Below the pieces are notes generated by a model, which ran no database searches, was not told where the DNA came from, and worked only from the letters and a program-made list of their open reading frames with translations. Made by a program: the position numbers and the translations under genes. 64,000 bases of DNA from Branchipolynoe longqiensis (lineage: Eukaryota > Annelida > Polychaeta > Phyllodocida > Polynoidae): NCBI GenBank assembly GCA_030323885.1, contig CM059198.1, positions 74,547,045 to 74,611,044 of the forward strand, read 5' to 3'. Shown one piece after another: positions 1 to 64,000 of this stretch (position 1 is the stretch's first letter; each line of letters starts with the position of its first letter).

Positions 1-114
1 TATGGACATACACCCCCCATCCCCCCATCCCAACACACACTCTCTTCCCTGGTTGACCGGTCCTCTTGGAGGTGAGCTCAGTCACTAAAAGAGTGCGGCC
101 GCTGTCGTCACTAG

Positions 115-237
115 GTGCGTAAGGCTGATTTCAACTCGGACATTCACCTTCAAACCTTTGGTGTGAGCGTGTACAGCCACATGGCCGAAGTGCCGGGCAG
201 GGTGCTGTCAGCGCCCAAACTGCAGTATGGGGGGCAG
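115..237 (+). CDS. AGO2: Argonaute exon (end of L2, start of MID)
   Basis: The acceptor CACTAG precedes GTG at 115 and the donor GTAAGC follows CAG at 237. The 41 codons begin and end in phase 0. The reading VRKADFNSDIHLQTFGVSV followed by GRVLSAPKLQYGG is the conserved Argonaute stretch where the L2 linker enters the MID domain (family pattern GRVLPAPxLQYGG). The following exon continues in phase 0 with [15 protein letters not shown], as in other AGO proteins. This is the most 5' exon I can identify; the preceding 114 bases did not yield a convincing further exon, so upstream coding sequence lies outside the window. The GC-rich exon contrasts with the repetitive intron after it. Confidence 0.9.
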
Positions 238-296
238 GTAAGCGCAGTGTGCGGTGCTCCCCGTCCAGGCTTTCCCGAATGAAACCAGAGCGAGGC

Positions 297-1885
297 TGCG
301 ATGGCTGCTGTTACTGCTGTGGTTGTAGCCGCTGCAGCTACTGTGGCTGCTGTTACAGCTGTGGCCATAGCCTCTGCAGCTACAATGGCTGCTGATACAG
401 ATGTGGCCGTAACAGCTACAGTGGCTGCTGTTACAGCTGTGGCCGTAGCCTCTGCAGCTACAATGGCTGCTGTTACAGCTGTGGCCATAGCCTCTGCAGC
501 TACAATGGCTGCTGTTACAGATGTGGCTGTAACTGCTGCAGCTACAGTGGATGCTGTTACAGAGGTGGCTGTAGCTGCTGCAGCTACAGTGGCTGCTGTT
601 ACAGATGTGGCTGTAGCTGCTGCAGCTACAGTGGCTGCTGTTACAGATGTGGCCATAGCTGCTGCAGCTACAGTGGCTGCTGTTACAGCTGTGGCCGTAG
701 CTGCTGCAGCTACAGTGGCTGCTGTTACAGATGTGGCCATAGCTGCTGCAGCTACAGTGGCTGCTCTTACAGCTGTGGCCGTAGCTGCTGCAGCTACAGT
801 GGCTGCTCTTACAGCTGTGGCCATAGCTGCTGCAGCTACAGTGGCTGCTGTTACAGATGTGGCCATAGCTGCTGCAGCTACAGTGGCTGCTGTTACAGAT
901 GTGGCCATAGCTGCTGCAGCTACAGTGGCTGCTGTTACAGATGTGGCCATAGCTGCTGCAGCTACAGTCGCTGCTGTTACAGTTGTGGCCATAGCTGCTG
1001 CAGCTACAGTCGCTGCTGTTACAGATGTGGCCATAGCTGCTGCAGCTACAGTGGCTGCTGTTACAGCTGTGGCCATAGCTGCTGCAGCTACAGTCGCTGC
1101 TGTTACAGATGTGGCCATAGCTGCTGCAGCTACAGTGGCTGCTGTTACAGCTGTGGGCATAGCTGCTGCAGCTACATTGGCTGCTGTTACAGATGTGGCC
1201 ATAGCTGCTGCAGCTACAGTGGCTGCTGTTACAGATGTGGCCATAGCTGCTGCAGCTACAGTGGCTGCTGTTACAGCTGTGGCCATAGCTGCTGCAGCTA
1301 CAGTGGCTGCTGTTACAGCTGTGTGGCCATAGCTGCTGCAGCTACAGTCGCTGCTGTTACAGATGTGGCCATAGCTGCTGCAGCTACAGTGGCTGCTGTT
1401 ACAGCTGTGGCCATAGCTGCTGCAGCTACACTGGCTGCTGTTACAGCTGTGGCCATAGCTGCTGCAGCTGCAGTGGCTGCTGTCACAGCTGTGGCCGTAG
1501 CCTCTAGCTACAGTGGCTGCTGTTACAGCTGTGGCTGTAGCCTCTGCAGCTACAGTGGCTGCTCTTACAGCTGTGGCTGTAGCTGCTGCAGCTACAGTGG
1601 CTGCTGTTACAGCTGTGGCCATAGCTGTTGCAGCTACACTGGCTGATGTTACAGATGTGGCTATGGTAGCTGTGACCATAGCCGCTGCAGCTATGATGGC
1701 TGCTGTTACAGCTGTGGTCGTACCTGCTGGGGCCACGATGGTAACTGTTCCAGTTGTGGCCATAGTTAATAAGACCACGGTGGCTGCAGCTCTAACTGCT
1801 GTGGTTGTGGTGGTTGCTGTTACAGCTGCAGCCACAGATGCTGTTGCAGATGCTGCTGTTGTTGCAGATGCTCCTGCAGCTGCTA
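297..1885. repeat. 42-bp minisatellite, about 37 copies, in Argonaute intron
   Basis: A GC-rich unit of about 42 bp (core GCTGCAGCTACAGTGGCTGC, then TGTTACAGCTGTGGCCATA) is repeated with point variants from about 60 bp past the donor at 238. The unit equals 14 codons and has no stop in several frames. It therefore gives long open frames on both strands (Ala/Thr/Val-rich on both, with some Ser/Cys/Gly-rich stretches). These are spurious: the composition is purely repeat-driven and the array sits inside an intron between two in-phase Argonaute exons. Confidence 0.9.
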
Positions 1886-2435
1886 CACACGACATGGCTT
1901 CCGGCCTCCATTTTGAGTTTAACAAATCATGTTATTATTGCCAAATGCAGTATTTCCGTACTTTTTCGTAATTACTTTGCAATGAGGACTTTTCCAAGGG
2001 GGCCGCTTCTTGGTGGATTTCCCCCTCTAAAAATTGTTTAATTTTTTTTGCTAACATTTGAGTAGTTTTTGTGTGAAGCTCCTTAATTCCGACGGGGGAA
2101 AATCGGGCTCTCCTGACGGATTGGCTGATAAACCTGAATAAATTTTCACTTAAAAATAAAAATTGAAGCAATTCTCATTCCTAGTTACTCTGCCAACCAA
2201 AATGTGTACTTCCACAACTATGGAGGTAGGCCATGTCGTAGGTAGAGCTGTGTATGCACTGAACATCCTCCCAGCATCGCAGCAGCGTGCCCTCGGAGTA
2301 GAACTCCGCTTTGAATTGTCCCACAGTGCTCTCCGCTCTCTCCCGTGTGCAGAAATCTCACTAGAGCTTATGGGTTTCTGTAGTGTTGTTGGTTAACAAA
2401 TGCAAAATTTACAGGGAGCCCACTTTCTGTGTGGC
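1886..2435. other. Unassigned intronic sequence
   Basis: AT-rich Argonaute intron sequence between the minisatellite and the first SINE remnant. I see no exon, RNA gene or clear repeat structure in it. Confidence 0.6.
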
Positions 2436-2600
2436 GGTCGTGAGCTTGAAACCCCGGCCGAGCCAAATCAAAGACTTAAGCAATTTATACTTGCCGCTAC
2501 CTTACCTGGCGCTCCGCGTCACTAGAATGGGACAAGGAACAGTGGAAATGAGGATGTTGAAATGTCAATATTTGAAATTTCCCTTGCTTAATCAATGAGT
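2436..2600 (+). repeat. SINE-B remnant (short-tail type)
   Basis: The body of the tRNA-derived SINE (CAAAGACTTA, CTTGCCGCTACC, TGGCGCTCCG) lacks the 5' tRNA-like head. It ends with the short-tail module (GGAACAGTGGAAATGAGGA ... CCCTTGCTTAATCAATGAG) that is shared with the copies at 17665, 40958, 52605 and 58496. Confidence 0.7.
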
Positions 2601-2659
2601 ATATCAAGTAAAATGTTACAAAGTTGATTAAATTGTTGGAAGGGTTCTTACATTTTAGG

Positions 2660-2997
2660 ACCAGACGGGATTGCTAAATGAGTTAGAGCGTCCATCTCCC
2701 GTGCTGGTAGATCGAGGGGTCGTGGGTTCAAACCCTGGTCGAGTCAAACCAATGACTTGAAAATTTATACTTGTCGCTTCCTAGCCAGGCGCTCGTCATT
2801 ATTAGAACATGGCAAGGATGGGTGTGCTCAGTGTCAGGATAATGTGACTGAGTGGGATACCAGGTCATGGTGCCGGTGGCCTGGTTTCCCAATGGGACAG
2901 CACTATAAATTCACCATGAGTGCGCACTGTCACAAGTCGGTACTCGTCCTGATATGACCTTAGATGTTGCTAGGACGTAAAACAACAACAAACAAAC
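2660..2997 (+). mobile_element. tRNA-derived SINE-A, full length
   Basis: The tRNA-like head has a degenerate A box near 2672 (GGGATTGCTAAATGAGTT) and a B box GGTTCAAACCC near 2725. The conserved body follows (GTCAAACCAATGACTT, ACTTGTCGCTTCCTAGCC). The long-tail module follows that (CAGTGTCAGGATAATGTGAC ... GACCTTAGATGTTGCTAGGA) and the element ends in a CAA/CAAA-rich tail. It is a Pol III-type retroposon with no coding capacity and is mobilised by a partner LINE (family knowledge). At least ten more copies or fragments occur in the window. Confidence 0.88.
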
Positions 2998-3477
2998 TCT
3001 TACATTTTACAATGTCAGTTCAATAGAATGCTAAATCGGCGCGATCAATGACCAATTTGACATTTCTGATGATTTCTGGAAATATTCTACTCGAAGGAAA
3101 AGCCTGTCAGGTGGTATTTTGGTGAGATGGGGTGGGGGGTGGGGTTTATGATTTTTAATTAGTGACTCCCGAATCCTCCCGAATCTCATCCCGTTCAATA
3201 AGACATATTTCAAAGTGGTTGTGTTTGACAAAGTTCGAGACATTTTGTCCCCTTGAATTGAAAAGTGTGAAAATTGAGCCGTATCCTGACTACCAGACTA
3301 AACCTGTGGTGAGCCTTAATTTATAATATGTTTGACCTCTGGGGTCATTTTCAATTTTACAACTGTTTTAATTGCATGTTTCAGCCTATTTTAACTTCCC
3401 TAGTCTTATGTCTTTGAGTTTCTGTAATCTTTTAATATTTTCCTCTCATTTTCTTCTTTTTTTTTTTTAGATAGACA

Positions 3478-3835
3478 TGTCATGTGATCATTATACTCTA
3501 CCTTACAATATCAGGTTGATCATTATGATTGACCTTACACTAGCAGGATGATCATTATGATTGACCTTACACTATCAGATTGATCATTATGATTGACCTT
3601 ACACTATCAGGTTGATCATTATGATTGACCTTACAATATCAGGTTGATCATTAATGATTGACCTTACAATATCAGGTTGATCATTAATGATTGACCTTAC
3701 AATATCAGGATGATCATTATGATTGACCTTACAATATCAGGTTGATCATTAATGATTGACCTTACAATATCAGGTTGGTCATTATGATTGACCTTACACT
3801 ATCAGGTTGATCATTATAATGTACCTTACTCAAGT
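3478..3835. repeat. 32-33-bp minisatellite, about 11 copies
   Basis: Units of the form ATCAGGTTGATCATTATGAT + TGACCTTACACT are repeated head to tail. Some units have an extra A (ATTAATGAT), giving 33 bp. The array lies in the Argonaute intron. Confidence 0.9.
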
Positions 3836-3857
3836 TTAAATTAACTTTTATTTAAAA

Positions 3858-4139
3858 TAGATAACGTAGGAGATATTTGAAGTGTAAACATGCTATATTA
3901 ATTTTGGCGTGCTTGTTACAACGCTAACATTACAGGCTCGGTAACAGGTTCTATTTTTTTTTTTTTTTAATTGAGGCTGTATTTATACTGTCTATTAAAT
4001 TGACTTAGTGTGCCCTTATGTACAGCGCCATGTGTTTAATAAGTGCACCAGTATGTGAGCTGGATATGTAGAATCAAATCTAGATACCTGTTTTGGTTTC
4101 GAAATGTGATATACTTTCATCGGACTATGCAGCTTTAAC
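3858..4139 (-). mobile_element. MITE of the TTAAAGCTGCATAGTCCGAT family
   Basis: The right end reads CATCGGACTATGCAGCTTTAA, and internal blocks (GTAGAATCAAATCTAGATA, GTTTAATAAGTGCACCAGTA, GGCGTGCTTGTTACAACGCT) match, inverted, the copies at 25436-25757 and 29267-29623. The left terminal repeat is decayed. It is non-coding. Confidence 0.75.
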
Positions 4140-4556
4140 CAAGATTTTATTTTTAATTTCAAGGAATTTCTACTATTTTCGGTGTTCAATTTCATGTCAA
4201 ATATAAATTGTCGGCTGCCTGATGTAATAATGCATTGAACTCAGCAAATAATTAATCCATAACTTGGGTCCAATGTACTTCTGTACGACTGCGTTATTTA
4301 TAATAATGGAGGTATTGAATGCACTTATGTGTTGCTAAGCAACCCCTGCGAGGATTCATATTAGGCAAATTGGGGGAAAGACAGGTTCGCTTTATTTTTG
4401 TAGCGTTGAATCAAACCCACCTCAGTCAATCAATACGCAGGCCTTGTCAAATGGTGCTTCGTGAATACGAGTTGCTGTGTCAAGTGCTACTTTATGCCTG
4501 TAGTTGATTGTTCTAGGCTACGATATAACTGAAACTGCTCCTTTCGGGTATTACAG

Positions 4557-4690
4557 ACCAAAGCTCAGGTGGTGCCGAACCAGGGTGTCTGGGACATGCG
4601 GGGCAAACAGCTGTACCAGGGCATCCAGATACGCGTCTGGGCAATCGCCTGCTTCGCACCGCAACGAACCGTGGGTGAGGAGGCGCTCAG
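4557..4690 (+). CDS. AGO2: Argonaute exon (MID domain)
   Basis: The acceptor is GGTATTACAG before 4557 and the donor is CAG|GTCAGT after 4690. The exon starts in phase 0 and leaves two bases of an Arg codon. It reads [18 protein letters not shown] and then [13 protein letters not shown], the signature start of the MID domain (family pattern GVWDMRxKQF...WAIACFAPQ). The Arg codon is completed by the first base of the exon at 5831. The 134-bp length and both junction phases fit the downstream frame. Confidence 0.93.
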
Positions 4691-4794
4691 GTCAGTACAA
4701 TGCGTTCATTTCGGGTACACTTAGTGCACCATATGATTTGCGAAAAGCGATAGGAATGCAATCGATGTAATAATTCAAAGGCGGGCGAACCTGC

Positions 4795-4846
4795 GAGGAC
4801 AACCCATGACTATATGTTGCCGGGATGTAAAACCCCAACAAACAAT
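4795..4846 (+). repeat. SINE-A 3'-tail fragment
   Basis: Contains GACTATATGTTGCCGGGATG followed by TAAAACCCCAACAAACAA, matching only the last 50 bp of SINE-A. This is a typical 5'-truncated copy. Confidence 0.6.
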
Positions 4847-4929
4847 TTTTTTAATTTATGTTCCATACAAAAAGGCGAGATCTAGAAACTGCTTCCGTCT
4901 CTTGTGAAGGAACCATATATTATATACAA

Positions 4930-5260
4930 GACGGGACGTGGTGGCCGAATCGGTCAGAGCACAGACTTCTGCGAACGGTCAGGGGTTTGAAACCTGGCCA
5001 AGTCAAACCAATGACGTACAAAATTGATACTTGTCGCTACCTAGCCTGGCGCTCGTCATTAATAGGATAGGGCAAGGAGTGGTTAGCTCAGTGTCCGGAT
5101 AATATGACCGATCGGGATATTGGTTCATGGTGCCGGTGGCCTCATTTCCCAGTGGGGCAGCACTATAAAGTCACCATGAGTCCACACTGTCAAAAGTCAG
5201 TACCCGTCCTGATATGACCTTAGATGTTGCCAGTATGTAAAACTCAAACAACCAACCAAC
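4930..5260 (+). mobile_element. tRNA-derived SINE-A, full length
   Basis: The head GGGACGTGGTGGCCGAATCGG contains an A-box-like TGGCCGAATCGG. The B-box-like GGTTTGAAACC, the conserved CAAACCAATGACGTACAAA body and the long tail ending AAACTCAAACAACCAACCAAC follow. Confidence 0.85.
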
Positions 5261-5285
5261 TCGATTTTATTGCAAATTATAATGG

Positions 5286-5680
5286 AGTAGTACCAAAGAC
5301 CCTATAATACTAGGCTCACTCCCTATCTCTCCCATGGTAATGTAAATTTCGCAGTGCCACCTTGTGGTGGGTTTGATCAGCCTGGCTGCTGGTTTGTGTT
5401 TCACATGTAAACACATACAATTATATTATACATGAGATAGGTAAGTATGAATACACATCAATATGAAATTGCTATGAACAAATACACATCATCAGCATCA
5501 TCATCATCATCGCCATCATCACAAATCTTTCACATTCATATATACATTTATACATATAATATAGCACCTGTTTAACCAAGAGAACAGCCAGCGCACCGAG
5601 TGGTGGGTTTGATCATTTTGATTACACAGTACAGGCTGAGTGAGCCGTCTTAGTATTATAGGGTCTTTGGTAGTACCTTA
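5286..5680. mobile_element. MITE with ACCAAAGACCCTATAATACTA terminal inverted repeats
   Basis: The left end GTACCAAAGACCCTATAATA pairs with the right end TATTATAGGGTCTTTGGTAC near 5654-5676. Subterminal GAGCCTAGT/AGTGAGCC and GGTGGGTTTGATCA motifs occur near both ends. The interior includes a short CATCAT microsatellite (5487-5518). It is non-coding. A collapsed remnant of the same terminal repeat occurs at 59274-59312. Confidence 0.8.
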
Positions 5681-5830
5681 CTTCATTTTGGGCTAGACAT
5701 GATATTAGTTACATCGGGAAAATGTAAGGCATGGGGGCCTAAATAATTTAATTTCTGACATTAAAGGGCCTTAAATCTAATCGCTGAAAATGTGTGTGGA
5801 CCCTGTGTGATTATTGCTGTTCCCTTCCAG

Positions 5831-6015
5831 AAACTTCACCCAGCAATTACAGCGTATCTCTAATGATGCGGGGATGCCGATCATGGGCCAGCCGTGCTTC
5901 TGTAAGTACGCGACTGGGCCCGACCAGGTGGAGCCCATGTTCCGCTACCTCAAGAACACATACGCCGGGCTCCAACTGATTGTCGTCGTCCTGCCCGGCA
6001 AGACGCCCGTCTATG
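5831..6015 (+). CDS. AGO2: Argonaute exon (MID domain core)
   Basis: The acceptor is CCCTTCCAG before 5831 and the donor is TATG|GTGAGC after 6015. The sequence reads [19 protein letters not shown], then [40 protein letters not shown] and VY. This is highly conserved MID sequence. The Tyr of TPVY corresponds to the base-stacking Tyr529 of human AGO2 that grips the guide 5' nucleotide. It ends after the first base of an Ala codon, finished by the next exon. Confidence 0.96.
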
Positions 6016-6093
6016 GTGAGCCGACCTGTGCGCCCTCCATATTCTTGCGTACTTGTTACAGAATCGAGCACTGAATACAGAAATACACATTTG

Positions 6094-6412
6094 TTTGTTT
6101 CATTACGGAATCACCATTTAAGTTTTTTTTATTTAACTATACAATATTATAATATCGTACATTGTGTTGTCTTTGTTGTTGGATGTGTGGAAAGTTTGCC
6201 TGTTTCATTAAGGAATCACCATTTAAATTTTTTTTATTTAACAATACAATATTTTAATATTGTACATTGCGTTGTCTTTGTTGTCGGATGTGTGGAAAGT
6301 TTGCCTGTTTCATTACGGAATCACCATTTAATTTTTTTTTATTTAACAATACAATATTTTAATATCGTACATTGCGTTGTCTTTGTTGTCGGAGGTGTGG
6401 AAAGTTTGCCTG
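6094..6412. repeat. Three-copy tandem repeat, about 105 bp
   Basis: Three near-identical units begin with TGTTTCATTACGGAATCACC (or ...AAGG...) and end GTGTGGAAAGTTTGCC, at about 6096, 6201 and 6305. The array is intronic. A 148-codon open frame through it reflects the repetition and shows no family resemblance. Confidence 0.85.
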
Positions 6413-6555
6413 TGAATATTATGTAATTGTTTATTTTTCACGGTGGAAGTGTTATTGAAAGTCATTTGAGAATACTGAAGATAGCTTTGACAATACTGAA
6501 AGCTGGGACATCCTGTACGCAGGTATGAGTGAGTCGTCCCAACTGCACTCTTCGA

Positions 6556-6893
6556 TACCAGGCGGGATGGCCGAATGAGTTGGGCATCTGTCTCTCATTT
6601 TGGTAGATCGTGGGATTCGAACCCACGGGTTCAAACCCTGGTCGAGTCAAACCAATGACTTTAAAATGTATACTTGTCGCTTCCTAGCCTGGTGCTCGGC
6701 ATTATTAGGATACGGCAAGAACCAGTTAGCTCAGTGTCAGGATAATGTGACTGAAGGGGATATCAGGTCATGGTGCTGGCAGCTTGGTTGCTGAGTGGGG
6801 TAGCACTATAAAGTTGCCATGGGTGCGCACTGTCACAAGTCGGTGCCCGTACTGATATGACCTTAGATGTTTGGACATAAAACGACAAACAAC
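6556..6893 (+). mobile_element. tRNA-derived SINE-A, full length
   Basis: The head GGCGGGATGGCCGAATGAGT carries a good A box. GGGATTCGAACCCACGGGTT with a second GGTTCAAACCC gives a duplicated B-box segment. The standard body and long tail follow, ending ACATAAAACGACAAACAAC. Confidence 0.88.
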
Positions 6894-6977
6894 ATGGCGA
6901 ATAATATGTTGCCTAGTATCTATAACTCATGGTTGTATACTTGTTTCGGTTCAGGCAGCCCAAACTGTTGGAGATAG

Positions 6978-7298
6978 CAGGGATGAAAGATCTCCTCGAT
7001 TCCGCGGATTTCCAGGATTTTTCAATCCCGCAGCACCATCAGCGTATACTACTAATATGTTGTGCTGACGCTGCAGCACTATCAGCGTACATTACTAATA
7101 TTAATAAATGCTCCAAGCGTCGCAGCACTATCAGCGTACACTACTAATACATGCTTCAAACGGTGCAGGACTTTCAGCGTATACCAATATATTTGAAACC
7201 CGACTTCCGGGAATTTTCCCCGATTCCCTGACAATGCTAAGCCTATGGGAGAATATCAGCATTTCCGCTTTTTTTCCCGGAGACCACTTTCATCCCTG
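6978..7298. mobile_element. MITE with CAGGGATGAAAG ends and internal tandem repeat
   Basis: CAGGGATGAAAG at the left pairs with CTTTCATCCCTG at the right. Inside are about four copies of a roughly 45-50-bp unit containing GCAGCACTATCAGCGTACA and CTACTAATA. Related elements without the internal array occur at 52075-52229 and 62135-62292. Confidence 0.7.
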
Positions 7299-7392
7299 TA
7301 ATAGCCAGGTCAGTCTCCATGGTAACTCTCCGCTCCAAATCTGTAAATAGCCACCACATGGTCAGAAAACACATTGTGCCACTCAGTCAGTG

Positions 7393-7466
7393 TCCTGGTC
7401 CCCCCCCCCCGTCCTGATATGACCTTAGATGGTGCCAGGAGGTAAAACCCCAACAACCAACCAACC
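7393..7466 (+). repeat. SINE-A 3'-tail fragment
   Basis: Contains GTCCTGATATGACCTTAGAT, GGTGCCAGGAGGTAAAACCC and CAACAACCAACCAACC after a C-run. This is a truncated SINE-A 3' end. Confidence 0.65.
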
Positions 7467-7756
7467 TGAGAGGCAGGCACAGGCTGTGTGACCCCGTGAC
7501 CTCCTGACTGCTTTCAAATGACCCATTTAAGTCACTCCTCCCACTGACTTGAGACTATAACATATGCATACCTTGTGTTTTTCGATTGTAATATGGATTA
7601 TCTCATATGCGTTTGTGAGGTCATTCAACTTCTGGATGGTAAACTGGGACAACTTGCACTTTTACAATCAACGGAATATGTCTATTGTGAAAAAATGATT
7701 TCTTTGGTCAAATGTAGATTCTTTCGAATACTAAGGGGAAATGGTGTGTGTTTCAG

Positions 7757-7916
7757 CGGAGGTAAAGCGGGTTGGTGACATCATCTTCGGACTGGCCACA
7801 CAGTGCGTCCAAGCGAAGAATGTCAACAAGACGTCACCACAAACACTGTCGAACCTCTGTCTGAAAATCAACGTGAAGCTGGGCGGCATCAACAATATCC
7901 TCCTCCCAAGCATACG
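7757..7916 (+). CDS. AGO2: Argonaute exon (MID/PIWI junction)
   Basis: The acceptor is GTGTTTCAG before 7757 and the donor is ATACG|GTAGGC after 7916. It reads [19 protein letters not shown], then [20 protein letters not shown] and [15 protein letters not shown]. Lys of AEVK, Gln of ATQCVQ and Lys of KINVK match Lys533, Gln545 and Lys570 of the human AGO2 5'-phosphate pocket. The exon ends with two bases of an Arg codon. A GGAA/GGAT microsatellite begins only a few bases after the donor. Confidence 0.95.
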
Positions 7917-7924
7917 GTAGGCAT

Positions 7925-8345
7925 GAAGGAAGGGAGCATTGGATGGGTGAAGGAAGGAAGGAAGGAAGGAAGGAAGGAAGGAAGGAAGGAAGGGGTGGAT
8001 GGATGAAGGGGGGAAGGAAGGGGTAGATGGATGAAGGGGGAAGGAAGGGATGGATGGATGGATGAAGGGGCGGATAGATGGATGAAGGGGGGAATGAAGG
8101 GATGGATGGATGAAGGGGTGGATGGATGGATGGATGAAGGGGAGATTGAAGGGAGGGAGGGAGGGATGACGGACGAAAGGAAAGAAGGGATGGGTGGATG
8201 ATGCGAGTGAGGGAGGGATGAAACGAAAGGAAGGGAGGGAGGGAATGATGAGGGGAGGGAAGGAGGAAGGAAGGACTGGATCGATGATGGAAGGAGGAAA
8301 GGAATGGATGGATGGATGAATGAATGAACAAACGAACGAACGAAT
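7925..8345. repeat. GGAA/GGAT/GAAGG microsatellite tract
   Basis: Purine-rich tetranucleotide repeats (GGAAGGAAGG, then GGATGGATGAAGGGG variants, ending GAACGAACGAACGAA) start 9 bp past the Argonaute donor. A 185-codon open frame on the opposite strand (Ser/His/Pro-rich) is a product of this repeat. Confidence 0.9.
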
Positions 8346-8529
8346 TAGAAATTGGATGGATGGTGATGGTGGTTATGTAATGGGTTGTCACATGTCAGGG
8401 GAAAATCATGGGAACCTTTTTTTTCTAGGTCAGTGAATTGTTAGTGAAAGTAGGTATTTCAGTCTGTATACACGGGTGTGTAATATGACCTGATGATTGG
8501 AGATCTCATAATGAATGAATGAATGAATG

Positions 8530-8935
8530 AATGTGTTATGGGAAATGTTTTTACATATAAATTCGTCTTGCTGCAAAGTGTGTAAATCAAGGACAAAGTC
8601 AGATGACTAGTGTGGTGGAACCCTCATTTATTTGTTATGGGCTTATGGCCGAGCAAAAAAGCCCTACCGTACATCATATAAAGCTAAAAATGGTTCAAGC
8701 GAATGGTGATTTAGGCCGGCTCGTCACTGGAAGTGACGGTGGCGCCAGCAGACCCGGAGCAAATCGTATATCATAGATGCGAATAAATAAGTAAATAATA
8801 ATAATAATAAATAATAAAATGCAGCACCGCCAAGCTACATAAATATAATTCTACATAAATTCGTCTTGCTGCAAAGTGTGTAAATCAAGGACAAAAAATC
8901 AGATGACTAGTTATGGGAGGTGTTTTTGCATATAA
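8530..8935. repeat. 80-bp direct duplication flanking a 240-bp insert
   Basis: The block TTATGGGAAATGTTTTTACA ... AAATTCGTCTTGCTGCAAAG ... TCAGATGACTAGT at about 8533-8613 recurs, partly rearranged, at about 8850-8930. Between them lies a non-coding segment with GGCTTATGGCCGAGCAAAAA and an ATA-rich stretch. It may be a local tandem duplication that took an insertion. Confidence 0.5.
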
Positions 8936-9358
8936 AGGGAAACATTGGGCCTAATGTGGGATTTAAACTTACACCTGCCATTCTACTGTATATATTATCT
9001 AAAAAGTCTTTCCACCACCCCACCCCCATACAAGTCAGTATTCATGCGTTCAAATCTTCTTCATATAACATTCGAGTTAAATAAGTGTTAATTATATTAT
9101 ATATTATATTATATTATATATCAGTTCAAATTGCACCAAAATTAGCCATTTTTCATTAACGTTAGTTCAGACACTTGAATATTAGGTTATAGTATTTATA
9201 CTGGTCAACCAAATATATTTATCTATAAAAAAAATTTAAAATTCAAATGCCATCTGAACATTCAACTTTAATTAGCATGAAATTGTCAATGTTCTGTGTG
9301 GACCTGAGAACAGTGTGGCAACGTTGTAACTGAAGCGCTGTCTGTTCGTACCCACCAG
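8936..9358. other. Unassigned AT-rich intronic sequence
   Basis: Argonaute intron with an ATATTATATT run near 9095-9122. No exon or other recognised feature is seen before the acceptor at 9358. Confidence 0.6.
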
Positions 9359-9449
9359 CCCCCAAGTGTTCAGAGAACCCGTCATCTTCCTGGGTGCTGA
9401 TGTGACACACCCGCCTGCAGGGGACCGATCCAAGCCATCCATAGCCGCC
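9359..9449 (+). CDS. AGO2: Argonaute exon (PIWI, first catalytic Asp)
   Basis: The acceptor is CCCACCAG before 9359 and the donor is GCC|GTAAGT after 9449. The first base completes an Arg codon, then 30 codons read [20 protein letters not shown] and [10 protein letters not shown]. The Asp in FLGADVTHP is the first residue of the DEDH slicer tetrad (Asp597 in human AGO2). It ends in phase 0, and the next exon continues VVGSMDAHP as expected for the family. Confidence 0.95.
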
Positions 9450-9668
9450 GTAAGTTCTTTTAATCGTCAAGGATGAGAGATCTCCACCGTTTTGCGGCTT
9501 TCCACAAGATTTCATGGCTGCTTATTTCTGATTGGTTAGTCAGTGGCGCTCGGTAATTGGCTGTTCCTGGTTGGGTTGTCCCCGATACAAGGAGTTAGAA
9601 TCGATGAAACGCGAAGGAAATTACCGGAAGTCAGGTTTCATACAGCGCTCTCCAAGCATAATCTTACA

Positions 9669-9963
9669 CCAGCCGGGATGGCCGAGTGAGTTGAGCGTTC
9701 GTCTCCCATTTTGGGAGAATATGGGATTCGAATCCACTGGTTTGGGTTTGAACCCTGGTCGAGTCAAACCAATGACTTCAAAATTTATACTTGTCACTTC
9801 CTAGCCTGGTGCTCGATATTATTAGAATAGGGCAAGGATTGCTTGGCTCTGTGTCAGGATAATGTGACTAAGTGGGATATCGGGTCATGGTGTTGGCGGC
9901 CTGGTTTCCCAGTGGAGTAGCAGTATAAAGTCGCCATGAGTGCACTGCCACAACCAACCAACC
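9669..9963 (+). mobile_element. tRNA-derived SINE-A, slightly 3'-truncated
   Basis: The head GCCGGGATGGCCGAGTGAGT and the B-box region (GGGTTTGAACCCTGGTCGAG) are clear. The body and long tail match other copies, but the GACCTTAGATG block is missing before the final CAACCAACCAACC. Confidence 0.83.
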
Positions 9964-10026
9964 ATTAAATGTATTGAGTTGTAGCTGTGTCCAAATCTGT
10001 TCAAATTGGTGTTGCGGTTATTGTAG

Positions 10027-10221
10027 GTTGTAGGCAGCATGGACGCCCACCCGAGCCGCTACTCGGCCACCGTGCGAGTCCAGCAACACCGCCAGGAGAT
10101 CATTGATGATCTCAGCTCAATGATCAAGGAACTCCTCCTGCAGTTCTACCGGTCTACGCGCTTCAAGCCCACCCGCATCATCTTCTACCGGGATGGCGTC
10201 TCCGAAGGACAATTCAACCAG
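10027..10221 (+). CDS. AGO2: Argonaute exon (PIWI, catalytic Glu and second Asp)
   Basis: The acceptor is TTGTAG before 10027 and the donor is CAG|GTGAGT after 10221. The 65 codons in phase 0 read [60 protein letters not shown] and GQFNQ. The Glu of HRQEII (Glu637-equivalent, 'glutamate finger') and the Asp of [11 protein letters not shown] (Asp669-equivalent) are both retained. It is essentially colinear with vertebrate AGO proteins. Confidence 0.97.
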
Positions 10222-10436
10222 GTGAGTCAGCCAACCGGAAGCAGACTATTATCAGGTCAGATTATGATCAGCACCTGACCTCTCGGCAGGAACTAAAGCG
10301 CTGAACCAACACTGTGCCTTTTCTGTCAGTTCTGAAGGTTCGAGATGGGAGAACCAACCTCATTAGAACATATCCACAGTAGTTAATGTCGTTCTTACTG
10401 CCTCCAAAATGGCAGCGATAAAGGTGGCTGTGTTAC

Positions 10437-10740
10437 GGATCGTGACATAGCTCAGGCGGTAGAGTGTCCACCTGTGAAGGTGTTGGTCATCCTATCGATC
10501 CTGTTAAGTGGATTCATTTGCAGTTTGGTCTATTTTGCGTTCCAACCAGTGGCTGTGGTATATGCTGTCCTGTCTATTGGAAAGTGCATATAAAAGACCC
10601 CTCGCTGCTTATCGGAAAGAATAGTCTATGTGGCGGCAGCAGGTTTCCTCCAAAGAAATATGTCAGAATGACCATATGTTTGACATCCAAAAACAAGTCA
10701 ATGTGCTCTAGAGACAGTAAATTAAACAAACTTATTTTTA
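10437..10740 (+). mobile_element. tRNA-derived SINE-C
   Basis: The head CATAGCTCAGGCGGTAGAGTG resembles a tRNA D-arm/A box. The conserved body follows: CTGTTCCAACC-like, GGCTGTGGTATATGCTGTCC, GTGCATATAAAAGACCCCT, GCTGCTTATCGGAAAGA and GGCGGCAGCAGGTTTCCTCC. The 3' end AATGTGCTCTAGAGACAG ... TTAAACAAAC is the typical tail. Other copies are at 23726 (+), 32256 (-) and 53842 (-). It is unrelated in body to SINE-A/B. Confidence 0.87.
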
Positions 10741-10794
10741 CTTTGGTGGCTATGTTACATGGCGGTGTTGACGTGGTTGCTTGCTCGCGTGCAG

Positions 10795-11031
10795 GTGCTG
10801 CACCACGAACTGCGCGCGGTGCGCAAGGCATGCATCAACCTGGAGGCTGGATACCAGCCAGGCATCACCTTCATCGTGGTGCAGAAGCGCCACCACACGC
10901 GTCTCTTCTGCGCTGACAAGAAGGACCAGATCGGCAAGAGCGGTAACATCCCCGCTGGCACCACTGTCGACGTCGGCATCACACACCCGACCGAGTTTGA
11001 CTTCTACCTCTGCAGCCACGCTGGCATCCAG
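10795..11031 (+). CDS. AGO2: Argonaute exon (PIWI domain)
   Basis: The acceptor is TCGCGTGCAG before 10795 and the donor is CAG|GTAACA after 11031. The 79 codons in phase 0 read [60 protein letters not shown] and [19 protein letters not shown]. These are PIWI core motifs ([17 protein letters not shown] and NIPAGTTVD) found in animal AGO proteins. Confidence 0.97.
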
Positions 11032-11087
11032 GTAACAACTCCCACCAACACCGAAAGTGGGCTTTTGTAAAGTTTGATTCATTCAGA

Positions 11088-11393
11088 TACGCTCGGGGGC
11101 CAAAGCAGTAGAGCATAGGCTTCCTGTGGGGAAGATTGGGGTTTCAAAACCCAGCCACGTCAAACCAATGACAAACAAAATTGATGCTTGTCGCTACTTA
11201 GCCTGGTGCTCAGCGTTACTAGGATCGGACATGGTCGGGCTTGCTCAGTATCAGGATAGTGTGGCTGAGTAGGGTATCAAGTTATGGTGCTGAGGGCCCG
11301 ATCTTCCTTGGGGCAGCACTATAAAGTCATGAGTGTGCACTGCCACAAGTGGTACCTTAGATTTGCTAGGATGTAAAGCCCCAACAAACCAAC
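11088..11393 (+). mobile_element. SINE-A with diverged head
   Basis: The head GGGGGCCAAAGCAGTAGAGC and B-box GGTTTCAAAACCC are diverged. The body (GTCAAACCAATGACAAACAA) and long tail are standard. The element ends TGTAAAGCCCCAACAAACCAAC. Confidence 0.78.
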
Positions 11394-11404
11394 ATCTTTC
11401 TGCT

Positions 11405-11625
11405 TGGTCCCAGACACTCCGCATTATTAGGATAGGGCAAGGACTGGCTGGCTCAGTGCCAGGATAATGTGACTGAGTGGGATATCAGGTCATGGTGCTG
11501 GCAGCCTGGTCTTCCAGTGGGGCAGCACTAAAAAGCTGCCATGAGTGCACACTGTCAAAAGTCGGTACCCATCCTGACATGCCCTTAGATATTGTCAGGG
11601 CGTAAACCTCCAACAACCAACCAAC
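11405..11625 (+). mobile_element. SINE-A, 5'-truncated copy
   Basis: Starts within the body (CACTCCGCATTATTAGGATA) and carries the complete long tail to CAACAACCAACCAAC. It lies directly after the previous SINE copy. Confidence 0.75.
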
Positions 11626-11756
11626 TTTCTGCTTGTCATATTGCCACTAGTCTTATGTAAGAAGCCACCAGAATTTTATTCCTTATCAAGTAGCAAAATA
11701 GCTCTGCGAAGGTCTACCAAATACCCGAAGGTGCACTGATACATACTTGCAGGTGT

Positions 11757-13310
11757 CATTATTGTCCCCACGGGTGGGCAGAGTGATGTAGGATGGGCGG
11801 TGTGATGTAGGATGGGTGGCAGAGTGATGTAAGATGGGCAGAGTGATGTGGGATGGGTGGCAGAGTGATGTAAGATGGGCGGCAGAGTGATGTAAGATGG
11901 GCGGAGTGATGTGGGATGGGTGGCAGAGTGATGTAGGATGGGTGCCAGAGTGATGTAAGATGGGCGGTGTGATGTAGGATGGGTGGCATAGTGATGTAAG
12001 ATAGGCATTGTGATCTAGGATGGGTGGTGATGTAAGATGGGTGGAGTGATGTAATTGTGATGTAGGATGGGTGGCAGAGTGATGGAAGATGGGTCATGGG
12101 ATGTAGGATGGGTGGCAGAGTGATGTAGGATGGGCGGAGTGATGTAAGATGGGTGCTGTGATGTAAGATGGGCAGCAGAGTGATGTAAGATGGGCAGCAG
12201 AGTAATGTAAGATGGGGGGTGTGATGTAAGATGGGTGGCAGAGTGATGTAAGATGGGTGGCAGAGTGATGTAGGATGGGTGGCAGAGTGATGTAGGATGG
12301 GTGGCGGTGTGATGTAAGATGGGTGGCAGAGTGATGTAAGATGGGTGGGGTGATGTAGGATGGGTGGTGTGATGTAAGATGGGCGGCAGAGTGATGTACA
12401 ATGGGTGGCGGTGTGATGTAAGATGGGTGGCAGAGTGATGTAGGATGGGGGATGTGATGTAAGATGGGTGGCAGAGTGATGTAGGATGGGTGGCGGTGTG
12501 ATGTAAGATGGGTGGCAGAGTGATGTAGGATGGGTGGTGTGATGTAGGATGGGTGGTGTGATGTAAGATGGGCGGCAGAGTGATGTACGATGGGCAGTGT
12601 GATGTAAGATGGGTGGCAGAGTGATGTAGGATGGGGGGGTGTGATGTAGGATGGGTGGTGTGATGTAAGATGGGCGGCAGAGTGATGTACGATGGGCGGT
12701 GTGATGTAAGATGGGTGGCAGAGTGATGTAGGATGGGGGATGTGATGTAAGATGGGTGGCAGAGTGATGTAGGATGGGTGGCGGTGTGATGTAAGATGGG
12801 TGGCAGAGTGATGTAGGATGGGTGGTGTGATGTAGGATGGGTGGTGTGATGTAAGATGGGCGGCAGAGTGATGTACGATGGGCAGTGTGATGTAAGATGG
12901 GTGGCAGAGTGATGTAGGATGGGGGGGTGTGATGTAGGATGGGTGGTGTGATGTAAGATGGGCGGCAGAGTGATGTACGATGGGCGGTGTGATGTAAGAT
13001 GGGCAGCAGAGTGATGTAAGATGGGCAATGATGTAAGATTGGTGGCAGAGTGATGTAGGATGGGTGGCAGAGTGATGTAAGATGGGTGGTGTGATCTAAG
13101 ATGGGTGGCAGAGTGAAGTATGATGGGGGATGTGATGTAGGATGGGTGGTGTGATGTAAGATGGGCAGCAGAGTGATGTAAGATGGGTGGCAGAGTGATG
13201 TAAGATGGGCGGTGTGATGTAAGATGGGCAGCAGAGTGATGTGTAGGATAGGTGGCAGAGTGATGTAGGATAGGCGGTATGATGTAACATGGGCAGAGTG
13301 GTGTAACATG
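11757..13310. repeat. 19-22-bp minisatellite, 1.55 kb, in Argonaute intron
   Basis: Variants of GTGATGTAAGATGGGCGGCA (GA) are repeated about 75 times, including higher-order repetition (blocks near 12400-12700 and 12700-13000 recur almost identically). It ends about 145 bp before the acceptor at 13455. Long His/Ser/Pro/Thr/Ile-rich frames on the minus strand (up to 525 codons) come only from the repeat. Confidence 0.92.
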
Positions 13311-13455
13311 GGCTTTATCCTTCGACTTTGGCCCATTTGAAAACACTCCGGCCGCTTGCTCAGACTATTGCGTCTGTGGGCCGCTGTCTTTCGATCCCAT
13401 TGTTACTGTATGCATGTCTGCCTTGCCTTCTGAGCCTTCCCGCTGTCTGCTCCAG

Positions 13456-13655
13456 GGCACAAGCCGGCCGTCACACTACCACGTCCTGTGGGACGACAAC
13501 CACTTCAACGCAGACGAGCTGCAGATGCTCACCTACCAGCTGTGCCACACGTATGTGCGCTGCACGCGGTCCGTGTCCATCCCCGCGCCTGCGTATTACG
13601 CGCATCTGGTCGCCTTCCGGGCCCGCTACCACCTGGTGGAGAAGGAGCACGACAG
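13456..13655 (+). CDS. AGO2: Argonaute exon (PIWI, catalytic His), last constitutive exon
   Basis: The acceptor is TGCTCCAG before 13456 and the donor is GACAG|GTGAGT after 13655. It reads [60 protein letters not shown] and VEKEHD plus two bases (AG) of the next codon. The His in YYAHLVAF is the fourth DEDH residue (His807-equivalent). Both candidate terminal exons supply C to complete a Ser codon and then continue in frame. The intron to the nearer one is 10.5 kb. Confidence 0.97.
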
Positions 13656-13714
13656 GTGAGTGCCTGGAGGAGAGGGGGCACTTTGACAGGCCAACTTCAC
13701 AGAGGCTTTGCTCT

Positions 13715-14220
13715 TATAAATATATATATTAATATATATCTATATCATGGAGGTTTTTCTCTTTTAAATATATAAATATTTATATATGTCATGGAGGTTT
13801 TTCTATACATATTTATACATACCTCCCACTTGGCCAATCTTTCGTAACGCCCACCCCTTTTTTTTCTCTTTTTTTTCCTTTTTTTTGTGACAAGTTTTTT
13901 ATTCTGCCCATAACGTATAAGCGTGCTTGTTTTCAACGCTGGAACCCTTAAACGCCCATATGTGCGTAAACAGCCTCCCCCAACTTCAATGATTTGCCAA
14001 TTTAAATGCCCAGGGCGTTAACCTGTGAGAATACGGGATATATATGTACATATGTATACATAATTATATATATTTAAAAGAGAAAAGCCTCCATGATATA
14101 TATATGACCATATGGGTATATATGTATATATATATATATACGAGTAGGCCAAATTCATGGAATCTATTCTCTTAAATTTATATTGATATATTTCATTGGC
14201 CAAATTCATGGCATTTCTAT
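13715..14220. repeat. AT-rich region with inverted copies and a MITE-like segment
   Basis: ATATATATCATGGAGGTTTTTCTC at 13740-13800 is repeated and is inverted at about 14070-14105 (GAGAAAAGCCTCCATGATAT). Between them, about 13840-14044, lies a sequence resembling the element at 19547-19684 (AAACGCCCATATGTGCGTAA, CAATGATTTGCCAATTTAAA, CAGGGCGTTAACC, GAATACGG). It looks like nested, decayed inverted-repeat elements. Confidence 0.55.
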
Positions 14221-14759
14221 ATATTATATCTAGTCGCTGTATGGAGATGCTTCCTACTGAGTGTGGACGGTTGTGGGTGGGGGGGGGGGACTCACTGGTT
14301 TTAACTGTGTGCTTCATATTGTTTATTATATTACAAAACTAAAATAGTTGATTTGATTGCATTCAGCTAATTACTGGCTTTTGTCAGTTGTAATCTCAAG
14401 AAGCTTGTAAAGAGTTGTTCCTGAAACTGCATGCTAACTGGATTTTGAACTGGACTTAAAAATGTTAACTTTATGTGGCATCTTTTCATTGTATCACTGC
14501 AATTGAGCCTTTGTTCTGTTATTGTTTAAGCACCTGCCACTTGATTTATTCAATGCAAGATGGTGGATGGGAAATTGCAGGCATGATATATTTAGTCACA
14601 ATTTCAGTGGGGTTATTTGTGCGTATCAAGTATCGAAGCCCACAAAAAAGTTTAATTCAAATTAATTCTGGTTTCTATCAATCACCAAATTTAGTTGTGG
14701 ATTAGTAGAATCTTAATTGTTTCACACAAAATGTCATGTTGAAGTTCCACGGTAGCATA
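14221..14759. other. Unassigned intronic sequence
   Basis: A G-run near 14279-14289 and otherwise AT-rich unique-looking sequence. No exon is supported. Confidence 0.55.
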
Positions 14760-16380
14760 TGCGAAATTGTGGACAGATTAAATTATTTATTCAGTCATAT
14801 GGTTAACTTCAAAATTGTTGCCAGATTAATTGGCATTTGATCATGCTATAAATTGTGGACATCTTCATTGACATTTAATCACATGGTTATGTTCAAAATT
14901 GTTGAAAGCTTTATTGACATTCGATCATGCAGTTATGTTCAAAATTGATTACATTTATTGACATTCAATCGCGCAGTTATGTTCAAAATTGTTGACAGAT
15001 TAAATAACATTCAGTCATGTTCTGTTCTAAATTGTTGACACTCATTGACATTCAATTACACAGATATGTTCAAAGTTGACAGATTTATTTACATTCAATC
15101 ACACCGTTATGTTAAAATTGTTTACATTTATGACGCTCAATCATGCAGTTATGTTCAAAATTGTTTACATTTATTTACATTCAATCATGCAGTTATGTTC
15201 AAAATTGTTTACATTTGTTTACATTCAATCATGCAATTATGTTCAAAATTGTTTACATTTATTTACATTCAATCATGCAGTTATGTTTAAAATTGTTTAA
15301 ATAAACATTCAATCATGTAATGTTCAAAATTGTTTACATTTATTTACATTCAATCATGCAGTTATGTTTTAAGTTATTGACAGGTTTATTGACATTCAAT
15401 CATGCAGTTATGTTCGAAGTTGATTCCATTTCTTTACATTCAATCATGTAGTTATGTTCAAAATTGTTTACATTTATTTACATTCAATCATGCAGTTATG
15501 TTCAAAATTGTTTAAATAAACATTCAATCATGTAATGTTCAAAATTGTTTACATTTATTTACATTCAATCATGCAGTTATGTTTTAAGTTATTGACAGGT
15601 TTATTGACATTCAATCACGCAGTTATGTTCAAAGTTGATTCCATTTCTTTACATTCAATCATGCAGTTATGTTTTAAGTTTTTGACAGGTTTATTGACAT
15701 TCAATCACGCAGTTATGTTCAAAGTTGATTCCATTTCTTTACATTCAATCATGCAGTCATGTTTTAAGTTTTTGACAGATTTAATTACACTCAATCACAT
15801 AATTATGTTCAAAGTTGTTACAGATTTAATGACATTCAGTCATGTTATGTTCTAAATTGTTTACTATTATTGACATTCAAATATGTGGTTATGTTAAAAG
15901 TTGACACATTTATTTACATTCAATCCTGCAATTTTGTTCAAAATTGGTATCATACTATGTTCTAAATTATTAACACTCATTGACATTCAAACATGCAGTT
16001 ATGTTCAAAGTTTTTGACACATTTATTTTCATCCAATCATGCAATTCTGTTCAAAATTGTTTACATATTGCATTCAATCATGCCGTTGTGTTCAAAGTTG
16101 TTGACACATTTATTTACATTCAATCACGCAGTTAATTTAGAAGTTTTTGACATTTATTTGCTGATTTGTTTATATTTATTTACATTCAATCACACAGTTA
16201 TGTTAGAATTTGTGAACAGATTTATTTACATTCAATCACGCAGTTATGTTAGAAGTTAACACATTTTTTACATTCAATCACTCAGTTATGTTCACAACTT
16301 TTTACATTTACTTACATTCAATCAACCAGTTAGGTTCAAAATTGTTTGCATTTATTGACATTCAATCATGCTGTTATGGG
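14760..16380. repeat. 44-bp minisatellite, about 1.6 kb
   Basis: Units of the form ACATTTATTTACATTCAATC + ATGCAGTTATGTTCAAAATTGTTT are repeated with substitutions and small indels from about 14780 to 16378. Some blocks (for example 15290-15400 and 15500-15600) recur as higher-order units. Short open frames with HSIMQLC-type repeats are by-products. Confidence 0.92.
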
Positions 16381-16759
16381 CAATTCATTCACCCCAAAAT
16401 GACCCACATATGCACAAGCTTGACCTCTCATGGTAGCCATGTTGCTGGTTCTCACCACTTTGGTTGGGCTTGTCTGGTTGATTGTTGTTGTTTTGTGCTT
16501 CTATCTGAGTGTGTGTTTGCACCTATGATGTAGTTGTATGCACCTCGTGCTTCACCATGAGACAGTTACTTATATGGACAGTGCTTCCCCTTCTTGTGCA
16601 TCTCTGAATGTTGTCTGCGGCGAACAGTAAATGTCGTCTGCTGTCACAAAGATAATCAATCGATTACAACTTTTAGATTGAAGAATACATTTTGCGTGGA
16701 AAATGGTGACCTTTTTTTCATTGAAAAATGCACACACTATGTACATATTTTGTTTAAGG

Positions 16760-16870
16760 ATATTTCTATGTGTATATATATGGATATATATATTATATAA
16801 TCTATATATTTACATTTACTTACGTAGTATATATATGGATATATATATATATTATAATCTATATATTTCA
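16760..16870. repeat. TA-rich microsatellite
   Basis: Alternating TATATATGGATATATATATTA runs in the Argonaute intron. Confidence 0.8.
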
Positions 16871-17664
16871 TAGACATATTTTTTGTGTGATTTCTTTTAT
16901 TTTAAGCAATTTAATTGACAACATGTAACTTTTCATTGCAATTATCACGCGGAAATAATATGCATATATATTTATTTTAGAATGTAATTAACAACAGATG
17001 ACCCTTGGTCAAAACTGACATGTGTTCAGAATGTAATTGACGGCAGACGACATTTAGTGATGGCGGCCATGTGGAGGGAGGGGGTGGCGGGGTGATAGGG
17101 TTCAGACAATTAATGGTGACTAGAGTAATCTCGAATCCTGTTTCTAGTGCTTTATGAAGCCTACGTTGTGGGACGATACCAAACTATGAGCTAGTTGTTT
17201 CAGGTATACTGCAGTACCCCCCCCCCCCCCTCCATCTCCTCTCACTGTAGAGCTTTGCGTTTAGTTCTAAGACTGCACCCCTCCCCCTCCACACACACGC
17301 AGACGCAGACGCGCACACCATATGTATTAATTATGTTAGTGTACAGTAAAAGCGCAATCAAGCACTACAATAGCAAATTTTAAAGTTAAACTAACAAAAT
17401 TAAAAAAAATTATTATTGAAATAGTGAAGCACCGTTTCTTTTTCGTTTTTTAAATCATGAAAAAAGGACACGTGTTGGAATGATTAACTGTTATTTTTGG
17501 TTAGTGCGTTACTAGTTCTGCGAGGTTGTTCTCACAGTTGTGTTAGGGACCGTCCAAAGTTGTCAACATTTTCAAGGTCGTGCAAAGAGTACTACTTTTC
17601 CAGACCCCGCTCTACGCCGTTCCCTTCCCCACCAAAAGTAGTACACATCAATATTTTACTACAG
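16871..17664. other. Unassigned intronic sequence
   Basis: AT-rich intron with a C-run near 17217-17231. The block near 17540-17645 (GTTGTCAACATTTTCAAGG, AAAGTAGTAC) has loose relatives at 58364-58410 and 59080-59130. No exon is supported. Confidence 0.5.
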
Positions 17665-17865
17665 ACCCAGACGGGGTGGCTGAATGAGTTGAACGCTCGC
17701 CCATAGGTCATGGGATTCGAACCATGGTCAAATCAAACCAATTACTTTTAAATGTATACTTGTCACTACCTAGCCTGACGTTCGGCATTACTAGGATAGG
17801 GCAAGAAGCAGTGGAATAAGGAAGACCAATTGTCTGCGATTTAAAATTCAGACCCGTTTACCTCA
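17665..17865 (+). mobile_element. tRNA-derived SINE-B (short-tail type)
   Basis: The head CAGACGGGGTGGCTGAATGA and B box GGGATTCGAACCATGGTCAA are followed by the SINE-A/B body. The element then switches to the short-tail module AAGCAGTGGAATAAGGAAGA + CCAATTGTCTGCGATTT instead of the long tail. Confidence 0.82.
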
Positions 17866-18816
17866 AATTTGGGAAATTGAGACCCTTTTACCTCATATTT
17901 CCTATTTGGGCACTACCGTGAAAAATAATATGTACTTTCAACAAATATTTCGTACTTTAAATAAAAAATTGGTATACACATTTTTTTATTTTGCATATTG
18001 TCGTTCTGATAAAAGTTGTACTTGACTGACACCCCTCCCCCTCTCCCTGTCATGCGCATTGTACGAGCGTGGAAATGTTGATAACCTTGCACAGCCCCAT
18101 AGTGACTTTTTTACCGGACTGTTTGTGGGGAGCAGGCCCAGTGGTAGAACCCAGCCCACACCCTGAAAACTGGGGGCGGGCTGATTCATTACACACAAAC
18201 AAAGCACGCAAGTCTGTGCCCTTAGTGAGAAAGTGGTACACGACCAGGAATTAACCCGTGTCCAACGCAGTATGCGCCATGTCTTTGGGTGAGAATCCAA
18301 GCGTGTCTAATTGGTAGTGGTATTTTGAATAAAAGGTAATCATTAAACAAGATTAAAGTTAATCACAGGTAATAAGATGTTAGACCTTTTTTTGGGGGGG
18401 GGGGGAAACAAAAAACGACATTTTGTTGATTCTGTAACTGTAGGCGATGTAATTAAAGAAAACAATTGGTAATATTGGAGGTGGTGTGCAGTGGATTAAT
18501 TTGTTTAATATGATTAATGAGGTGGGGGGGAGTTAATGTTGGTGGGGTGTATATTAATTTTAGAACTGTGATTAAAGTGACAAATTGGAAGTATTGTGTG
18601 TGAGATGCAATGGAGGAACGCTAGAATTAGGGACTTAAACTCATATAGGGGGAAAACCCCAACTAACTATAATGTAATCGAAATGAGCTAGTATGACGCT
18701 GGTGATGCGGGTGGGGGGTGGGGGAGAACCACCCGAACACCTTAGTGGACGATAATAAATGCCTCAAGGGTACTATGTACATATCTATATGCATAGTGTA
18801 TGTATGCATACATGTA
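17866..18816. other. Unassigned intronic sequence
   Basis: AT-rich with poly-T/G tracts (18387-18405) and TA-rich runs near 18775-18810. I see no exon or recognised element. Confidence 0.5.
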
Positions 18817-19272
18817 CCGTCTCAAAAGGTGATTTGTCCACGTAACGATTGACACAAAACAGCGCAGGAACGGTTACATTGATAAACAAGAAGATAACGA
18901 CATTTGCTTCAAATCAATATATGTTCTATTGAGAGTAAAAAAATAAATAAAGCAGGTTATCCTGAGCAAATGCATATTTGCGTCACAAACAGATAGTATG
19001 TTGATCATTACAATGGACAAAGTTTTGTTCCATATTAGTTAACGTGATTTCTTTTGTCCACGTAATGATTGACACAAAACAGCACAGAAACAGTTACACT
19101 GAAAACACAAGACAAAGACATTTGCTTCAAATCAATGTGTATTCTATTCAGAATATGAAATGTGTAAAGATAAAGCAGGTTATCCTGAGCCGATGCATAT
19201 TTGCGTCTTAATCAGATAGTATGTTGATCATTACAAGTTTTATCCCATGTTAGTTATCACCTTGTGAGACAG
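18817..19272. mobile_element. Dimeric MITE with GAGACNGTCTCAAAAGGTG ends
   Basis: ACCGTCTCAAAAGGTGAT at the left and ATCACCTTGTGAGACAGTCT at the right are inverted repeats. The interior has two tandem copies of a roughly 210-bp block (GATTGACACAAAACAGC ... ACATTTGCTTCAAATCAAT ... GTTGATCATTACAA). Single-copy relatives are at 28385-28633 and 61392-61650. Confidence 0.8.
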
Positions 19273-19290
19273 TCTCGTGTGTATATGACC

Positions 19291-19533
19291 ACTACCCTAA
19301 ATGGCCCATCTAAAGTCGATATCATGGTCGGTCGATTTAGAGAGGTTTTACTGTATAGTAAAACCTCTAACCGACCACCTCCACAGATCGACCACTCCCC
19401 TCTATCGATCGGTTTATTTGGGTCCCAACAATACCATTGTAACCATATTCTAACTCCCTAAGCCGACCGCCTCCCTAAATGGACCACTTTAAGTCGGACC
19501 CAAGGTCAGTCGATTTAGAGAGGTTTTACTGTA
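19291..19533. mobile_element. Mariner-type MITE, CAGTAAAACCTC ends, plus a half copy
   Basis: Full copy 19352-19533 runs from TAGTAAAACCTCTAACCGAC to GAGAGGTTTTACTGTA, with TA at both borders. It is preceded directly by a right-half copy ending GAGGTTTTACTGTA. A relative of about 195 bp is at 34472-34668. TA target duplication and these ends suit a Tc1/mariner-derived non-autonomous element (inference). Confidence 0.78.
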
Positions 19534-19546
19534 TGTGTGTACACCG

Positions 19547-19684
19547 TATTCTCGCGGGTTGATGCCCATGTGTGGGTTAACGCCCCCTCCTTAAATGCCC
19601 ATGTGTGGGTAAACGCCCACCACCCACTTCAGCGATTTGCCAATTTAAACGTCCAGGGCATTAACCCGCTCGGATACGGTATAT
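19547..19684. mobile_element. Short MITE, ACCGTATTCTCGCGGGTT ends
   Basis: The left ACCGTATTCTCGCGGGTTGA pairs with the right TTAACCCGCTCGGATACGGT. The interior has repeated AAATGCCCATGTGTGGGT. It is about 138 bp and related to sequence at 13840-14044. Confidence 0.75.
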
Positions 19685-20229
19685 AAAAGGCCCACTAAGA
19701 CTAGGCGCCCACACACTGCCCACCCCCACCCCCTGCCACATCCTGCCACCTTCAGCTGTCACCTCGTTGACACTTGTTGCCGTTGCCATGACAGACAGAG
19801 TTGTACCACATCTGATATATTAATTCTTCTGTTTTGGTTTTGGTTTCAGTTCGTCAGAGAACTGGGGTCAAAGGTCAGAAACTATCTTTGAAACCTTACA
19901 TTACAAATTCACCTTCTTTCAGTAACTCCCCGTCCTTCCGCAGGGTGTCGCGGCGCTCCCCATGCCGCCCACCCCCTGGCTTTTTTTTTTTTTACCCCCT
20001 TGCCCCCTTAATTTATTTTTGTCCATTGCCCCCCCCCCCTCCCCTTTTTTCCTTTTTTTTTTGCGGCTGGCCATCCACTGTCACAGCTCAAACACACCAG
20101 GCTTGCCTCGTGAACATTTTTTTTATAGACACTGCTTCGTGTGATAAAAACATGTCTAAGTGACATTTTGCATAGACACTGTTCACCGATTACAAATATA
20201 TATATATATACATATATGTACATCTATAT

Positions 20230-20848
20230 ATGGGTTGTCAAAAACTGTGTACCACTTACATGCAAACCAAAAGTGAAAACATTCCAAATAATAGCAGAAT
20301 CCATATTCATATGACCATCCTATTATGACCTTCGATGTTGCTAGGACATAAACCAACAAACAAACATTCATATGTTGTGCAAATGTCACAATTGAAAGTT
20401 GTTTCTTTTTTCACTTTTTGATTTCATACAAATTGAGAAAGCTGTTAAAATTAACCGTGTAACATCCATCCATAACATCATTTTAATACACGTCTATAAC
20501 ATCATTATAATACACATCCATAACATCATTTTAACAACAAATTCAAACAAGATTTTATTCATTACAGTTTAGCCAAAAGAATTGTTTCTTACAAGAAGAA
20601 AGGTTTTTTAAATGTTTGGGTAGATGTATGGTGTCGACGTGCAAACTTTCATATTTTATCTTTAGCACAAAATAATAGCATATTTTTGGATACATTTTTG
20701 GGGGGATAGATTAAATACATGTACTATGTAGTATTGCTAACATACTTAATACAAGGAGTCAACAATAACTGCATACATAAGACAACATCATCACCAATGT
20801 AACATCGAAATCAAAATTGTGGTACACATTTTCTGAGAATGACCCTTA
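20230..20848 (-). mobile_element. MITE with GGGTCATTCTC ends, interrupted by a SINE-A fragment
   Basis: The right end (ATTTTCTGAGAATGACCCTT) and internal blocks (CAAACCAAAAGTGAAAAC, TTCCAAATAATAG, ATAACATCATTTTAATACA) match, in opposite orientation, the element at 23038-23615. A SINE-A tail fragment (CTATTATGACCTTCGATGTT ... ACAAACAAAC) sits at about 20318-20368. A three-copy repeat of about 33 bp lies at 20460-20540. Confidence 0.65.
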
Positions 20849-21650
20849 AAATAATCTATTATTATTGTCATTAGTGTTATTATTAATATTCCCCACCAGT
20901 TTATCAAATAAAGGCCGAACAAGAGTAAATTGTTTGTGACGTACCCCACTGCCCAGTTGTAAGCTTTGGACTGTCCCTAGTGCTGTGTCTACAGCTTGTA
21001 TACGTTTCATACCAAAGTGTTCGCGAACGGATATAATACAATAACTACAAAATGATGCATCTTTGATAGATAGTGTTAGCACGGTCTTGCTTCCCCCTCC
21101 CCCTCCCCCACCCCTTTAAACAAATATTTTTTCAATTACTTTTTTTGTGATGGTTGATGAGGCCTGGCTATGGTGTTGGGGTGGTTTATGCAAACACGTA
21201 CAATTAACCACAATATGGCTGCAGAGAGTTGAGCGCTTGTCTACAAATCTATAAAAAACCTCCAACAATTACTGTTTCCTGTTTATTAAAGTATAATAAC
21301 ATGGATGTATATCAGTAATTCCACATGTCAATTTGAAATAGTCTTCTTGACGTAGGTGGGCATAGGCTGCTACTACCATAGGTTTGGCAGGTTTACCGGC
21401 TGCCAAGAAATGTGTAGCCCGTCAGGGGAAATAATCTCAAATTAACGCAAGCGACAAGGGACTGTAGGTTAGCGGCTAGTCTAGGTCTAGCAGGACAGTG
21501 GGATTGCAGTCAACACCGGTAGTGTTAACCTTAATGTGCTATAACTAGTTGAATTAACCCAAATGACGTCATGACGCTTGTTAGTGACAGGTGGTGTGAC
21601 ATCATGGGACCGCCCACCCCTTTGCCTGGCAGTCGTCTATAGGCCGTTAC
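20849..21650. other. Unassigned intronic sequence
   Basis: A CCCTCCCC tract near 21090-21115 and otherwise no identifiable exon or repeat. It ends at the MITE starting near 21652. Confidence 0.5.
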
Positions 21651-21651
21651 C

Positions 21652-21908
21652 GGGCTGCGTTCAGGGTGCGGCTCGGAGACGTCTCATGGAAATCCTTGAC
21701 GTCACGCTAGTCTGAACCACAAAAGCAGTTTGTTGCCTCAAAAATGGCCACCCCCATAGGCAGTGGCCATTTGCAATGGAAAAGCTGCGCTATGATTGGC
21801 TGAAACCACTGAATATGGTGGCCATTTTCGAAGCGCCTTTTGTCTCCTGTCTGAAATGGGAGGCGTCTCCGAGACATCTCTGAGACGCACCCTGAACACG
21901 GCCCAGGT
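21652..21908. mobile_element. MITE with GGGC-GTTCAGGGT-CG ends
   Basis: The left GGGCTGCGTTCAGGGTGCG pairs with the right CGCACCCTGAACACGGCCC. Subterminal GGAGACGTCTC and the interior ATGATTGGCTGAAACCACTGAA plus GGTGGCCATTTTCGAAGCGCC are diagnostic. Two further copies are at 27122-27398 and 59380-59585. Confidence 0.85.
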
Positions 21909-21984
21909 CTAAAGCGGCAACGACAAGCCTCCTGTCGTCTAACTCATGCTCGACAGACCCAACACTGGCTACAAGGGCTCACGG

Positions 21985-22320
21985 ACCCTTCAATGAGGCT
22001 TTATTCAGGATTCAATGAGGCTTCACTTTGGCTTTATTGGGGCTTCACTTAGGCTTTATTGAGTCTTTATTGAGGCTTCAATGAGGCGTCATTGAGGCTT
22101 TATTGGGGCTTCAGTTTGGCTTTATTGGGGCTTCACTTAGGCTTTATTGAGGCTTCACTGAGGCTTCATTGAGGCTTTATTGGGGCTTCAGTTTGGCTTT
22201 ATTGGGGCTTCACTTAGGCTTTATTGAGGCTTCACTGAGGCTTCATTGAGGCTTTATTGGGGCTTCAGTTTGGCTTTATTGGGGCTTCACTTAGGCTTTA
22301 TTGAGGCTTCACTGAGGCGT
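21985..22320. repeat. 12-13-bp repeat with 77-bp higher-order unit
   Basis: The basic motif GGCTTTATTGAG/GGGGCTTCACTTA is repeated throughout. From about 22085 a 77-bp block (CTTCAGTTTGGCTTTATTGG ... CTTCATTGAGGCTTTATT) occurs about three times. Confidence 0.88.
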
Positions 22321-23037
22321 ATCTTGCAGAATCTGTGGTTGGACTCCAGTCTCATCACACTAGACACTTTAACAGAAGGTGACCCACCCTCCTGTCACCC
22401 CTATGCACTGTCTTCTTTCTGGTTCAATAACCACAATTAAACACACCACCAATGCTGCCTTCTAAATATAACAAAGCAACCCACAATTTAATCCAAATCA
22501 CTGAGCATATCTAATCCAGCTTCTGTGGCACAGTCCGTCTTGTATTCTACTCAGGAGATATTTTTACAAAATTACCGGAGGTGCTTGTCATGTTTGTGTT
22601 AAAGTATTTAAACACACCAAGCGTTTTCTGACTATGTAACTTTTCTTTGCACCCCCCTCCCCCCACCCGACCCCACACACACTCCTCTTCTCCCATCCCC
22701 AAATTCATCGTCATTTCACGAAATAATATTCACACTTAATTGAAAAATCCCCGGTTCGAGTGATGGTTAGAAAGGGAAGAGTAATGAAAGCGTAATCAAT
22801 CATTATCCTAATGGGGAGCGTCAGTTCGATTGCACTGTACTTCTAACTTAGAACTACAGCGCAATGTTTTCGGGATCACATTCGCATCCTTTGATCAGGG
22901 CAGGTTGTCTCCAGTGAAACAGCTATGTAAACAATCAAGCCACCTTCCACCTGCTTCCATCTGCTTAAGCAGATGTGCATTTGTATCTGCACATCTTGCT
23001 GCATAGTTAGTACTTTCTCAGTTTGAATCTACCCGTA
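22321..23037. other. Unassigned intronic sequence
   Basis: Includes a CCCCCCTCCCC tract near 22651. No exon or mobile element is recognised. Confidence 0.5.
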
Positions 23038-23615
23038 TATGGTCATTCTCCAAAACTGGGCACCACATATTTGGTCTCCACGTTACGATGCTGATAATTA
23101 AGTCTTAGTTTTATTGATAGCAAGTAAAATAATTATTGTAGCCTCTGTCTATTAGGTATGTTAGCAGTTCTACATGTATTGAATTTATCCCACAAAAGAT
23201 ATCAAAATTATAATTGTATGTTTTTGCACGAGAGTGAAAATGTGAAAATTTACACATTGACACCATACATGTAGCCAAACTTTTTCAAATTTTTTCTTGT
23301 AAGTCATAACCTTGTCTGCTTAACAGTAATCAATCAAATCTTGTTTGACTATGTTGTATATGTTAAAATGAGGTTCTGGATGTGTCTTTGATTTTCATGT
23401 TACACAAGTGATATTAATGTATTTCTCAATTTGTATAAGATCTAATTCAAAAAGTGAAACTCATTTTATTCAACTGTGACATATGCATAACATCCAAAGC
23501 TTCATAGGACATTGGATTAGGCTATTATTTGGAAGGATGTTTGCTATTATTTGGAAGGTTTTCACTTTTGGTTTCCATGTCACACTTTTGTGGCCAGTTT
23601 TGGAGAATGACCCAT
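23038..23615. mobile_element. MITE with GGTCATTCTCCAAAACTGG ends
   Basis: ATGGTCATTCTCCAAAACTGG at the left and CCAGTTTTGGAGAATGACCC at the right are near-perfect inverted repeats about 575 bp apart. The interior is AT-rich and non-coding. The relative at 20230-20848 is inverted. Confidence 0.8.
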
Positions 23616-23725
23616 ATACCTGTTTGACCTCTGCTAGGATGCTCCCCCCCCCCCCACACACACACCCATATCCTCTCAGCTGGCTTTTCAAGTTGATATG
23701 GCTTCCTGCATGGCTTCAATACATA

Positions 23726-24005
23726 GGGAGCGGGACGTAGCTCAGGTGGTAGAGTTCCCACCTGTGTATCATCCTATCGATCCTCCTCATTGGACTCATT
23801 TGCAGTTTGTCCTATTTTCTGTTCCAACCGGTGGTCAACAACTGGTTCATCAAAGGCTGTGGTATGTGCTATCCTGACTGTGGGAAAGTGCATATAAAAA
23901 CCCCTTGCTGCTTATCAGAAAGAGTAGCCTATGTGGCGGCAGCGGGTTTCCTCCAAAGAAATATGTCAGAATGACTATATGTTTGTTAAATAAAACAAGC
24001 TTTGG
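23726..24005 (+). mobile_element. tRNA-derived SINE-C
   Basis: The head GGGACGTAGCTCAGGTGGTA is followed by CCTATCGATCC, CTATTTTCTGTTCCAACCGG, GTGCATATAAAAACCCCTTG, GGCGGCAGCGGGTTTCCTCC and the GTTAAATAAAACAAGC tail. It is missing the short segment before the tail that the copy at 10437 keeps. Confidence 0.87.
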
Positions 24006-24183
24006 CTTCAATACGTAACCCCCCCCCCCCATAATCCCCCCTCCTTCTGCTCTTGTACATGTAGCTGCTGTAGTCGCTGATCTCCCTCCTCCCCCCGCCC
24101 CCCCACACATCACTCAGACGCCACACTGATTAACCCATGTGTTCTCTCTCTTTTCTTTTTTTCTGTTTCTCCTCGTTTTACAG

Positions 24184-24292
24184 CGGTGAAGGTAGTCAAT
24201 ACTCGGGAAACAGCGATGAAAGGAACTTCGCGGCCATGGCACGCGCCATCTCTGTTCACCACGACACTCTCAAAGTGATGTACTTTGCCTAG
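24184..24292 (+). CDS. AGO2: Argonaute terminal exon, proximal alternative
   Basis: A polypyrimidine tract ending CGTTTTACAG precedes 24184. The first base completes the Ser codon begun at 13654-13655. The exon then reads GEGSQYSGNSDERNFAAMAR and AISVHHDTLKVMYFA, with a TAG stop at 24290-24292. The C-terminal MYFA is the invariant end of animal AGO proteins; its carboxylate packs in the MID pocket (family knowledge). Candidate AATAAA poly(A) signals follow at 24434 and 24479. It resembles, but is not identical to, the exon at 26737, and both are compatible with the same upstream donor. Confidence 0.9.
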
Positions 24293-24433
24293 ACTCACCG
24301 ATCTCTTCTTAAAGTCAAACGCAGATCCACCCAACCACCCGAATCAATCGATAATGAAACCAGCTCTGCGGCCGTTCACTTGCTCAAAGGTTGCAAATTT
24401 ATGTTTTAAGCCCAACTAAGTAATATATACATG

Positions 24434-24484
24434 AATAAATAATTATTATAATATAGCAAAAAGAAGAATGAAATATGAAATAAA
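24434..24484 (+). promoter_or_regulatory. Candidate poly(A) signals of proximal Argonaute terminal exon
   Basis: AATAAA occurs at 24434-24439 and at 24479-24484, about 140-190 nt past the stop codon at 24292. The assignment rests on position and motif only. Confidence 0.5.
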
Positions 24485-24492
24485 CGCCCCCC

Positions 24493-25435
24493 CCGCCTAA
24501 AGAAATGATAAAGTGAATGGTGAAAGATGGAAAAATTGTGAATTAAAATAAAAAGGTTTTTTTTTTTTTTAATTTTTTTTAAAAAAAAGAAAAAGAAAGG
24601 TCTGCCGAGCAGTTGAGCGTCCGCCGGTGTCAGTAAGTGTAGAGTGTGGCCTCAAGTTGTGAAGTAGATGGGCAGCAAACTAAACTCAGCACTCAAGGTC
24701 GAGCTGAAAACACCACAGCCCTCTGCAATTGCGTCTTGGCCATGAAGACACAGACATGCATCTTGTGTGTATAGCTATCTGTGTAGTTCGGCGTAATGGT
24801 AGTGTTTCTTGTTTGTGTGTGCTGAAGAAATAGTTCACACGTTCAGATGGGGAGAGAGAAAAAATGTTCACTGGGTTTTTGAAACTCAGTTTTAGTAACA
24901 CATTGAATAATTATTTTAAAAGGAAGGGAAGAAGAAAAAAAATATATATATGTATATCATGCTCATTAACAATTAGACTGGTTGTCGAAACAACCCAAAA
25001 ATACCATGGTCTGTTTAAAATGTTCATTTTGTTTCACTTTATTTTTTTTTCAAACTTGCTGGTGACTTTCACTCCCTCGGGTTCATCAAGTACTTCATAC
25101 AGAGGTCAAATTCCCACCAGAGTTCAAAGTTACTAAAAAGGTCAGAGGTCAAGGTCACCATTAACCTTTGTCTGGTCAGCATTTATAGTCGATTTCAAAC
25201 AATTCTTCCGGCCCTTTTTCTTTACCCCCACCCCTATTTTAATTTCTTTCCCCGTACAATTTAAGTATTGCTTGTTGCATTTGGCTAAAGTGGACGAATT
25301 GAAATATTGTGTCCTTGAAGGCTTTGTTAGTGTAACAGTGTTATATATATGATATAGGAAGTCACGGTCTGTTCTAGAAAGTCTGGCATAAGGGTATGGC
25401 TGGTCTTAATAATGTTACGAAGTGGTTGTTGGTTT
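24493..25435. other. 3'UTR/intron sequence without recognised features
   Basis: Contains T- and A-runs near 24555-24600. No coding exon or mobile element is recognised before the MITE at 25436. Part may be 3'UTR or intron of Argonaute, depending on which terminal exon is used. Confidence 0.5.
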
Positions 25436-25757
25436 TTTAAAGTTGCATAGTCCAATAAAAGGATCACTTTTTCAAAAGCACCACTCTATCTAAATTTGAA
25501 CCTACATATCCAACTTAGATGTGCTTATGAAGCATCCGTTGATGCATACTAAGCCGGTTTAATAGAACCTATTATCCACTGAAGCTTATGGGGGCTCAGA
25601 GGTTTGACAAGCACGACAACATTAATTTGGCATGCTTGCACTTCAAATATCGCACATGCTAGCTATTTTAATTCAAAGTTACTTCAAATGATCAACTTAA
25701 TATAATTTATCTCAGAAAATGACAAGCTCAAAACCATCGGCCTATGCAACTTTAAGC
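25436..25757 (+). mobile_element. MITE of the AAAGTTGCATAGTCC family
   Basis: Starts AAAGTTGCATAGTCCAATAA and ends CATCGGCCTATGCAACTTTAA. Internal TTGAACCTACATATCCAACT, CTTATGAAGCATCCGTTGAT and GCACTTCAAATATCGCACA are shared with copies at 29267 and 36127. It is non-coding. Confidence 0.85.
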
Positions 25758-26736
25758 ACCATCTAGGAAACAAACTGTGGTGTGCACACACAAAAAGAAA
25801 AACCACGTGACCGTTGGTTTGGTCACGTGACCATTGGGTTAGTATTTGGTTGTAAACGACGTGTGGCTTTGCCTAGTCTGCGTGAGGCACACTGCAGTCA
25901 CGTGGTTCTGTTCACCCACGTGTGAGTGGTGTCGCCCAACCTGTGTGGTTGTACATGGAAGCTGTTTTGTGGGTTATTTCTAGGTGAAGGTTGTTTTGTT
26001 GAAACGGGGTCAGTAGGACGCGAGGGTGTGTCTAACGTAAATCAGGTCTCATTAGGTGAGCGTCCATTGTAGTATTAGAGAATTAACAAAAAAGGAAACA
26101 CAAATTTGCTAATCAATGATTTATATATATATGTATGCATATGGACAAATAAATAGTTATTTTGGCTAAATCTTGAACGATCAAAAAAAAAATTGTTTAG
26201 CCAGGAGGAAAAGAAATTCCCTCATTACTCAACAAAGAAATGAACAATAAAATCTAGCCAGGTTTATTGGAAAGTGAAGGTATGAGGAAAGAATAACTAA
26301 CCCTCCCACCTACCGAACAACAAATGAGAATCAAATTGCCTTCTTTTTTTTTTCTTTTTTTTTTTTTTACTATTGTAATGTAAGCAAACCGAATTAAAGC
26401 CCCTATGAAATGCAGGAAGAAAACTACCCCCCTCGTCCCATTCCTTATGGAAGAACACCATACCCTGCGGGTTGAAAAAAAAAAAAAAGCGATGTGATGT
26501 GGGTTTTTTTCTGCACTATAATGTAAAAGCCAAAATATAAAAATAAAGTGTACCCACACAAACAAACAAAAAGAGAAAAGGCAAATGGTGAGCCCTCGAC
26601 CCGGCCGTGAGGTGGAAATCGGTGAGACTGACATGTAGACCCGTGGGAGGTGTTGGACGGAGGCGGTGCGGCACAGGTAAGGGAGTAGGAGGCGGGTGGC
26701 CGGCAACGTCTCACCATCTCTCCCTCTGTCTTTCAG
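25758..26736. other. Unassigned sequence before distal terminal exon
   Basis: Contains several CACGTG motifs (25800-25925), an AATAAAT near 26147 and pyrimidine-rich tracts. Open frames of 257 and 90 codons on the minus strand here have no recognisable domain. Confidence 0.5.
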
Positions 26737-26866
26737 CGGTGTGGGCAGCCAGCACAGCTCCGCTAACGGGGGCTCCGGCTCCGGCGACTCGCCCCGCCCA
26801 TTCGACGCCATAGCCAAGGCGGTGCAGGTCCACGCAGACTCCATCAGCGTCATGTACTTTGCCTGA
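26737..26866 (+). CDS. AGO2: Argonaute terminal exon, distal alternative
   Basis: The acceptor CTCTGTCTTTCAG precedes 26737. C completes the Ser codon from the exon ending 13655. The exon then reads GVGSQHSSANGGSGSGDSPR, PFDAIAKAVQVHADSISVMY and FA, with TGA at 26864-26866. It has the same phase, a similar Gly/Ser-rich entry and the same MYFA end as the exon at 24184. The AIAKAVQVH helix is closer to the usual animal AGO C-terminus than the proximal version. I see no AATAAA in the next 1.3 kb, so its 3' end is not defined. Confidence 0.9.
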
Positions 26867-27121
26867 GTGTGTCTGGGGGTCAAGGACGAGTGCGCGCGCA
26901 GGCTGAGAACGAGGTCAGGGCGACGCGTCGGGAAGGGGGGATTGCAGAAGGGAGATAGATAGATAGATGGAAGGAGGGGAAGGAAGGGGGATTTCAGGAT
27001 GGATGGATATAATAGTTTCACGGTCATCTTGGTATCAGGTTGCGGTGTCCCCCCCCCCCCCCCCCGTTTGTTGCATTTGTAGGCTTGATGTTAAACCCAA
27101 TACCGATGACAGGTGGGAGCA

Positions 27122-27398
27122 GGGCCTCGATTAAGGGACGCCTCCGAGAAATTCCTGATGGCACGCTAGTCTGAATGATTTTAGCTGTTGGTCGCCTCGA
27201 AAATAGCGGCCCTCACAGGGGGCAGTCATTTGCAATGGAAAAGAAGCGCTCTGATTGGCTGAAACCACTGAATTTGGCGGCCATTTTTTAGGCGCTTTTT
27301 GTGTCCAGTCTGAAAAGGGAGACGACTCAGAGGCGTACCCTGAATGGAAATAAGCCAAAAAGACGACTCGGAGGCGTACCCTGAACGCGGCCCAGGTG
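27122..27398. mobile_element. MITE with GTTCAGGGT-type ends, right end duplicated
   Basis: Shares GCTAGTCTGAATGAT, TTTGCAATGGAAAAGAAGCG, CTGATTGGCTGAAACCACTG and GGCGTACCCTGAA with the elements at 21652 and 59380. The last 40 bp (GACGACTCGGAGGCGTACCC + TGAAC) is present twice. The left end is worn. Confidence 0.8.
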
Positions 27399-28384
27399 TG
27401 TGCACCAGTGATATCACGGGGTGTTGACAGTTAGGGTGGGATATACCCCCCCCCCCCCATGGGAATCCCGAGCGATGATGTCACATGTGAGGGGTTTCCT
27501 TACATGTCATATGGCCGACACCTTGTTTGTATGATGTACATGGCGACTATCTGTTCTTCCAAGATTTGAACCTGGTTCCTTGTTGTTCAGAACGCTGTGT
27601 GCACAGCGGTTGTATATAATACGTCTGTGGCTGTGGCCCGAAAGGGAACGAACAAAGAAAACAAAGAACCCAAAACTTAGATTGAAGCTGACGGCAACAT
27701 GTTGGTGTTCATAGGCATAGCAATATATGTATCATATCTGTTGTAGTTTAGTTTGTCCTTTCTTTGGGTGCTTACAAAGATGGTTTTGTGAACAATGCTG
27801 GGTGGAGCACGTCTGGTTGTCAGTTGTAGACCACACACCTGTCGGAAGCTGCAGTATCTGGTTTTTTATTGTGTGTATATACACGCCGACCCCGATACCA
27901 CGCCGCGGTCCATACTGCATGACACTGAAAAACAAAACAGGCCGACAGAGTTAGTCAGAGGGGCATGGACATTGTAGTCGATGTGGGGGTGGCATTGTCA
28001 CAAACTAACCCCATTTTTTGGTGTATAAAAATGTTCATTTCCCACACGATCAGCGATCTGTGACATAATGTGTCGATGAATATGAATAGAGTTATATTGA
28101 TGACATGAGCACTAGGTATTTTACCCACCTTTTCACCAGCTGGTGTCCGCTTCTAATGTTTATATGTATATCTAGCCGACGGTCGAACCTGGGTGAAGTA
28201 CTATTGTTTGTGTATTCATATTATTATTATTATTATTATTGCAATTGACAAGTGTCAACATAGCACTTGTAGCCTGGGTTGGTGCTGTCAAAGGAACGTC
28301 TTTTAGTTTCGATTTATATATACATGTAGGCTATACATAGGTATATATGATTTCACATGTATATATAATATATATCCATATATG
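27399..28384. other. Intergenic sequence without recognised features
   Basis: A C-run at 27447-27459 and a TTA microsatellite at 28220-28241. No gene model is supported. Confidence 0.5.
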
Positions 28385-28730
28385 AGCCTGTCTCAATAGG
28401 TGATAACTCTTTTTTTTGTTTGGTCCATTGTAACGTTTAACACAAAACAGCACAGAAACGGTTACACTGAAAACACAAGGACATTTGCTTCAAATCAATA
28501 TGTATTCTATTGGGATTATGAAACGCCATGTATAAAACAAATCACTTTATTCTGAGCAGATGCATATGCAGATAGTGTGTTGATCGTTACATTAGACAAA
28601 GTTTTGTCCCATATTGCTTAGCACCTTTTGAGACAGTCTCATATGTATATATATAGTGTTGATCGTTACATTAGACAAAGTTTTGTCCCATATTGCTTAG
28701 CACCTTTTGAGACAGTCTCATATGTATATA
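28385..28730. mobile_element. MITE with GAGACAGTCTCA ends and duplicated right end
   Basis: From GAGCCTGTCTCAATAGGTGA to CACCTTTTGAGACAGTCTCA at about 28630. A tandem repeat of the last 75-80 bp (TTGATCGTTACATTAGACAA ... CAGTCTCATATGTATATATA) follows and ends near 28722. The interior is shared with 18817-19272 and 61392-61650. Confidence 0.82.
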
Positions 28731-29266
28731 TATATATATTATATTACATATATATATATTATATGTATAAGAAATGATACAATTGTCTGCCTGAGTTGAA
28801 AGTACTCGGTGCCTGGTCAGAGTGTAAATGTAGTTATGCATCGCCTGCACTGACACAGCAGGACTAATATGATTGCCAATAGATTACTGGTACATTACGG
28901 GTTCTTCTGAGAGTGATAACTAAAATGTGGACATTATGTGACGATCTTACAGGTGGATAGGTTATGTGTATCCTGTGAGGGATAGGAGGTCGAGGGGTCT
29001 GTAAGGAAAACCTAAACAAGTAATAAACCAGACTATTTTTATTTAAATTTTTTTTTTCCCGACTCCGAAAAAATAAAAATAAATATGACATTGTTTTAAT
29101 TATTCGGACCCAAACTGGCAGCTAATATACCCAGGGTTAAAAGGCGGGCCATGAATATTACGTGAACTAAAGCCAAGGGTTTAATTGTATTTTCTCAATG
29201 AATATCACTGAAGCAGTCATTCAGTCTAGCTGGTGCTAAAACTTTAAGATTTTTGTTTTTCTCTTA
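28731..29266. other. Intergenic sequence without recognised features
   Basis: A TA-rich start and AATAAA-like motifs near 29020 and 29074. One of these could serve the distal Argonaute 3'UTR, but nothing in the sequence proves it. Confidence 0.4.
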
Positions 29267-29623
29267 AAGCTGCATAGTCCGATGAAAATAACAAATTTTA
29301 CAAAACCAAAACAATTATCTAAATTTGATTCTACATATCTAATGTAGATACTGGTGCACTTATTAAACATTTGTCACCACATAGAAGGGAATACTGAGGT
29401 ATTTGAAAAGAACTTGTTACTGCAGAAGCCTATGGAGTCAGAATTTTGACATGCTTGCCAACAATAATTTTGCATGGTTGCACTTCAAATATCTCAAAAG
29501 TTAGCCACTTAAAATATAAGTTACTTCAAGCTAAAGTAAGGTACATAATAACGATCAACCTAATGTATTTATCTAAAAAAAATTCAGAAACTCAAAACCA
29601 TCGGACTATGCAACTTTAAGTGC
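29267..29623 (+). mobile_element. MITE of the AAAGCTGCATAGTCCGATG family, full length
   Basis: Starts TTAAAGCTGCATAGTCCGAT and ends CATCGGACTATGCAACTTTAA, giving about 20 bp of terminal inverted repeat. The interior (TTGATTCTACATATCTAATG, CTTATTAAACATTTGTCACC, CTTGTTACTGCAGAAGCCTA) is the best reference for the other copies. Confidence 0.88.
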
Positions 29624-30600
29624 GAGAAAGACAGGCTCGGAGGTAGAATTGAGGTTGTTTGAAATACATTTGTGGGCTTGCTTGCACGGGGACTTCTAAA
29701 TTATGGTCTGGTAATGGCCACAGAGCTAAGAGATGTGCTTCAGCTCTGTCTGCAGGTTTGGTTAGACGAATGTCTTCACATGTTACATGGTTGAGTGCTC
29801 GAAATGATGTGGATGTATTTTACAATGATGTGTATTTTACTAAACATAATGAGGAGCTGAGAGCGGAGGAGAAAAGCGATGTAAATATTTTTTTATGTCC
29901 TGTGTTTCATCGCACTGGCTGCACAACCAGGTTTTTGTCTTTATCCCAGACAGGAAACTTAAAATGTGAAACTAGGATTACATTGGCTGGCCGCAACTCG
30001 TATATATGTAGATTATTATTACAGAACATGTGATTGTATTTGTGGAATCGTGTTGAGTCGATGTCGTTTATATTTTATGTCAATATTGGTGTGTGGGGTG
30101 GGTTTTTATTCCTTTCAATAAATATATATGTGTGTGTGTGTATAGTTGTGTGTATAGATATACACATATTTACATACATAAGACATATATCCACCATTGA
30201 CGGTTTTACAAACTTCCGACCATAAGAATTGATAACACGGTTCCAAACTAGCTGTAAACCTGTTACTGAACGAATAGTAATTCCTGCACTTTGGGGTTTT
30301 AGTAGAAGGCACTAATTAAGTATTTTACTGTACATTGTACTGAATCATGTCTATTTAATCTTAGGTCACGTGTGCCCTCTCTGTCAGAAGGAGTGGTCAC
30401 GGTGAACCAGGCTGTGACGAGTCTAGGAATCTTAGATTTCTTTTTTTAAATAAATAATTTGTTAGGCCATGTTTGATCTAAAATATAAATCAAAGCAGCA
30501 TGATTACTATTGCCAGATGTTGGGGGCATTATGTCGACTGACCTCTCGGTGTATACTGGATGTGCGACGTCTCAAAGAGGGCGGGAGGGTTATGTGGAGG
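29624..30600. other. Intergenic sequence, one 124-codon open frame of doubtful status
   Basis: An ATG-initiated frame spans 29659-30033 on the plus strand (MKYICGLACTGTSKLW ... ICRLLLQNM). I recognise no domain, and it is flanked by AT-rich, TG-microsatellite DNA (30127-30180). I do not call it a gene. Confidence 0.3.
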
Positions 30601-30830
30601 AGGGTGTCTGGTCGATGGAACAGCCACCCTTTGATTGTGAGTGGGTATGGGCTTGAATGGAACAGCCGCCGTTTATTTTTCGGTATAATGTGTGAGGTTT
30701 GATTGATGGAACAGCCACTATGTAATTCCCTCTGGAGGCGGGGGGATGCTGATTGGTGGAACAGCAGCTGTTTGATGTGTTTGGGGATGGGGAGGATGGT
30801 GGACTGATGTAACAGCCACTGGAAGTTGCT
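30600..30830. repeat. Degenerate 50-60-bp tandem repeat
   Basis: Five loosely conserved units share GATGGAACAGCCAC (also GGTGGAACAGCAGC and GATGTAACAGCCAC), followed by T- and G-rich spacers. Confidence 0.7.
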
Positions 30831-31879
30831 ACCTAAGAGAAGGCTGAATGATGTGACTTGGCCACGCCTTCAGCTTGGGTCTTTGTGAATGCATTCTGTC
30901 GCTATCTGAATTTATTTACGAGATGAAAACACATGAATGCAATAACTAAGTAGGCTCATTAAGTTATGATTTCTGTAATCTGCTAAAGAGTTATGTTTCA
31001 GAGTTAATGCAATGGAAGTTGAACTTGCTACGAATGATCAATGTCTAGAAAACTGTTCTCTGAAAAAAGGATTCATGTATAAATAGAGCTGTATAAGAAG
31101 TACTTTGGGATATCTGGTTGTTGCTGCTAGTTTTACCTGATCTCTATTCATCTTAGTTACGTTGTAATAAATGCTGCAGAACAATGTGACAAAATAGACA
31201 ATTTTAAGTAAACGGCTGTATTGTGTTGTTTTGTTTGAATTCACCGATTACCGAGGCATCTGTTCAGAAGTGTTTAATATTAACAGGCATGTGATTTCTC
31301 CGGAATTCCGGTGTTTTTTTTGTGGCCACCGAAACCAGATTTCCACTGGTTTTTAAATACCGTTTTTTTCTGGCTGCGACACACCTCTGAAATACACTAG
31401 CATCCTTCTTGCAACTCGGTGGATGCTGTGTGCCCACAATAACCTTTAAAAATGTCAGGTTATTTTCCCCTGCACCCTATCACATGCCTGTATTAAGCAC
31501 TCATATCCTAACTGAATCCTATATTTTCAGTCTATTTTAGTTGTACCCCGCATCCTTTAATAAATGTATTCATCACAATCCTATAAAAACATTTTTCTAA
31601 AAACCAAAAGACTTGCCTAGAGAAAATGGTGACTAGTTTTAGTTTGTGCAGCATGTGTTACTGAACTTTGCCACTTGCTGGCGCAGCATGACCTAAAATG
31701 GTCCAAACTCTTTTCTGATCCACTATGGGATACCTCTCAAAGCCTTTTGACCAAAACTACTTGTTTCCATACAGATTTTATGTAAAAAAAAAAATATATA
31801 TATATTGAAATAGAGTAATTTTGCGAAATGGGAGTGATGTCAGAATACAAGCACAAATTAATTACAATAAACTTTTTAT
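30831..31879. other. Intergenic sequence without recognised features
   Basis: AT-rich with no supported exon, RNA gene or repeat. Confidence 0.5.
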
Positions 31880-32184
31880 AATTAGGCATTTATTGCATAG
31901 TCGATGGTTTTGAGTTATTACCATTTATCTGAGATAAATTTATTGTTATAAACAACTTATTTTAAATGGCTAAGTTTTTAGCTATTTAATGATATAAGTG
32001 CAAATATCGAATTTGTTTTGGCAAATACAAAAACTCTGGACACTATAGGCTTCAGCAGTAACATTAAATTGACTATGCCCTTCTATGTGGTGACAAATGC
32101 TTAATGAGTGCATATGTAGAATCAAATCTAGATAATTGTTTTAGTTTTGAAAATTTGATGCTTCATCGGACTATGCAGCTTTAA
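31880..32184 (-). mobile_element. MITE of the AAAGCTGCATAGTCCGATG family
   Basis: Reads from the worn left end GCATAGTCGATGGTTTTGAG to the right end CATCGGACTATGCAGCTTTAA. Internal blocks are in inverse orientation relative to the copy at 29267 (AGAATCAAATCTAGATAATT, GGCTTCAGCAGTAAC). Confidence 0.83.
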
Positions 32185-32255
32185 CTGATTCACATATAAA
32201 CCATGACATGTCAAAATCAGTTCAGCTCACTATTATGTAATTGACGCTCCAAACC

Positions 32256-32585
32256 TTGTTTTATTTAACAACGCCTCTAGAGCACATAGATTTTTATATC
32301 ATCGGCTATTGAACATCAAACATGGTCATTCTCACATATTTCTTTGGAGGAAACCTGATGCTACCACATGTTACTCTTTCGGATAAGCAGCAAGGGATCT
32401 TTTATATGCACTTTCCCAGACAGGACAGCAAATACCACAGCCTTTCATGACCCAGTTGTAGACCACTGGCTGGAACGGAAAATAGACCAAAGTGCAAATG
32501 GATGCACTAAGCAGGATCGATGGGATGACCAACACCTTCACAGGTGGACACGCTACCGCCTGAGCTGCATCTGGCTCCCTGATTA
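32256..32585 (-). mobile_element. tRNA-derived SINE-C, minus strand
   Basis: CTTGTTTTATTTAACAACGC and CTCTAGAGCACATAGATTTT at the left are the inverted 3' end. The body (TTTCTTTGGAGGAAACCTG, GCAAGGGATCTTTTATATGC) follows and the inverted tRNA-like head (GGACACGCTACCGCCTGAGC) is at the right. It is a full-length copy. Confidence 0.87.
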
Positions 32586-33059
32586 TAGACGCTACACAAT
32601 AAAAGAGTAAGACCAATACCAGTTGTGGCTGTATCTTTAATTGACTTCACTTCTTTAACATTGGGCATGGTAAATGTCACACCAATATGGCTGCACATGA
32701 AACTAGAATACAGACAGCGTGGGACATATGGCAGCACCATCGCGGGCGGTGGGTGGCAGGTTCAATTCTACCGGAAACATGTACAATTGGTTTGCAACCA
32801 GTCCCATACATCACAACGCAATTCACCAAAGCCAGTCATTACAACTGGCAGATCGACAAGAAAAATGCTAACGCCACAGCTCTAATCCACCCGCCCCCCT
32901 CAACCACACCCTTATTTATTTATATATTTATTTAATCCGTCTTCGGCGATTCCCTGCCATGCCTTAAAGGTATACACTCGATGTGTCTCATTCGACTGTT
33001 CCGATGTTAGGACACCCGCTATGTCAGGACAATATTAGTCTGGATTGATTATACTTATT
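32586..33059. other. Intergenic sequence without recognised features
   Basis: No gene or repeat element is recognised. Ends near a SINE-A fragment. Confidence 0.5.
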
Positions 33060-33102
33060 CGTTGGAGTTTTACGTCCGGGCAACATCTAAGGTTATATGA
33101 GA
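33060..33102 (-). repeat. SINE-A 3'-end fragment
   Basis: GTTGGAGTTTTACGTCCGGG followed by CAACATCTAAGGTTATATGA matches the inverted extreme 3' end of SINE-A. Confidence 0.55.
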
Positions 33103-34471
33103 TGGGTCATTGGTCTGGATGCAGTTGAGACTAGTCCTTTCAAGACAAGTACACTTTTGAATATAATTTTCGCTGTGGAGACAGTCTTGTGTTGCTATAT
33201 GTTTCACATGCTGAATAAAATCACATACCCAGGGAGGGGGGGGGGGGAGGGGTGTGTGTGTGTGGGGGGGGGGGGCCCTGTCAGTATCAAATGAACAATT
33301 GTAGTCACCTAGTCGGAATAGTGTTGGCAGTGTTCAACTAATAGTAACTATTGGTCATTGAACTAAATGCTGTCAATTAGTTACTGATAGAAAGAAAAAC
33401 TCACTAAAATTTAGGTCACATAGGAACAGCCACCTTGTACATCAGCTTAGTAAGGAGGGGCACCCAGGTTCGAACCCCCATGTGGGAGCGAGATTGAGAT
33501 AGTACCCAGCCTCTCCTATACAGACAAGGAGCTAACAAATATGATGTCCACGAGAAATCTTATCAACAGATCCTTTAAAAAAAACACACACATCGAATAA
33601 ACCACTAAAAACAGGCCAATTGTACACGTTTGTGAATTATGATGACCAGTGTACAACTATACAAATTAGATCCTTTGAATTAAACTTGAGGAGAGCCAGC
33701 TTGCATTTCATCCCACATGAAAAACCTTGAATATATAACACACTTTCATCTTACTAAAGACATTACTAACTTCCATTAATTTCCTAGTGACCTATATTAG
33801 CAATTGTTCTATTAACATCAAATATATGCGCTTTTGAAACTGCATATGTACATCAACGCACAGGTTATTTGTTGCAAAGGGTGACATTTGATAACCATTC
33901 ACAAGGCTGCCCAAGTAGAATCTCTCCGCCAGTGCTTCATCCAGGAATTATGTGATATATAACGTATTATATGAATATAAAGGGGTGGAACATTCTTGTG
34001 ATATTTATTCCACTTTTATTATGCATGCTATTTATTATTTATCCATACTCCTGATCAGCCGATTTGCTGTGGGCCAATCCCCTTGTTTGGCGCCACCAGC
34101 GTCGGGTCACCCGCCTTTACACACCGTTTTGCGTCACATGAGCCTAGATTTTAAACGAGAAATTTTAGATTCTAAATCGGAGGCTTCCACCACTCCTCGC
34201 TTTGTGTCTTTCTCCGACTAGGGCATAGCCATCTCTTATAACTGGGATAAACACTATTTAATAATAACCAACTGAACTTATCTTAAAGCACAACATTCCA
34301 AAATAGTAAAGTCACACAATTTCTATTTAAACTTCTAACCAAGCAAATGCAATCCTTGTAACGGCCTGATATATTATACAGGGCCGGATGCCTTAGAGTA
34401 TATTGCATTCTGGGTATTTCTGATCAGAAAGACTGCAGGGTCATCCATAGCAATGTAGTGCTAACGAAAAT
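33103..34471. other. Intergenic sequence with G-run; possible tRNA-like fragment
   Basis: G-runs at 33234-33276. A B-box-like CCCAGGTTCGAACCCCCATG lies at about 33466-33485 without a convincing full tRNA-like fold. A 89-codon frame at 33952-34221 has no recognisable domain. Confidence 0.45.
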
Positions 34472-34668
34472 ACAGTAAAACCTCTCTAAATCGACTGACC
34501 ATGGGACTCACTTTAAATGGTCCATTTAGGAAGGTGATCGGTTTAGGAAGGTTTAATTAAAATCGTTACAATGGTATTATATGGGCGTTCGTTTGGGACC
34601 CAAATAAAGCAATAAATTTAGAGGATTGGACGATCTGTGGAGGTGGTCGTTAAAGAGGTTTTACTGTA
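34472..34668. mobile_element. Mariner-type MITE, CAGTAAAACCTC ends
   Basis: TACAGTAAAACCTCTCTAAA at the left and AGAGGTTTTACTGTA at the right give terminal repeats bordered by TA. The length is about 195 bp. Interior blocks are shared with 19352-19533 (GGTCCATTTAGGAAGG, GGGACCCAAATAAA). Confidence 0.83.
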
Positions 34669-36126
34669 CTGCTAAATCATCAGAAGCTATTCGCCATAGC
34701 TCACTCAATGGAAGGGAATACCCAGAGAGGGTACCTAAATAACAAGACACTAGATACCTTACATTATTACACAACAATAGCTAATGTATGTATTAGTATT
34801 TAATATGATATTTATATCACAACACAAACCCAATAGGGCAGGCACTTACTGCCTATACTATACAACACAAACAGAAGCTAAACACTTCATAAATAAAATA
34901 ATTAAAATTATACATACATTTATGGCAACATATTTTATAAGTTGATATATATATACACATATATAATGTAGATATACACATGTATATGCGTATATATACA
35001 TTCACAAGTTTATATATGCATACATGTATACACACAGCTGCCAACCATTAGAATTTCTGCGGAATCATTACGATTTTCTGCCTTACAGTACGCAATTACG
35101 TCCGTAGTCTGAAACATTATGGTAAAGCCGCCTTTTCCCCGCAGCTACAAATGTATATATATTTATATATATTTATATATAATATATATGTGTGCAATAT
35201 ATATCCAATATACTTCTGAGTGACTAAATCAATCCTTATATGAATATATTGTTGAGGGTATTTTTTTTACAAACGAAGAAAAGAAACATGACGACTAGAG
35301 CAGGCCTCGAACCCACACTTCTGCCATTCAGGGGCTGGGGTCCTAACCATGCGGCTCTCTAAGCCACAAATATGAAGTGGAAATGTGCTATGTAAGCAAT
35401 ATTTCACGATTCACCCAATTTGTCGCAATTCGCGTGAAAACGATTACGCTTTCCTATTTTCAAATGTTGGCAGCTATGTGTATATATATATATGAGCTTT
35501 GGCGTCTCACCCACTACACTAGTGTTGTTATTATTATTATATCAGATGCAAATCAAACCGTAGATAATTCATTTATTTGAATTTCACTTGCAACAGAGCA
35601 GATCCTTCAGTCATGATGTAAAGCAATCCATTTTACATTCATGTGAAAAGTGACACCACATTCTCTGTAAAACGAAGGCTTAAATGCAAACTTGATTTAC
35701 ACGACAACTTTGTTGACCTCCGGGTTTGCAAGGAAGCCTCAAAGGTGTCTCTCTTTTCCCGATTTCGATCGCCTTCCAATGTATAGCTTAAGTAGCAATG
35801 TTTGAAATCATTTCAAAATAAAACCACATTGCACCGAGTGTCCTAAAATAACAGATCAAACAAGCCTCATTTTGGACTAGGAAAATATTTGTAAACACAA
35901 GAATAACATTTCACTGATGGGAAAAGTACACAAAATAATGTCAATTAATATTTGTCAAAGGGTCGGTATACACATTATTATTTTTAACAAAATAAAAAGA
36001 CTTCGAAGCTTCCCCCAATTATGTCTAGTTTGCAGGAGTGAGAAGTAAACCTAGTTTTAACCACTACCCCCTAGAACACCTCCTGCAAATGTACTGTACT
36101 GCAGTCTCTTACCCACACTCATTTCA
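34669..36126. other. Intergenic AT-rich sequence; one tRNA-like remnant
   Basis: Contains TA-rich tracts (34935-35035, 35150-35200). At 35285-35372 is a minus-strand tRNA-like segment (B-box-like GGGTTCGAGGCCTG, then AGAGAGCCGCATGGTTAGGA), which is probably a SINE remnant. No exon is supported. Confidence 0.4.
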
Positions 36127-36735
36127 ACATGCATAGTCCGATGAAAGCATCAACATTTCGGAACCAAAACACTTATTTAGATTTGATTCTGTATATCTAA
36201 CTTAGATGCCAGTACACTTATTTAGATTTGATTCTGTATATCTAACTTAGATGCTTGTACACTTATTTAGATTTGATTCTGTATATCTAACTTAGATGCT
36301 TGTACACTTATTTAGATTTGATTCTGTATATCTAACTTAGATGCTTGTACACTTATTTAGATTTGATTCTGTATATCTAACTTAGATGCTTGTACACTTA
36401 TTTAGATTTGTTTCTGTATATCTAACTTAGATGCTTGTACACTTATTTAGATTTGATTCTGTATATCTAACTTAGATGCTTGTACACTTATTTAGGTCTT
36501 ATTCTGTATATCTAACTTAGATGCTTGTACACTTATTTAGATTTGTTTCTGTATATCTAACTTAGATGCTTGTACACTTATTTAGATTTGATTCTGTATA
36601 TCTAACTTAGATGCTAGTACACTTATTAACCATTTGTTGCTGCACAGAATTTAGAAAGGAATACTTTGTCAACCTAACATATTTATCTCAAAATATAGGA
36701 GAAACTCAAAACCATCGGACTATGCAACTTTAACA
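36127..36735 (+). mobile_element. MITE with internally expanded 45-bp minisatellite
   Basis: The ends (TGCATAGTCCGATGAAAGCA; CATCGGACTATGCAACTTTAA) belong to the AAAGCTGCATAGTCC family. The internal block ACACTTATTTAGATTTGATT + CTGTATATCTAACTTAGATGCTTGT, single in other copies, is present about ten times (36172-36625). Confidence 0.9.
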
Positions 36736-37204
36736 GTTATGTATAAATTATGTATTAAATACGCACTCAATTAACTTTTTAATATTTGGATGGAACAAAG
36801 GTTATACTTATATGGCCGTGTTATAGATATTCATTTAACTACAAAGAACTAACCAATATTTAATTAATTGGTACCGGTTAGGATTATATTAGATAGCATT
36901 GAGAGATCAGATTATCATCCCTGCAGAGAGAATACACCGGATATGACCGAAAAGGTCACCACACACTTCTACCAGCCTCCTAACGTGAATAAGCCATGTC
37001 GCAGTCAATCCATGTAAAGAGGTCACGTGATATTCACAGACCACCCTATACTAGCAACTTTCCCCGAGAAACACTTAATGGGTCATACACACGGAACAGC
37101 TTTTTGGGATGCGCTTATTTTGTTCCATTTTGTTTACACTATAAATTGAGATGAACAAAGCCTGAGTTAGAACTGTCTGAGATTATACTGCACCCATCCA
37201 GGTT
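36736..37204. other. Intergenic sequence without recognised features
   Basis: AT-rich. It lies downstream of the phosphofructokinase poly(A) site on the minus strand. No gene is seen. Confidence 0.5.
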
Positions 37205-37450
37205 CCCACAAGGTAGAATTGTCAGCGGAAGCCATGTGGTCAGCGGAAGCCATGTGGTCACCAGAAGCCATGTGGTCACCAGAAGCCATTTGGTCACCGG
37301 AAGCTACATGGTCACCGGAAGCCATGTGGTCACCGGAAGTTATATGGTCATTGGAAGCCATATGGTCACGGGAAGCCATGTGGTCACCGGAAGCCATGGG
37401 GTCACCGGAACTTATGTGGTCACTGGAAGCCATGACAACCAGAAGCCATA
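37205..37450. repeat. 18-bp minisatellite beyond the phosphofructokinase 3' end
   Basis: GAAGCCATGTGGTCACCG and variants are repeated about 13 times. The unit is six codons long and creates 90-106-codon open frames on both strands without biological support. Confidence 0.9.
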
Positions 37451-37488
37451 TATCCACTGGAAGTCAAATACCCACCAGAAAAAAACCT

Positions 37489-37494
37489 TTTATT
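37489..37494 (-). promoter_or_regulatory. Candidate poly(A) signal of phosphofructokinase
   Basis: AATAAA on the minus strand (TTTATT on plus) lies about 87 nt past the stop codon at 37581. A G/T-rich stretch follows in the transcript direction (TTCTGGTGGGTATTTG). Confidence 0.55.
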
Positions 37495-37580
37495 ACCGTA
37501 AGTCAAATGCTCAACTCATGAAAAACATGTCAAGTGTGTTCCGTTTGGTTGAGTAACAACATGCTGGCTGTATGGCACGT

Positions 37581-37722
37581 CTAAGCCACGAGTCCATCTT
37601 CAACATCAATTTGTTCGGCACCTCCAATGACTGAAATAGCCTCATAATTAGATTCGTGTTTCGCCATGATTCTGAGAAGCGGTCGCAGCTTCAGCCACCA
37701 CTGTTCTTTCGGGATGCGATGC
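37581..37722 (-). CDS. PFK: Phosphofructokinase last coding exon
   Basis: The acceptor (TTCTTTATAG in transcript sense) lies above 37722. The first base completes a Lys codon. The exon reads [40 protein letters not shown] and EDGLVA, then a TAG stop at 37581-37583. [14 protein letters not shown] is a hallmark of animal phosphofructokinase C-termini, and its Arg contributes to the fructose-2,6-bisphosphate site. The short tail after [13 protein letters not shown] is variable between species. Confidence 0.95.
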
Positions 37723-37959
37723 CTATAAAGAAAAGTGTATAAAATATGTTTCAATGGCACTGTAGGAGCCTATCATAGCATGGATCAGGAATGAGACCAA
37801 TTTTGAAATAATCGTTTTTTTTTAAAGAATACATTAATTTCAGAGCTAGAATTTATAGAGAACAATTATAGGAATATTTGTAAACAACTAATTGCTTCTC
37901 CCCGACAAGAGAAAGGTTGGTGTGTTGATTAGTTGACTGTATAACAGAATAGATGCTTT

Positions 37960-40615
37960 ATGGTGCTGCTACCCTCGGTTCACACTCTCCACACATCCCT
38001 GTCCTCACTCTCCACGCCCCTAGTCTCACTCTCCACACCCCCGGTACTCACTCCCCGTCACCCGGTCCTCACTCTCCACACACCCCGGTCCTCACTCTCC
38101 ACACACCTCGGTCCTCACTCTCCACACACTCCGGTCCTCACTCCCCGTCCCCCAGTCCTCACTCCACAACCCTGTTTCTCACTCTCCACACCCCGGTCCT
38201 CAGTCCCCGTCACCCCTTACTCACTCCCAGTCCCTCGGTCCTCACTCTCCACACCCAAGGTCCTCACTCTCCACACCCCAGGTACTCACTCCCCGTCCCC
38301 CGGTCCTCACTCTCCACACCCCCGGTCCTCACTCTCCACACACCCGTCCTCACTCCGGGTCCCCCAGTCCTCACTCTCCACACCCAAGGTCCTCACTCTC
38401 CACACCCCTGGTAATCACTCCCTGTTCCCCGGTCCTCACTCTCCACACACCCCGGTCCTCAGTCCCCGTCACCCCGGTCCTCACTCTCCACACCCCCGGT
38501 CCTCACTCTCCACACACCTCGTCCTCACTCTCCACACACCTCGTCCTCACTCTCCACACACCTCGTCCTCACTCTCCACACACCTCGTCCTCACTCTCCA
38601 CACCCCTGTCCTCACTCTCCACACACCTGTCCTCACTCCACACCCCACGGTCCTCACTCTCCATACCCCCGGTCCTCTCCTCACTCTCCACATCCCCGGT
38701 CCTCACCTCACTCTCCAACCCCCCATCCTCACTCTCCACACCACACGGTCCTCACTCGCCATACCCCACGGTCCTCACTCCCCACACCCCCGTCCTCACT
38801 CTCCACACCCCATGGTCCACTCTCTACACACAATGGTCCTCACTCTCCACACCCCCAGTCCTCAATCTCCACACCCCAGGTCCTCACTCTCCACACCCTC
38901 GGTCCTCACTCCACATCCCCGGTCCACACTCCACACGCCGATCCTCACTCCCCGTCCCCCGGTCCTCACTCTCCACACACCCGGTCCTCACTCCACATCC
39001 CCCGGTCCTCACTCCCCATTCCCCAGTCCTCACTCCCCATCCCCCGGTCCTCACTCCCCATCCCCCGATCCTCACTCCCCATCCCCCGGTCCTCACTCCC
39101 CATCCCCCGGTCCTCACTCCATATCCCCGGTCCTCACTCCTCACTCCCCATTCCCCGGTCCTCACTCCCCATCCCCCGGTCCTCACTCCACATCCCCTGG
39201 TCCTCACTCCCCATCTCCCGGTCCTCACTCCCCATCTCCCGGTCCTCACTCCCCATCCCCCGGTCCTCACTCCCCATCCACCGGTCCTCACTCCCCATCC
39301 CCCGGTCCTCACTCCCCATCCCTCGTTCTCACTCCCCATCCCCAGGTTCTCACTCCCATCCCCGGTCCTCACTCCCCATCCCCGGTCCTCACTCCCCATC
39401 CCCGGTTCTCACTCCCCATCCCCCGGTTCTCACTCCCCATCCCCCGGTTCTCACTCCCCATCCCCCAGTTCTCACTCCCCATCACCTGGTTCTCACTCCC
39501 CATCCCCCGGTTCTCACTCCCCATCCCCCGGTTCTCACTCCCCATCCCCCGGTTCTCACTCCCCATCCCCTGGTTCTCACTCCCCATCCCCTGGTTCTCA
39601 CTCCCCATCCCCCGGTCCTCACTCCCCATCTCCCGTCCTCACTCCCCATCCCCCGGTTCTCACTCCCCATCCCCGGTCCTCACTCCCCATCACCTGGTTC
39701 TCACTCCCCATCCCCTGGTTCTCACTCCCCATCCCCCGGTCCTCACTCCCCATCTCCTGTCCTCACTCCCCATCCCCCGGTTCTCACTCCCCATCCCCCG
39801 GTCCTCACTCCCATCCCCCGGTTCTCACTCCCCATCCCCCGGTTCTCACTCCCCATCTCCCGTCCTCACTCCCCATCCCCCGGTTCTCACTCCCCATCCC
39901 CCGGTTCTCACTCCCCATCCCCCAGTTCTCACTCCCCATCACCTGGTTCTCACTCCCCATCCCCCGGTTCTCACTCCCCATCCCCCGGTTCTCACTCCCC
40001 ATCCCCGGTTCTCACTCCCCATCCCCTGGTTCTCACTCCCCATCCCCTGGTTCTCACTCCCCATCCCCCGGTCCTCACTCCCCATCTCCCGTCCTCACTC
40101 CCCATCCCCCGGTTCTCACTCCCCATCCCCCGGTCCTCACTCCCCATCACCTGGTTCTCACTCCCCATCCCCTGGTTCTCACTCCCCATCCCCCGGTCCT
40201 CACTCCCCATCTCCTGTCCTCACTCCCCATCCCCCGGTTCTCACTCCCCATCCCCCGGTCATCACTCCCCATCCCCCGGTTCTCACTCCCCATCCCCCGG
40301 TCCTCACTCCCCATCCCTCGCTTCTCACTCCCCATCCCCCAGTTCTCACTCCCCATCCCCCACTTCTCACTCCCCATCCCCAGTTCTCACTCCCCATCCC
40401 CCAGTCCTCACTCCCCATCTCCCGTCCTCACTCCCCATCCCCCGGTCCTCATTCCCCATCCCCCGGTTCTCACTCCCCATCCCCCGGTCCTCACTCCCCA
40501 TCCCTCGCTTCTCACTCCCCATCCCCCAGTTCTCACTCCCCATCCCCCGGTCCTCACTCCCCATCCCCCGGTCCTCTCCCCGTACTCCGGTCCTCACTCC
40601 CCGTGGCCCAGAACC
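37960..40615. repeat. 21-bp minisatellite, 2.65 kb, fills a phosphofructokinase intron
   Basis: Units such as TCCTCACTCCCCATCCCCCG(G) are repeated more than 110 times. The first third (to about 38960) uses a related CTCTCCACACCCC form. The unit is seven codons, so an 892-codon Ser/Pro/His frame runs along the plus strand and Gly/Ser/Glu/Arg frames run on the minus strand. These are repeat artefacts. On the transcribed sense (minus) strand every unit has GGGG runs, giving G-quadruplex potential. Confidence 0.94.
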
Positions 40616-40707
40616 TATTCTTATCCCCCCGGTTCTGAGTTTGCTTGCATGCGCACAAAATGACCCCAGCCTGGCCTAGTTGCGGGGAAAGTCGCAGTGC
40701 GCCTTAC

Positions 40708-40813
40708 TTGAAGTCGGTTTGTTCCTTCAGCTCCTCCGTGGGGGTGAACATCGACTGGCGCTTCACGATGCCAAGTAGGGTGGCGGTCTCGGGAATATTC
40801 GTGTAGATTTTGC
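40708..40813 (-). CDS. PFK: Phosphofructokinase exon
   Basis: The acceptor CTGCAG lies above 40813 and the donor GTAAGG below 40708 (transcript sense). The first two bases finish a Gly codon. It reads KIYTNIPETATLLGIVKRQS, MFTPTEELKEQTDF and two bases of a Lys codon. The family shows the same pattern (GxIxxNxPxxxxVLGxxKR...F.P..ELK.QTDF). Both junction phases match neighbours. Confidence 0.95.
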
Positions 40814-40957
40814 CTGCAGTGATAACAACACGCTAAAGTAACATTCGATAGGTATGCCAACAAACTAAACTTAGACCACAAACATATCTGTAATCGGATT
40901 GTCACGTTCCACAGCCATGATATTTTTTGTGTGTGTGTACATTAGTTGATTAAGCAG

Positions 40958-41165
40958 GGGAAATTTCAATCGCAGATGATTGATCTTCCTCATTCCGCTG
41001 CTCCTTGCCCTATCCTAATAATGCTGAGCACCTGGCTAGGAAGCGACAAGTATTAATTGCTAAGTCATTGGTTTGACTCCACCAGGGTTCGAACCCATGA
41101 GCTCGAATCCCAGGATCTACCAAAACGGGTGACGGACGCTCAACTCATTCGGCCATCCTGTGAGA
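40958..41165 (-). mobile_element. tRNA-derived SINE-B (short tail), minus strand
   Basis: The inverted short tail (AGTTGATTAAGCAGGGGAAA, ATCTTCCTCATTCCGCTGCT) is followed by the inverted body and head (GGGTTCGAACCCATGAGCTC, CTCAACTCATTCGGCCATCC). The B-box region is duplicated, as in the copy at 6556. Confidence 0.85.
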
Positions 41166-41199
41166 TGTGTGTGCATGCAAAATGTATATGATACCTGAC

Positions 41200-41955
41200 T
41201 TTGCTGCTACTGCTGCTACTGCTACTACTATTACTACTACTGCTACTAATAATGCTGCTACTGCTACTACTACTACTACTGCTACTACTACTGCTACTAC
41301 TACTACTACTGCTACTACTACTACTACTGCTACTACTGCTGCTGTTGTTACTACTACTACTACTGCTGCTGCTACTGCTACTACTACTGCTGCTGCTACT
41401 ACTACTACTACTACTACTGCTGCTACTACTACTACTACTACTACTACTGCTGCTACTAATACTACTGCTACTAATACTACTGCTGCTACTACTGCTACTG
41501 CTACTGCTACTACTACTACTACTGCTGCTACTGCTACTACTACTACTGCTGCTACTACTACTACTGCTACTGCTACTACTGTTGCTGCTGCTACTACTAC
41601 TACTACTGCTGCTACTGTTACTACTACTACTGCTACTGCTGCTGTTACTACTACTACTGCTACTACTGCTGTTACTACTACTACTGTTACTGCTGCTGCT
41701 GTTACTACTACTACTGCTACTACTACTGTTACTACTACTACTGCTGTTACTACTGTTACTGCTGCTGTTACTACTACTGCTGCTGTTACTACTACTACTG
41801 CTGCTGTTACTACTACTACTGCTACTACTGCTGTTACTACTACTGCTGCTGCTGTTACTACTACTACTGCTGCTGCTGTTACTACTACTACTGCTACTAC
41901 TACTACTGTTACTACTACTACTGCTGTTACTACTACTACTACTACTACTGGTACT
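41200..41955. repeat. ACT/GCT trinucleotide array, about 750 bp
   Basis: Uninterrupted ACT and GCT triplets with rare GTT/AAT variants end about 45 bp below the donor of the exon at 42001-42103. It gives poly-Thr/Ala, poly-Leu and poly-Ser frames in different registers; none is taken as a gene. In the pre-mRNA it reads AGT/AGC triplets. Confidence 0.94.
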
Positions 41956-42000
41956 ACCTCTGCCCCTGCCCAGGTTCAAGAGGTGTGTAACTCGACTCAC

Positions 42001-42103
42001 CGTCCGGCTGCTTATATTTCTGCAGCTGTTCAATCAGTCTGGCCACACATTTGGCAGCCATCTTTGTTCCCATGTTGCGATCAAACGGCGATGGACAACC
42101 ACC
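42001..42103 (-). CDS. PFK: Phosphofructokinase exon
   Basis: The acceptor ATTCGCAG lies above 42103 and the donor GTGAGT below 42001. It starts in phase 0: [34 protein letters not shown] and one base of a Gly codon. GGxPSPFDRNxGTKM follows HMQQ of the previous exon exactly as in other animal phosphofructokinases. Confidence 0.95.
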
Positions 42104-42361
42104 CTGCGAATGAAAAGCATGTAAGAACAATGAAGATATTACTAGTTTTGTTGTTGTTAGCTATTATATATATATAACATAATCATGTACATTATACATA
42201 TGCATAAAAATTCTCCGGTGCGACTAACAATAAAGCGCATCCATTAGGGCGGTCATGTGTAGGCCTACTATGTACAGTGATAATAATGGACAATAATAAT
42301 TTCCCTTCCAAGCCTTGATACTCACATAACACTTATATATCACATAAATTATGCATATCTA

Positions 42362-42850
42362 GTGGCCTGCACTGACCTGTCAGGCAAGGAGCCGCATAAA
42401 CAGGTAGGTGTGGGTAGGGTGGTGATATCAGGGAGCCTAGGTGGTGTAATGGTTAGCACACTGGCCCAGAATGCAAAGAGATGTGGGTTTGAGTACCGCT
42501 CTAGACGCAATATTTCACATTTTCATCACTCCCCACTACACTGGTTGCCATGACCATGATCCTGTACAAGCTATGCACTGTATGGTTGTTGAACTTACCC
42601 TGCGTAAGTGTAAGTGCACTGCTTGTATGTATGTAATTGTAAGCATTAAAAGACTTACAATTCCAGGGGGACGAGTGTAGTGGTCTGCACTGACCTCTGA
42701 GGCAAGCAGCCACATAGACAGGTAGGCATGGGGTGTGTGGTGATATCAGAGAGCCTAGGTGGTGTAATGGTTAGCACATTGGCCCAGAATGCAAAGACAT
42801 GTGGGTTTGAGTCCCGCTCTAGGTGCAATATTTCCCTATTTTCATCACCC
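42362..42850 (+). repeat. Two tandem copies of a tRNA-Gln-like retroposon segment
   Basis: Blocks at about 42362-42540 and 42672-42850 are about 85-90% alike. Each has TGGTGTAATGGTTAGCACA (A box and D arm as in tRNA-Gln) and GTGGGTTTGAGTACCGCTCT or its -GTCCCGC- variant (B box). The tRNA-like part is 42434-42510 and 42754-42830. The acceptor stem does not close well, so I regard both as tRNA-derived retroposons, not functional tRNA genes. Confidence 0.65.
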
Positions 42851-43017
42851 CCCATGACACATACATATATGTATACAATTCTTTTGGGCTAGCAGAATTA
42901 AATATATATGTAGACAGTTCCTTATGGCCAGCATAATATAAAAGTACATGATTATGTCATATACGTACATATATGTTCTCAGTTCTTTGTGGCCAACAGA
43001 ATGTAAATGTACACAAT

Positions 43018-43251
43018 AGTGCTGCCCCACTGGGAAATCAGGCAACTGGCACTATGGTCCTATATCCCACTCAGTCACATTATCCTGACTTTGAGTTAAC
43101 CAGTCCTTGCCCTATCCTCTTAAAGCCGAGCGCTAGGCTAGGAAGTGACAAGTATCAATTTTATAAGTCATTGGTTTGACAACGACCGGGAACGAACTCC
43201 CGACCTTCTGCATGGGAGGCCCGTTCTTGACCGATTCGGCTACCATGCCCA
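43018..43251 (-). mobile_element. SINE-A, minus strand, 3'-truncated
   Basis: Inverted long-tail part (GTGCTGCCCCACTGGGAAAT), body (GTGACAAGTATCAATTTTAT) and head (GACCGATTCGGCTACCATGC). The outer 3' end is missing. Confidence 0.82.
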
Positions 43252-43717
43252 GTCTCTTGCGACCAAAGAAAACTACATAGGTTGTCAACCTACTTGCAAT
43301 CAATGCAAAAAACAACGGGGAGAAGAATGGTTGGTGACTGCATGGAAGAATCGGTTGGCAAGCGGTTGGAAAGTGGTCGAGTAGTGATTGGGCACTGATT
43401 TGTGACTAGTTTGTGACCAGTGTTCAATTACAGATCAGTCACAAATCAGTCACTAACGACTTGCCAACTGATTGCCAAACAATCGCCAAGTCGTCAATCA
43501 GTCAGCAACCAATCGCCAACCTATGAAAATGATCAGCGACCTCCGGGTGACCATTTTGGTCAAAAGAGGTTTTTGTTGCAACACCTGCAACCTCCTTGCA
43601 ACCAAAATAGTCGCCAGGTCAGCAACCACTGAGGACCAAGTAGAAACCTTTTTGCTCCCGACCCACTTTTGCTTAGTTGCAAGGTCACAAATGGTCGCAA
43701 GCCTAGTGTGACTGGGG
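43246..43717. mobile_element. MITE with CCCAGTC/CTTGCGACCA ends
   Basis: The left CCCAGTCTCTTGCGACCA pairs with the right TGGTCGCAAGCCTAGTGTGA + CTGGG. The interior carries repeated TTGCAACC/GGTTGCAA-type and AGTCACAAATCAGTCAC motifs. It is non-coding. Confidence 0.72.
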
Positions 43718-44023
43718 CAAAATCTAATTACCCCCCCCCCTCATCCCCCTGCACTAGCAGGGGTTGGGTGGGGGGTAATTCTCCAAACTACAATGTAAAT
43801 TAGCATGTGGAACAGCATGATGGAAATCCTGCGACTTTGTTGCCAACATTTGAAAATGTAATCTTTTTCACACGAATTGCAACCTATTGGGTGAATGGTG
43901 AAATACTGCGCGCCTAGCACATTTCCACTTGGGATTTGTTTGTTAATTTGTTTGTTTGTTAAATGATACAGGATTCGTAATGGTTGGCGGCTGCGTATAC
44001 AAACGACCGTGCGTTGCCCTCAC
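43718..44023. other. Unassigned intronic sequence
   Basis: A C-run near 43731-43741. Otherwise ordinary phosphofructokinase intron sequence leading to the exon at 44024. Confidence 0.5.
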
Positions 44024-44135
44024 CTGCTGCATGTGTCCGAGCACATTGAGCCGACAGTTGAAGTGCCCTTTGCCTTCCTCAGAGTACAGCTGGTGGATGA
44101 ATTCCGTTGTGTAATTGGGGTTCGCCTTCTCATTT
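44024..44135 (-). CDS. PFK: Phosphofructokinase exon
   Basis: The acceptor CGTCTAG lies above 44135 and the donor CAG|GTGAGG below 44024. The first base completes an Arg codon, then it reads [20 protein letters not shown] and [20 protein letters not shown]...NYTT(E/D)[10 protein letters not shown] and NVLGHMQQ are highly conserved. The Arg of NCRLNV and HMQQ line the fructose-2,6-bisphosphate site by homology. Confidence 0.97.
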
Positions 44136-44214
44136 CTAGACGAAACAACGCAACAAACTGACAGGCGTGACAGTGCTACTGCAGGGGCTCCTACTGCATC
44201 ATCAACTACAATCC

Positions 44215-44712
44215 ACTTTACTGGATAAATACTGATATTCAAAAACAAACATTGTAAAGCTAGATTTACCTCAAGACTATTTATTTATACACATGTACTA
44301 ACGATCTTTAGCATAGTATTGAACAATTTACATATCATAGACCCTACCATAAACTACAATGTACTTTACTGGATAAATATTGATATTCAAAACAAAAATT
44401 GCAGATAGATTTACCTCAAGACTATTTATTTATACACATGTACTAACGATCTATAGCATAGTATTGAACAATTTACATATCATAGACCCTACCATAAACT
44501 ACAATGTACTTTACTGGATAAATATTGATATTCAAAACAAAAATTGCAGATAGATTTACCTCAAGACTATTTATTTATACACATGTACTAACGATCTATA
44601 GCATAGTATTGAACAATTTACATATCATAGATCATAGACCATACCATAAACGACAATGCACTTTACTGGATAAATATTGATATTCAAAACAAACATTGTA
44701 ACGATAGACTTA
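44215..44712. repeat. 145-154-bp tandem repeat containing copies of an exon-donor junction
   Basis: Three units (start marker CTGGATAAAT at 44221, 44369 and 44514, a fourth start at 44666) run into the exon at 44714. Each repeated unit contains the plus-strand sequence GATTTACCTCAAGACTA, i.e. ten bases of the exon end plus its donor region; the real junction is GACTTAC|CTCAAGACTAA at 44713/44714. Decoy junctions lie at 44269, 44414 and 44559. Confidence 0.88.
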
Positions 44713-44713
44713 C

Positions 44714-44775
44714 CTCAAGACTAAGCCGCGTTTCACCCCGTCTTGAATCTTACGCGACAAATGTGCAACATCGCC
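44714..44775 (-). CDS. PFK: Phosphofructokinase exon (short)
   Basis: The acceptor TTAACAG lies above 44775 and the donor GAG|GTAAGT below 44714. It starts in phase 0 and reads GDVAHLSRKIQDGVKRGLVL plus two bases of the Arg codon completed by the next exon (giving LVLRNEK). KRGLVLRNEK is conserved in animals. Its 3' end and donor are duplicated three times in the adjoining tandem array. Confidence 0.94.
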
Positions 44776-44908
44776 CTGTTAAATGAATGAAGAAGACAGG
44801 GTGAAAAATGGCAAACAGGTGAGGAGGGTTTTGTTGAGGCTAGCAAGTCTAGACAACTAGTCTGTATAGTTTTACATCTTTACATTGCAGTTAAGGCCCT
44901 GTCACATT

Positions 44909-45217
44909 GGTCGTAATGCGAAGCATTACGTTTGATGCGAGGGGAGGAAGAGACCCCCCCCCCCCCGCCCCCCGTGTTGCGCTGCCTTCGCACCTCGGCC
45001 GACCACGTCGCCGCCGCCTCCTCCCCCCGCCCGCTCTCCTTTGTCCCGCGGCGCTCACGCCTCGCGCGACTGCCGCTGCTCGCCACCTCTCACCCTCCCC
45101 CGGCCTGCCAGCATTCGCACCTCCCTGCCGCCGCCGTCCCTTCCCCCCTTATAAGGCCGCCCGCCGGCCCTCCTCCTCATTCACCTCCCTGCCGTCTTCC
45201 TGCCCTCTTCATTTTCT
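44909..45217 (+). repeat. Split direct repeat A1
   Basis: 309 bp, matched almost base for base by 47277-47585. It contains a C-run, then GC-rich sequence with a TATA-like CCCCTTATAAGGCCGCC near 45146 about 120 bp before the gag start codon, a plausible promoter (inference). Confidence 0.85.
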
Positions 45218-45266
45218 ACATTTTCTACATTTGGACTTCCACCTCGGACCGCCTCCACAACGCACC

Positions 45267-46184
45267 ATGCCCCGAGGAAGAGGTCGTGGACGCAAGAGCT
45301 CCCGGGCTGCCCCCCGGACGCCGGGGCCTTCATCAACACCGCCCCGGGAGGAGTCGCCGGCTTCACTCCCGGCGTCCCCCCCGGCCCCCTCGGACCGCGC
45401 CTCGGGCTCCGAGGTATCCATGCTCCTGGAGGCCATGCAGCGCATGCAGCGCGAGAGCCGAGAGGCCGCCGCCGAGGCCGCCGCCGAGGCCCGCCAGGCA
45501 GCGGCAGACCTCCACGCCCGGATCGACGCCCTCGTGCCGGAGCAGCCCGCCCTGGCGCCTCGGGCGCGCACCACCACTGCAGCCCGGCCACCGCCGCCGC
45601 CTCACGCGAGCCTGCCCGGGGCACCGCTGGCGGAGTACGAGAGGTACCGTCACCTCCCCGCGTCCCCGGCCTACCAGGAGGACTTCACCCGCCACAGCCC
45701 CGCATCCGCGGCCGACGCCGTCCGGGAGATTTTGGCCTCCGCCGAGGCGCGGCACTCCACCAGGCGGCAAGGTATACCAGCAAAATACATCTTTCCTTCT
45801 GATCTGGTGAAGCGAGGGGCGGAGAGGAAGCCGGTCAAACGAGGGGAGGCGACAAAGGACGAGTACACGCTCGCCCTCCTCAACCTCATCGACCACCCCG
45901 ACTTCCCCGCCCACTCCGCCCAGGGACTCCACCAACACCTCCTCGGGGTTTGCCGGGACAACTTAATATACCCGTGGGCTACCGTCCGCCGATATTCAGA
46001 GAGTGTCTTCTCTGCCATCGCGGACGGAACCCTCCCCCACGGGTGGCACGACCTGGTGGCCATCAACCTCCACAGACTCGACTGCCTCGCCATGCCCGAG
46101 GACCACGCCACCGCCGGCCCCCGCCCGCCCACTCGACCACCTCCAGCGAGGCGCGCACTTCCCCCGAGCCCAGGCCTACGATAG
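45267..46184 (+). CDS. Gag-like protein of the DIRS-like element (first frame)
   Basis: I chose ATG 45267 because it follows A1 directly and has a good context (GCACCATGC). The 305 codons begin MPRGRGRGRKSSRAAPRTPG, a basic Arg/Gly start. A Pro/Ser-rich segment and an Ala/Glu/Arg-rich probable coiled coil follow (residues about 50-90, EAMQRMQRESREAAAEAAAE). A folded-looking part after residue 165 includes IPAKYIFPSDLVKRG, YTLALLNLIDHPDF and NLIYPWATVRRYSESVFSAI. The frame ends in Pro-rich sequence. The conserved-looking sequence continues in another frame from about 46130 (next entry). It is gag-like by position and architecture; no exact family assignment is possible by eye. Confidence 0.65.
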   Translation: MPRGRGRGRKSSRAAPRTPGPSSTPPREESPASLPASPPAPSDRASGSEVSMLLEAMQRMQRESREAAAEAAAEARQAAADLHARIDALVPEQPALAPRARTTTAARPPPPPHASLPGAPLAEYERYRHLPASPAYQEDFTRHSPASAADAVREILASAEARHSTRRQGIPAKYIFPSDLVKRGAERKPVKRGEATKDEYTLALLNLIDHPDFPAHSAQGLHQHLLGVCRDNLIYPWATVRRYSESVFSAIADGTLPHGWHDLVAINLHRLDCLAMPEDHATAGPRPPTRPPPARRALPPSPGLR

Positions 46185-46407
46185 AGAGATCCACGGGGTG
46201 CCCTGCCCGGCCTGGAACCACACCCCCGCCTCGTGCGATCGGGCCCACCTCGGCGAGGCCCACGGTGAGGCGGGGGACAGACGCCGTCACGTCTGCGCGT
46301 ATTGCGCCAACGTGAGGCGCGTCTTCACCATGCACAGCGAGGCCGACTGCATCACGAAGCAAACCCGTGAGCGCCAGACCCCCCCCTCCACCTCGGCGGA
46401 TTTTTGA
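46130..46407 (+). pseudogene. Gag-like C-terminal Cys/His segment in a shifted frame
   Basis: In the frame displaced by one base from the preceding one, LDHLQRGAHFPRAQAYDREI leads to a Cys/His-rich segment: VPCPAWNHTPASCDRAHLGE then H and, after about ten residues, HVCAYCANVRRVFTMHSEADC. Such a C-W-N-C-H/C-C-H-C cluster is typical of the zinc-binding end of DIRS/Ngaro gag-like proteins. The switch falls in a C-rich tract near 46110-46135, so a one-base indel is likelier than programmed frameshifting. It ends at the stop at 46405-46407. Confidence 0.6.
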
Positions 46408-47057
46408 TTCGCCGGCCGCCCCCCGGCCGGCCCGGGGGCCCCTTCCGGCGCCCCACCTTCACCACTGCCGACAGCCCCGCACCTCCCCCCGACAACCTCC
46501 CAGCGACCACCGATCGCAGCGCCGCCCAGTCTCAGCCGGGGATCACCACCTCGGGCATCACAGCTCAGCCCACAGCCCAGCCCAGCCTCACGAGGAACCC
46601 TCTGCCGGCACCACAGCCACCGACCGTATCGACACCGCCGTCCACCGACATCCTCCCAGCGACCACCGATCGCAGCGCCACCCAGTCTCACCCGGGGACC
46701 ATCACCTCGGGCCTCACGCCTCAGGCCACAGCCCAGCCCAGCCTCAGCAAGAACCCTCCGTAGACATCGCAGTCGTGGACCCCCACGACACCGCCTTCAT
46801 CGACCCACCGGACCCGCCCCCCGACCGCCGCCCCGCCCAGCCCTGAGGACTTCGCTGCCCCCCCTCCTCGACGGACCTCCTCACCGGATCTCGCCAAGGA
46901 GCGGGCTTCCTCCTTTTGGGCCGCCCGCTCCCTGCCGCCGCAGGCCACGGACACTCGCCGCCCCCAGAGGGAACCTGACCCCTGACTCACTGCCCCCCCC
47001 CCCCCTGCTGGCCCCTGCCCCCGCCTCGGGCGCGCCTCGAGCCCTCTCCCTTCTTTT
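46408..47057 (+). other. Non-coding internal region of the DIRS-like element
   Basis: GC- and Pro-codon-rich. Contains two copies of a roughly 120-bp segment (CAGCGACCACCGATCGCAGC ... CCCAGCCCAGCCTCA) at about 46498 and 46654, and leads to B1. No reverse transcriptase or recombinase motif is seen. Confidence 0.55.
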
Positions 47058-47276
47058 GGTGGAGGGCTCCTCGGCACCCCCTCACTTACTGACATTGACA
47101 CCACATGAACTTTTATCTACCTTCTGCGACCATTGACACCATGAACTTTTGACATTACCTTTCTACTTGCTTATTACCTATTGTTCTTTGACTTATTTAC
47201 CTCATTCTGCTATGTTTGTATACCCTGTTTGTCATCTGAGGCGTCAATAAAGCGCCTCTTTTCCCACACCCGCCTC
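47058..47276 (+). repeat. Split direct repeat B1
   Basis: 219 bp starting GGTGGAGGGCTCCTCGGCAC and ending CCCACACCCGCCTC. It matches 47627-47845 and carries AATAAA within a GAGGCG...CGCCTC hairpin, a likely 3'-end signal. Confidence 0.85.
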
Positions 47277-47585
47277 GGTCGTAATGCGAAGCATTACGTT
47301 TGATGCGAGGGGAGGAAGAGACCCCCCCCCCCCCACCCCCCGTGTTGCGCTGCCTTCGCACCTCGGCCGACCACGTCGCCGCCGCCTCCTCCCCCCGCCC
47401 GCTCTCCTTTGTCCCGCGGCGCTCACGCCTCGCGCGACTGCCGCTGCTCGCCACCTCTCACCCTCCCCCGGCCTGCCAGCATTCGCACCTCCCTGCCGCC
47501 GCCGTCCCTTCCCCCCTTATAAGGCCGCCCGCCGGCCCTCCTCCTCATTCACCTCCCTGCCGTCTTCCTGCCCTCTTCATTTTCT
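47277..47585 (+). repeat. Split direct repeat A2
   Basis: 309-bp copy of A1 abutting B1 without any gap. After it the sequence departs from A1 (CCACCCACCCACCC) for 41 bp. Confidence 0.85.
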
Positions 47586-47626
47586 CCACCCACCCACCCT
47601 ACTCCATCCTTACTCTCTTCCTTATC

Positions 47627-47845
47627 GGTGGAGGGCTCCTCGGCACCCCCTCACTTACTGACATTGACACCACATGAACTTTTATCTACCTTCTGCGACC
47701 ATTGACACCATGAACTTTTGACATTACCTTTCTACTTGCTTATTACCTATTGTTCTTTGACTTATTTACCTCATTCTGCTATGTTTGTATACCCTGTTTG
47801 TCATCTGAGGCGTCAATAAAGCGCCTCTTTTCCCACACCCGCCTC
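47627..47845 (+). repeat. Split direct repeat B2
   Basis: 219-bp copy of B1 that ends the element at CCGCCTC. The following TGCCTTCTTCC is outside the repeats. Confidence 0.85.
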
Positions 47846-47867
47846 TGCCTTCTTCCTTCTCGCGCAT

Positions 47868-48545
47868 CACAGCGTATGGCGGGAGCGTATTGAAAACCTA
47901 CGTAAGTCCTGCGCGTGCCGGACTATCATGACCTTTGGTGACCTATCGGGTGTTTTTGAGCGTATGCGTAACCTATGAGGAGCGTACGAGAGCGTACTGT
48001 GACATTTTTTGATGGTTTTGATTGGCATATGGAACCTATGCATAATGTATGCGTAGCGTATGCATAGCGTATGCATAGCGTATGAGTAGCATATGAGTCA
48101 AGATCGATGTCGAGACCTATGGCATATGCTTGCAATACGCTGTGCATACGCTGTGCATACGCTGTGCATACGCTAGGAGTACGCTCCCATATGTAACTTG
48201 TAGGTTATGCGTACGCTACATACGCTAGAGATACGCCGGTGACGCAAGTTGAGCGTATGCGTAACCTACGCCGGCACACCCCTAGCATACGAGGAGCGTA
48301 CACCGGTGTACAAGGAGCGTACACCGGCGTATGAGTAGCGTATGAGTAGCGTATGAACCATACGCTCCCATAGGTCGAGATTTTTTGAGCATGCACAAAA
48401 TAATTTGGACGGACGGACGGGAGAAAGCGTATGGCGGCGTACAATGGCATACGCCGGCCTATGCGTAGCGTATGCGCATGAGTAGCATATGGCGGCGTAT
48501 GCCGACGTATATGACGTAATGCGCCTACGCCACCGTACGCTCCCG
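47868..48545. repeat. GCGTATG-rich subterminal repeats
   Basis: More than 30 occurrences of GCGTATG, GCGTACG, CATACGC or close variants on both strands form clustered imperfect palindromes. This belongs to the host inverted-repeat element, not to the DIRS-like insertion. Confidence 0.7.
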
Positions 48546-48689
48546 CAAAAAACCCTAATGTGACAGCCCCTTTAGCAATGCTGTTCATCTAAGGTTCAGT
48601 GTCCATGTGTGAGTGAAGAATATTAGTTAAACTAGACTGACCTGTAAGTTCACACACTACAGTGGAACCCTGTTATAGCGCGCCCCAAG

Positions 48690-48770
48690 TTTTGTTTGTT
48701 TTACGTCCTAGGAACATCTAAGGTCATACTCATGGCGACTTTATAGTGCTGCCCCACTGCTCCGACTTCT
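48690..48770 (-). repeat. SINE-A 3'-end fragment, minus strand
   Basis: TTTGTTTTACGTCCTAGGAA, CATCTAAGGTCAT and GCGACTTTATAGTGCTGCCC match the inverted SINE-A 3' end, with an internal deletion. Confidence 0.65.
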
Positions 48771-48983
48771 AGTAAATCTGACAATGCTAACTACATGAGG
48801 TGAAATGATTCAATGCGCCAAAGAAAAAAATCGGAAACCCGCTGAAAATCGGAAAGTCCTCATCCATGAAATAGATCATACAGACGGGCAAATAAAACAA
48901 TAAACAAATATTCTTCTACACTGAACAACCAATGTAGCCGACCAGTATGGTGGTTGCCTAGTGTCCCTTCCAGTAGTTCTTAC

Positions 48984-49148
48984 CTGTAAGTCTGTAATGT
49001 CAAACTTCTCCTCAAAGATGTACGCTGCGTCTGCGCCGCCCGCCAACCCGCTCAGCGTGGCGAGGTACCCGCAGTACCCGCCCATCGTCTCAACAATGAA
49101 CACGCGGTTCTTGGTGCCAGAGGCAGACTGCTTGATCCGGTCACAAAT
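48984..49148 (-). CDS. PFK: Phosphofructokinase exon (allosteric site)
   Basis: The acceptor CTACCAG lies above 49148 and the donor CAG|GTAAGA below 48984. The 55 codons in phase 0 read [40 protein letters not shown] and [41 protein letters not shown] is nearly invariant in animal phosphofructokinases. The Arg of NRVF and MGG contact fructose-2,6-bisphosphate by homology. The first ten exon bases are copied in each unit of the neighbouring 60-bp array. Confidence 0.97.
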
Positions 49149-49887
49149 CTGGTAGGTCAAGGATAGCAACGCGTTATCTTTTGTGTGGTCACAAATCAGT
49201 AAGGAGCGGGAGATTGAGGATAGCAACACATTATCATCTTTTGTGTGGTGACAAATCAGTAGGGGGCGGGGAATTGAGGATGGCAAAGTGTTATCATCAT
49301 TTACATGGTCATGAATCAGTAGGGGGCGGGGGATTGAGGATGGTAAAGTGTTATCATCATTTACATGGTCATGAATCAGTAGGGGGCGGGGGATTGAGGA
49401 TGGTAAAGTGTTATCATCATTTACATGGTCATGAATCAGTAGGGGGCGGGGGATTGAGGATGGTAAAGTGTTATCATCATTTATCTGGTCACAAATCAGT
49501 ACAGGGGGGGGATTGAGGATAGCAAAGTGTTATCATCATTTATGTGGTCACAAATCAGTAGGGGGCGGGGGATTGAGGATAGCAAAGTGTTATCATCATT
49601 TATGTGGTCACAAATCAGTAGGGGGTGGGGGATTGAGGATGGCCAAGAATTATCATCTTTTGTGTGGCTACAAATCAGTAGGGAGCGGGACATTGAGGAT
49701 GGCAAGGCGTTATTATCATTTATATGGTCACAAATCAGGGGGTGGGGGGAGATTGAGGATGGCAAAGTGTTATCATTTACATGGTCATAAATCAGTAGGT
49801 GGCGGGGGATTGAGGATGACAAAGCGTTATCATCATTTATGTGGTCACAAATCAGTAGACGGCAGGGCATTAAGGATGGCAAAGCGC
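49149..49887. repeat. 60-bp minisatellite derived from an exon-acceptor junction
   Basis: About 12 units (period 60 bp) contain GGTCACAAATCAGTAGGGGG, then CGGGGGATTGAGGATGGCAA and AGTGTTATCATCATTTA. The real exon border is GGTCACAAAT|CTGGTAGG at 49148/49149, so most units hold the exon's first ten bases. The adjacent acceptor AG has become TG (transcript sense CTACTG|ATTTGTGACC). Frames of about 110-160 codons on both strands are by-products. Confidence 0.9.
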
Positions 49888-50373
49888 TATCTATTAATTC
49901 CAAGCACCAGGCTAGGAAGTGACAAGTTTCAATTTTGTAAGTCATTGGTTTGACTCGACCGGGGACCAAACTCCCAATCTCCGCATGGGAGGCCCGTGCT
50001 GTTTGTTTGTTGTTTTACGTCCTAGCAACATCTAAGATCATATCAGGACGAGTACCGACTTGTGACAGTGCGCACTAATGGCGACTTTATACTGCTGCCC
50101 CACTGGAAGACCAGGCCACCAGCACCATGACCTGATATCCCACTCAGTCACATTATCCTGACACTGAGCCAACCAGTCCTTGTCCTATCCTAATAATGCC
50201 GAGCGCCAGGCTAGGAAGCAACAAGAATAAATTTTTAAGTCATTGGTTTGACTCGACCAGGGTTCGAACCCACGACCCCAAGATCTACCAACACGGGAGA
50301 CGGATGCTCTAACTCATTCAGCCATCCCGTCTGGTCAAGGCCCGCACTCTAACTATTCGGCCACCGTGTCCAG
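49888..50373 (-). mobile_element. SINE-A inserted into another SINE-A
   Basis: The outer copy (49888-50002 and 50334-50373) is split within GGGAGGCCCGTGCT. A full-length inner copy (about 50003-50333, GTTTGTTTGTTGTTTTACGT ... CATTCAGCCATCCCGTCTGG) lies between. An imperfect target duplication AGGCCCGTGCT / AGGCCCGCACT flanks the inner copy. Confidence 0.85.
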
Positions 50374-50893
50374 TTATAAATTTAGTAAAAGAATGGTCAG
50401 GTGTAGAAAACAATTGGGGAGGCCTTGTTCTACGTTTGAAGGAAATGCACACAATTACAATCAAGAATATTCAAACAAATGGAATAATTTGATACCTCAC
50501 TACCTTATTACCCAATTCCTTTTACACTTAAGGAGCATGACCGGTCGAAAAATTCTTTCAAATTATGCTAAATTATTGTCCATTTCGGCCAATATACTGA
50601 ATACGGCAGTTCTTGTCTGATCACCAAAGTTAAGTATGACATTACTAAACCAAAATTCAAAGGATTTAAATCAAATTGGATTAGTGCTGCCCAGCGGTGA
50701 AAACAAGTGTTAACGCTTATCCGTTATGAGCAGGGTAAATAAATTAATCAATAAAATATATATATATACTGAGCCTCATCAATACTTCGAAGGATGACTA
50801 CCTTGGAATACGAGATGGCGTCGAATCCCGATACGGACTTATAAGTTATATCCTACTAACATTAGTAGCCGATAAGTATACCAAAGTACTTAC
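50374..50893. other. Unassigned intronic sequence
   Basis: AT-rich phosphofructokinase intron with a TA microsatellite near 50756-50768. No feature is recognised. Confidence 0.5.
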
Positions 50894-51046
50894 GTCAGTA
50901 ATTTCGTTAAGAGATGTGTCGGCCCCGAGGCTGAAGTCGGTGCCTGGCACATTGTTGGAGATGGTAGCGGGCAGGACAATCATTGGGATGCAGAATTCCT
51001 TGTAGTCTTTGCGGGATTCCGCAAGAATCAAACAGGACTGATAGGC
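50894..51046 (-). CDS. PFK: Phosphofructokinase exon
   Basis: The acceptor TTCTGTAG lies above 51046 and the donor GAC|GTAAGT below 50894. The 51 codons in phase 0 read [40 protein letters not shown] and [11 protein letters not shown]. The [16 protein letters not shown] motif is the C-half counterpart of the catalytic-half GSIDNDF region, and TISNN binds fructose-2,6-bisphosphate by homology. Confidence 0.97.
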
Positions 51047-51119
51047 CTACAGAAAAGAAGCACCACATACATGTACACGGGACAGTTCATTCATACACAT
51101 GGGCAGCTGACTGTCATCA

Positions 51120-51735
51120 GCACAGCGCATGCAAATAGGAGAAATGTACACGAGAAAGGTGCATGAGAAATGTACATGACAAAGTGCACGAGGAATGTAC
51201 ATGACAACGTGCATGAGAAATGTACACGATAATGTACACGAGAAATGTGCATGAGTAAAGGCCCATTTATAGTTTTGACGGCATGTGACGCCGTCAACTT
51301 TACGCTGGTTAGCGCCATGTGACGCCGCAAAATGGTGGGGAGTGCGCGACGTGTGGAAGCGCTGACCTTGAAAGTTCAACATAGTTGAACTCTGGTCAAC
51401 GCTTGCGGCGTGTTGCGCGGTCTAACGCCATGAAGCGTTGACGTAAAGTCTAAATGGAAGCGTTGGCTTGCGCCGTCTAGCGCCGTCAAAAGTGTAAACG
51501 GGCCTTTCCACGCACGAGAAATATGCATGAGGAATGTACACGACAATGTGCACGAGTAATGTACACGAGCAATGTACACGACAATGTGCACGAGTAATGT
51601 ACACGACAATGTGCATGAGAAATATACACGACAATGTGCACGATGAATGCATACATTTCTCGTGCACAAGAAATGTACACGAGGAATACGTATGACAAAA
51701 GTGCACGACGAATATGCACGAGGAATATGCCCAAG
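51120..51735. repeat. 18-20-bp minisatellite split by a MITE
   Basis: Variants of GAAATGTACACGACAATGTG / CACGAGTAATG are repeated at 51130-51250 and 51510-51730. The interruption is the MITE at 51253-51510. The array begins about 80 bp above the acceptor of the exon ending 51046. Confidence 0.88.
51253..51510. mobile_element. MITE with AAAGGCCC-TTTATA ends
   Basis: AAAGGCCCATTTATAGTTTT at the left and GTGTAAACGGGCCTTT at the right are inverted repeats continued by TGACGGC(A/G)..GTGACGCCGTC. The interior GGAAGCGCTGACCTTGAAAG + TTCAACATAGTTGAACTCTG is shared with 59996-60571. It sits inside a minisatellite. Confidence 0.85.
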
Positions 51736-52074
51736 GAAAATGAATGTTAGCGGAGGCATTTGGCTCTTAATATTAAGGCCTGATGCCCAAAGGACTTAAA
51801 ACCCCTATTAAGTTGAGAATGCATTCTTTAAATGGCATCAGCTTTCAAACATGAGCCTTTTTGAGTAGACATTTAAATCCAAATGGATTACAATAACGAA
51901 TCACCAGAGTAGTGATGCTGGGCTTGCCATTGTTTTATCGAAGCAGGCCAGTGGATTTTGTACTGGATACCACCACAGAGAATGCGTAATTCTGCATACC
52001 ACCTAACAGAATGCGCTAATCTGGATACCATGAGAGAATGTGTTATTCAACAATTTCTAAGCACTGTCCTCTGC

Positions 52075-52229
52075 AGGGATGATAGTGGTTTCAAGGCACA
52101 CAAAAAGGTGGAAATCAAGTTGAGATTATTTTCCCCGACAGCAAATTTCCGCTTACACCTATATCAAAAGTGCCCCGCGCTGTGAAAACCCCCGGAAATC
52201 CGCTTTAAAATGGAGAAATATCATCCCTG
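52075..52229. mobile_element. Short MITE with CAGGGATGATA ends
   Basis: CAGGGATGATAGTGGTT at the left and ATATCATCCCTG at the right. The interior GACAGCAAATTTCCGCTTAC + ACCTATAT and GGAAATCCGCTTTAAAA are shared with 62135-62292. It lies just below the exon at 52245. Confidence 0.8.
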
Positions 52230-52244
52230 CTCTGTATAACTCAC

Positions 52245-52335
52245 TTCAAATCCTCCAACCATGAGCATCGCGTTAATCTTGAACTTTTTGAAGGCGGCCG
52301 CCACTTTAGCCAACCCGACCTCAGATGGCAGCGTT
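52245..52335 (-). CDS. PFK: Phosphofructokinase exon
   Basis: The acceptor GTGCACAG lies above 52335 and the donor GAA|GTGAGT below 52245. After one base finishing an Arg codon it reads TLPSEVGLAKVAAAFKKFKI and NAMLMVGGFE. The family pattern is (K/R)RTLP...I...F..F.I.GL..IGGFE followed by AY. Phases fit both neighbours. Confidence 0.94.
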
Positions 52336-52604
52336 CTGTGCACGAAAGTTCAGTAATAAATAAATAATGCATGTTTAGTTACATAATCAGTTGGATTTGA
52401 ATTGCTTCACCTTAAAAAAGAATCACTTATTTTTTAAGAAATATATATCAGTGTGTCCATTATAACCTATGATTTTTAGTTTCGAATTCACGATAATCTG
52501 CTAATATTTAAATTTAAGCCATTTGAAGCTCAAGAATGTAAAATAATTTATGTGTGCCAACTAGCTGATGGAAGCCAAGTGCAATATTTCATTGTTAGGC
52601 TAAA

Positions 52605-52765
52605 ACACTTCCCCAGATACTAATGCTGACCGAGCGTCAAAGCAATGACTTAAAAATGTGATATTTATCGTCACCTAGCCAGGCACTCGGCATTACTAGG
52701 ATGGGGCAAGGAGCAGTGGAATGAGGAAAACCAATTGAAAGTTCCCCTGCTCAATGATGATTAGA
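52605..52765 (+). mobile_element. SINE-B, 5'-truncated
   Basis: Body GTCAAAGCAATGACTTAAAA and CGTCACCTAGCCAGGCACTC, then the short tail AGGAGCAGTGGAATGAGGAA and CCCCTGCTCAATGATGATTAG. The tRNA-like head is missing. Confidence 0.72.
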
Positions 52766-52820
52766 AAAGCAAACACACACAAAAATGGAATATTTATTTA
52801 AACGGTCGTTAGCTTCTTAC

Positions 52821-52891
52821 CTGGTTGTTCCTAGCTTGGTTCCTCCAAGCCCTGCCCAGCCTTGCACCTGGGTCCAACCCATCGGAGTTAC
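52821..52891 (-). CDS. PFK: Phosphofructokinase exon, most 5' found
   Basis: The acceptor CATTTTAG lies above 52891 and the donor CAG|GTAAGA below 52821. The 23 codons plus two bases read VTPMGWTQVQGWAGLGGTKL and GTT(R). It corresponds to the WxxVxGWxGxGGxxLGTxR segment early in the C-terminal half, and the Arg is a fructose-2,6-bisphosphate contact by homology. No further upstream exon was recognised in the remaining 11 kb. Confidence 0.93.
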
Positions 52892-53293
52892 CTAAAATGG
52901 GATTAAGCAGGGTTTTGTAAAATAAAAAAACTAATTATCACAAATAATGTAATAATGGAAAACCAATTTGTCCATCAATGAATCAATTCTGTCGGTGTTT
53001 AATGAACCTAAACCAAAACCAACATTAGAATACGAGTTAGTGGTTTTAATAACATTTTATGTCATTTGGTTCTCTTTTTTCTTCCTTTTTAAAAAAAAGA
53101 GAAAAACAAAAAGAGGCATGAGTACAGCATAAGCTAGCTATCCGACATTCATTATTACATCAGCAAATTTACTACCATCAACTACGCCCCATCAGTATGG
53201 GTTATTTAACCATTGTAAGTTGTAGTAAACACCTTCACAACACAACCAGCAGAGTCAGTATTCAAACAACTGTTTCAGAAACACACCACTAAA

Positions 53294-53755
53294 CCACATA
53301 AAAGGAGAGCCTTTTAAACAAGGTGTCACTATATAATTAGGACAATTCGGGCAGCGGTGGGAGAGAAGTCCACATAAAGGGAGAGCCTTTTAAACATGGT
53401 GTCACTATATAATTAGGACAATTCGGGCAGCGGTGGGAGAGAAGTCCACATAAATGGAGAGCCTTTTAAACATGGTGTCACTATATAATTAGGACAATTC
53501 GGGCAGCGGGGGAGAGAAGTCCACATAAAGGGAGAGCCTTTTAAACATGGTGTCACTATATAATTAGGACAATTCGGGCAGCGGTGGGAGAGAAGTCCAC
53601 ATAAAGGGAGAGCCTTTTAAACATGGTGTCACTATATAATTAGGACAATTCGGGCAGCGGTGGGAGAGAAGTCCACATAAAGGGAGAGCCTTTTAAACAT
53701 GGTGTCACTATATAATTAGGACAATTCGGGCAGCGGTGGGAGAGAAGGAGACCCT
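53294..53755. repeat. 76-bp minisatellite, six copies
   Basis: CACATAAAGGGAGAGCCTTT + TAAACATGGTGTCACTATAT + AATTAGGACAATTCGGGCAG + CGGTGGGAGAGAAGTC is repeated six times with very few differences, so recent expansion is likely. Confidence 0.93.
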
Positions 53756-53841
53756 TAATTAGGAATACTTGATGAACAGATAGTTTCAAGTCTTCTCTAG
53801 ATCCGTATTATCCTTGGTGTTGCATATACCACCCCAATCAA

Positions 53842-54187
53842 AAGTAAAGCTTGCTTTATTTAACGATGCCTCTAGAGCACATTGATTTTTATCATTGGCT
53901 ATTGGATGTCAAAACATATTGTCGTTCTGACATATTTCTTTGGAGGAAACCTGCTGCCGCCACATAGGTTACGCTTTCTGATAAGCAGCAAGGGGTCATT
54001 TATATTATATGCACTTTCCCACAGACAGGACCGCAAATACCACAACCTTTGATGAACCAGTTGTGGACCACTGGTTGGAATGGAAAATAGTGCAAACTGT
54101 AAATGGGTCCACTGAGCAGGTTCAATAGGATGACTGACACCTACACAGGTAGACACTCTACCCCCTGAGCTAAGTCCCGCTCCCCAT
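53842..54187 (-). mobile_element. tRNA-derived SINE-C, minus strand, full length
   Basis: The inverted tail (AGCTTGCTTTATTTAACGAT, GCCTCTAGAGCACATTGATT), body (TTTCTTTGGAGGAAACCTGC) and head (GACACTCTACCCCCTGAGCT) are all present. A CCATACCACCCCAATCA flank occurs on both sides (53826-53842 and 54184-54200), which is the target-site duplication. Confidence 0.9.
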
Positions 54188-54339
54188 ACCACCCCAATCA
54201 GGGCTCAATCAAAGTATCATGGATGAAGGTGGTCTCCAGTACAAACAAAACCCCAGAAATCTATGGTGAGGCTATCTGACGTTAAAAGATGGCGAATTTC
54301 CACGAATCGCGGATATTCTCCCATAGGCGTAACACTAGG

Positions 54340-55465
54340 TACTCCAAAGGGGGCGTGTACGGTGTCCACAGCACGAAATTTGACATATTTTAACCCTTTT
54401 AAAAACACTCCAATCTTCACTAATTCTGCTTGGTTTGAAATAAATTTATATGAAATTAAAGCTTGTTCTTTTGTCTTTTAGGGTATATGATTTTTAATTA
54501 TTATTATGAAATAAATTACAGTCAATGGACACTTGTTGGGGGGTACCCTCGGCAGATCTGAGCATGCTCGCTGAGTTTGTTTTCATCCAGTCTGAGCTAC
54601 TCCCTTCCCTAAAATTGATACCTTGGTGAGTACAGTGACCTGAGCTATAAATAACCACCAATGAAAGACAGAGAAGAAACTAGGCTTCATTAGCATATCA
54701 AGCATGGGTGTTTTTGAGTGGGAAATTTGATTGAACTGAAGGAGTGAAAACATTAAGACATTAATCCTCCTTGAAAATTTATCAGGATCGTTTTGAAAAT
54801 TATATCATCAGAAAGCTTAAGTCTTCCTCTACCTAACCAGAACAATATTTGGTTGAGATTTATATCATGCGCATCAAGGTTGGTCTGAGAAGTGACTGCT
54901 GCAACAATGTGGCTATTGTCAGCTCGCGATGCTTAAAAGTGAATGTTGTCTTTCTTTCTCTGATCAGTTAGAAAATTATGTCATCATGTAGAGCTTTTAA
55001 TTCTGGTTATTTTGGTATAAAGATTGCTATGTTAGGTCAATTAGAACGGGAGTTATGCTATTTTTCTTTATTTTGCTGAATTTATTATTGGTGGTTGCTG
55101 GAAATTAAGGAATTTAGCAAGTTTGACATGAAATTTCAGAAAGAATACTAACAGTGATGGTCTGTAAAAAATTGAGCTTCTTATTTGTACTATAGAGAAT
55201 GAGATTCTTTAATATTGGACAGATCATATGCAAAATAGCTTCCAGGAGGGACCCTAAAAACCAAGATTTGGCTAATTTGGAAATGTGCACAAATCGGGGT
55301 AAAAAAATCAATCTTTAAACACTCATAACTTTGCAGATATTCAATTGATCTAAATGATTTTTATATCATTGAGATCCAATTTAAAAGATGTGTTCAGATA
55401 TATAACTTGTAATACTGACTGACCTGTTGAAAATAGAAATCACTTTGGAGTACCTAGTAACACTG
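54340..55465. mobile_element. Possible 1.1-kb element between 16-bp inverted repeats
   Basis: ACTAGGTACTCCAAAG at about 54346 is inverted as CTTTGGAGTACCTAGT at about 55445. The intervening DNA is AT-rich with no recognised coding capacity. It could be chance or a worn transposon. Confidence 0.35.
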
Positions 55466-55689
55466 TCAAGGTATCAAAAAAAAAAACGGAAGTCAAGTTT
55501 CACCCACTACTCTCCTAGCACTATCCTAGCACCATTGCACTGATCAGTCGGTGCAGCCTGTCTTTGGAGAGCGTCCCACTCTGTATTCTCGCGCATGCGT
55601 ACGCTGATGGTTCTGCGTGGTGCAGTATTCTATTGGTCTACACTGACAGTGCTGCAGGATTACATGTGCTACGCGACGAAACAGGATTA

Positions 55690-56008
55690 TTTGTTTGTTT
55701 GCTGGAGTTTTATGTTCTGGCAACATCTGGGTATCCCCTTACGACAGTGCACACTCATGGTGACTTTATAGTGCTGCCCCATTAGGAGACCAGGCCACCA
55801 GCATCATGACCTAATATCGCACTCAGTCACATTACCCTGATACTGAGCTAACCAGTCCTTGCCCTATCCTACTAATGCTGAGTGCCAGGCTATGTAGCGA
55901 CAAATATCAATTTCATAAGTCATTGGTTTGACTCGACGAGGAACAGAAGTCCCGACCTTCCACACGGGAAGCCTGTGCTCTACCAATTTGACCACCACGT
56001 CCGGTAAG
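55690..56008 (-). mobile_element. tRNA-derived SINE-A, minus strand
   Basis: The inverted 3' end (TTGCTGGAGTTTTATGTTCT) through body (GTCATTGGTTTGACTCGACG) to head (CCAATTTGACCACCACGTCC). Nearly complete. Confidence 0.82.
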
Positions 56009-57115
56009 GTGATATCAAGATGGGCACCAACTTGTGACAGTGTACACCGATGGTGACTTCACAGTACTACCCCCTGGGAAACTGTGCCGCCAACATGACC
56101 TGATACCCCCCTTCAGCATGACCTGATATCCCCCCTTCAGCATGACCTGATACCCCCCTTCAGCATGACCTGGGGCTAAATGTATGAAGCACAATTTATC
56201 GGCTGCGGAGTTAAGGGCGGCCGGCGGGGTATCTATTGTCGGCGTTAATATATGTGTCACGGGGGATGTATTAGTCCAAAGCGCGTGCGGGTTAGCTAAC
56301 GTTTCAGTTATTTATAGATTTAGGAAATCCCTCTGCCTTTGTAGCCATATATTAGGCTCAAATATATTAAATGCGACCATATTTAACAGAATTACATACT
56401 CAAATCGTGAAATTTCATTAAATTAACCCTAAATTCGAAGCGTTATTAAGGCTACCGCCGCATTGGCGGCGATATTAATAGTTATATTTTCGAATCGACG
56501 AATGTAATGTAAACAAATCGCCGCAACCGCCGCATCGACGTCACGTTCCATACTGGCGGCGCCGGCGGTTTGTTTACTGTACGTTCGTCGATTCAAAAAT
56601 ATAACTATTAATATCGCCGCCAATGCTGCAGTAGTCTTAATAACGCTTCGAATTTAGGGTTAATTTAATGAAATTTCACGATTTGAGTATGTAATTCTGT
56701 TAAATATGGTCGCATTGAATAGATTTGGCCCGAATCGGTCCCTAACCTGCACGTTATCCCTGGCTCAAGTGGGAGTTAGTGAAGGCGACGTTAACCCTCG
56801 AGGCGGTAGCCTAACCCGCGCACATACATTGACACTTTGGCCGCTAACCAGGGAAATCCGCACGACGCGTGGGTTACGAGCCCTAACCCGGACTCTTACA
56901 TTTGGCCCCCGATATCCCCCCCATCAGCATGACCTGATACCCCCCTTCAGTCACATTATTGATTCCCAGCTGACCTGTCCTTTCCCTATCCTAATGACGC
57001 CAGGCTAGGTAGCGACAAGAATCAATAGTTTGTGTCTGATTCAGGTGGGGATCGAACCTACAATATCCTACACGGGAAGTGAGTAGTCTACCCATTGGGC
57101 CACCTCGTCAGGTAG
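56009..57115 (-). mobile_element. SINE-A copy with internal tandem repeat, split by a MITE
   Basis: The SINE body is present in two parts (56009-56171 and 56908-57115, the latter ending with the head ACCCATTGGGCCACCTCGTC). At the break, CTTCAGCATGACCTGATA + CCCCC is repeated several times. The MITE at 56172-56907 inserted into this array. Confidence 0.75.
56172..56907. mobile_element. MITE with GGGGCTAAATGTA ends and long central palindrome
   Basis: GGGGCTAAATGTATGAAG at the left and CTCTTACATTTGGCCCC at the right form the ends. The centre (about 56360-56710) is a palindrome with arms of about 170 bp: AAATGCGACCATATTTAACA ... GGCGGCGATATTAATAGTTA pairs with its inverse after 56545. It is rich in GCCGCC motifs and non-coding. 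Confidence 0.8.
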
Positions 57116-57116
57116 G

Positions 57117-57535
57117 ACATACCCCCGTGTAACCATTACTTTGTGACAACGGGAAAGAGTTGGCTGTCAACAGACATTGCTGTCAAAGACACATCCCAGT
57201 ATAGCAATTACTTTGTGACAGCGGGCAAGAGTTGGCTGTCAACAAACATTGCTGTCACAGACACATCCCAGTGTAATCATCACCTTGTGACAGTGGGCTA
57301 GAGTTAGCTGTCAACAGACATTGCTGTCACAGACACATCCCAGTATAGCAATTACTTTGTGACAATGGGAAAGAGTTGGCTGTCAACAGACATTGCTGTC
57401 AGAGACAAATCCCAGTATAGCCATTACTTTATGAGAGTGGGCAAGAGTTAGCTGTCAACAGACATTGCTGTCACAGGCAAAGCCATTACTTTGTGGCAGC
57501 GGGCAATAGTTGTCTGTCAACAAATATTGCTGTTA
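57117..57535. repeat. 72-bp minisatellite, about six copies
   Basis: Units of ACATCCCAGTATAGCAATTA + CTTTGTGACAGCGGGCAAGA + GTTGGCTGTCAACAAACATT + GCTGTCACAGAC, with the last units partly deleted. Confidence 0.9.
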
Positions 57536-58495
57536 CATCCATAAACACGCAAACAGAGATGAGATGTGGAATTGTGAATCGGTTGTATCAATCAATGTAC
57601 AGGAAATACCAAATAAGAGTGGGGTAATTTATACAATTGTTACAAGAGGTGGGGTAATTTATACAATTGTTATAACTTAAGGCATACAAATACAATTCCG
57701 TCAGGTAGAATTCCACTGAACACACTTGATGTAGGAAATGGTTGGAGCAACATTAAACACAAACACATTCTGTTCAATTTAATAAATACCTTCGCTCTTA
57801 ATGCATGATTTATATTATAAAAAGGATTACACCACAAAACCATCACGCAAGCAATTAGTTTACTTTCATTTCAATTTTATACTGAAAATGTGCAACAAAA
57901 ATATTTTTAAAATGAAGAGTCGCAGATACAGATTTTCCTTTGAAAACATACTCATATTTCTATTTTAAGAGCATTGGGGGAAAACAATTTTCAAAGTGGA
58001 ATGGAATGAAATCGACTCCACAAGATTAAGATTGGAGACAAGAAAACCTGCACCGAGAGGATATGCTACACATGCTTAAAGAATGTCGTCTGCAGTCTCC
58101 GAATATTGTCTTTGTATCACTACAAATTCGTCGGTTTTCAATTATAGAATAGTCTGCCAGTACTAAAAGCAGATATTCAAAAGTGGGATTGGACAAACAA
58201 AAGGAAACAAACAGCAGAATCTGACGGCAAGGTAGGCGATGAGAGAACAAACACTGACAACGAAATCTTCTCCTAACAGAGTCTGCACAGAGATGCCAAG
58301 GCAATGCTTGGAGAGTACGGTGTGAAACCTGACTTCCGGTAGTTTACGTGATTCTCTAAAGAGCCGTTCAACGTTGTCAACATTTTCATGGTCATACAAA
58401 ACATACAACAGGGGAGAGGGCGACTGTCATTAAATGATAAAAGTCGTAATTTACTAAAAATGTTGATAATTTTCGGCGATTTTTGTTTTTGTACA
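57536..58495. other. Sequence without recognised features
   Basis: A short duplication (GAGGTGGGGTAATTTATACA at about 57617 and 57646). Minus-strand frames at 58026-58408 show no recognisable domain. No phosphofructokinase exon is found here. Confidence 0.5.
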
Positions 58496-58727
58496 TTAGT
58501 TGATTATGCAGGGGAATTTTCAATCACACACAATTGGCCTTCCTCATTCCACTTCTCCCTGTTCTATCCTAGTAATGCCAAATGCCAGGCTAGGTAGCAA
58601 CAAGTATCAATTATCATGTTATTGGGTTCACTTGACCAGATGTCAAACCCAGGGGTTCGAATCCCCTGACCTGCCAAAACAGGATGCACGCGTCCAACTC
58701 ATTCGGCCACCCTATCTGGTTCTGTAG
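58496..58727 (-). mobile_element. tRNA-derived SINE-B (short tail), minus strand
   Basis: The inverted short tail (AGTTGATTATGCAGGGGAAT, TGGCCTTCCTCATTCCAC), body, B box region (GGGGTTCGAATCCCCTGACC) and head (CCAACTCATTCGGCCACCCT). Confidence 0.84.
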
Positions 58728-58757
58728 TAAACTGTTTGTGTACTACTTTGGGTGAGG

Positions 58758-59072
58758 ATTTGGTTAATTGTTAGAGTTTTACGACCTGCCGACATCTAAG
58801 GTCAGGACGGGTACCGACTTGTGACACTGCACATTCATGGGGACTTTATAGTGCTGCCGCACTGGGAAAATCAGGCCTCCGACACCATGACCTGATATCC
58901 CACGCAGTCACATTATCCTGACTAGCCAGTTCTTGCCCTATCCTATTAATGCCGAGCACCAAGCTAGGAAGTGACAAGTATCAATTTTATAAGTCATTGG
59001 TTTGACTCGACCGGGGACCAAACTCCTGCATGAGAGGGCCTCGTTCTACCAATTCTGCCACGGCGCCCAGTT
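58758..59072 (-). mobile_element. tRNA-derived SINE-A, minus strand
   Basis: From the inverted 3' end (TTGTTAGAGTTTTACGACCT) through the body (CAAGTATCAATTTTATAAGT, TTTGACTCGACCGGGGACCA) to the head (ACCAATTCTGCCACGGCGCC). Confidence 0.83.
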
Positions 59073-59273
59073 TTGAGGAGGATGGAGGTGGGGATAGAAA
59101 AGTAGTATTCTTTGTACTACCTTGAAAGTGTTGACAACCTTGGTCGGCCCTGACCGTACTAAGCATATGGGAAGTTGGGTGCCCTGACCTTTGTGTTCAC
59201 AGGTGTCGCCACTGTGGCTGTTTCCATTTGTATTTGCACTTGATACCACCAAGCGGCCATGATGGGAACTGGA

Positions 59274-59312
59274 ACCGTACCAAAGACCCTATAGGGTCTT
59301 TGACCGTACTAA
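59274..59312. repeat. Collapsed MITE terminal repeats
   Basis: TACCAAAGACCCTATAGGGT + CTTTGACCGTAC is a head-to-head pair of the terminal repeats of the element at 5286-5680 with no interior, probably a deletion derivative. Confidence 0.55.
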
Positions 59313-59379
59313 GCATTCTGCCTCAAGTGGTTCCCATGAGGTGGTGCCACGATGGGAACTCGGAACCTGACCAGGGCCG

Positions 59380-59585
59380 TGTTCAGGAGACAAAAAGCGC
59401 CTCGAAAATGGCCACCGTATTCAGTGGTTACAGCCAATCACAGCGCAGCTATTCCATTGCAAATGGCCGCCACCTTTGGGGGCGGCCATTTTCGAGGCGA
59501 CAAACTGCTTTTGCCCTTCAGACTAGCGGGACGTCAGGGATTTCCCCCGAGTCGTCTCCGAGGCGTACCCTGAACGTGGCCCTGG
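59380..59585. mobile_element. MITE with GTTCAGGGT-type family interior
   Basis: CCGTGTTCAGGAGACAAAAA at the left and GGCGTACCCTGAACGTGGCC at the right. The interior CAGTGGTTACAGCCAATCAC + AGCGCAGCTATTCCATTGCA is the inverse of the copies at 21652 and 27122. Confidence 0.82.
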
Positions 59586-59940
59586 TGCCGGTCAAATACC
59601 GGAAGCCATGAACACACCAATGTTTCAAATACGTCGGACATGTTGTCACTATTAGGTAATAGATGGATTAGATCGAAGATTCACCCAGTACTTGCAGTAG
59701 GGGTAAAAAAACAACCCATTAGAAAAAGTGGCGAACGGTTTGTTAAATTAACAATGTATGTGCTGATTTCATTTAAGAAGCAAAATATATTCTTCATATA
59801 CATCTTCATATGTACCCGCTACTTTTGAGTTGAAAAATATAATACAACATGTAGTTTAATGAACTTTAAAATGGAAATCGACAGCATTCTATCGTTGCCA
59901 TCTTGTCTTTTTGCATTCTCTCTCATTTCAGCAACTCTGC
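59586..59940. other. Sequence without recognised features
   Basis: AT-rich. No gene or repeat is recognised before the palindromic element. Confidence 0.5.
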
Positions 59941-59944
59941 TTTA

Positions 59945-60620
59945 GTATGGAACAGGAAGTGGAATTCCTGGTATCAGTATCAAATGACTACTTACAGGCC
60001 CGTTTATACTCTTGACCGCGTGTGACGCCGCAACACGGCACAAGCCAACATTCCCATTTAGACTTTATATCGACGTTCAACAGCGTGTGACGGCGCAAAA
60101 CGGTGGGGAGTAAACGTGGCCGTGAAAGTCTGAATGCTTTGAGGCACACGGTTGCCAACGTCAACCTATTCTCAATGTCAACACAGTAACAAAATGAGTG
60201 CTGCGGCAATGCTATGTCTATGCGGAGCATTTAGTTTTTTGCAAAATAAATTTTAAATCTTTCATTGGGTCGATTAAAAAGATCTTAATGTGTGATTGAA
60301 GAGGAAGATCTGAAGTATTTAATTTAACCTAAGAGCAATTTCCTTTGAAAGGATTCAAAAGCAGAGATAATAGTGAATGTTGGGATATTCTGAGTGTCAG
60401 TCCGAACTGCCGGTGTATGGAAGCGCTGACCTTGAAAGTTCAACATAGTTGAACTCTGGTCAACGCTTGCGTCGTCACACGCCGTTGAACGTCGACGCAA
60501 AGTCTAAATGGGAAGGTTGGCGTGCACCGTGTTGTGCCGTCACACGCCGTCAAGAGTATAAACGGGCCTATAAGTAGTCATTTGATACTGGAACCAGGAA
60601 TTCCACTTCCTGTTCTATGC
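59945..60620. mobile_element. Palindromic MITE nested in a longer inverted repeat
   Basis: The MITE (about 59996-60571, AGGCCCGTTTATACTCTTGA / TCAAGAGTATAAACGGGCCT) belongs to the family of 51253-51510. Its flanks are also inverted repeats: GGAACAGGAAGTGGAATTCC ... ATCAAATGACTACTTA on the left mirrors TAAGTAGTCATTTGATACTG ... GGAATTCCACTTCCTGTTC on the right. The palindromic unit is therefore about 670 bp. Confidence 0.85.
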
Positions 60621-61391
60621 TAAAGCAATTTTTGCCCGTATTTAGATTACGTTGTCATTCAACCCTATTGCAAGTACGGGGTGAATCTCTTATCTATAGA
60701 TGGATGAAATATACAGTCATGTCCAAATAGATATATATTTGTAATATATCCATTGTGGATTAAATCAATCAAGCAATCAAGCAATCAATCGCGGGCTATC
60801 AAATCTTGAGATAATCGCGACGATCTTTCATCCAGCCCATCAATTTATCGCAAATCTCAGATGATTGACATAGAATTGAGCAGAGTTTACAAAACAGTGA
60901 TCTGTTGCAGATGTCAAAGAGGGAAGGGGGCTTATACAAAAACAGGTCAGCAAAGATTCAAAGAATGACACATAACATGATTACTGAAGCATATCCCATC
61001 ACGGAATGCTGGGAAATGGTTACTAGTAACAGGCACTGATGATTGGATTCGAGTATTTTGTTGCATGCCTACAACAACAAAAGATTCTTTTCTTTTAAGT
61101 AAAAACAAGAACCTGGATCAACATTTGGAAAAGAATATACAATTTGCAAAGATACATTGCCAGCGCAAGGAGAAACGTTGGAAGGGAGTTTGGACGGTTT
61201 TGTTTTCAAAAACTCACGTGCATTTTCTACTCACATGTTGCTGCAAAAAGGGGGACAGTGCAATTTGACCAAATTTAATCAAAAATACAATTCGAGGGCA
61301 AGTTTGCCTCCTTTAGTACAGTTAGGAGTAGATGCTTAACAGATATCTGTATATTGTTTCTCCAGTAAACTACTAATTTATCACTTATATT
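60621..61391. other. Sequence without recognised features
   Basis: A CAATCAAGCAATCAAG stretch near 60766-60792. No gene is supported. Confidence 0.5.
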
Positions 61392-61650
61392 TGAGACTGT
61401 CTCAAAAGGTGCTAAGCAATATGGGACAAAACTTTGTCCATTGTAACGATCAACATACTATCTGCTTATGCATTTGCTCAGGATAAACTGATTTGTTTTT
61501 TACATGGTGTTTCATAATCCCAATAGATTAAATATTGATTTGAAGCAAATGTCCTTGTGTTTTCAGTGTAACCGTTTCTGTGATCTTTTATGTCAATCGT
61601 TACAATGGACAAAAAAAAAGAAGAGTTATCACCTTTTGAGACAGGCTCAT
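61392..61650. mobile_element. MITE with GAGACTGTCTCAAAAGGTG ends
   Basis: TGAGACTGTCTCAAAAGGTG at the left and CACCTTTTGAGACAGGCTCA at the right form clear terminal repeats. The interior (TGGGACAAAACTTTGTCCAT, CAAATGTCCTTGTGTTTTC) is inverse to 28385-28633. Confidence 0.88.
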
Positions 61651-61806
61651 TTGTTTATTCTAAATAAATCACTCTAGACTTGACGGAATTGATTCAATTT
61701 CAAGCTGCATATTTCAATGAAAACATCAAAATTTCTAAACCAAACCGCTGACAGAGATTTGATCCTACATATCTAACTTACATAAAAGGGGATACTAAGT
61801 CGATTT

Positions 61807-62112
61807 AAAAGAACCAGTTATTGGGGTTTTACATCCGAGCACCATCTATGGTCATGCCAGGATATGTATTAACTTGTGACAGTGTACACTCATAGCGACT
61901 TAATAGTGCTGCCCCACTGGGACACCAGGCGACCGGCACCATGACCCACTATCACACACAGATACCAGCCCTTCCCCTATCCTAGTAATGCCAAGCACCA
62001 GGATAGGTAGCGACAAGTATCAGTCATTGGTTTGAGTGGGCAATGATGCAAACTCCCGACCTTCCACACGGGAAGCCTGTGCTCTATCGATTCAACCACG
62101 GGGTCCAGTCAC
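61807..62112 (-). mobile_element. tRNA-derived SINE-A, minus strand
   Basis: The inverted 3' end (TTGGGGTTTTACATCCGAGC) to head (TCTATCGATTCAACCACGGG). It is inserted into a MITE. Confidence 0.82.
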
Positions 62113-62134
62113 CCGTTACTGCTGATGCCTCTGC

Positions 62135-62292
62135 CAGGGATGATAGTGGTTATAAGGGGAAAAAAACGGAAATTAAGCCAAGATTATTATCCCGACGGCA
62201 AATTTCTGTTTACACCTATATAAAAAATGCCCCCAGGATGCGAAAAAAAAACTCGCAGGAAATCCGCTTAAAAACGGAAAATATCATCCCTG
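62135..62292. mobile_element. Short MITE with CAGGGATGATA ends
   Basis: CAGGGATGATAGTGGTTATA at the left and AAAATATCATCCCTG at the right. The interior CGACGGCAAATTTCTGTTTA and CAGGAAATCCGCTTAAAAA match 52075-52229. Confidence 0.8.
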
Positions 62293-62755
62293 TATACTAT
62301 GCCCGCTTTACTGTCCACGTCAAAATGGTGGACACCATAGGCTTCAGCAGTAACAGGTTCCATTACATTGACTTAGTATTCCGTTCGATACAGCAACAAA
62401 TGTTTAATGAGTCCACATTGGATATGTAGGATCAAATTTAGGTAAGTGTTTTTGGTTCAGAAAATATTATGCTTTCATTGGACTATGCACTTTTAACGTT
62501 TATCTCTTTTAGATTTCAAGTAAATATAACCTACATGAACATAAAACGAAATTCAACTGCTATGACAGTTCCCAAAAATAAACAGGACCAGATAAGCACG
62601 GGTAATACGAACCAGCAGCTTGGATGGTCACGATCAACTTTCTTTTAATTGCACACCGATATTTGAACACATAGAAAATAAATCGGAAATCAAGCAAACG
62701 TTTTTTTTAAAAAGCAGTCCCAAGGAACCACAGGGGATATTGAGGGTCTCTGATG

Positions 62756-63080
62756 GATTGGTTGGTTGTTGGAGTTTTACGTCCTTTGCAACAATTAAGG
62801 TCATAACAGGACGGGTACCGACTGGTGACAGTGCGCACTCATGCTGACTTTATAGTGCTGCTCCACTGGGAAAATCAGGCAACCGGCACCATGAGCTAAT
62901 ATCCCACTCAGTCACATTATCCTGATATTGAGCTAACCAGTCCTTGCACTTTTCTATTAATGCCGAGCACCAAGCTAGGTAGCGACAAGTATCAATTTTA
63001 TAAGTCATTGGTTTGCAAACTCCCGATCTTCCGCACGCGAGCACCGCGCTCTACCGATTCAGCCACCGTGCCCGGTAGGT
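62756..63080 (-). mobile_element. tRNA-derived SINE-A, minus strand
   Basis: The inverted 3' end (GGTTGTTGGAGTTTTACGTC), body (GTATCAATTTTATAAGTCAT) and head (TACCGATTCAGCCACCGTGC), with the B-box area partly deleted. Confidence 0.82.
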
Positions 63081-63576
63081 CTATAATGGATCTATATCAG
63101 ATTAAGATTACACCATCTCGAAACCAGCTGGCTGAATAACTGTGGTCAAGATGAAACATAGACTAGTACTAGTAGTCTGCAGTTATGTCTGGATTTATTT
63201 GGGTTAATTGATTGGAAAGACGTGTGACTAAAACCATTTTTTTTAAACCAAACATATAGATACCATATATATATGCCTATTAAAAATATATATACCTATT
63301 AAAAATATTACTAATTAAAAATACATATACATAAAAAAATATATATAAACACTACATACACAAATAAAAATTGGACCGTCAAAACGGGTCTATAGGCGAT
63401 AACGACCAAACGCAGTTGGCAAATAGTGCTTTGAGCCCCTCACAGGTGGCGCCAGTGTGGACAATACTGAAACAACACAGGGCCAGTCAGACAGGATATA
63501 GTGAGTATAGTGTAATATAGACCCCTTTCAATGTTTGTAAACATCGTGTATGCGCGCGCAGCTCGGCTGCAGAACG
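63081..63576. other. Sequence without recognised features
   Basis: TA/AAATA-rich tract at 63255-63365. No gene or mobile element is recognised. Confidence 0.5.
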
Positions 63577-64000
63577 AAGGCACACTGCCACTGAGTTTGC
63601 CCGTATGCGCAGTGTAAAACGTTTATTTTATTCAGAATTAATAGCAATGCAGAAGCCTAACCATATAAATTTAATATAATCTATTCGGTAAATATGTGTT
63701 CTATATGTGGTCCAAGCAGTTTGTCTCTAGGTAGTGTGGTTTTAGAGATATTTCACTTTTTCTGTAAGAAGATTGCTCACGGCCATTGACAATGCACTGA
63801 GTTTGCCGGTATGTGCAGTACAAAACGTTTATTTTATTCAAAACTAATAGAAATCCAGAACCCTAACCACATAAATTTAATATAATCTAGTCGTTGAATA
63901 TGTTTTCTATATGTATTCCAAGCGGTTTGTGTCTAGGTGGTGTGGTTTTGGAGATATTTCACTTTTTCTGTATGAAGATTGCTCATTCCCATTGACAATG
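63577..64000. repeat. About 218-bp tandem repeat running off the window
   Basis: Two units begin CACTGAGTTTGCC(C/G)GTATG at about 63579 and 63797. They share AAAACGTTTATTTTATTCA, CATAAATTTAATATAATCTA and TTTAGAGATATTTCACTTTT. The second unit runs to the window edge, so the array may continue. Confidence 0.85.

Follow-up and report, generated by a model that had tools for sequence, protein, structure and literature searches.

Two in-phase candidate terminal exons in the Argonaute gene of a probable annelid

The stretch of DNA analysed here, a 64-kb window (contig C13:74547045-74611044), covers the 3' half of an Argonaute gene that runs along the + strand. Once a further 40 kb of upstream DNA had been added, 18 coding exons (E1-E18) of this AGO-clade gene were joined; the 5' end of E1 was placed by hand, and the modelled protein begins downstream of the true start. 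Exons 10 and 18 each have two candidate copies (a and b), and the two combinations translated, E10a+E18a and E10b+E18b, gave an uninterrupted reading frame up to the stop. The features are as follows (window coordinates unless stated).

G000:C13:74545433-74545555, 1.5 kb upstream of the window: E10a, partner of E10b
115..237, + strand: E10b, second copy of the L2-linker exon, VRKADFNSDIHLQTFGVSVYSHMAEVPGRVLSAPKLQYGGQ (tblastn, AG/GT flanks, profile scan)
4557..4690, + strand: E11, MID domain exon (tblastn, gene model)
5831..6015, + strand: E12, MID domain exon (gene model)
7757..7916, + strand: E13, MID/PIWI exon (gene model, AGO2 alignment)
9359..9449, + strand: E14, first catalytic Asp (GADVTH) (gene model, AGO2 alignment)
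10027..10221, + strand: E15, catalytic Glu and second Asp (gene model, AGO2 alignment)
10795..11031, + strand: E16, PIWI exon (gene model)
13456..13655, + strand: E17, last common exon, with the catalytic His; its end encodes EHD and supplies the AG of the split codon for Ser824
24184..24292, + strand: E18a, proximal terminal exon, canonical tail with equivalents of Ser824/828/831/834, ending MYFA-TAG
24434..24552, + strand: poly(A) signals after E18a (AATAAA at 24434, 24479 and 24547; ATTAAA at 24542)
26737..26866, + strand: E18b, distal terminal exon, diverged Gly/Ser-rich tail, ending MYFA-TGA
29022..29083, + strand: first AATAAA signals after E18b (29022, 29072, 29078), presumably belonging to its transcript

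When E10b and E18b were used in the joined protein, ArgoN, L1, PAZ, L2, MID and PIWI all scored above the Pfam cut-off, and the gene product aligned end to end with the human AGO2 chain 4ola_A (residues 23-859). In this alignment D597, E637, D669 and H807 (DEDH), which we take to be the catalytic residues of human AGO2, were identical (4/4). The nearest PDB protein was human AGO2 (E 1e-171; best Piwi chain, 1.9e-33; the query was an incomplete C-terminal chain). A FastTree phylogeny built from this gene plus 44 AGO proteins among those listed (45 tips, PIWI excluded) united it with Helobdella robusta and seven further sequences in one clade, at a support of 1.0. The PDB E-values and the tree group the gene with AGO rather than PIWI, and its placement beside the leech Helobdella makes an annelid the most likely host. 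Domains, DEDH, PAZ docking residues and the MYFA end are shared with the animal miRNA-type AGO1/AGO2 clade.

Across the 1.85-Gb genome, the Piwi family gave 18 matches at four loci. The other three loci (C7, C9 and C10) had about 40% identity to annelid AGO over 56 to 78 residues, and their exons presumably resemble PIWI proteins, judging by their motifs; for these two reasons, the gene with two candidate tails appears to be the single AGO-clade gene of this genome. Capitella teleta likewise has one Ago, with two PIWI (PMC8915122), and a lophotrochozoan RNAi survey reports that no siAGO was retrieved from annelids and molluscs (PMC11114477).

E17 ends in GAG CAC GAC AG|gtgagt. The sequence directly before E18a is ...ctcgttttacag and that directly before E18b is ...tctgtctttcag; each exon completes the split Ser codon of E17 in the same phase and carries its own MYFA-stop (TAG at 24290-24292 in E18a). 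The E17-E18a join translates to SGEGSQYSGNSDERNFAAMARAISVHHDTLKVMYFA and the E17-E18b join to SGVGSQHSSANGGSGSGDSPRPFDAIAKAVQVHADSISVMYFA. The initial annotation, which had described two in-phase exons at 24184 and 26737 following 13655, with a shared split Ser, MYFA-stop ends and a similar Ser-Gly-x-Gly-Ser-Gln start, was confirmed from the sequence on each point (SGEGSQ in E18a, SGVGSQ in E18b). A VH pair and MYFA are present in both tails, and when all six frames of the window were scanned, M[YF]F[AS]-stop occurred at the ends of E18a and E18b only. Both acceptors had also been called good, as they proved to be: their pyrimidine fractions over 20 nt (E18a, 0.85; E18b, 0.90) rank third and second among the 20 exons examined, and among 2,230 background AGs from introns and intergenic DNA, a fraction of at least 0.85 was seen in 0.58% and one of 0.90 in none. 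The layout, with one donor, two downstream acceptors of the same phase and separate stops, is that of alternative last exons.

In whole-genome protein searches (best candidates scored, 4 and 3, respectively), each tail exon had one genomic place, and the single other match was weak (E 1.85). No spliced retrocopy carrying the end of E17 and either tail was found among the best candidates of the genome searches, and there are no Ns across the 14 kb spanning E18a and E18b. The poly(A) signals after E18a lie 142 to 255 nt beyond its stop, with T runs just past them at 24557 and 24573. Beyond the E18b stop, the first AATAAA is 2.2 kb away; weaker variants, such as AATATA (27722) and TATAAA (28024), are nearer.

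In the alignment to 4ola_A, the E17/E18 junction falls within the codon of human Ser824. Because both terminal exons start at this codon, the choice between them would swap the insertion that CK1alpha phosphorylates. The eukaryotic insertion of human AGO2 (820-837) carries S824, S828, S831 and S834; S828 is the sole site phosphorylated without priming, pS828 primes S831, S834 is taken by phosphopeptides primed at S831, and phosphorylation of the insertion by CK1alpha promotes target release (PMC9154749, PMC13041839). CK1alpha is reported to dock on five PAZ residues, D252, S253, R255, V256 and R286 (PMC13041839), and 5/5 are kept here. E18a reads S-GEG-S-QY-S-GN-S, with Ser at 824, 828, 831 and 834 (4/4) and the full S828-x-x-S831-x-x-S834 spacing. 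E18b reads S-GVG-S-QH-S-SANGGSGSGDSPRP and has three of the four serines by spacing (S824, S828 and S831) and Asn at 834, in a gapped alignment that is partly ambiguous; beyond the Asn come seven more residues, with further serines, one more S-x-x-S (SGDS) and an SP motif. Compared with human AGO2, equivalents of S824, S828 and S831 occur in both tails (PMC9154749, PMC13041839), whereas here there are two candidate last exons for the insertion, one of which, E18b, has no Ser at the 834 spacing and is 7 residues longer.

For human AGO2 in vitro, one study describes no significant change in phosphorylation upon single Ala changes outside S828, including S834, interchangeable third phosphosites, and no effect of neutralising acidic residues, including E826 (PMC9154749). 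Since the S834A and E826 changes were without significant effect in the human protein, the longer, serine-rich insertion of E18b may matter more than the single lost serine. That a terminal-exon switch could tune phosphorylation had been suggested earlier as one option; the suggestion becomes specific because the CK1alpha cluster opens with Ser824 in the human protein, and it is this codon that the junction splits. The sequence shows where the junction lies and which segment the two exons encode, and an effect on phosphorylation itself is what we infer from them.

E18a and E18b are identical at 59/108 aligned nucleotides and 19/36 residues, and E18b is seven residues longer than E18a. Among the 20 largest of 40 repeat families, direct repeats linking the flanks of the two exons were of low complexity only, and a 196-nt repeat pair (21678 and 27137) lies outside both terminal exons. 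Flanks with only such repeats, together with the strong divergence of the tails, point to an old exon duplication. Among the matches listed, the E17+E18a region is 93 to 96% identical to P0004-P0009, including Helobdella, and the E18a pattern is common to most of the invertebrate tails printed; by these comparisons E18a is the canonical tail and E18b the departure. The helix of E18b had initially been taken as the canonical one, a description that did not hold: it is E18a that matches annelid AGO tails, and the AKAVQVH string of E18b also occurs in vertebrate AGOs.

Searches with E17 joined to one or the other tail gave 2,661 and 1,144 hits, the best 120 of each comprising 187 distinct proteins. 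Among these matches, a distal-like tail was present in 0/186 tails compared (P0069, without a pattern match, lay outside the comparison, and rotifer tails entered only to 75 residues), an absence biased by the proteins having been listed partly by tail likeness, by which very different tails rank low. Parts of the E18b helix are present in P0148, P0124 and P0177, whose tails as a whole are not distal-like. With the E18b tail alone as query, a protein search scored 10 candidates, all of them at E above 10. No tail variation was seen among 28 annotated isoforms of six species, a sample biased in the same way. A scan of viral contigs gave no match, and bacterial genome contigs gave one MAG contig, which aligned with little more of the query than its E17-encoded part.

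A second exon of the gene is also duplicated. E10a and E10b are 123 nt each, in phase 0 and with AG/GT flanks, and are identical at 30/41 residues and 83/123 nucleotides; equal in length and phase, they form a pair of neighbouring homologous exons, and the frame would stay open if both were retained. Per-exon profiles run over 104 kb on both strands (iE < 0.01) found second copies for E18 (iE 0.0053) and E10 (iE 1.5e-11) only; the E10 profile extended into columns of E8 and E9, and for E8 the result holds among the matches listed. Synonymous sites between E10a and E10b are near saturation, and dN is 0.23. With 40 differences observed, the E10 decay null gave P 0.007 at 35 differences and 0/4,000 runs at 44. 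The E10b acceptor is weak (pyrimidine fraction, 0.55) and its donor strong. The initial annotation had isoforms differing only in the tail; the predicted tail difference stands, and the isoforms may differ elsewhere as well, since the L2-linker exon is duplicated too.

Our preferred reading, held with little more than even confidence, is that E18a and E18b are predicted alternative last exons from an old duplication, which swap a phosphorylation segment and so tune target release. If 13655 were spliced to 24184 and polyadenylation came early, the ordinary AGO tail and a short 3' UTR would result. Skipping E18a and splicing from 13655 to 26737 would keep the same catalytic and guide-binding core and give it a different insertion and C-terminal helix, probably with a longer 3' UTR; by the usual logic of alternative last exons, this choice would need the E18a acceptor or poly(A) site to be bypassed. 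The E18b form might then be phosphorylated differently, by a shorter CK1alpha relay or by another kinase, and might differ in how long it holds its target. That both tails are spliced, that the choice is regulated and that target release is affected are steps we infer from sequence features. It is rather unlikely, in our estimate, that both exons are spliced while phosphorylation and target release stay alike, so that what matters is the different 3' UTR (through mRNA stability, localisation or translation) or another property of the two forms. Poly(A) signals beginning 142 nt past the E18a stop, set against a first AATAAA 2.2 kb past that of E18b, would suit such a switch, as would the MYFA and VH pair common to both tails and the loss of Ser834, which by itself had no significant effect on phosphorylation of human AGO2 in vitro (PMC9154749); most of the coding change falls within the eukaryotic insertion, with 7 additional residues, no serine at the 834 spacing and 17/36 aligned residues altered, and this exceeds what a pure UTR switch needs.

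That E18b is instead a decaying duplicate whose splicing has been lost seems improbable to us. In a null in which E18a is constrained and E18b drifts (substitutions only; 4,000 runs), a divergence matched to the observed 49/108 nucleotide differences (T = 0.6) gave 11.0 +- 2.7 identical residues against the 19 observed; the probability of at least 19 identical residues and no stop was 0.003, and MYFA with no stop was kept in 0.2% of the 4,000 runs. At T = 0.5 (43.7 differences) P was 0.018, and at T = 0.3 (30.7 differences) it was 0.30. Decay is thus disfavoured at matched divergence and mildly or not rejected at lower divergence, which leaves the rival room if the true divergence is low. Randomly placed substitutions reached 19/36 identical residues in 0/20,000 runs and, over the last 21 codons, at least 12 identical residues in 64/20,000. 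The dN/dS was 0.54/2.24 over 36 codons and 0.41/0.99 over the last 21; the latter is near the value of about 0.5 expected with one neutral copy, so that the helix taken by itself is compatible with decay, and the lack of distal-like tails in relatives (in the search with E18b alone, and among the matches listed for E17 plus tail) points the same way. Against decay are an intact frame, an in-phase acceptor with the second-highest pyrimidine fraction, the MYFA-stop, a GC3 of 0.84 (flank, 0.45) and the P of about 0.003 at matched divergence, in which the splice site and the absence of frameshifts are not yet counted. The decay null, GC3 and acceptor together favour E18b as a working exon, and the exon duplication proposed initially is upheld, both copies being open, in phase and MYFA-ended, with neutral decay disfavoured at matched divergence. 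It is very improbable that E18b terminates a different Argonaute gene or is a second copy placed there by misassembly: the large divergence of the tails (59/108 nucleotides identical) would fit either, but in the 104-kb profile scan (iE < 0.01; E8 among the matches listed) only the L2 exon is duplicated besides the tail, each tail occurs once in the genome among the best candidates, and no Ns lie between them.

What the preferred reading of swapped last exons predicts is a known gene family being alternatively spliced, and no novel type of system. No report of an Argonaute with alternative last or mutually exclusive exons was found among the open-access titles and openings of abstracts listed, subscription literature lying outside that search. 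In Marsupenaeus japonicus, one AGO gene likewise gives isoforms (Ago1A/B/C) that differ within the PIWI domain, and knockdown of the insert-bearing isoforms raised virus load; there an 81-nt (27-residue) insertion is present or absent, whereas here there are two homologous terminal exons (PMC3510085). Tandem duplicated and mutually exclusive exons are likewise homologous neighbours of the same phase, as the L2 pair is, with its equal lengths of 123 nt, whereas the tail pair would consist of alternative last exons of unequal length with their own stops (PMC9741552, PMC3228551). AGO1x also has a changed AGO C terminus, but through translational readthrough, not exon choice (PMC7507497). By its own description, the lophotrochozoan RNAi survey collapsed isoforms and kept the longest (BRAKER2 gene models), so alternative AGO tails would be invisible there (PMC11114477). 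If both tails are made, they would be a natural pair in which a single AGO core carries either version of the CK1alpha segment, such as the field builds by mutation, and would make it testable in an animal whether RISC residence time is set by insertion phosphorylation and in which settings that counts; annelids, with molluscs at other exons, would be diversifying RISC through exon choice.

Annotated isoforms alternate at the E10-equivalent exon in Babylonia areolata (ten isoforms, 4 versus 6) and in Aplysia (two isoforms), each isoform compared carrying one E10 version, and in Mytilus the alternation is at the exon after the E10 equivalent. The duplicated E10 of this gene, taken with the isoforms annotated as alternating there in Babylonia and Aplysia, suggests that exon alternation is a habit of the AGO gene in the wider group; the predicted tail pair of the annelid is an alternation site seen in no other species compared. 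In a tree of E10 peptides, E10b fell beside a Tubulanus sequence with a support of only 0.53, and we make no claim of a common origin for the annelid and mollusc E10 pairs. A tentative idea, to which we give low confidence, is that, in a group whose siRNA Argonaute is reportedly lost and in a genome with apparently one AGO-clade gene, duplicated exons replace gene duplication, two L2 exons and two tails allowing up to four RISC types, and that splicing hard-wires phospho-tuning: it would fix by tissue or stage what vertebrates tune by phosphorylation, above all the residence of RISC on its target. Two sites of known regulation in human AGO2 would lie in the swapped exons: Ser387/Tyr393 of L2 and Ser824-Ser834 of the insertion. 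E10 encodes most of linker L2, including the positions of human Ser387 and Tyr393. Tyr393, which we take to be a known regulatory site of human AGO2 in L2, is replaced by Phe in E10a and His in E10b. Human AGO2 Ser387 is an Akt3 site (PMC5507773), and position 387 is Asp in both E10a and E10b, as it is in the 4ola_A chain.

Isoform comparison placed alternative exons at two further points of molluscan AGO proteins. In Mytilus californianus, the exon following the L2 linker has alternative versions (P0016 and P0018 versus P0017 and P0020), a 13-residue stretch and SKSQAMPNQGVWD. In Babylonia areolata, an exon is alternative in 2 of the 10 annotated isoforms, X4 (P0036) and X3 (P0037), where one 20-residue stretch replaces another of 20 residues. 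As annotated, this substitution would remove the first catalytic Asp, and exon choice would then be a slicer/non-slicer switch. No second copy of the exon carrying that Asp was scored in the Branchipolynoe longqiensis AGO locus by exon profile scan (104 kb, both strands).

The eukaryotic insertion, a C-terminal AGO segment, varied in length among the printed tails, with the following additions:

P0126 and P0130-P0138 (those named are Daphnia), an added SGEGSLQDCIKSYT block
P0094 (Tubulanus), a tandem SGEGSQQSGLSD repeat
P0140 (Brachionus), P0152, and P0183, long Gly/Ser/Thr stretches

A predicted Merluccius merluccius protein (P0001, 1,289 amino acids) contained part of the AGO C-terminal region twice and is possibly a fused gene model.

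Within the window, minisatellites closely flank two AGO exons, the second copy of the L2-linker exon (E10b) and the last common exon (E17); these and other features were as follows:

302-1661, minisatellite starting 65 nt past E10b
11772-13312, minisatellite ending 144 nt upstream of E17
42753-42825, + strand, tRNA match (Rfam, 40.5 bits)
44907-46184, + strand, 425-amino-acid open frame
48876-49286, − strand, open reading frame, part of which matches phosphofructokinase (Pfam PF00365; E value, 2e-19)

The 425-amino-acid frame had no match in a Pfam search; its 5′ part recurs 2.4 kb further (47284-47661), and the frame is mobile-element-like. The phosphofructokinase reading frame is probably an exon of a different gene.
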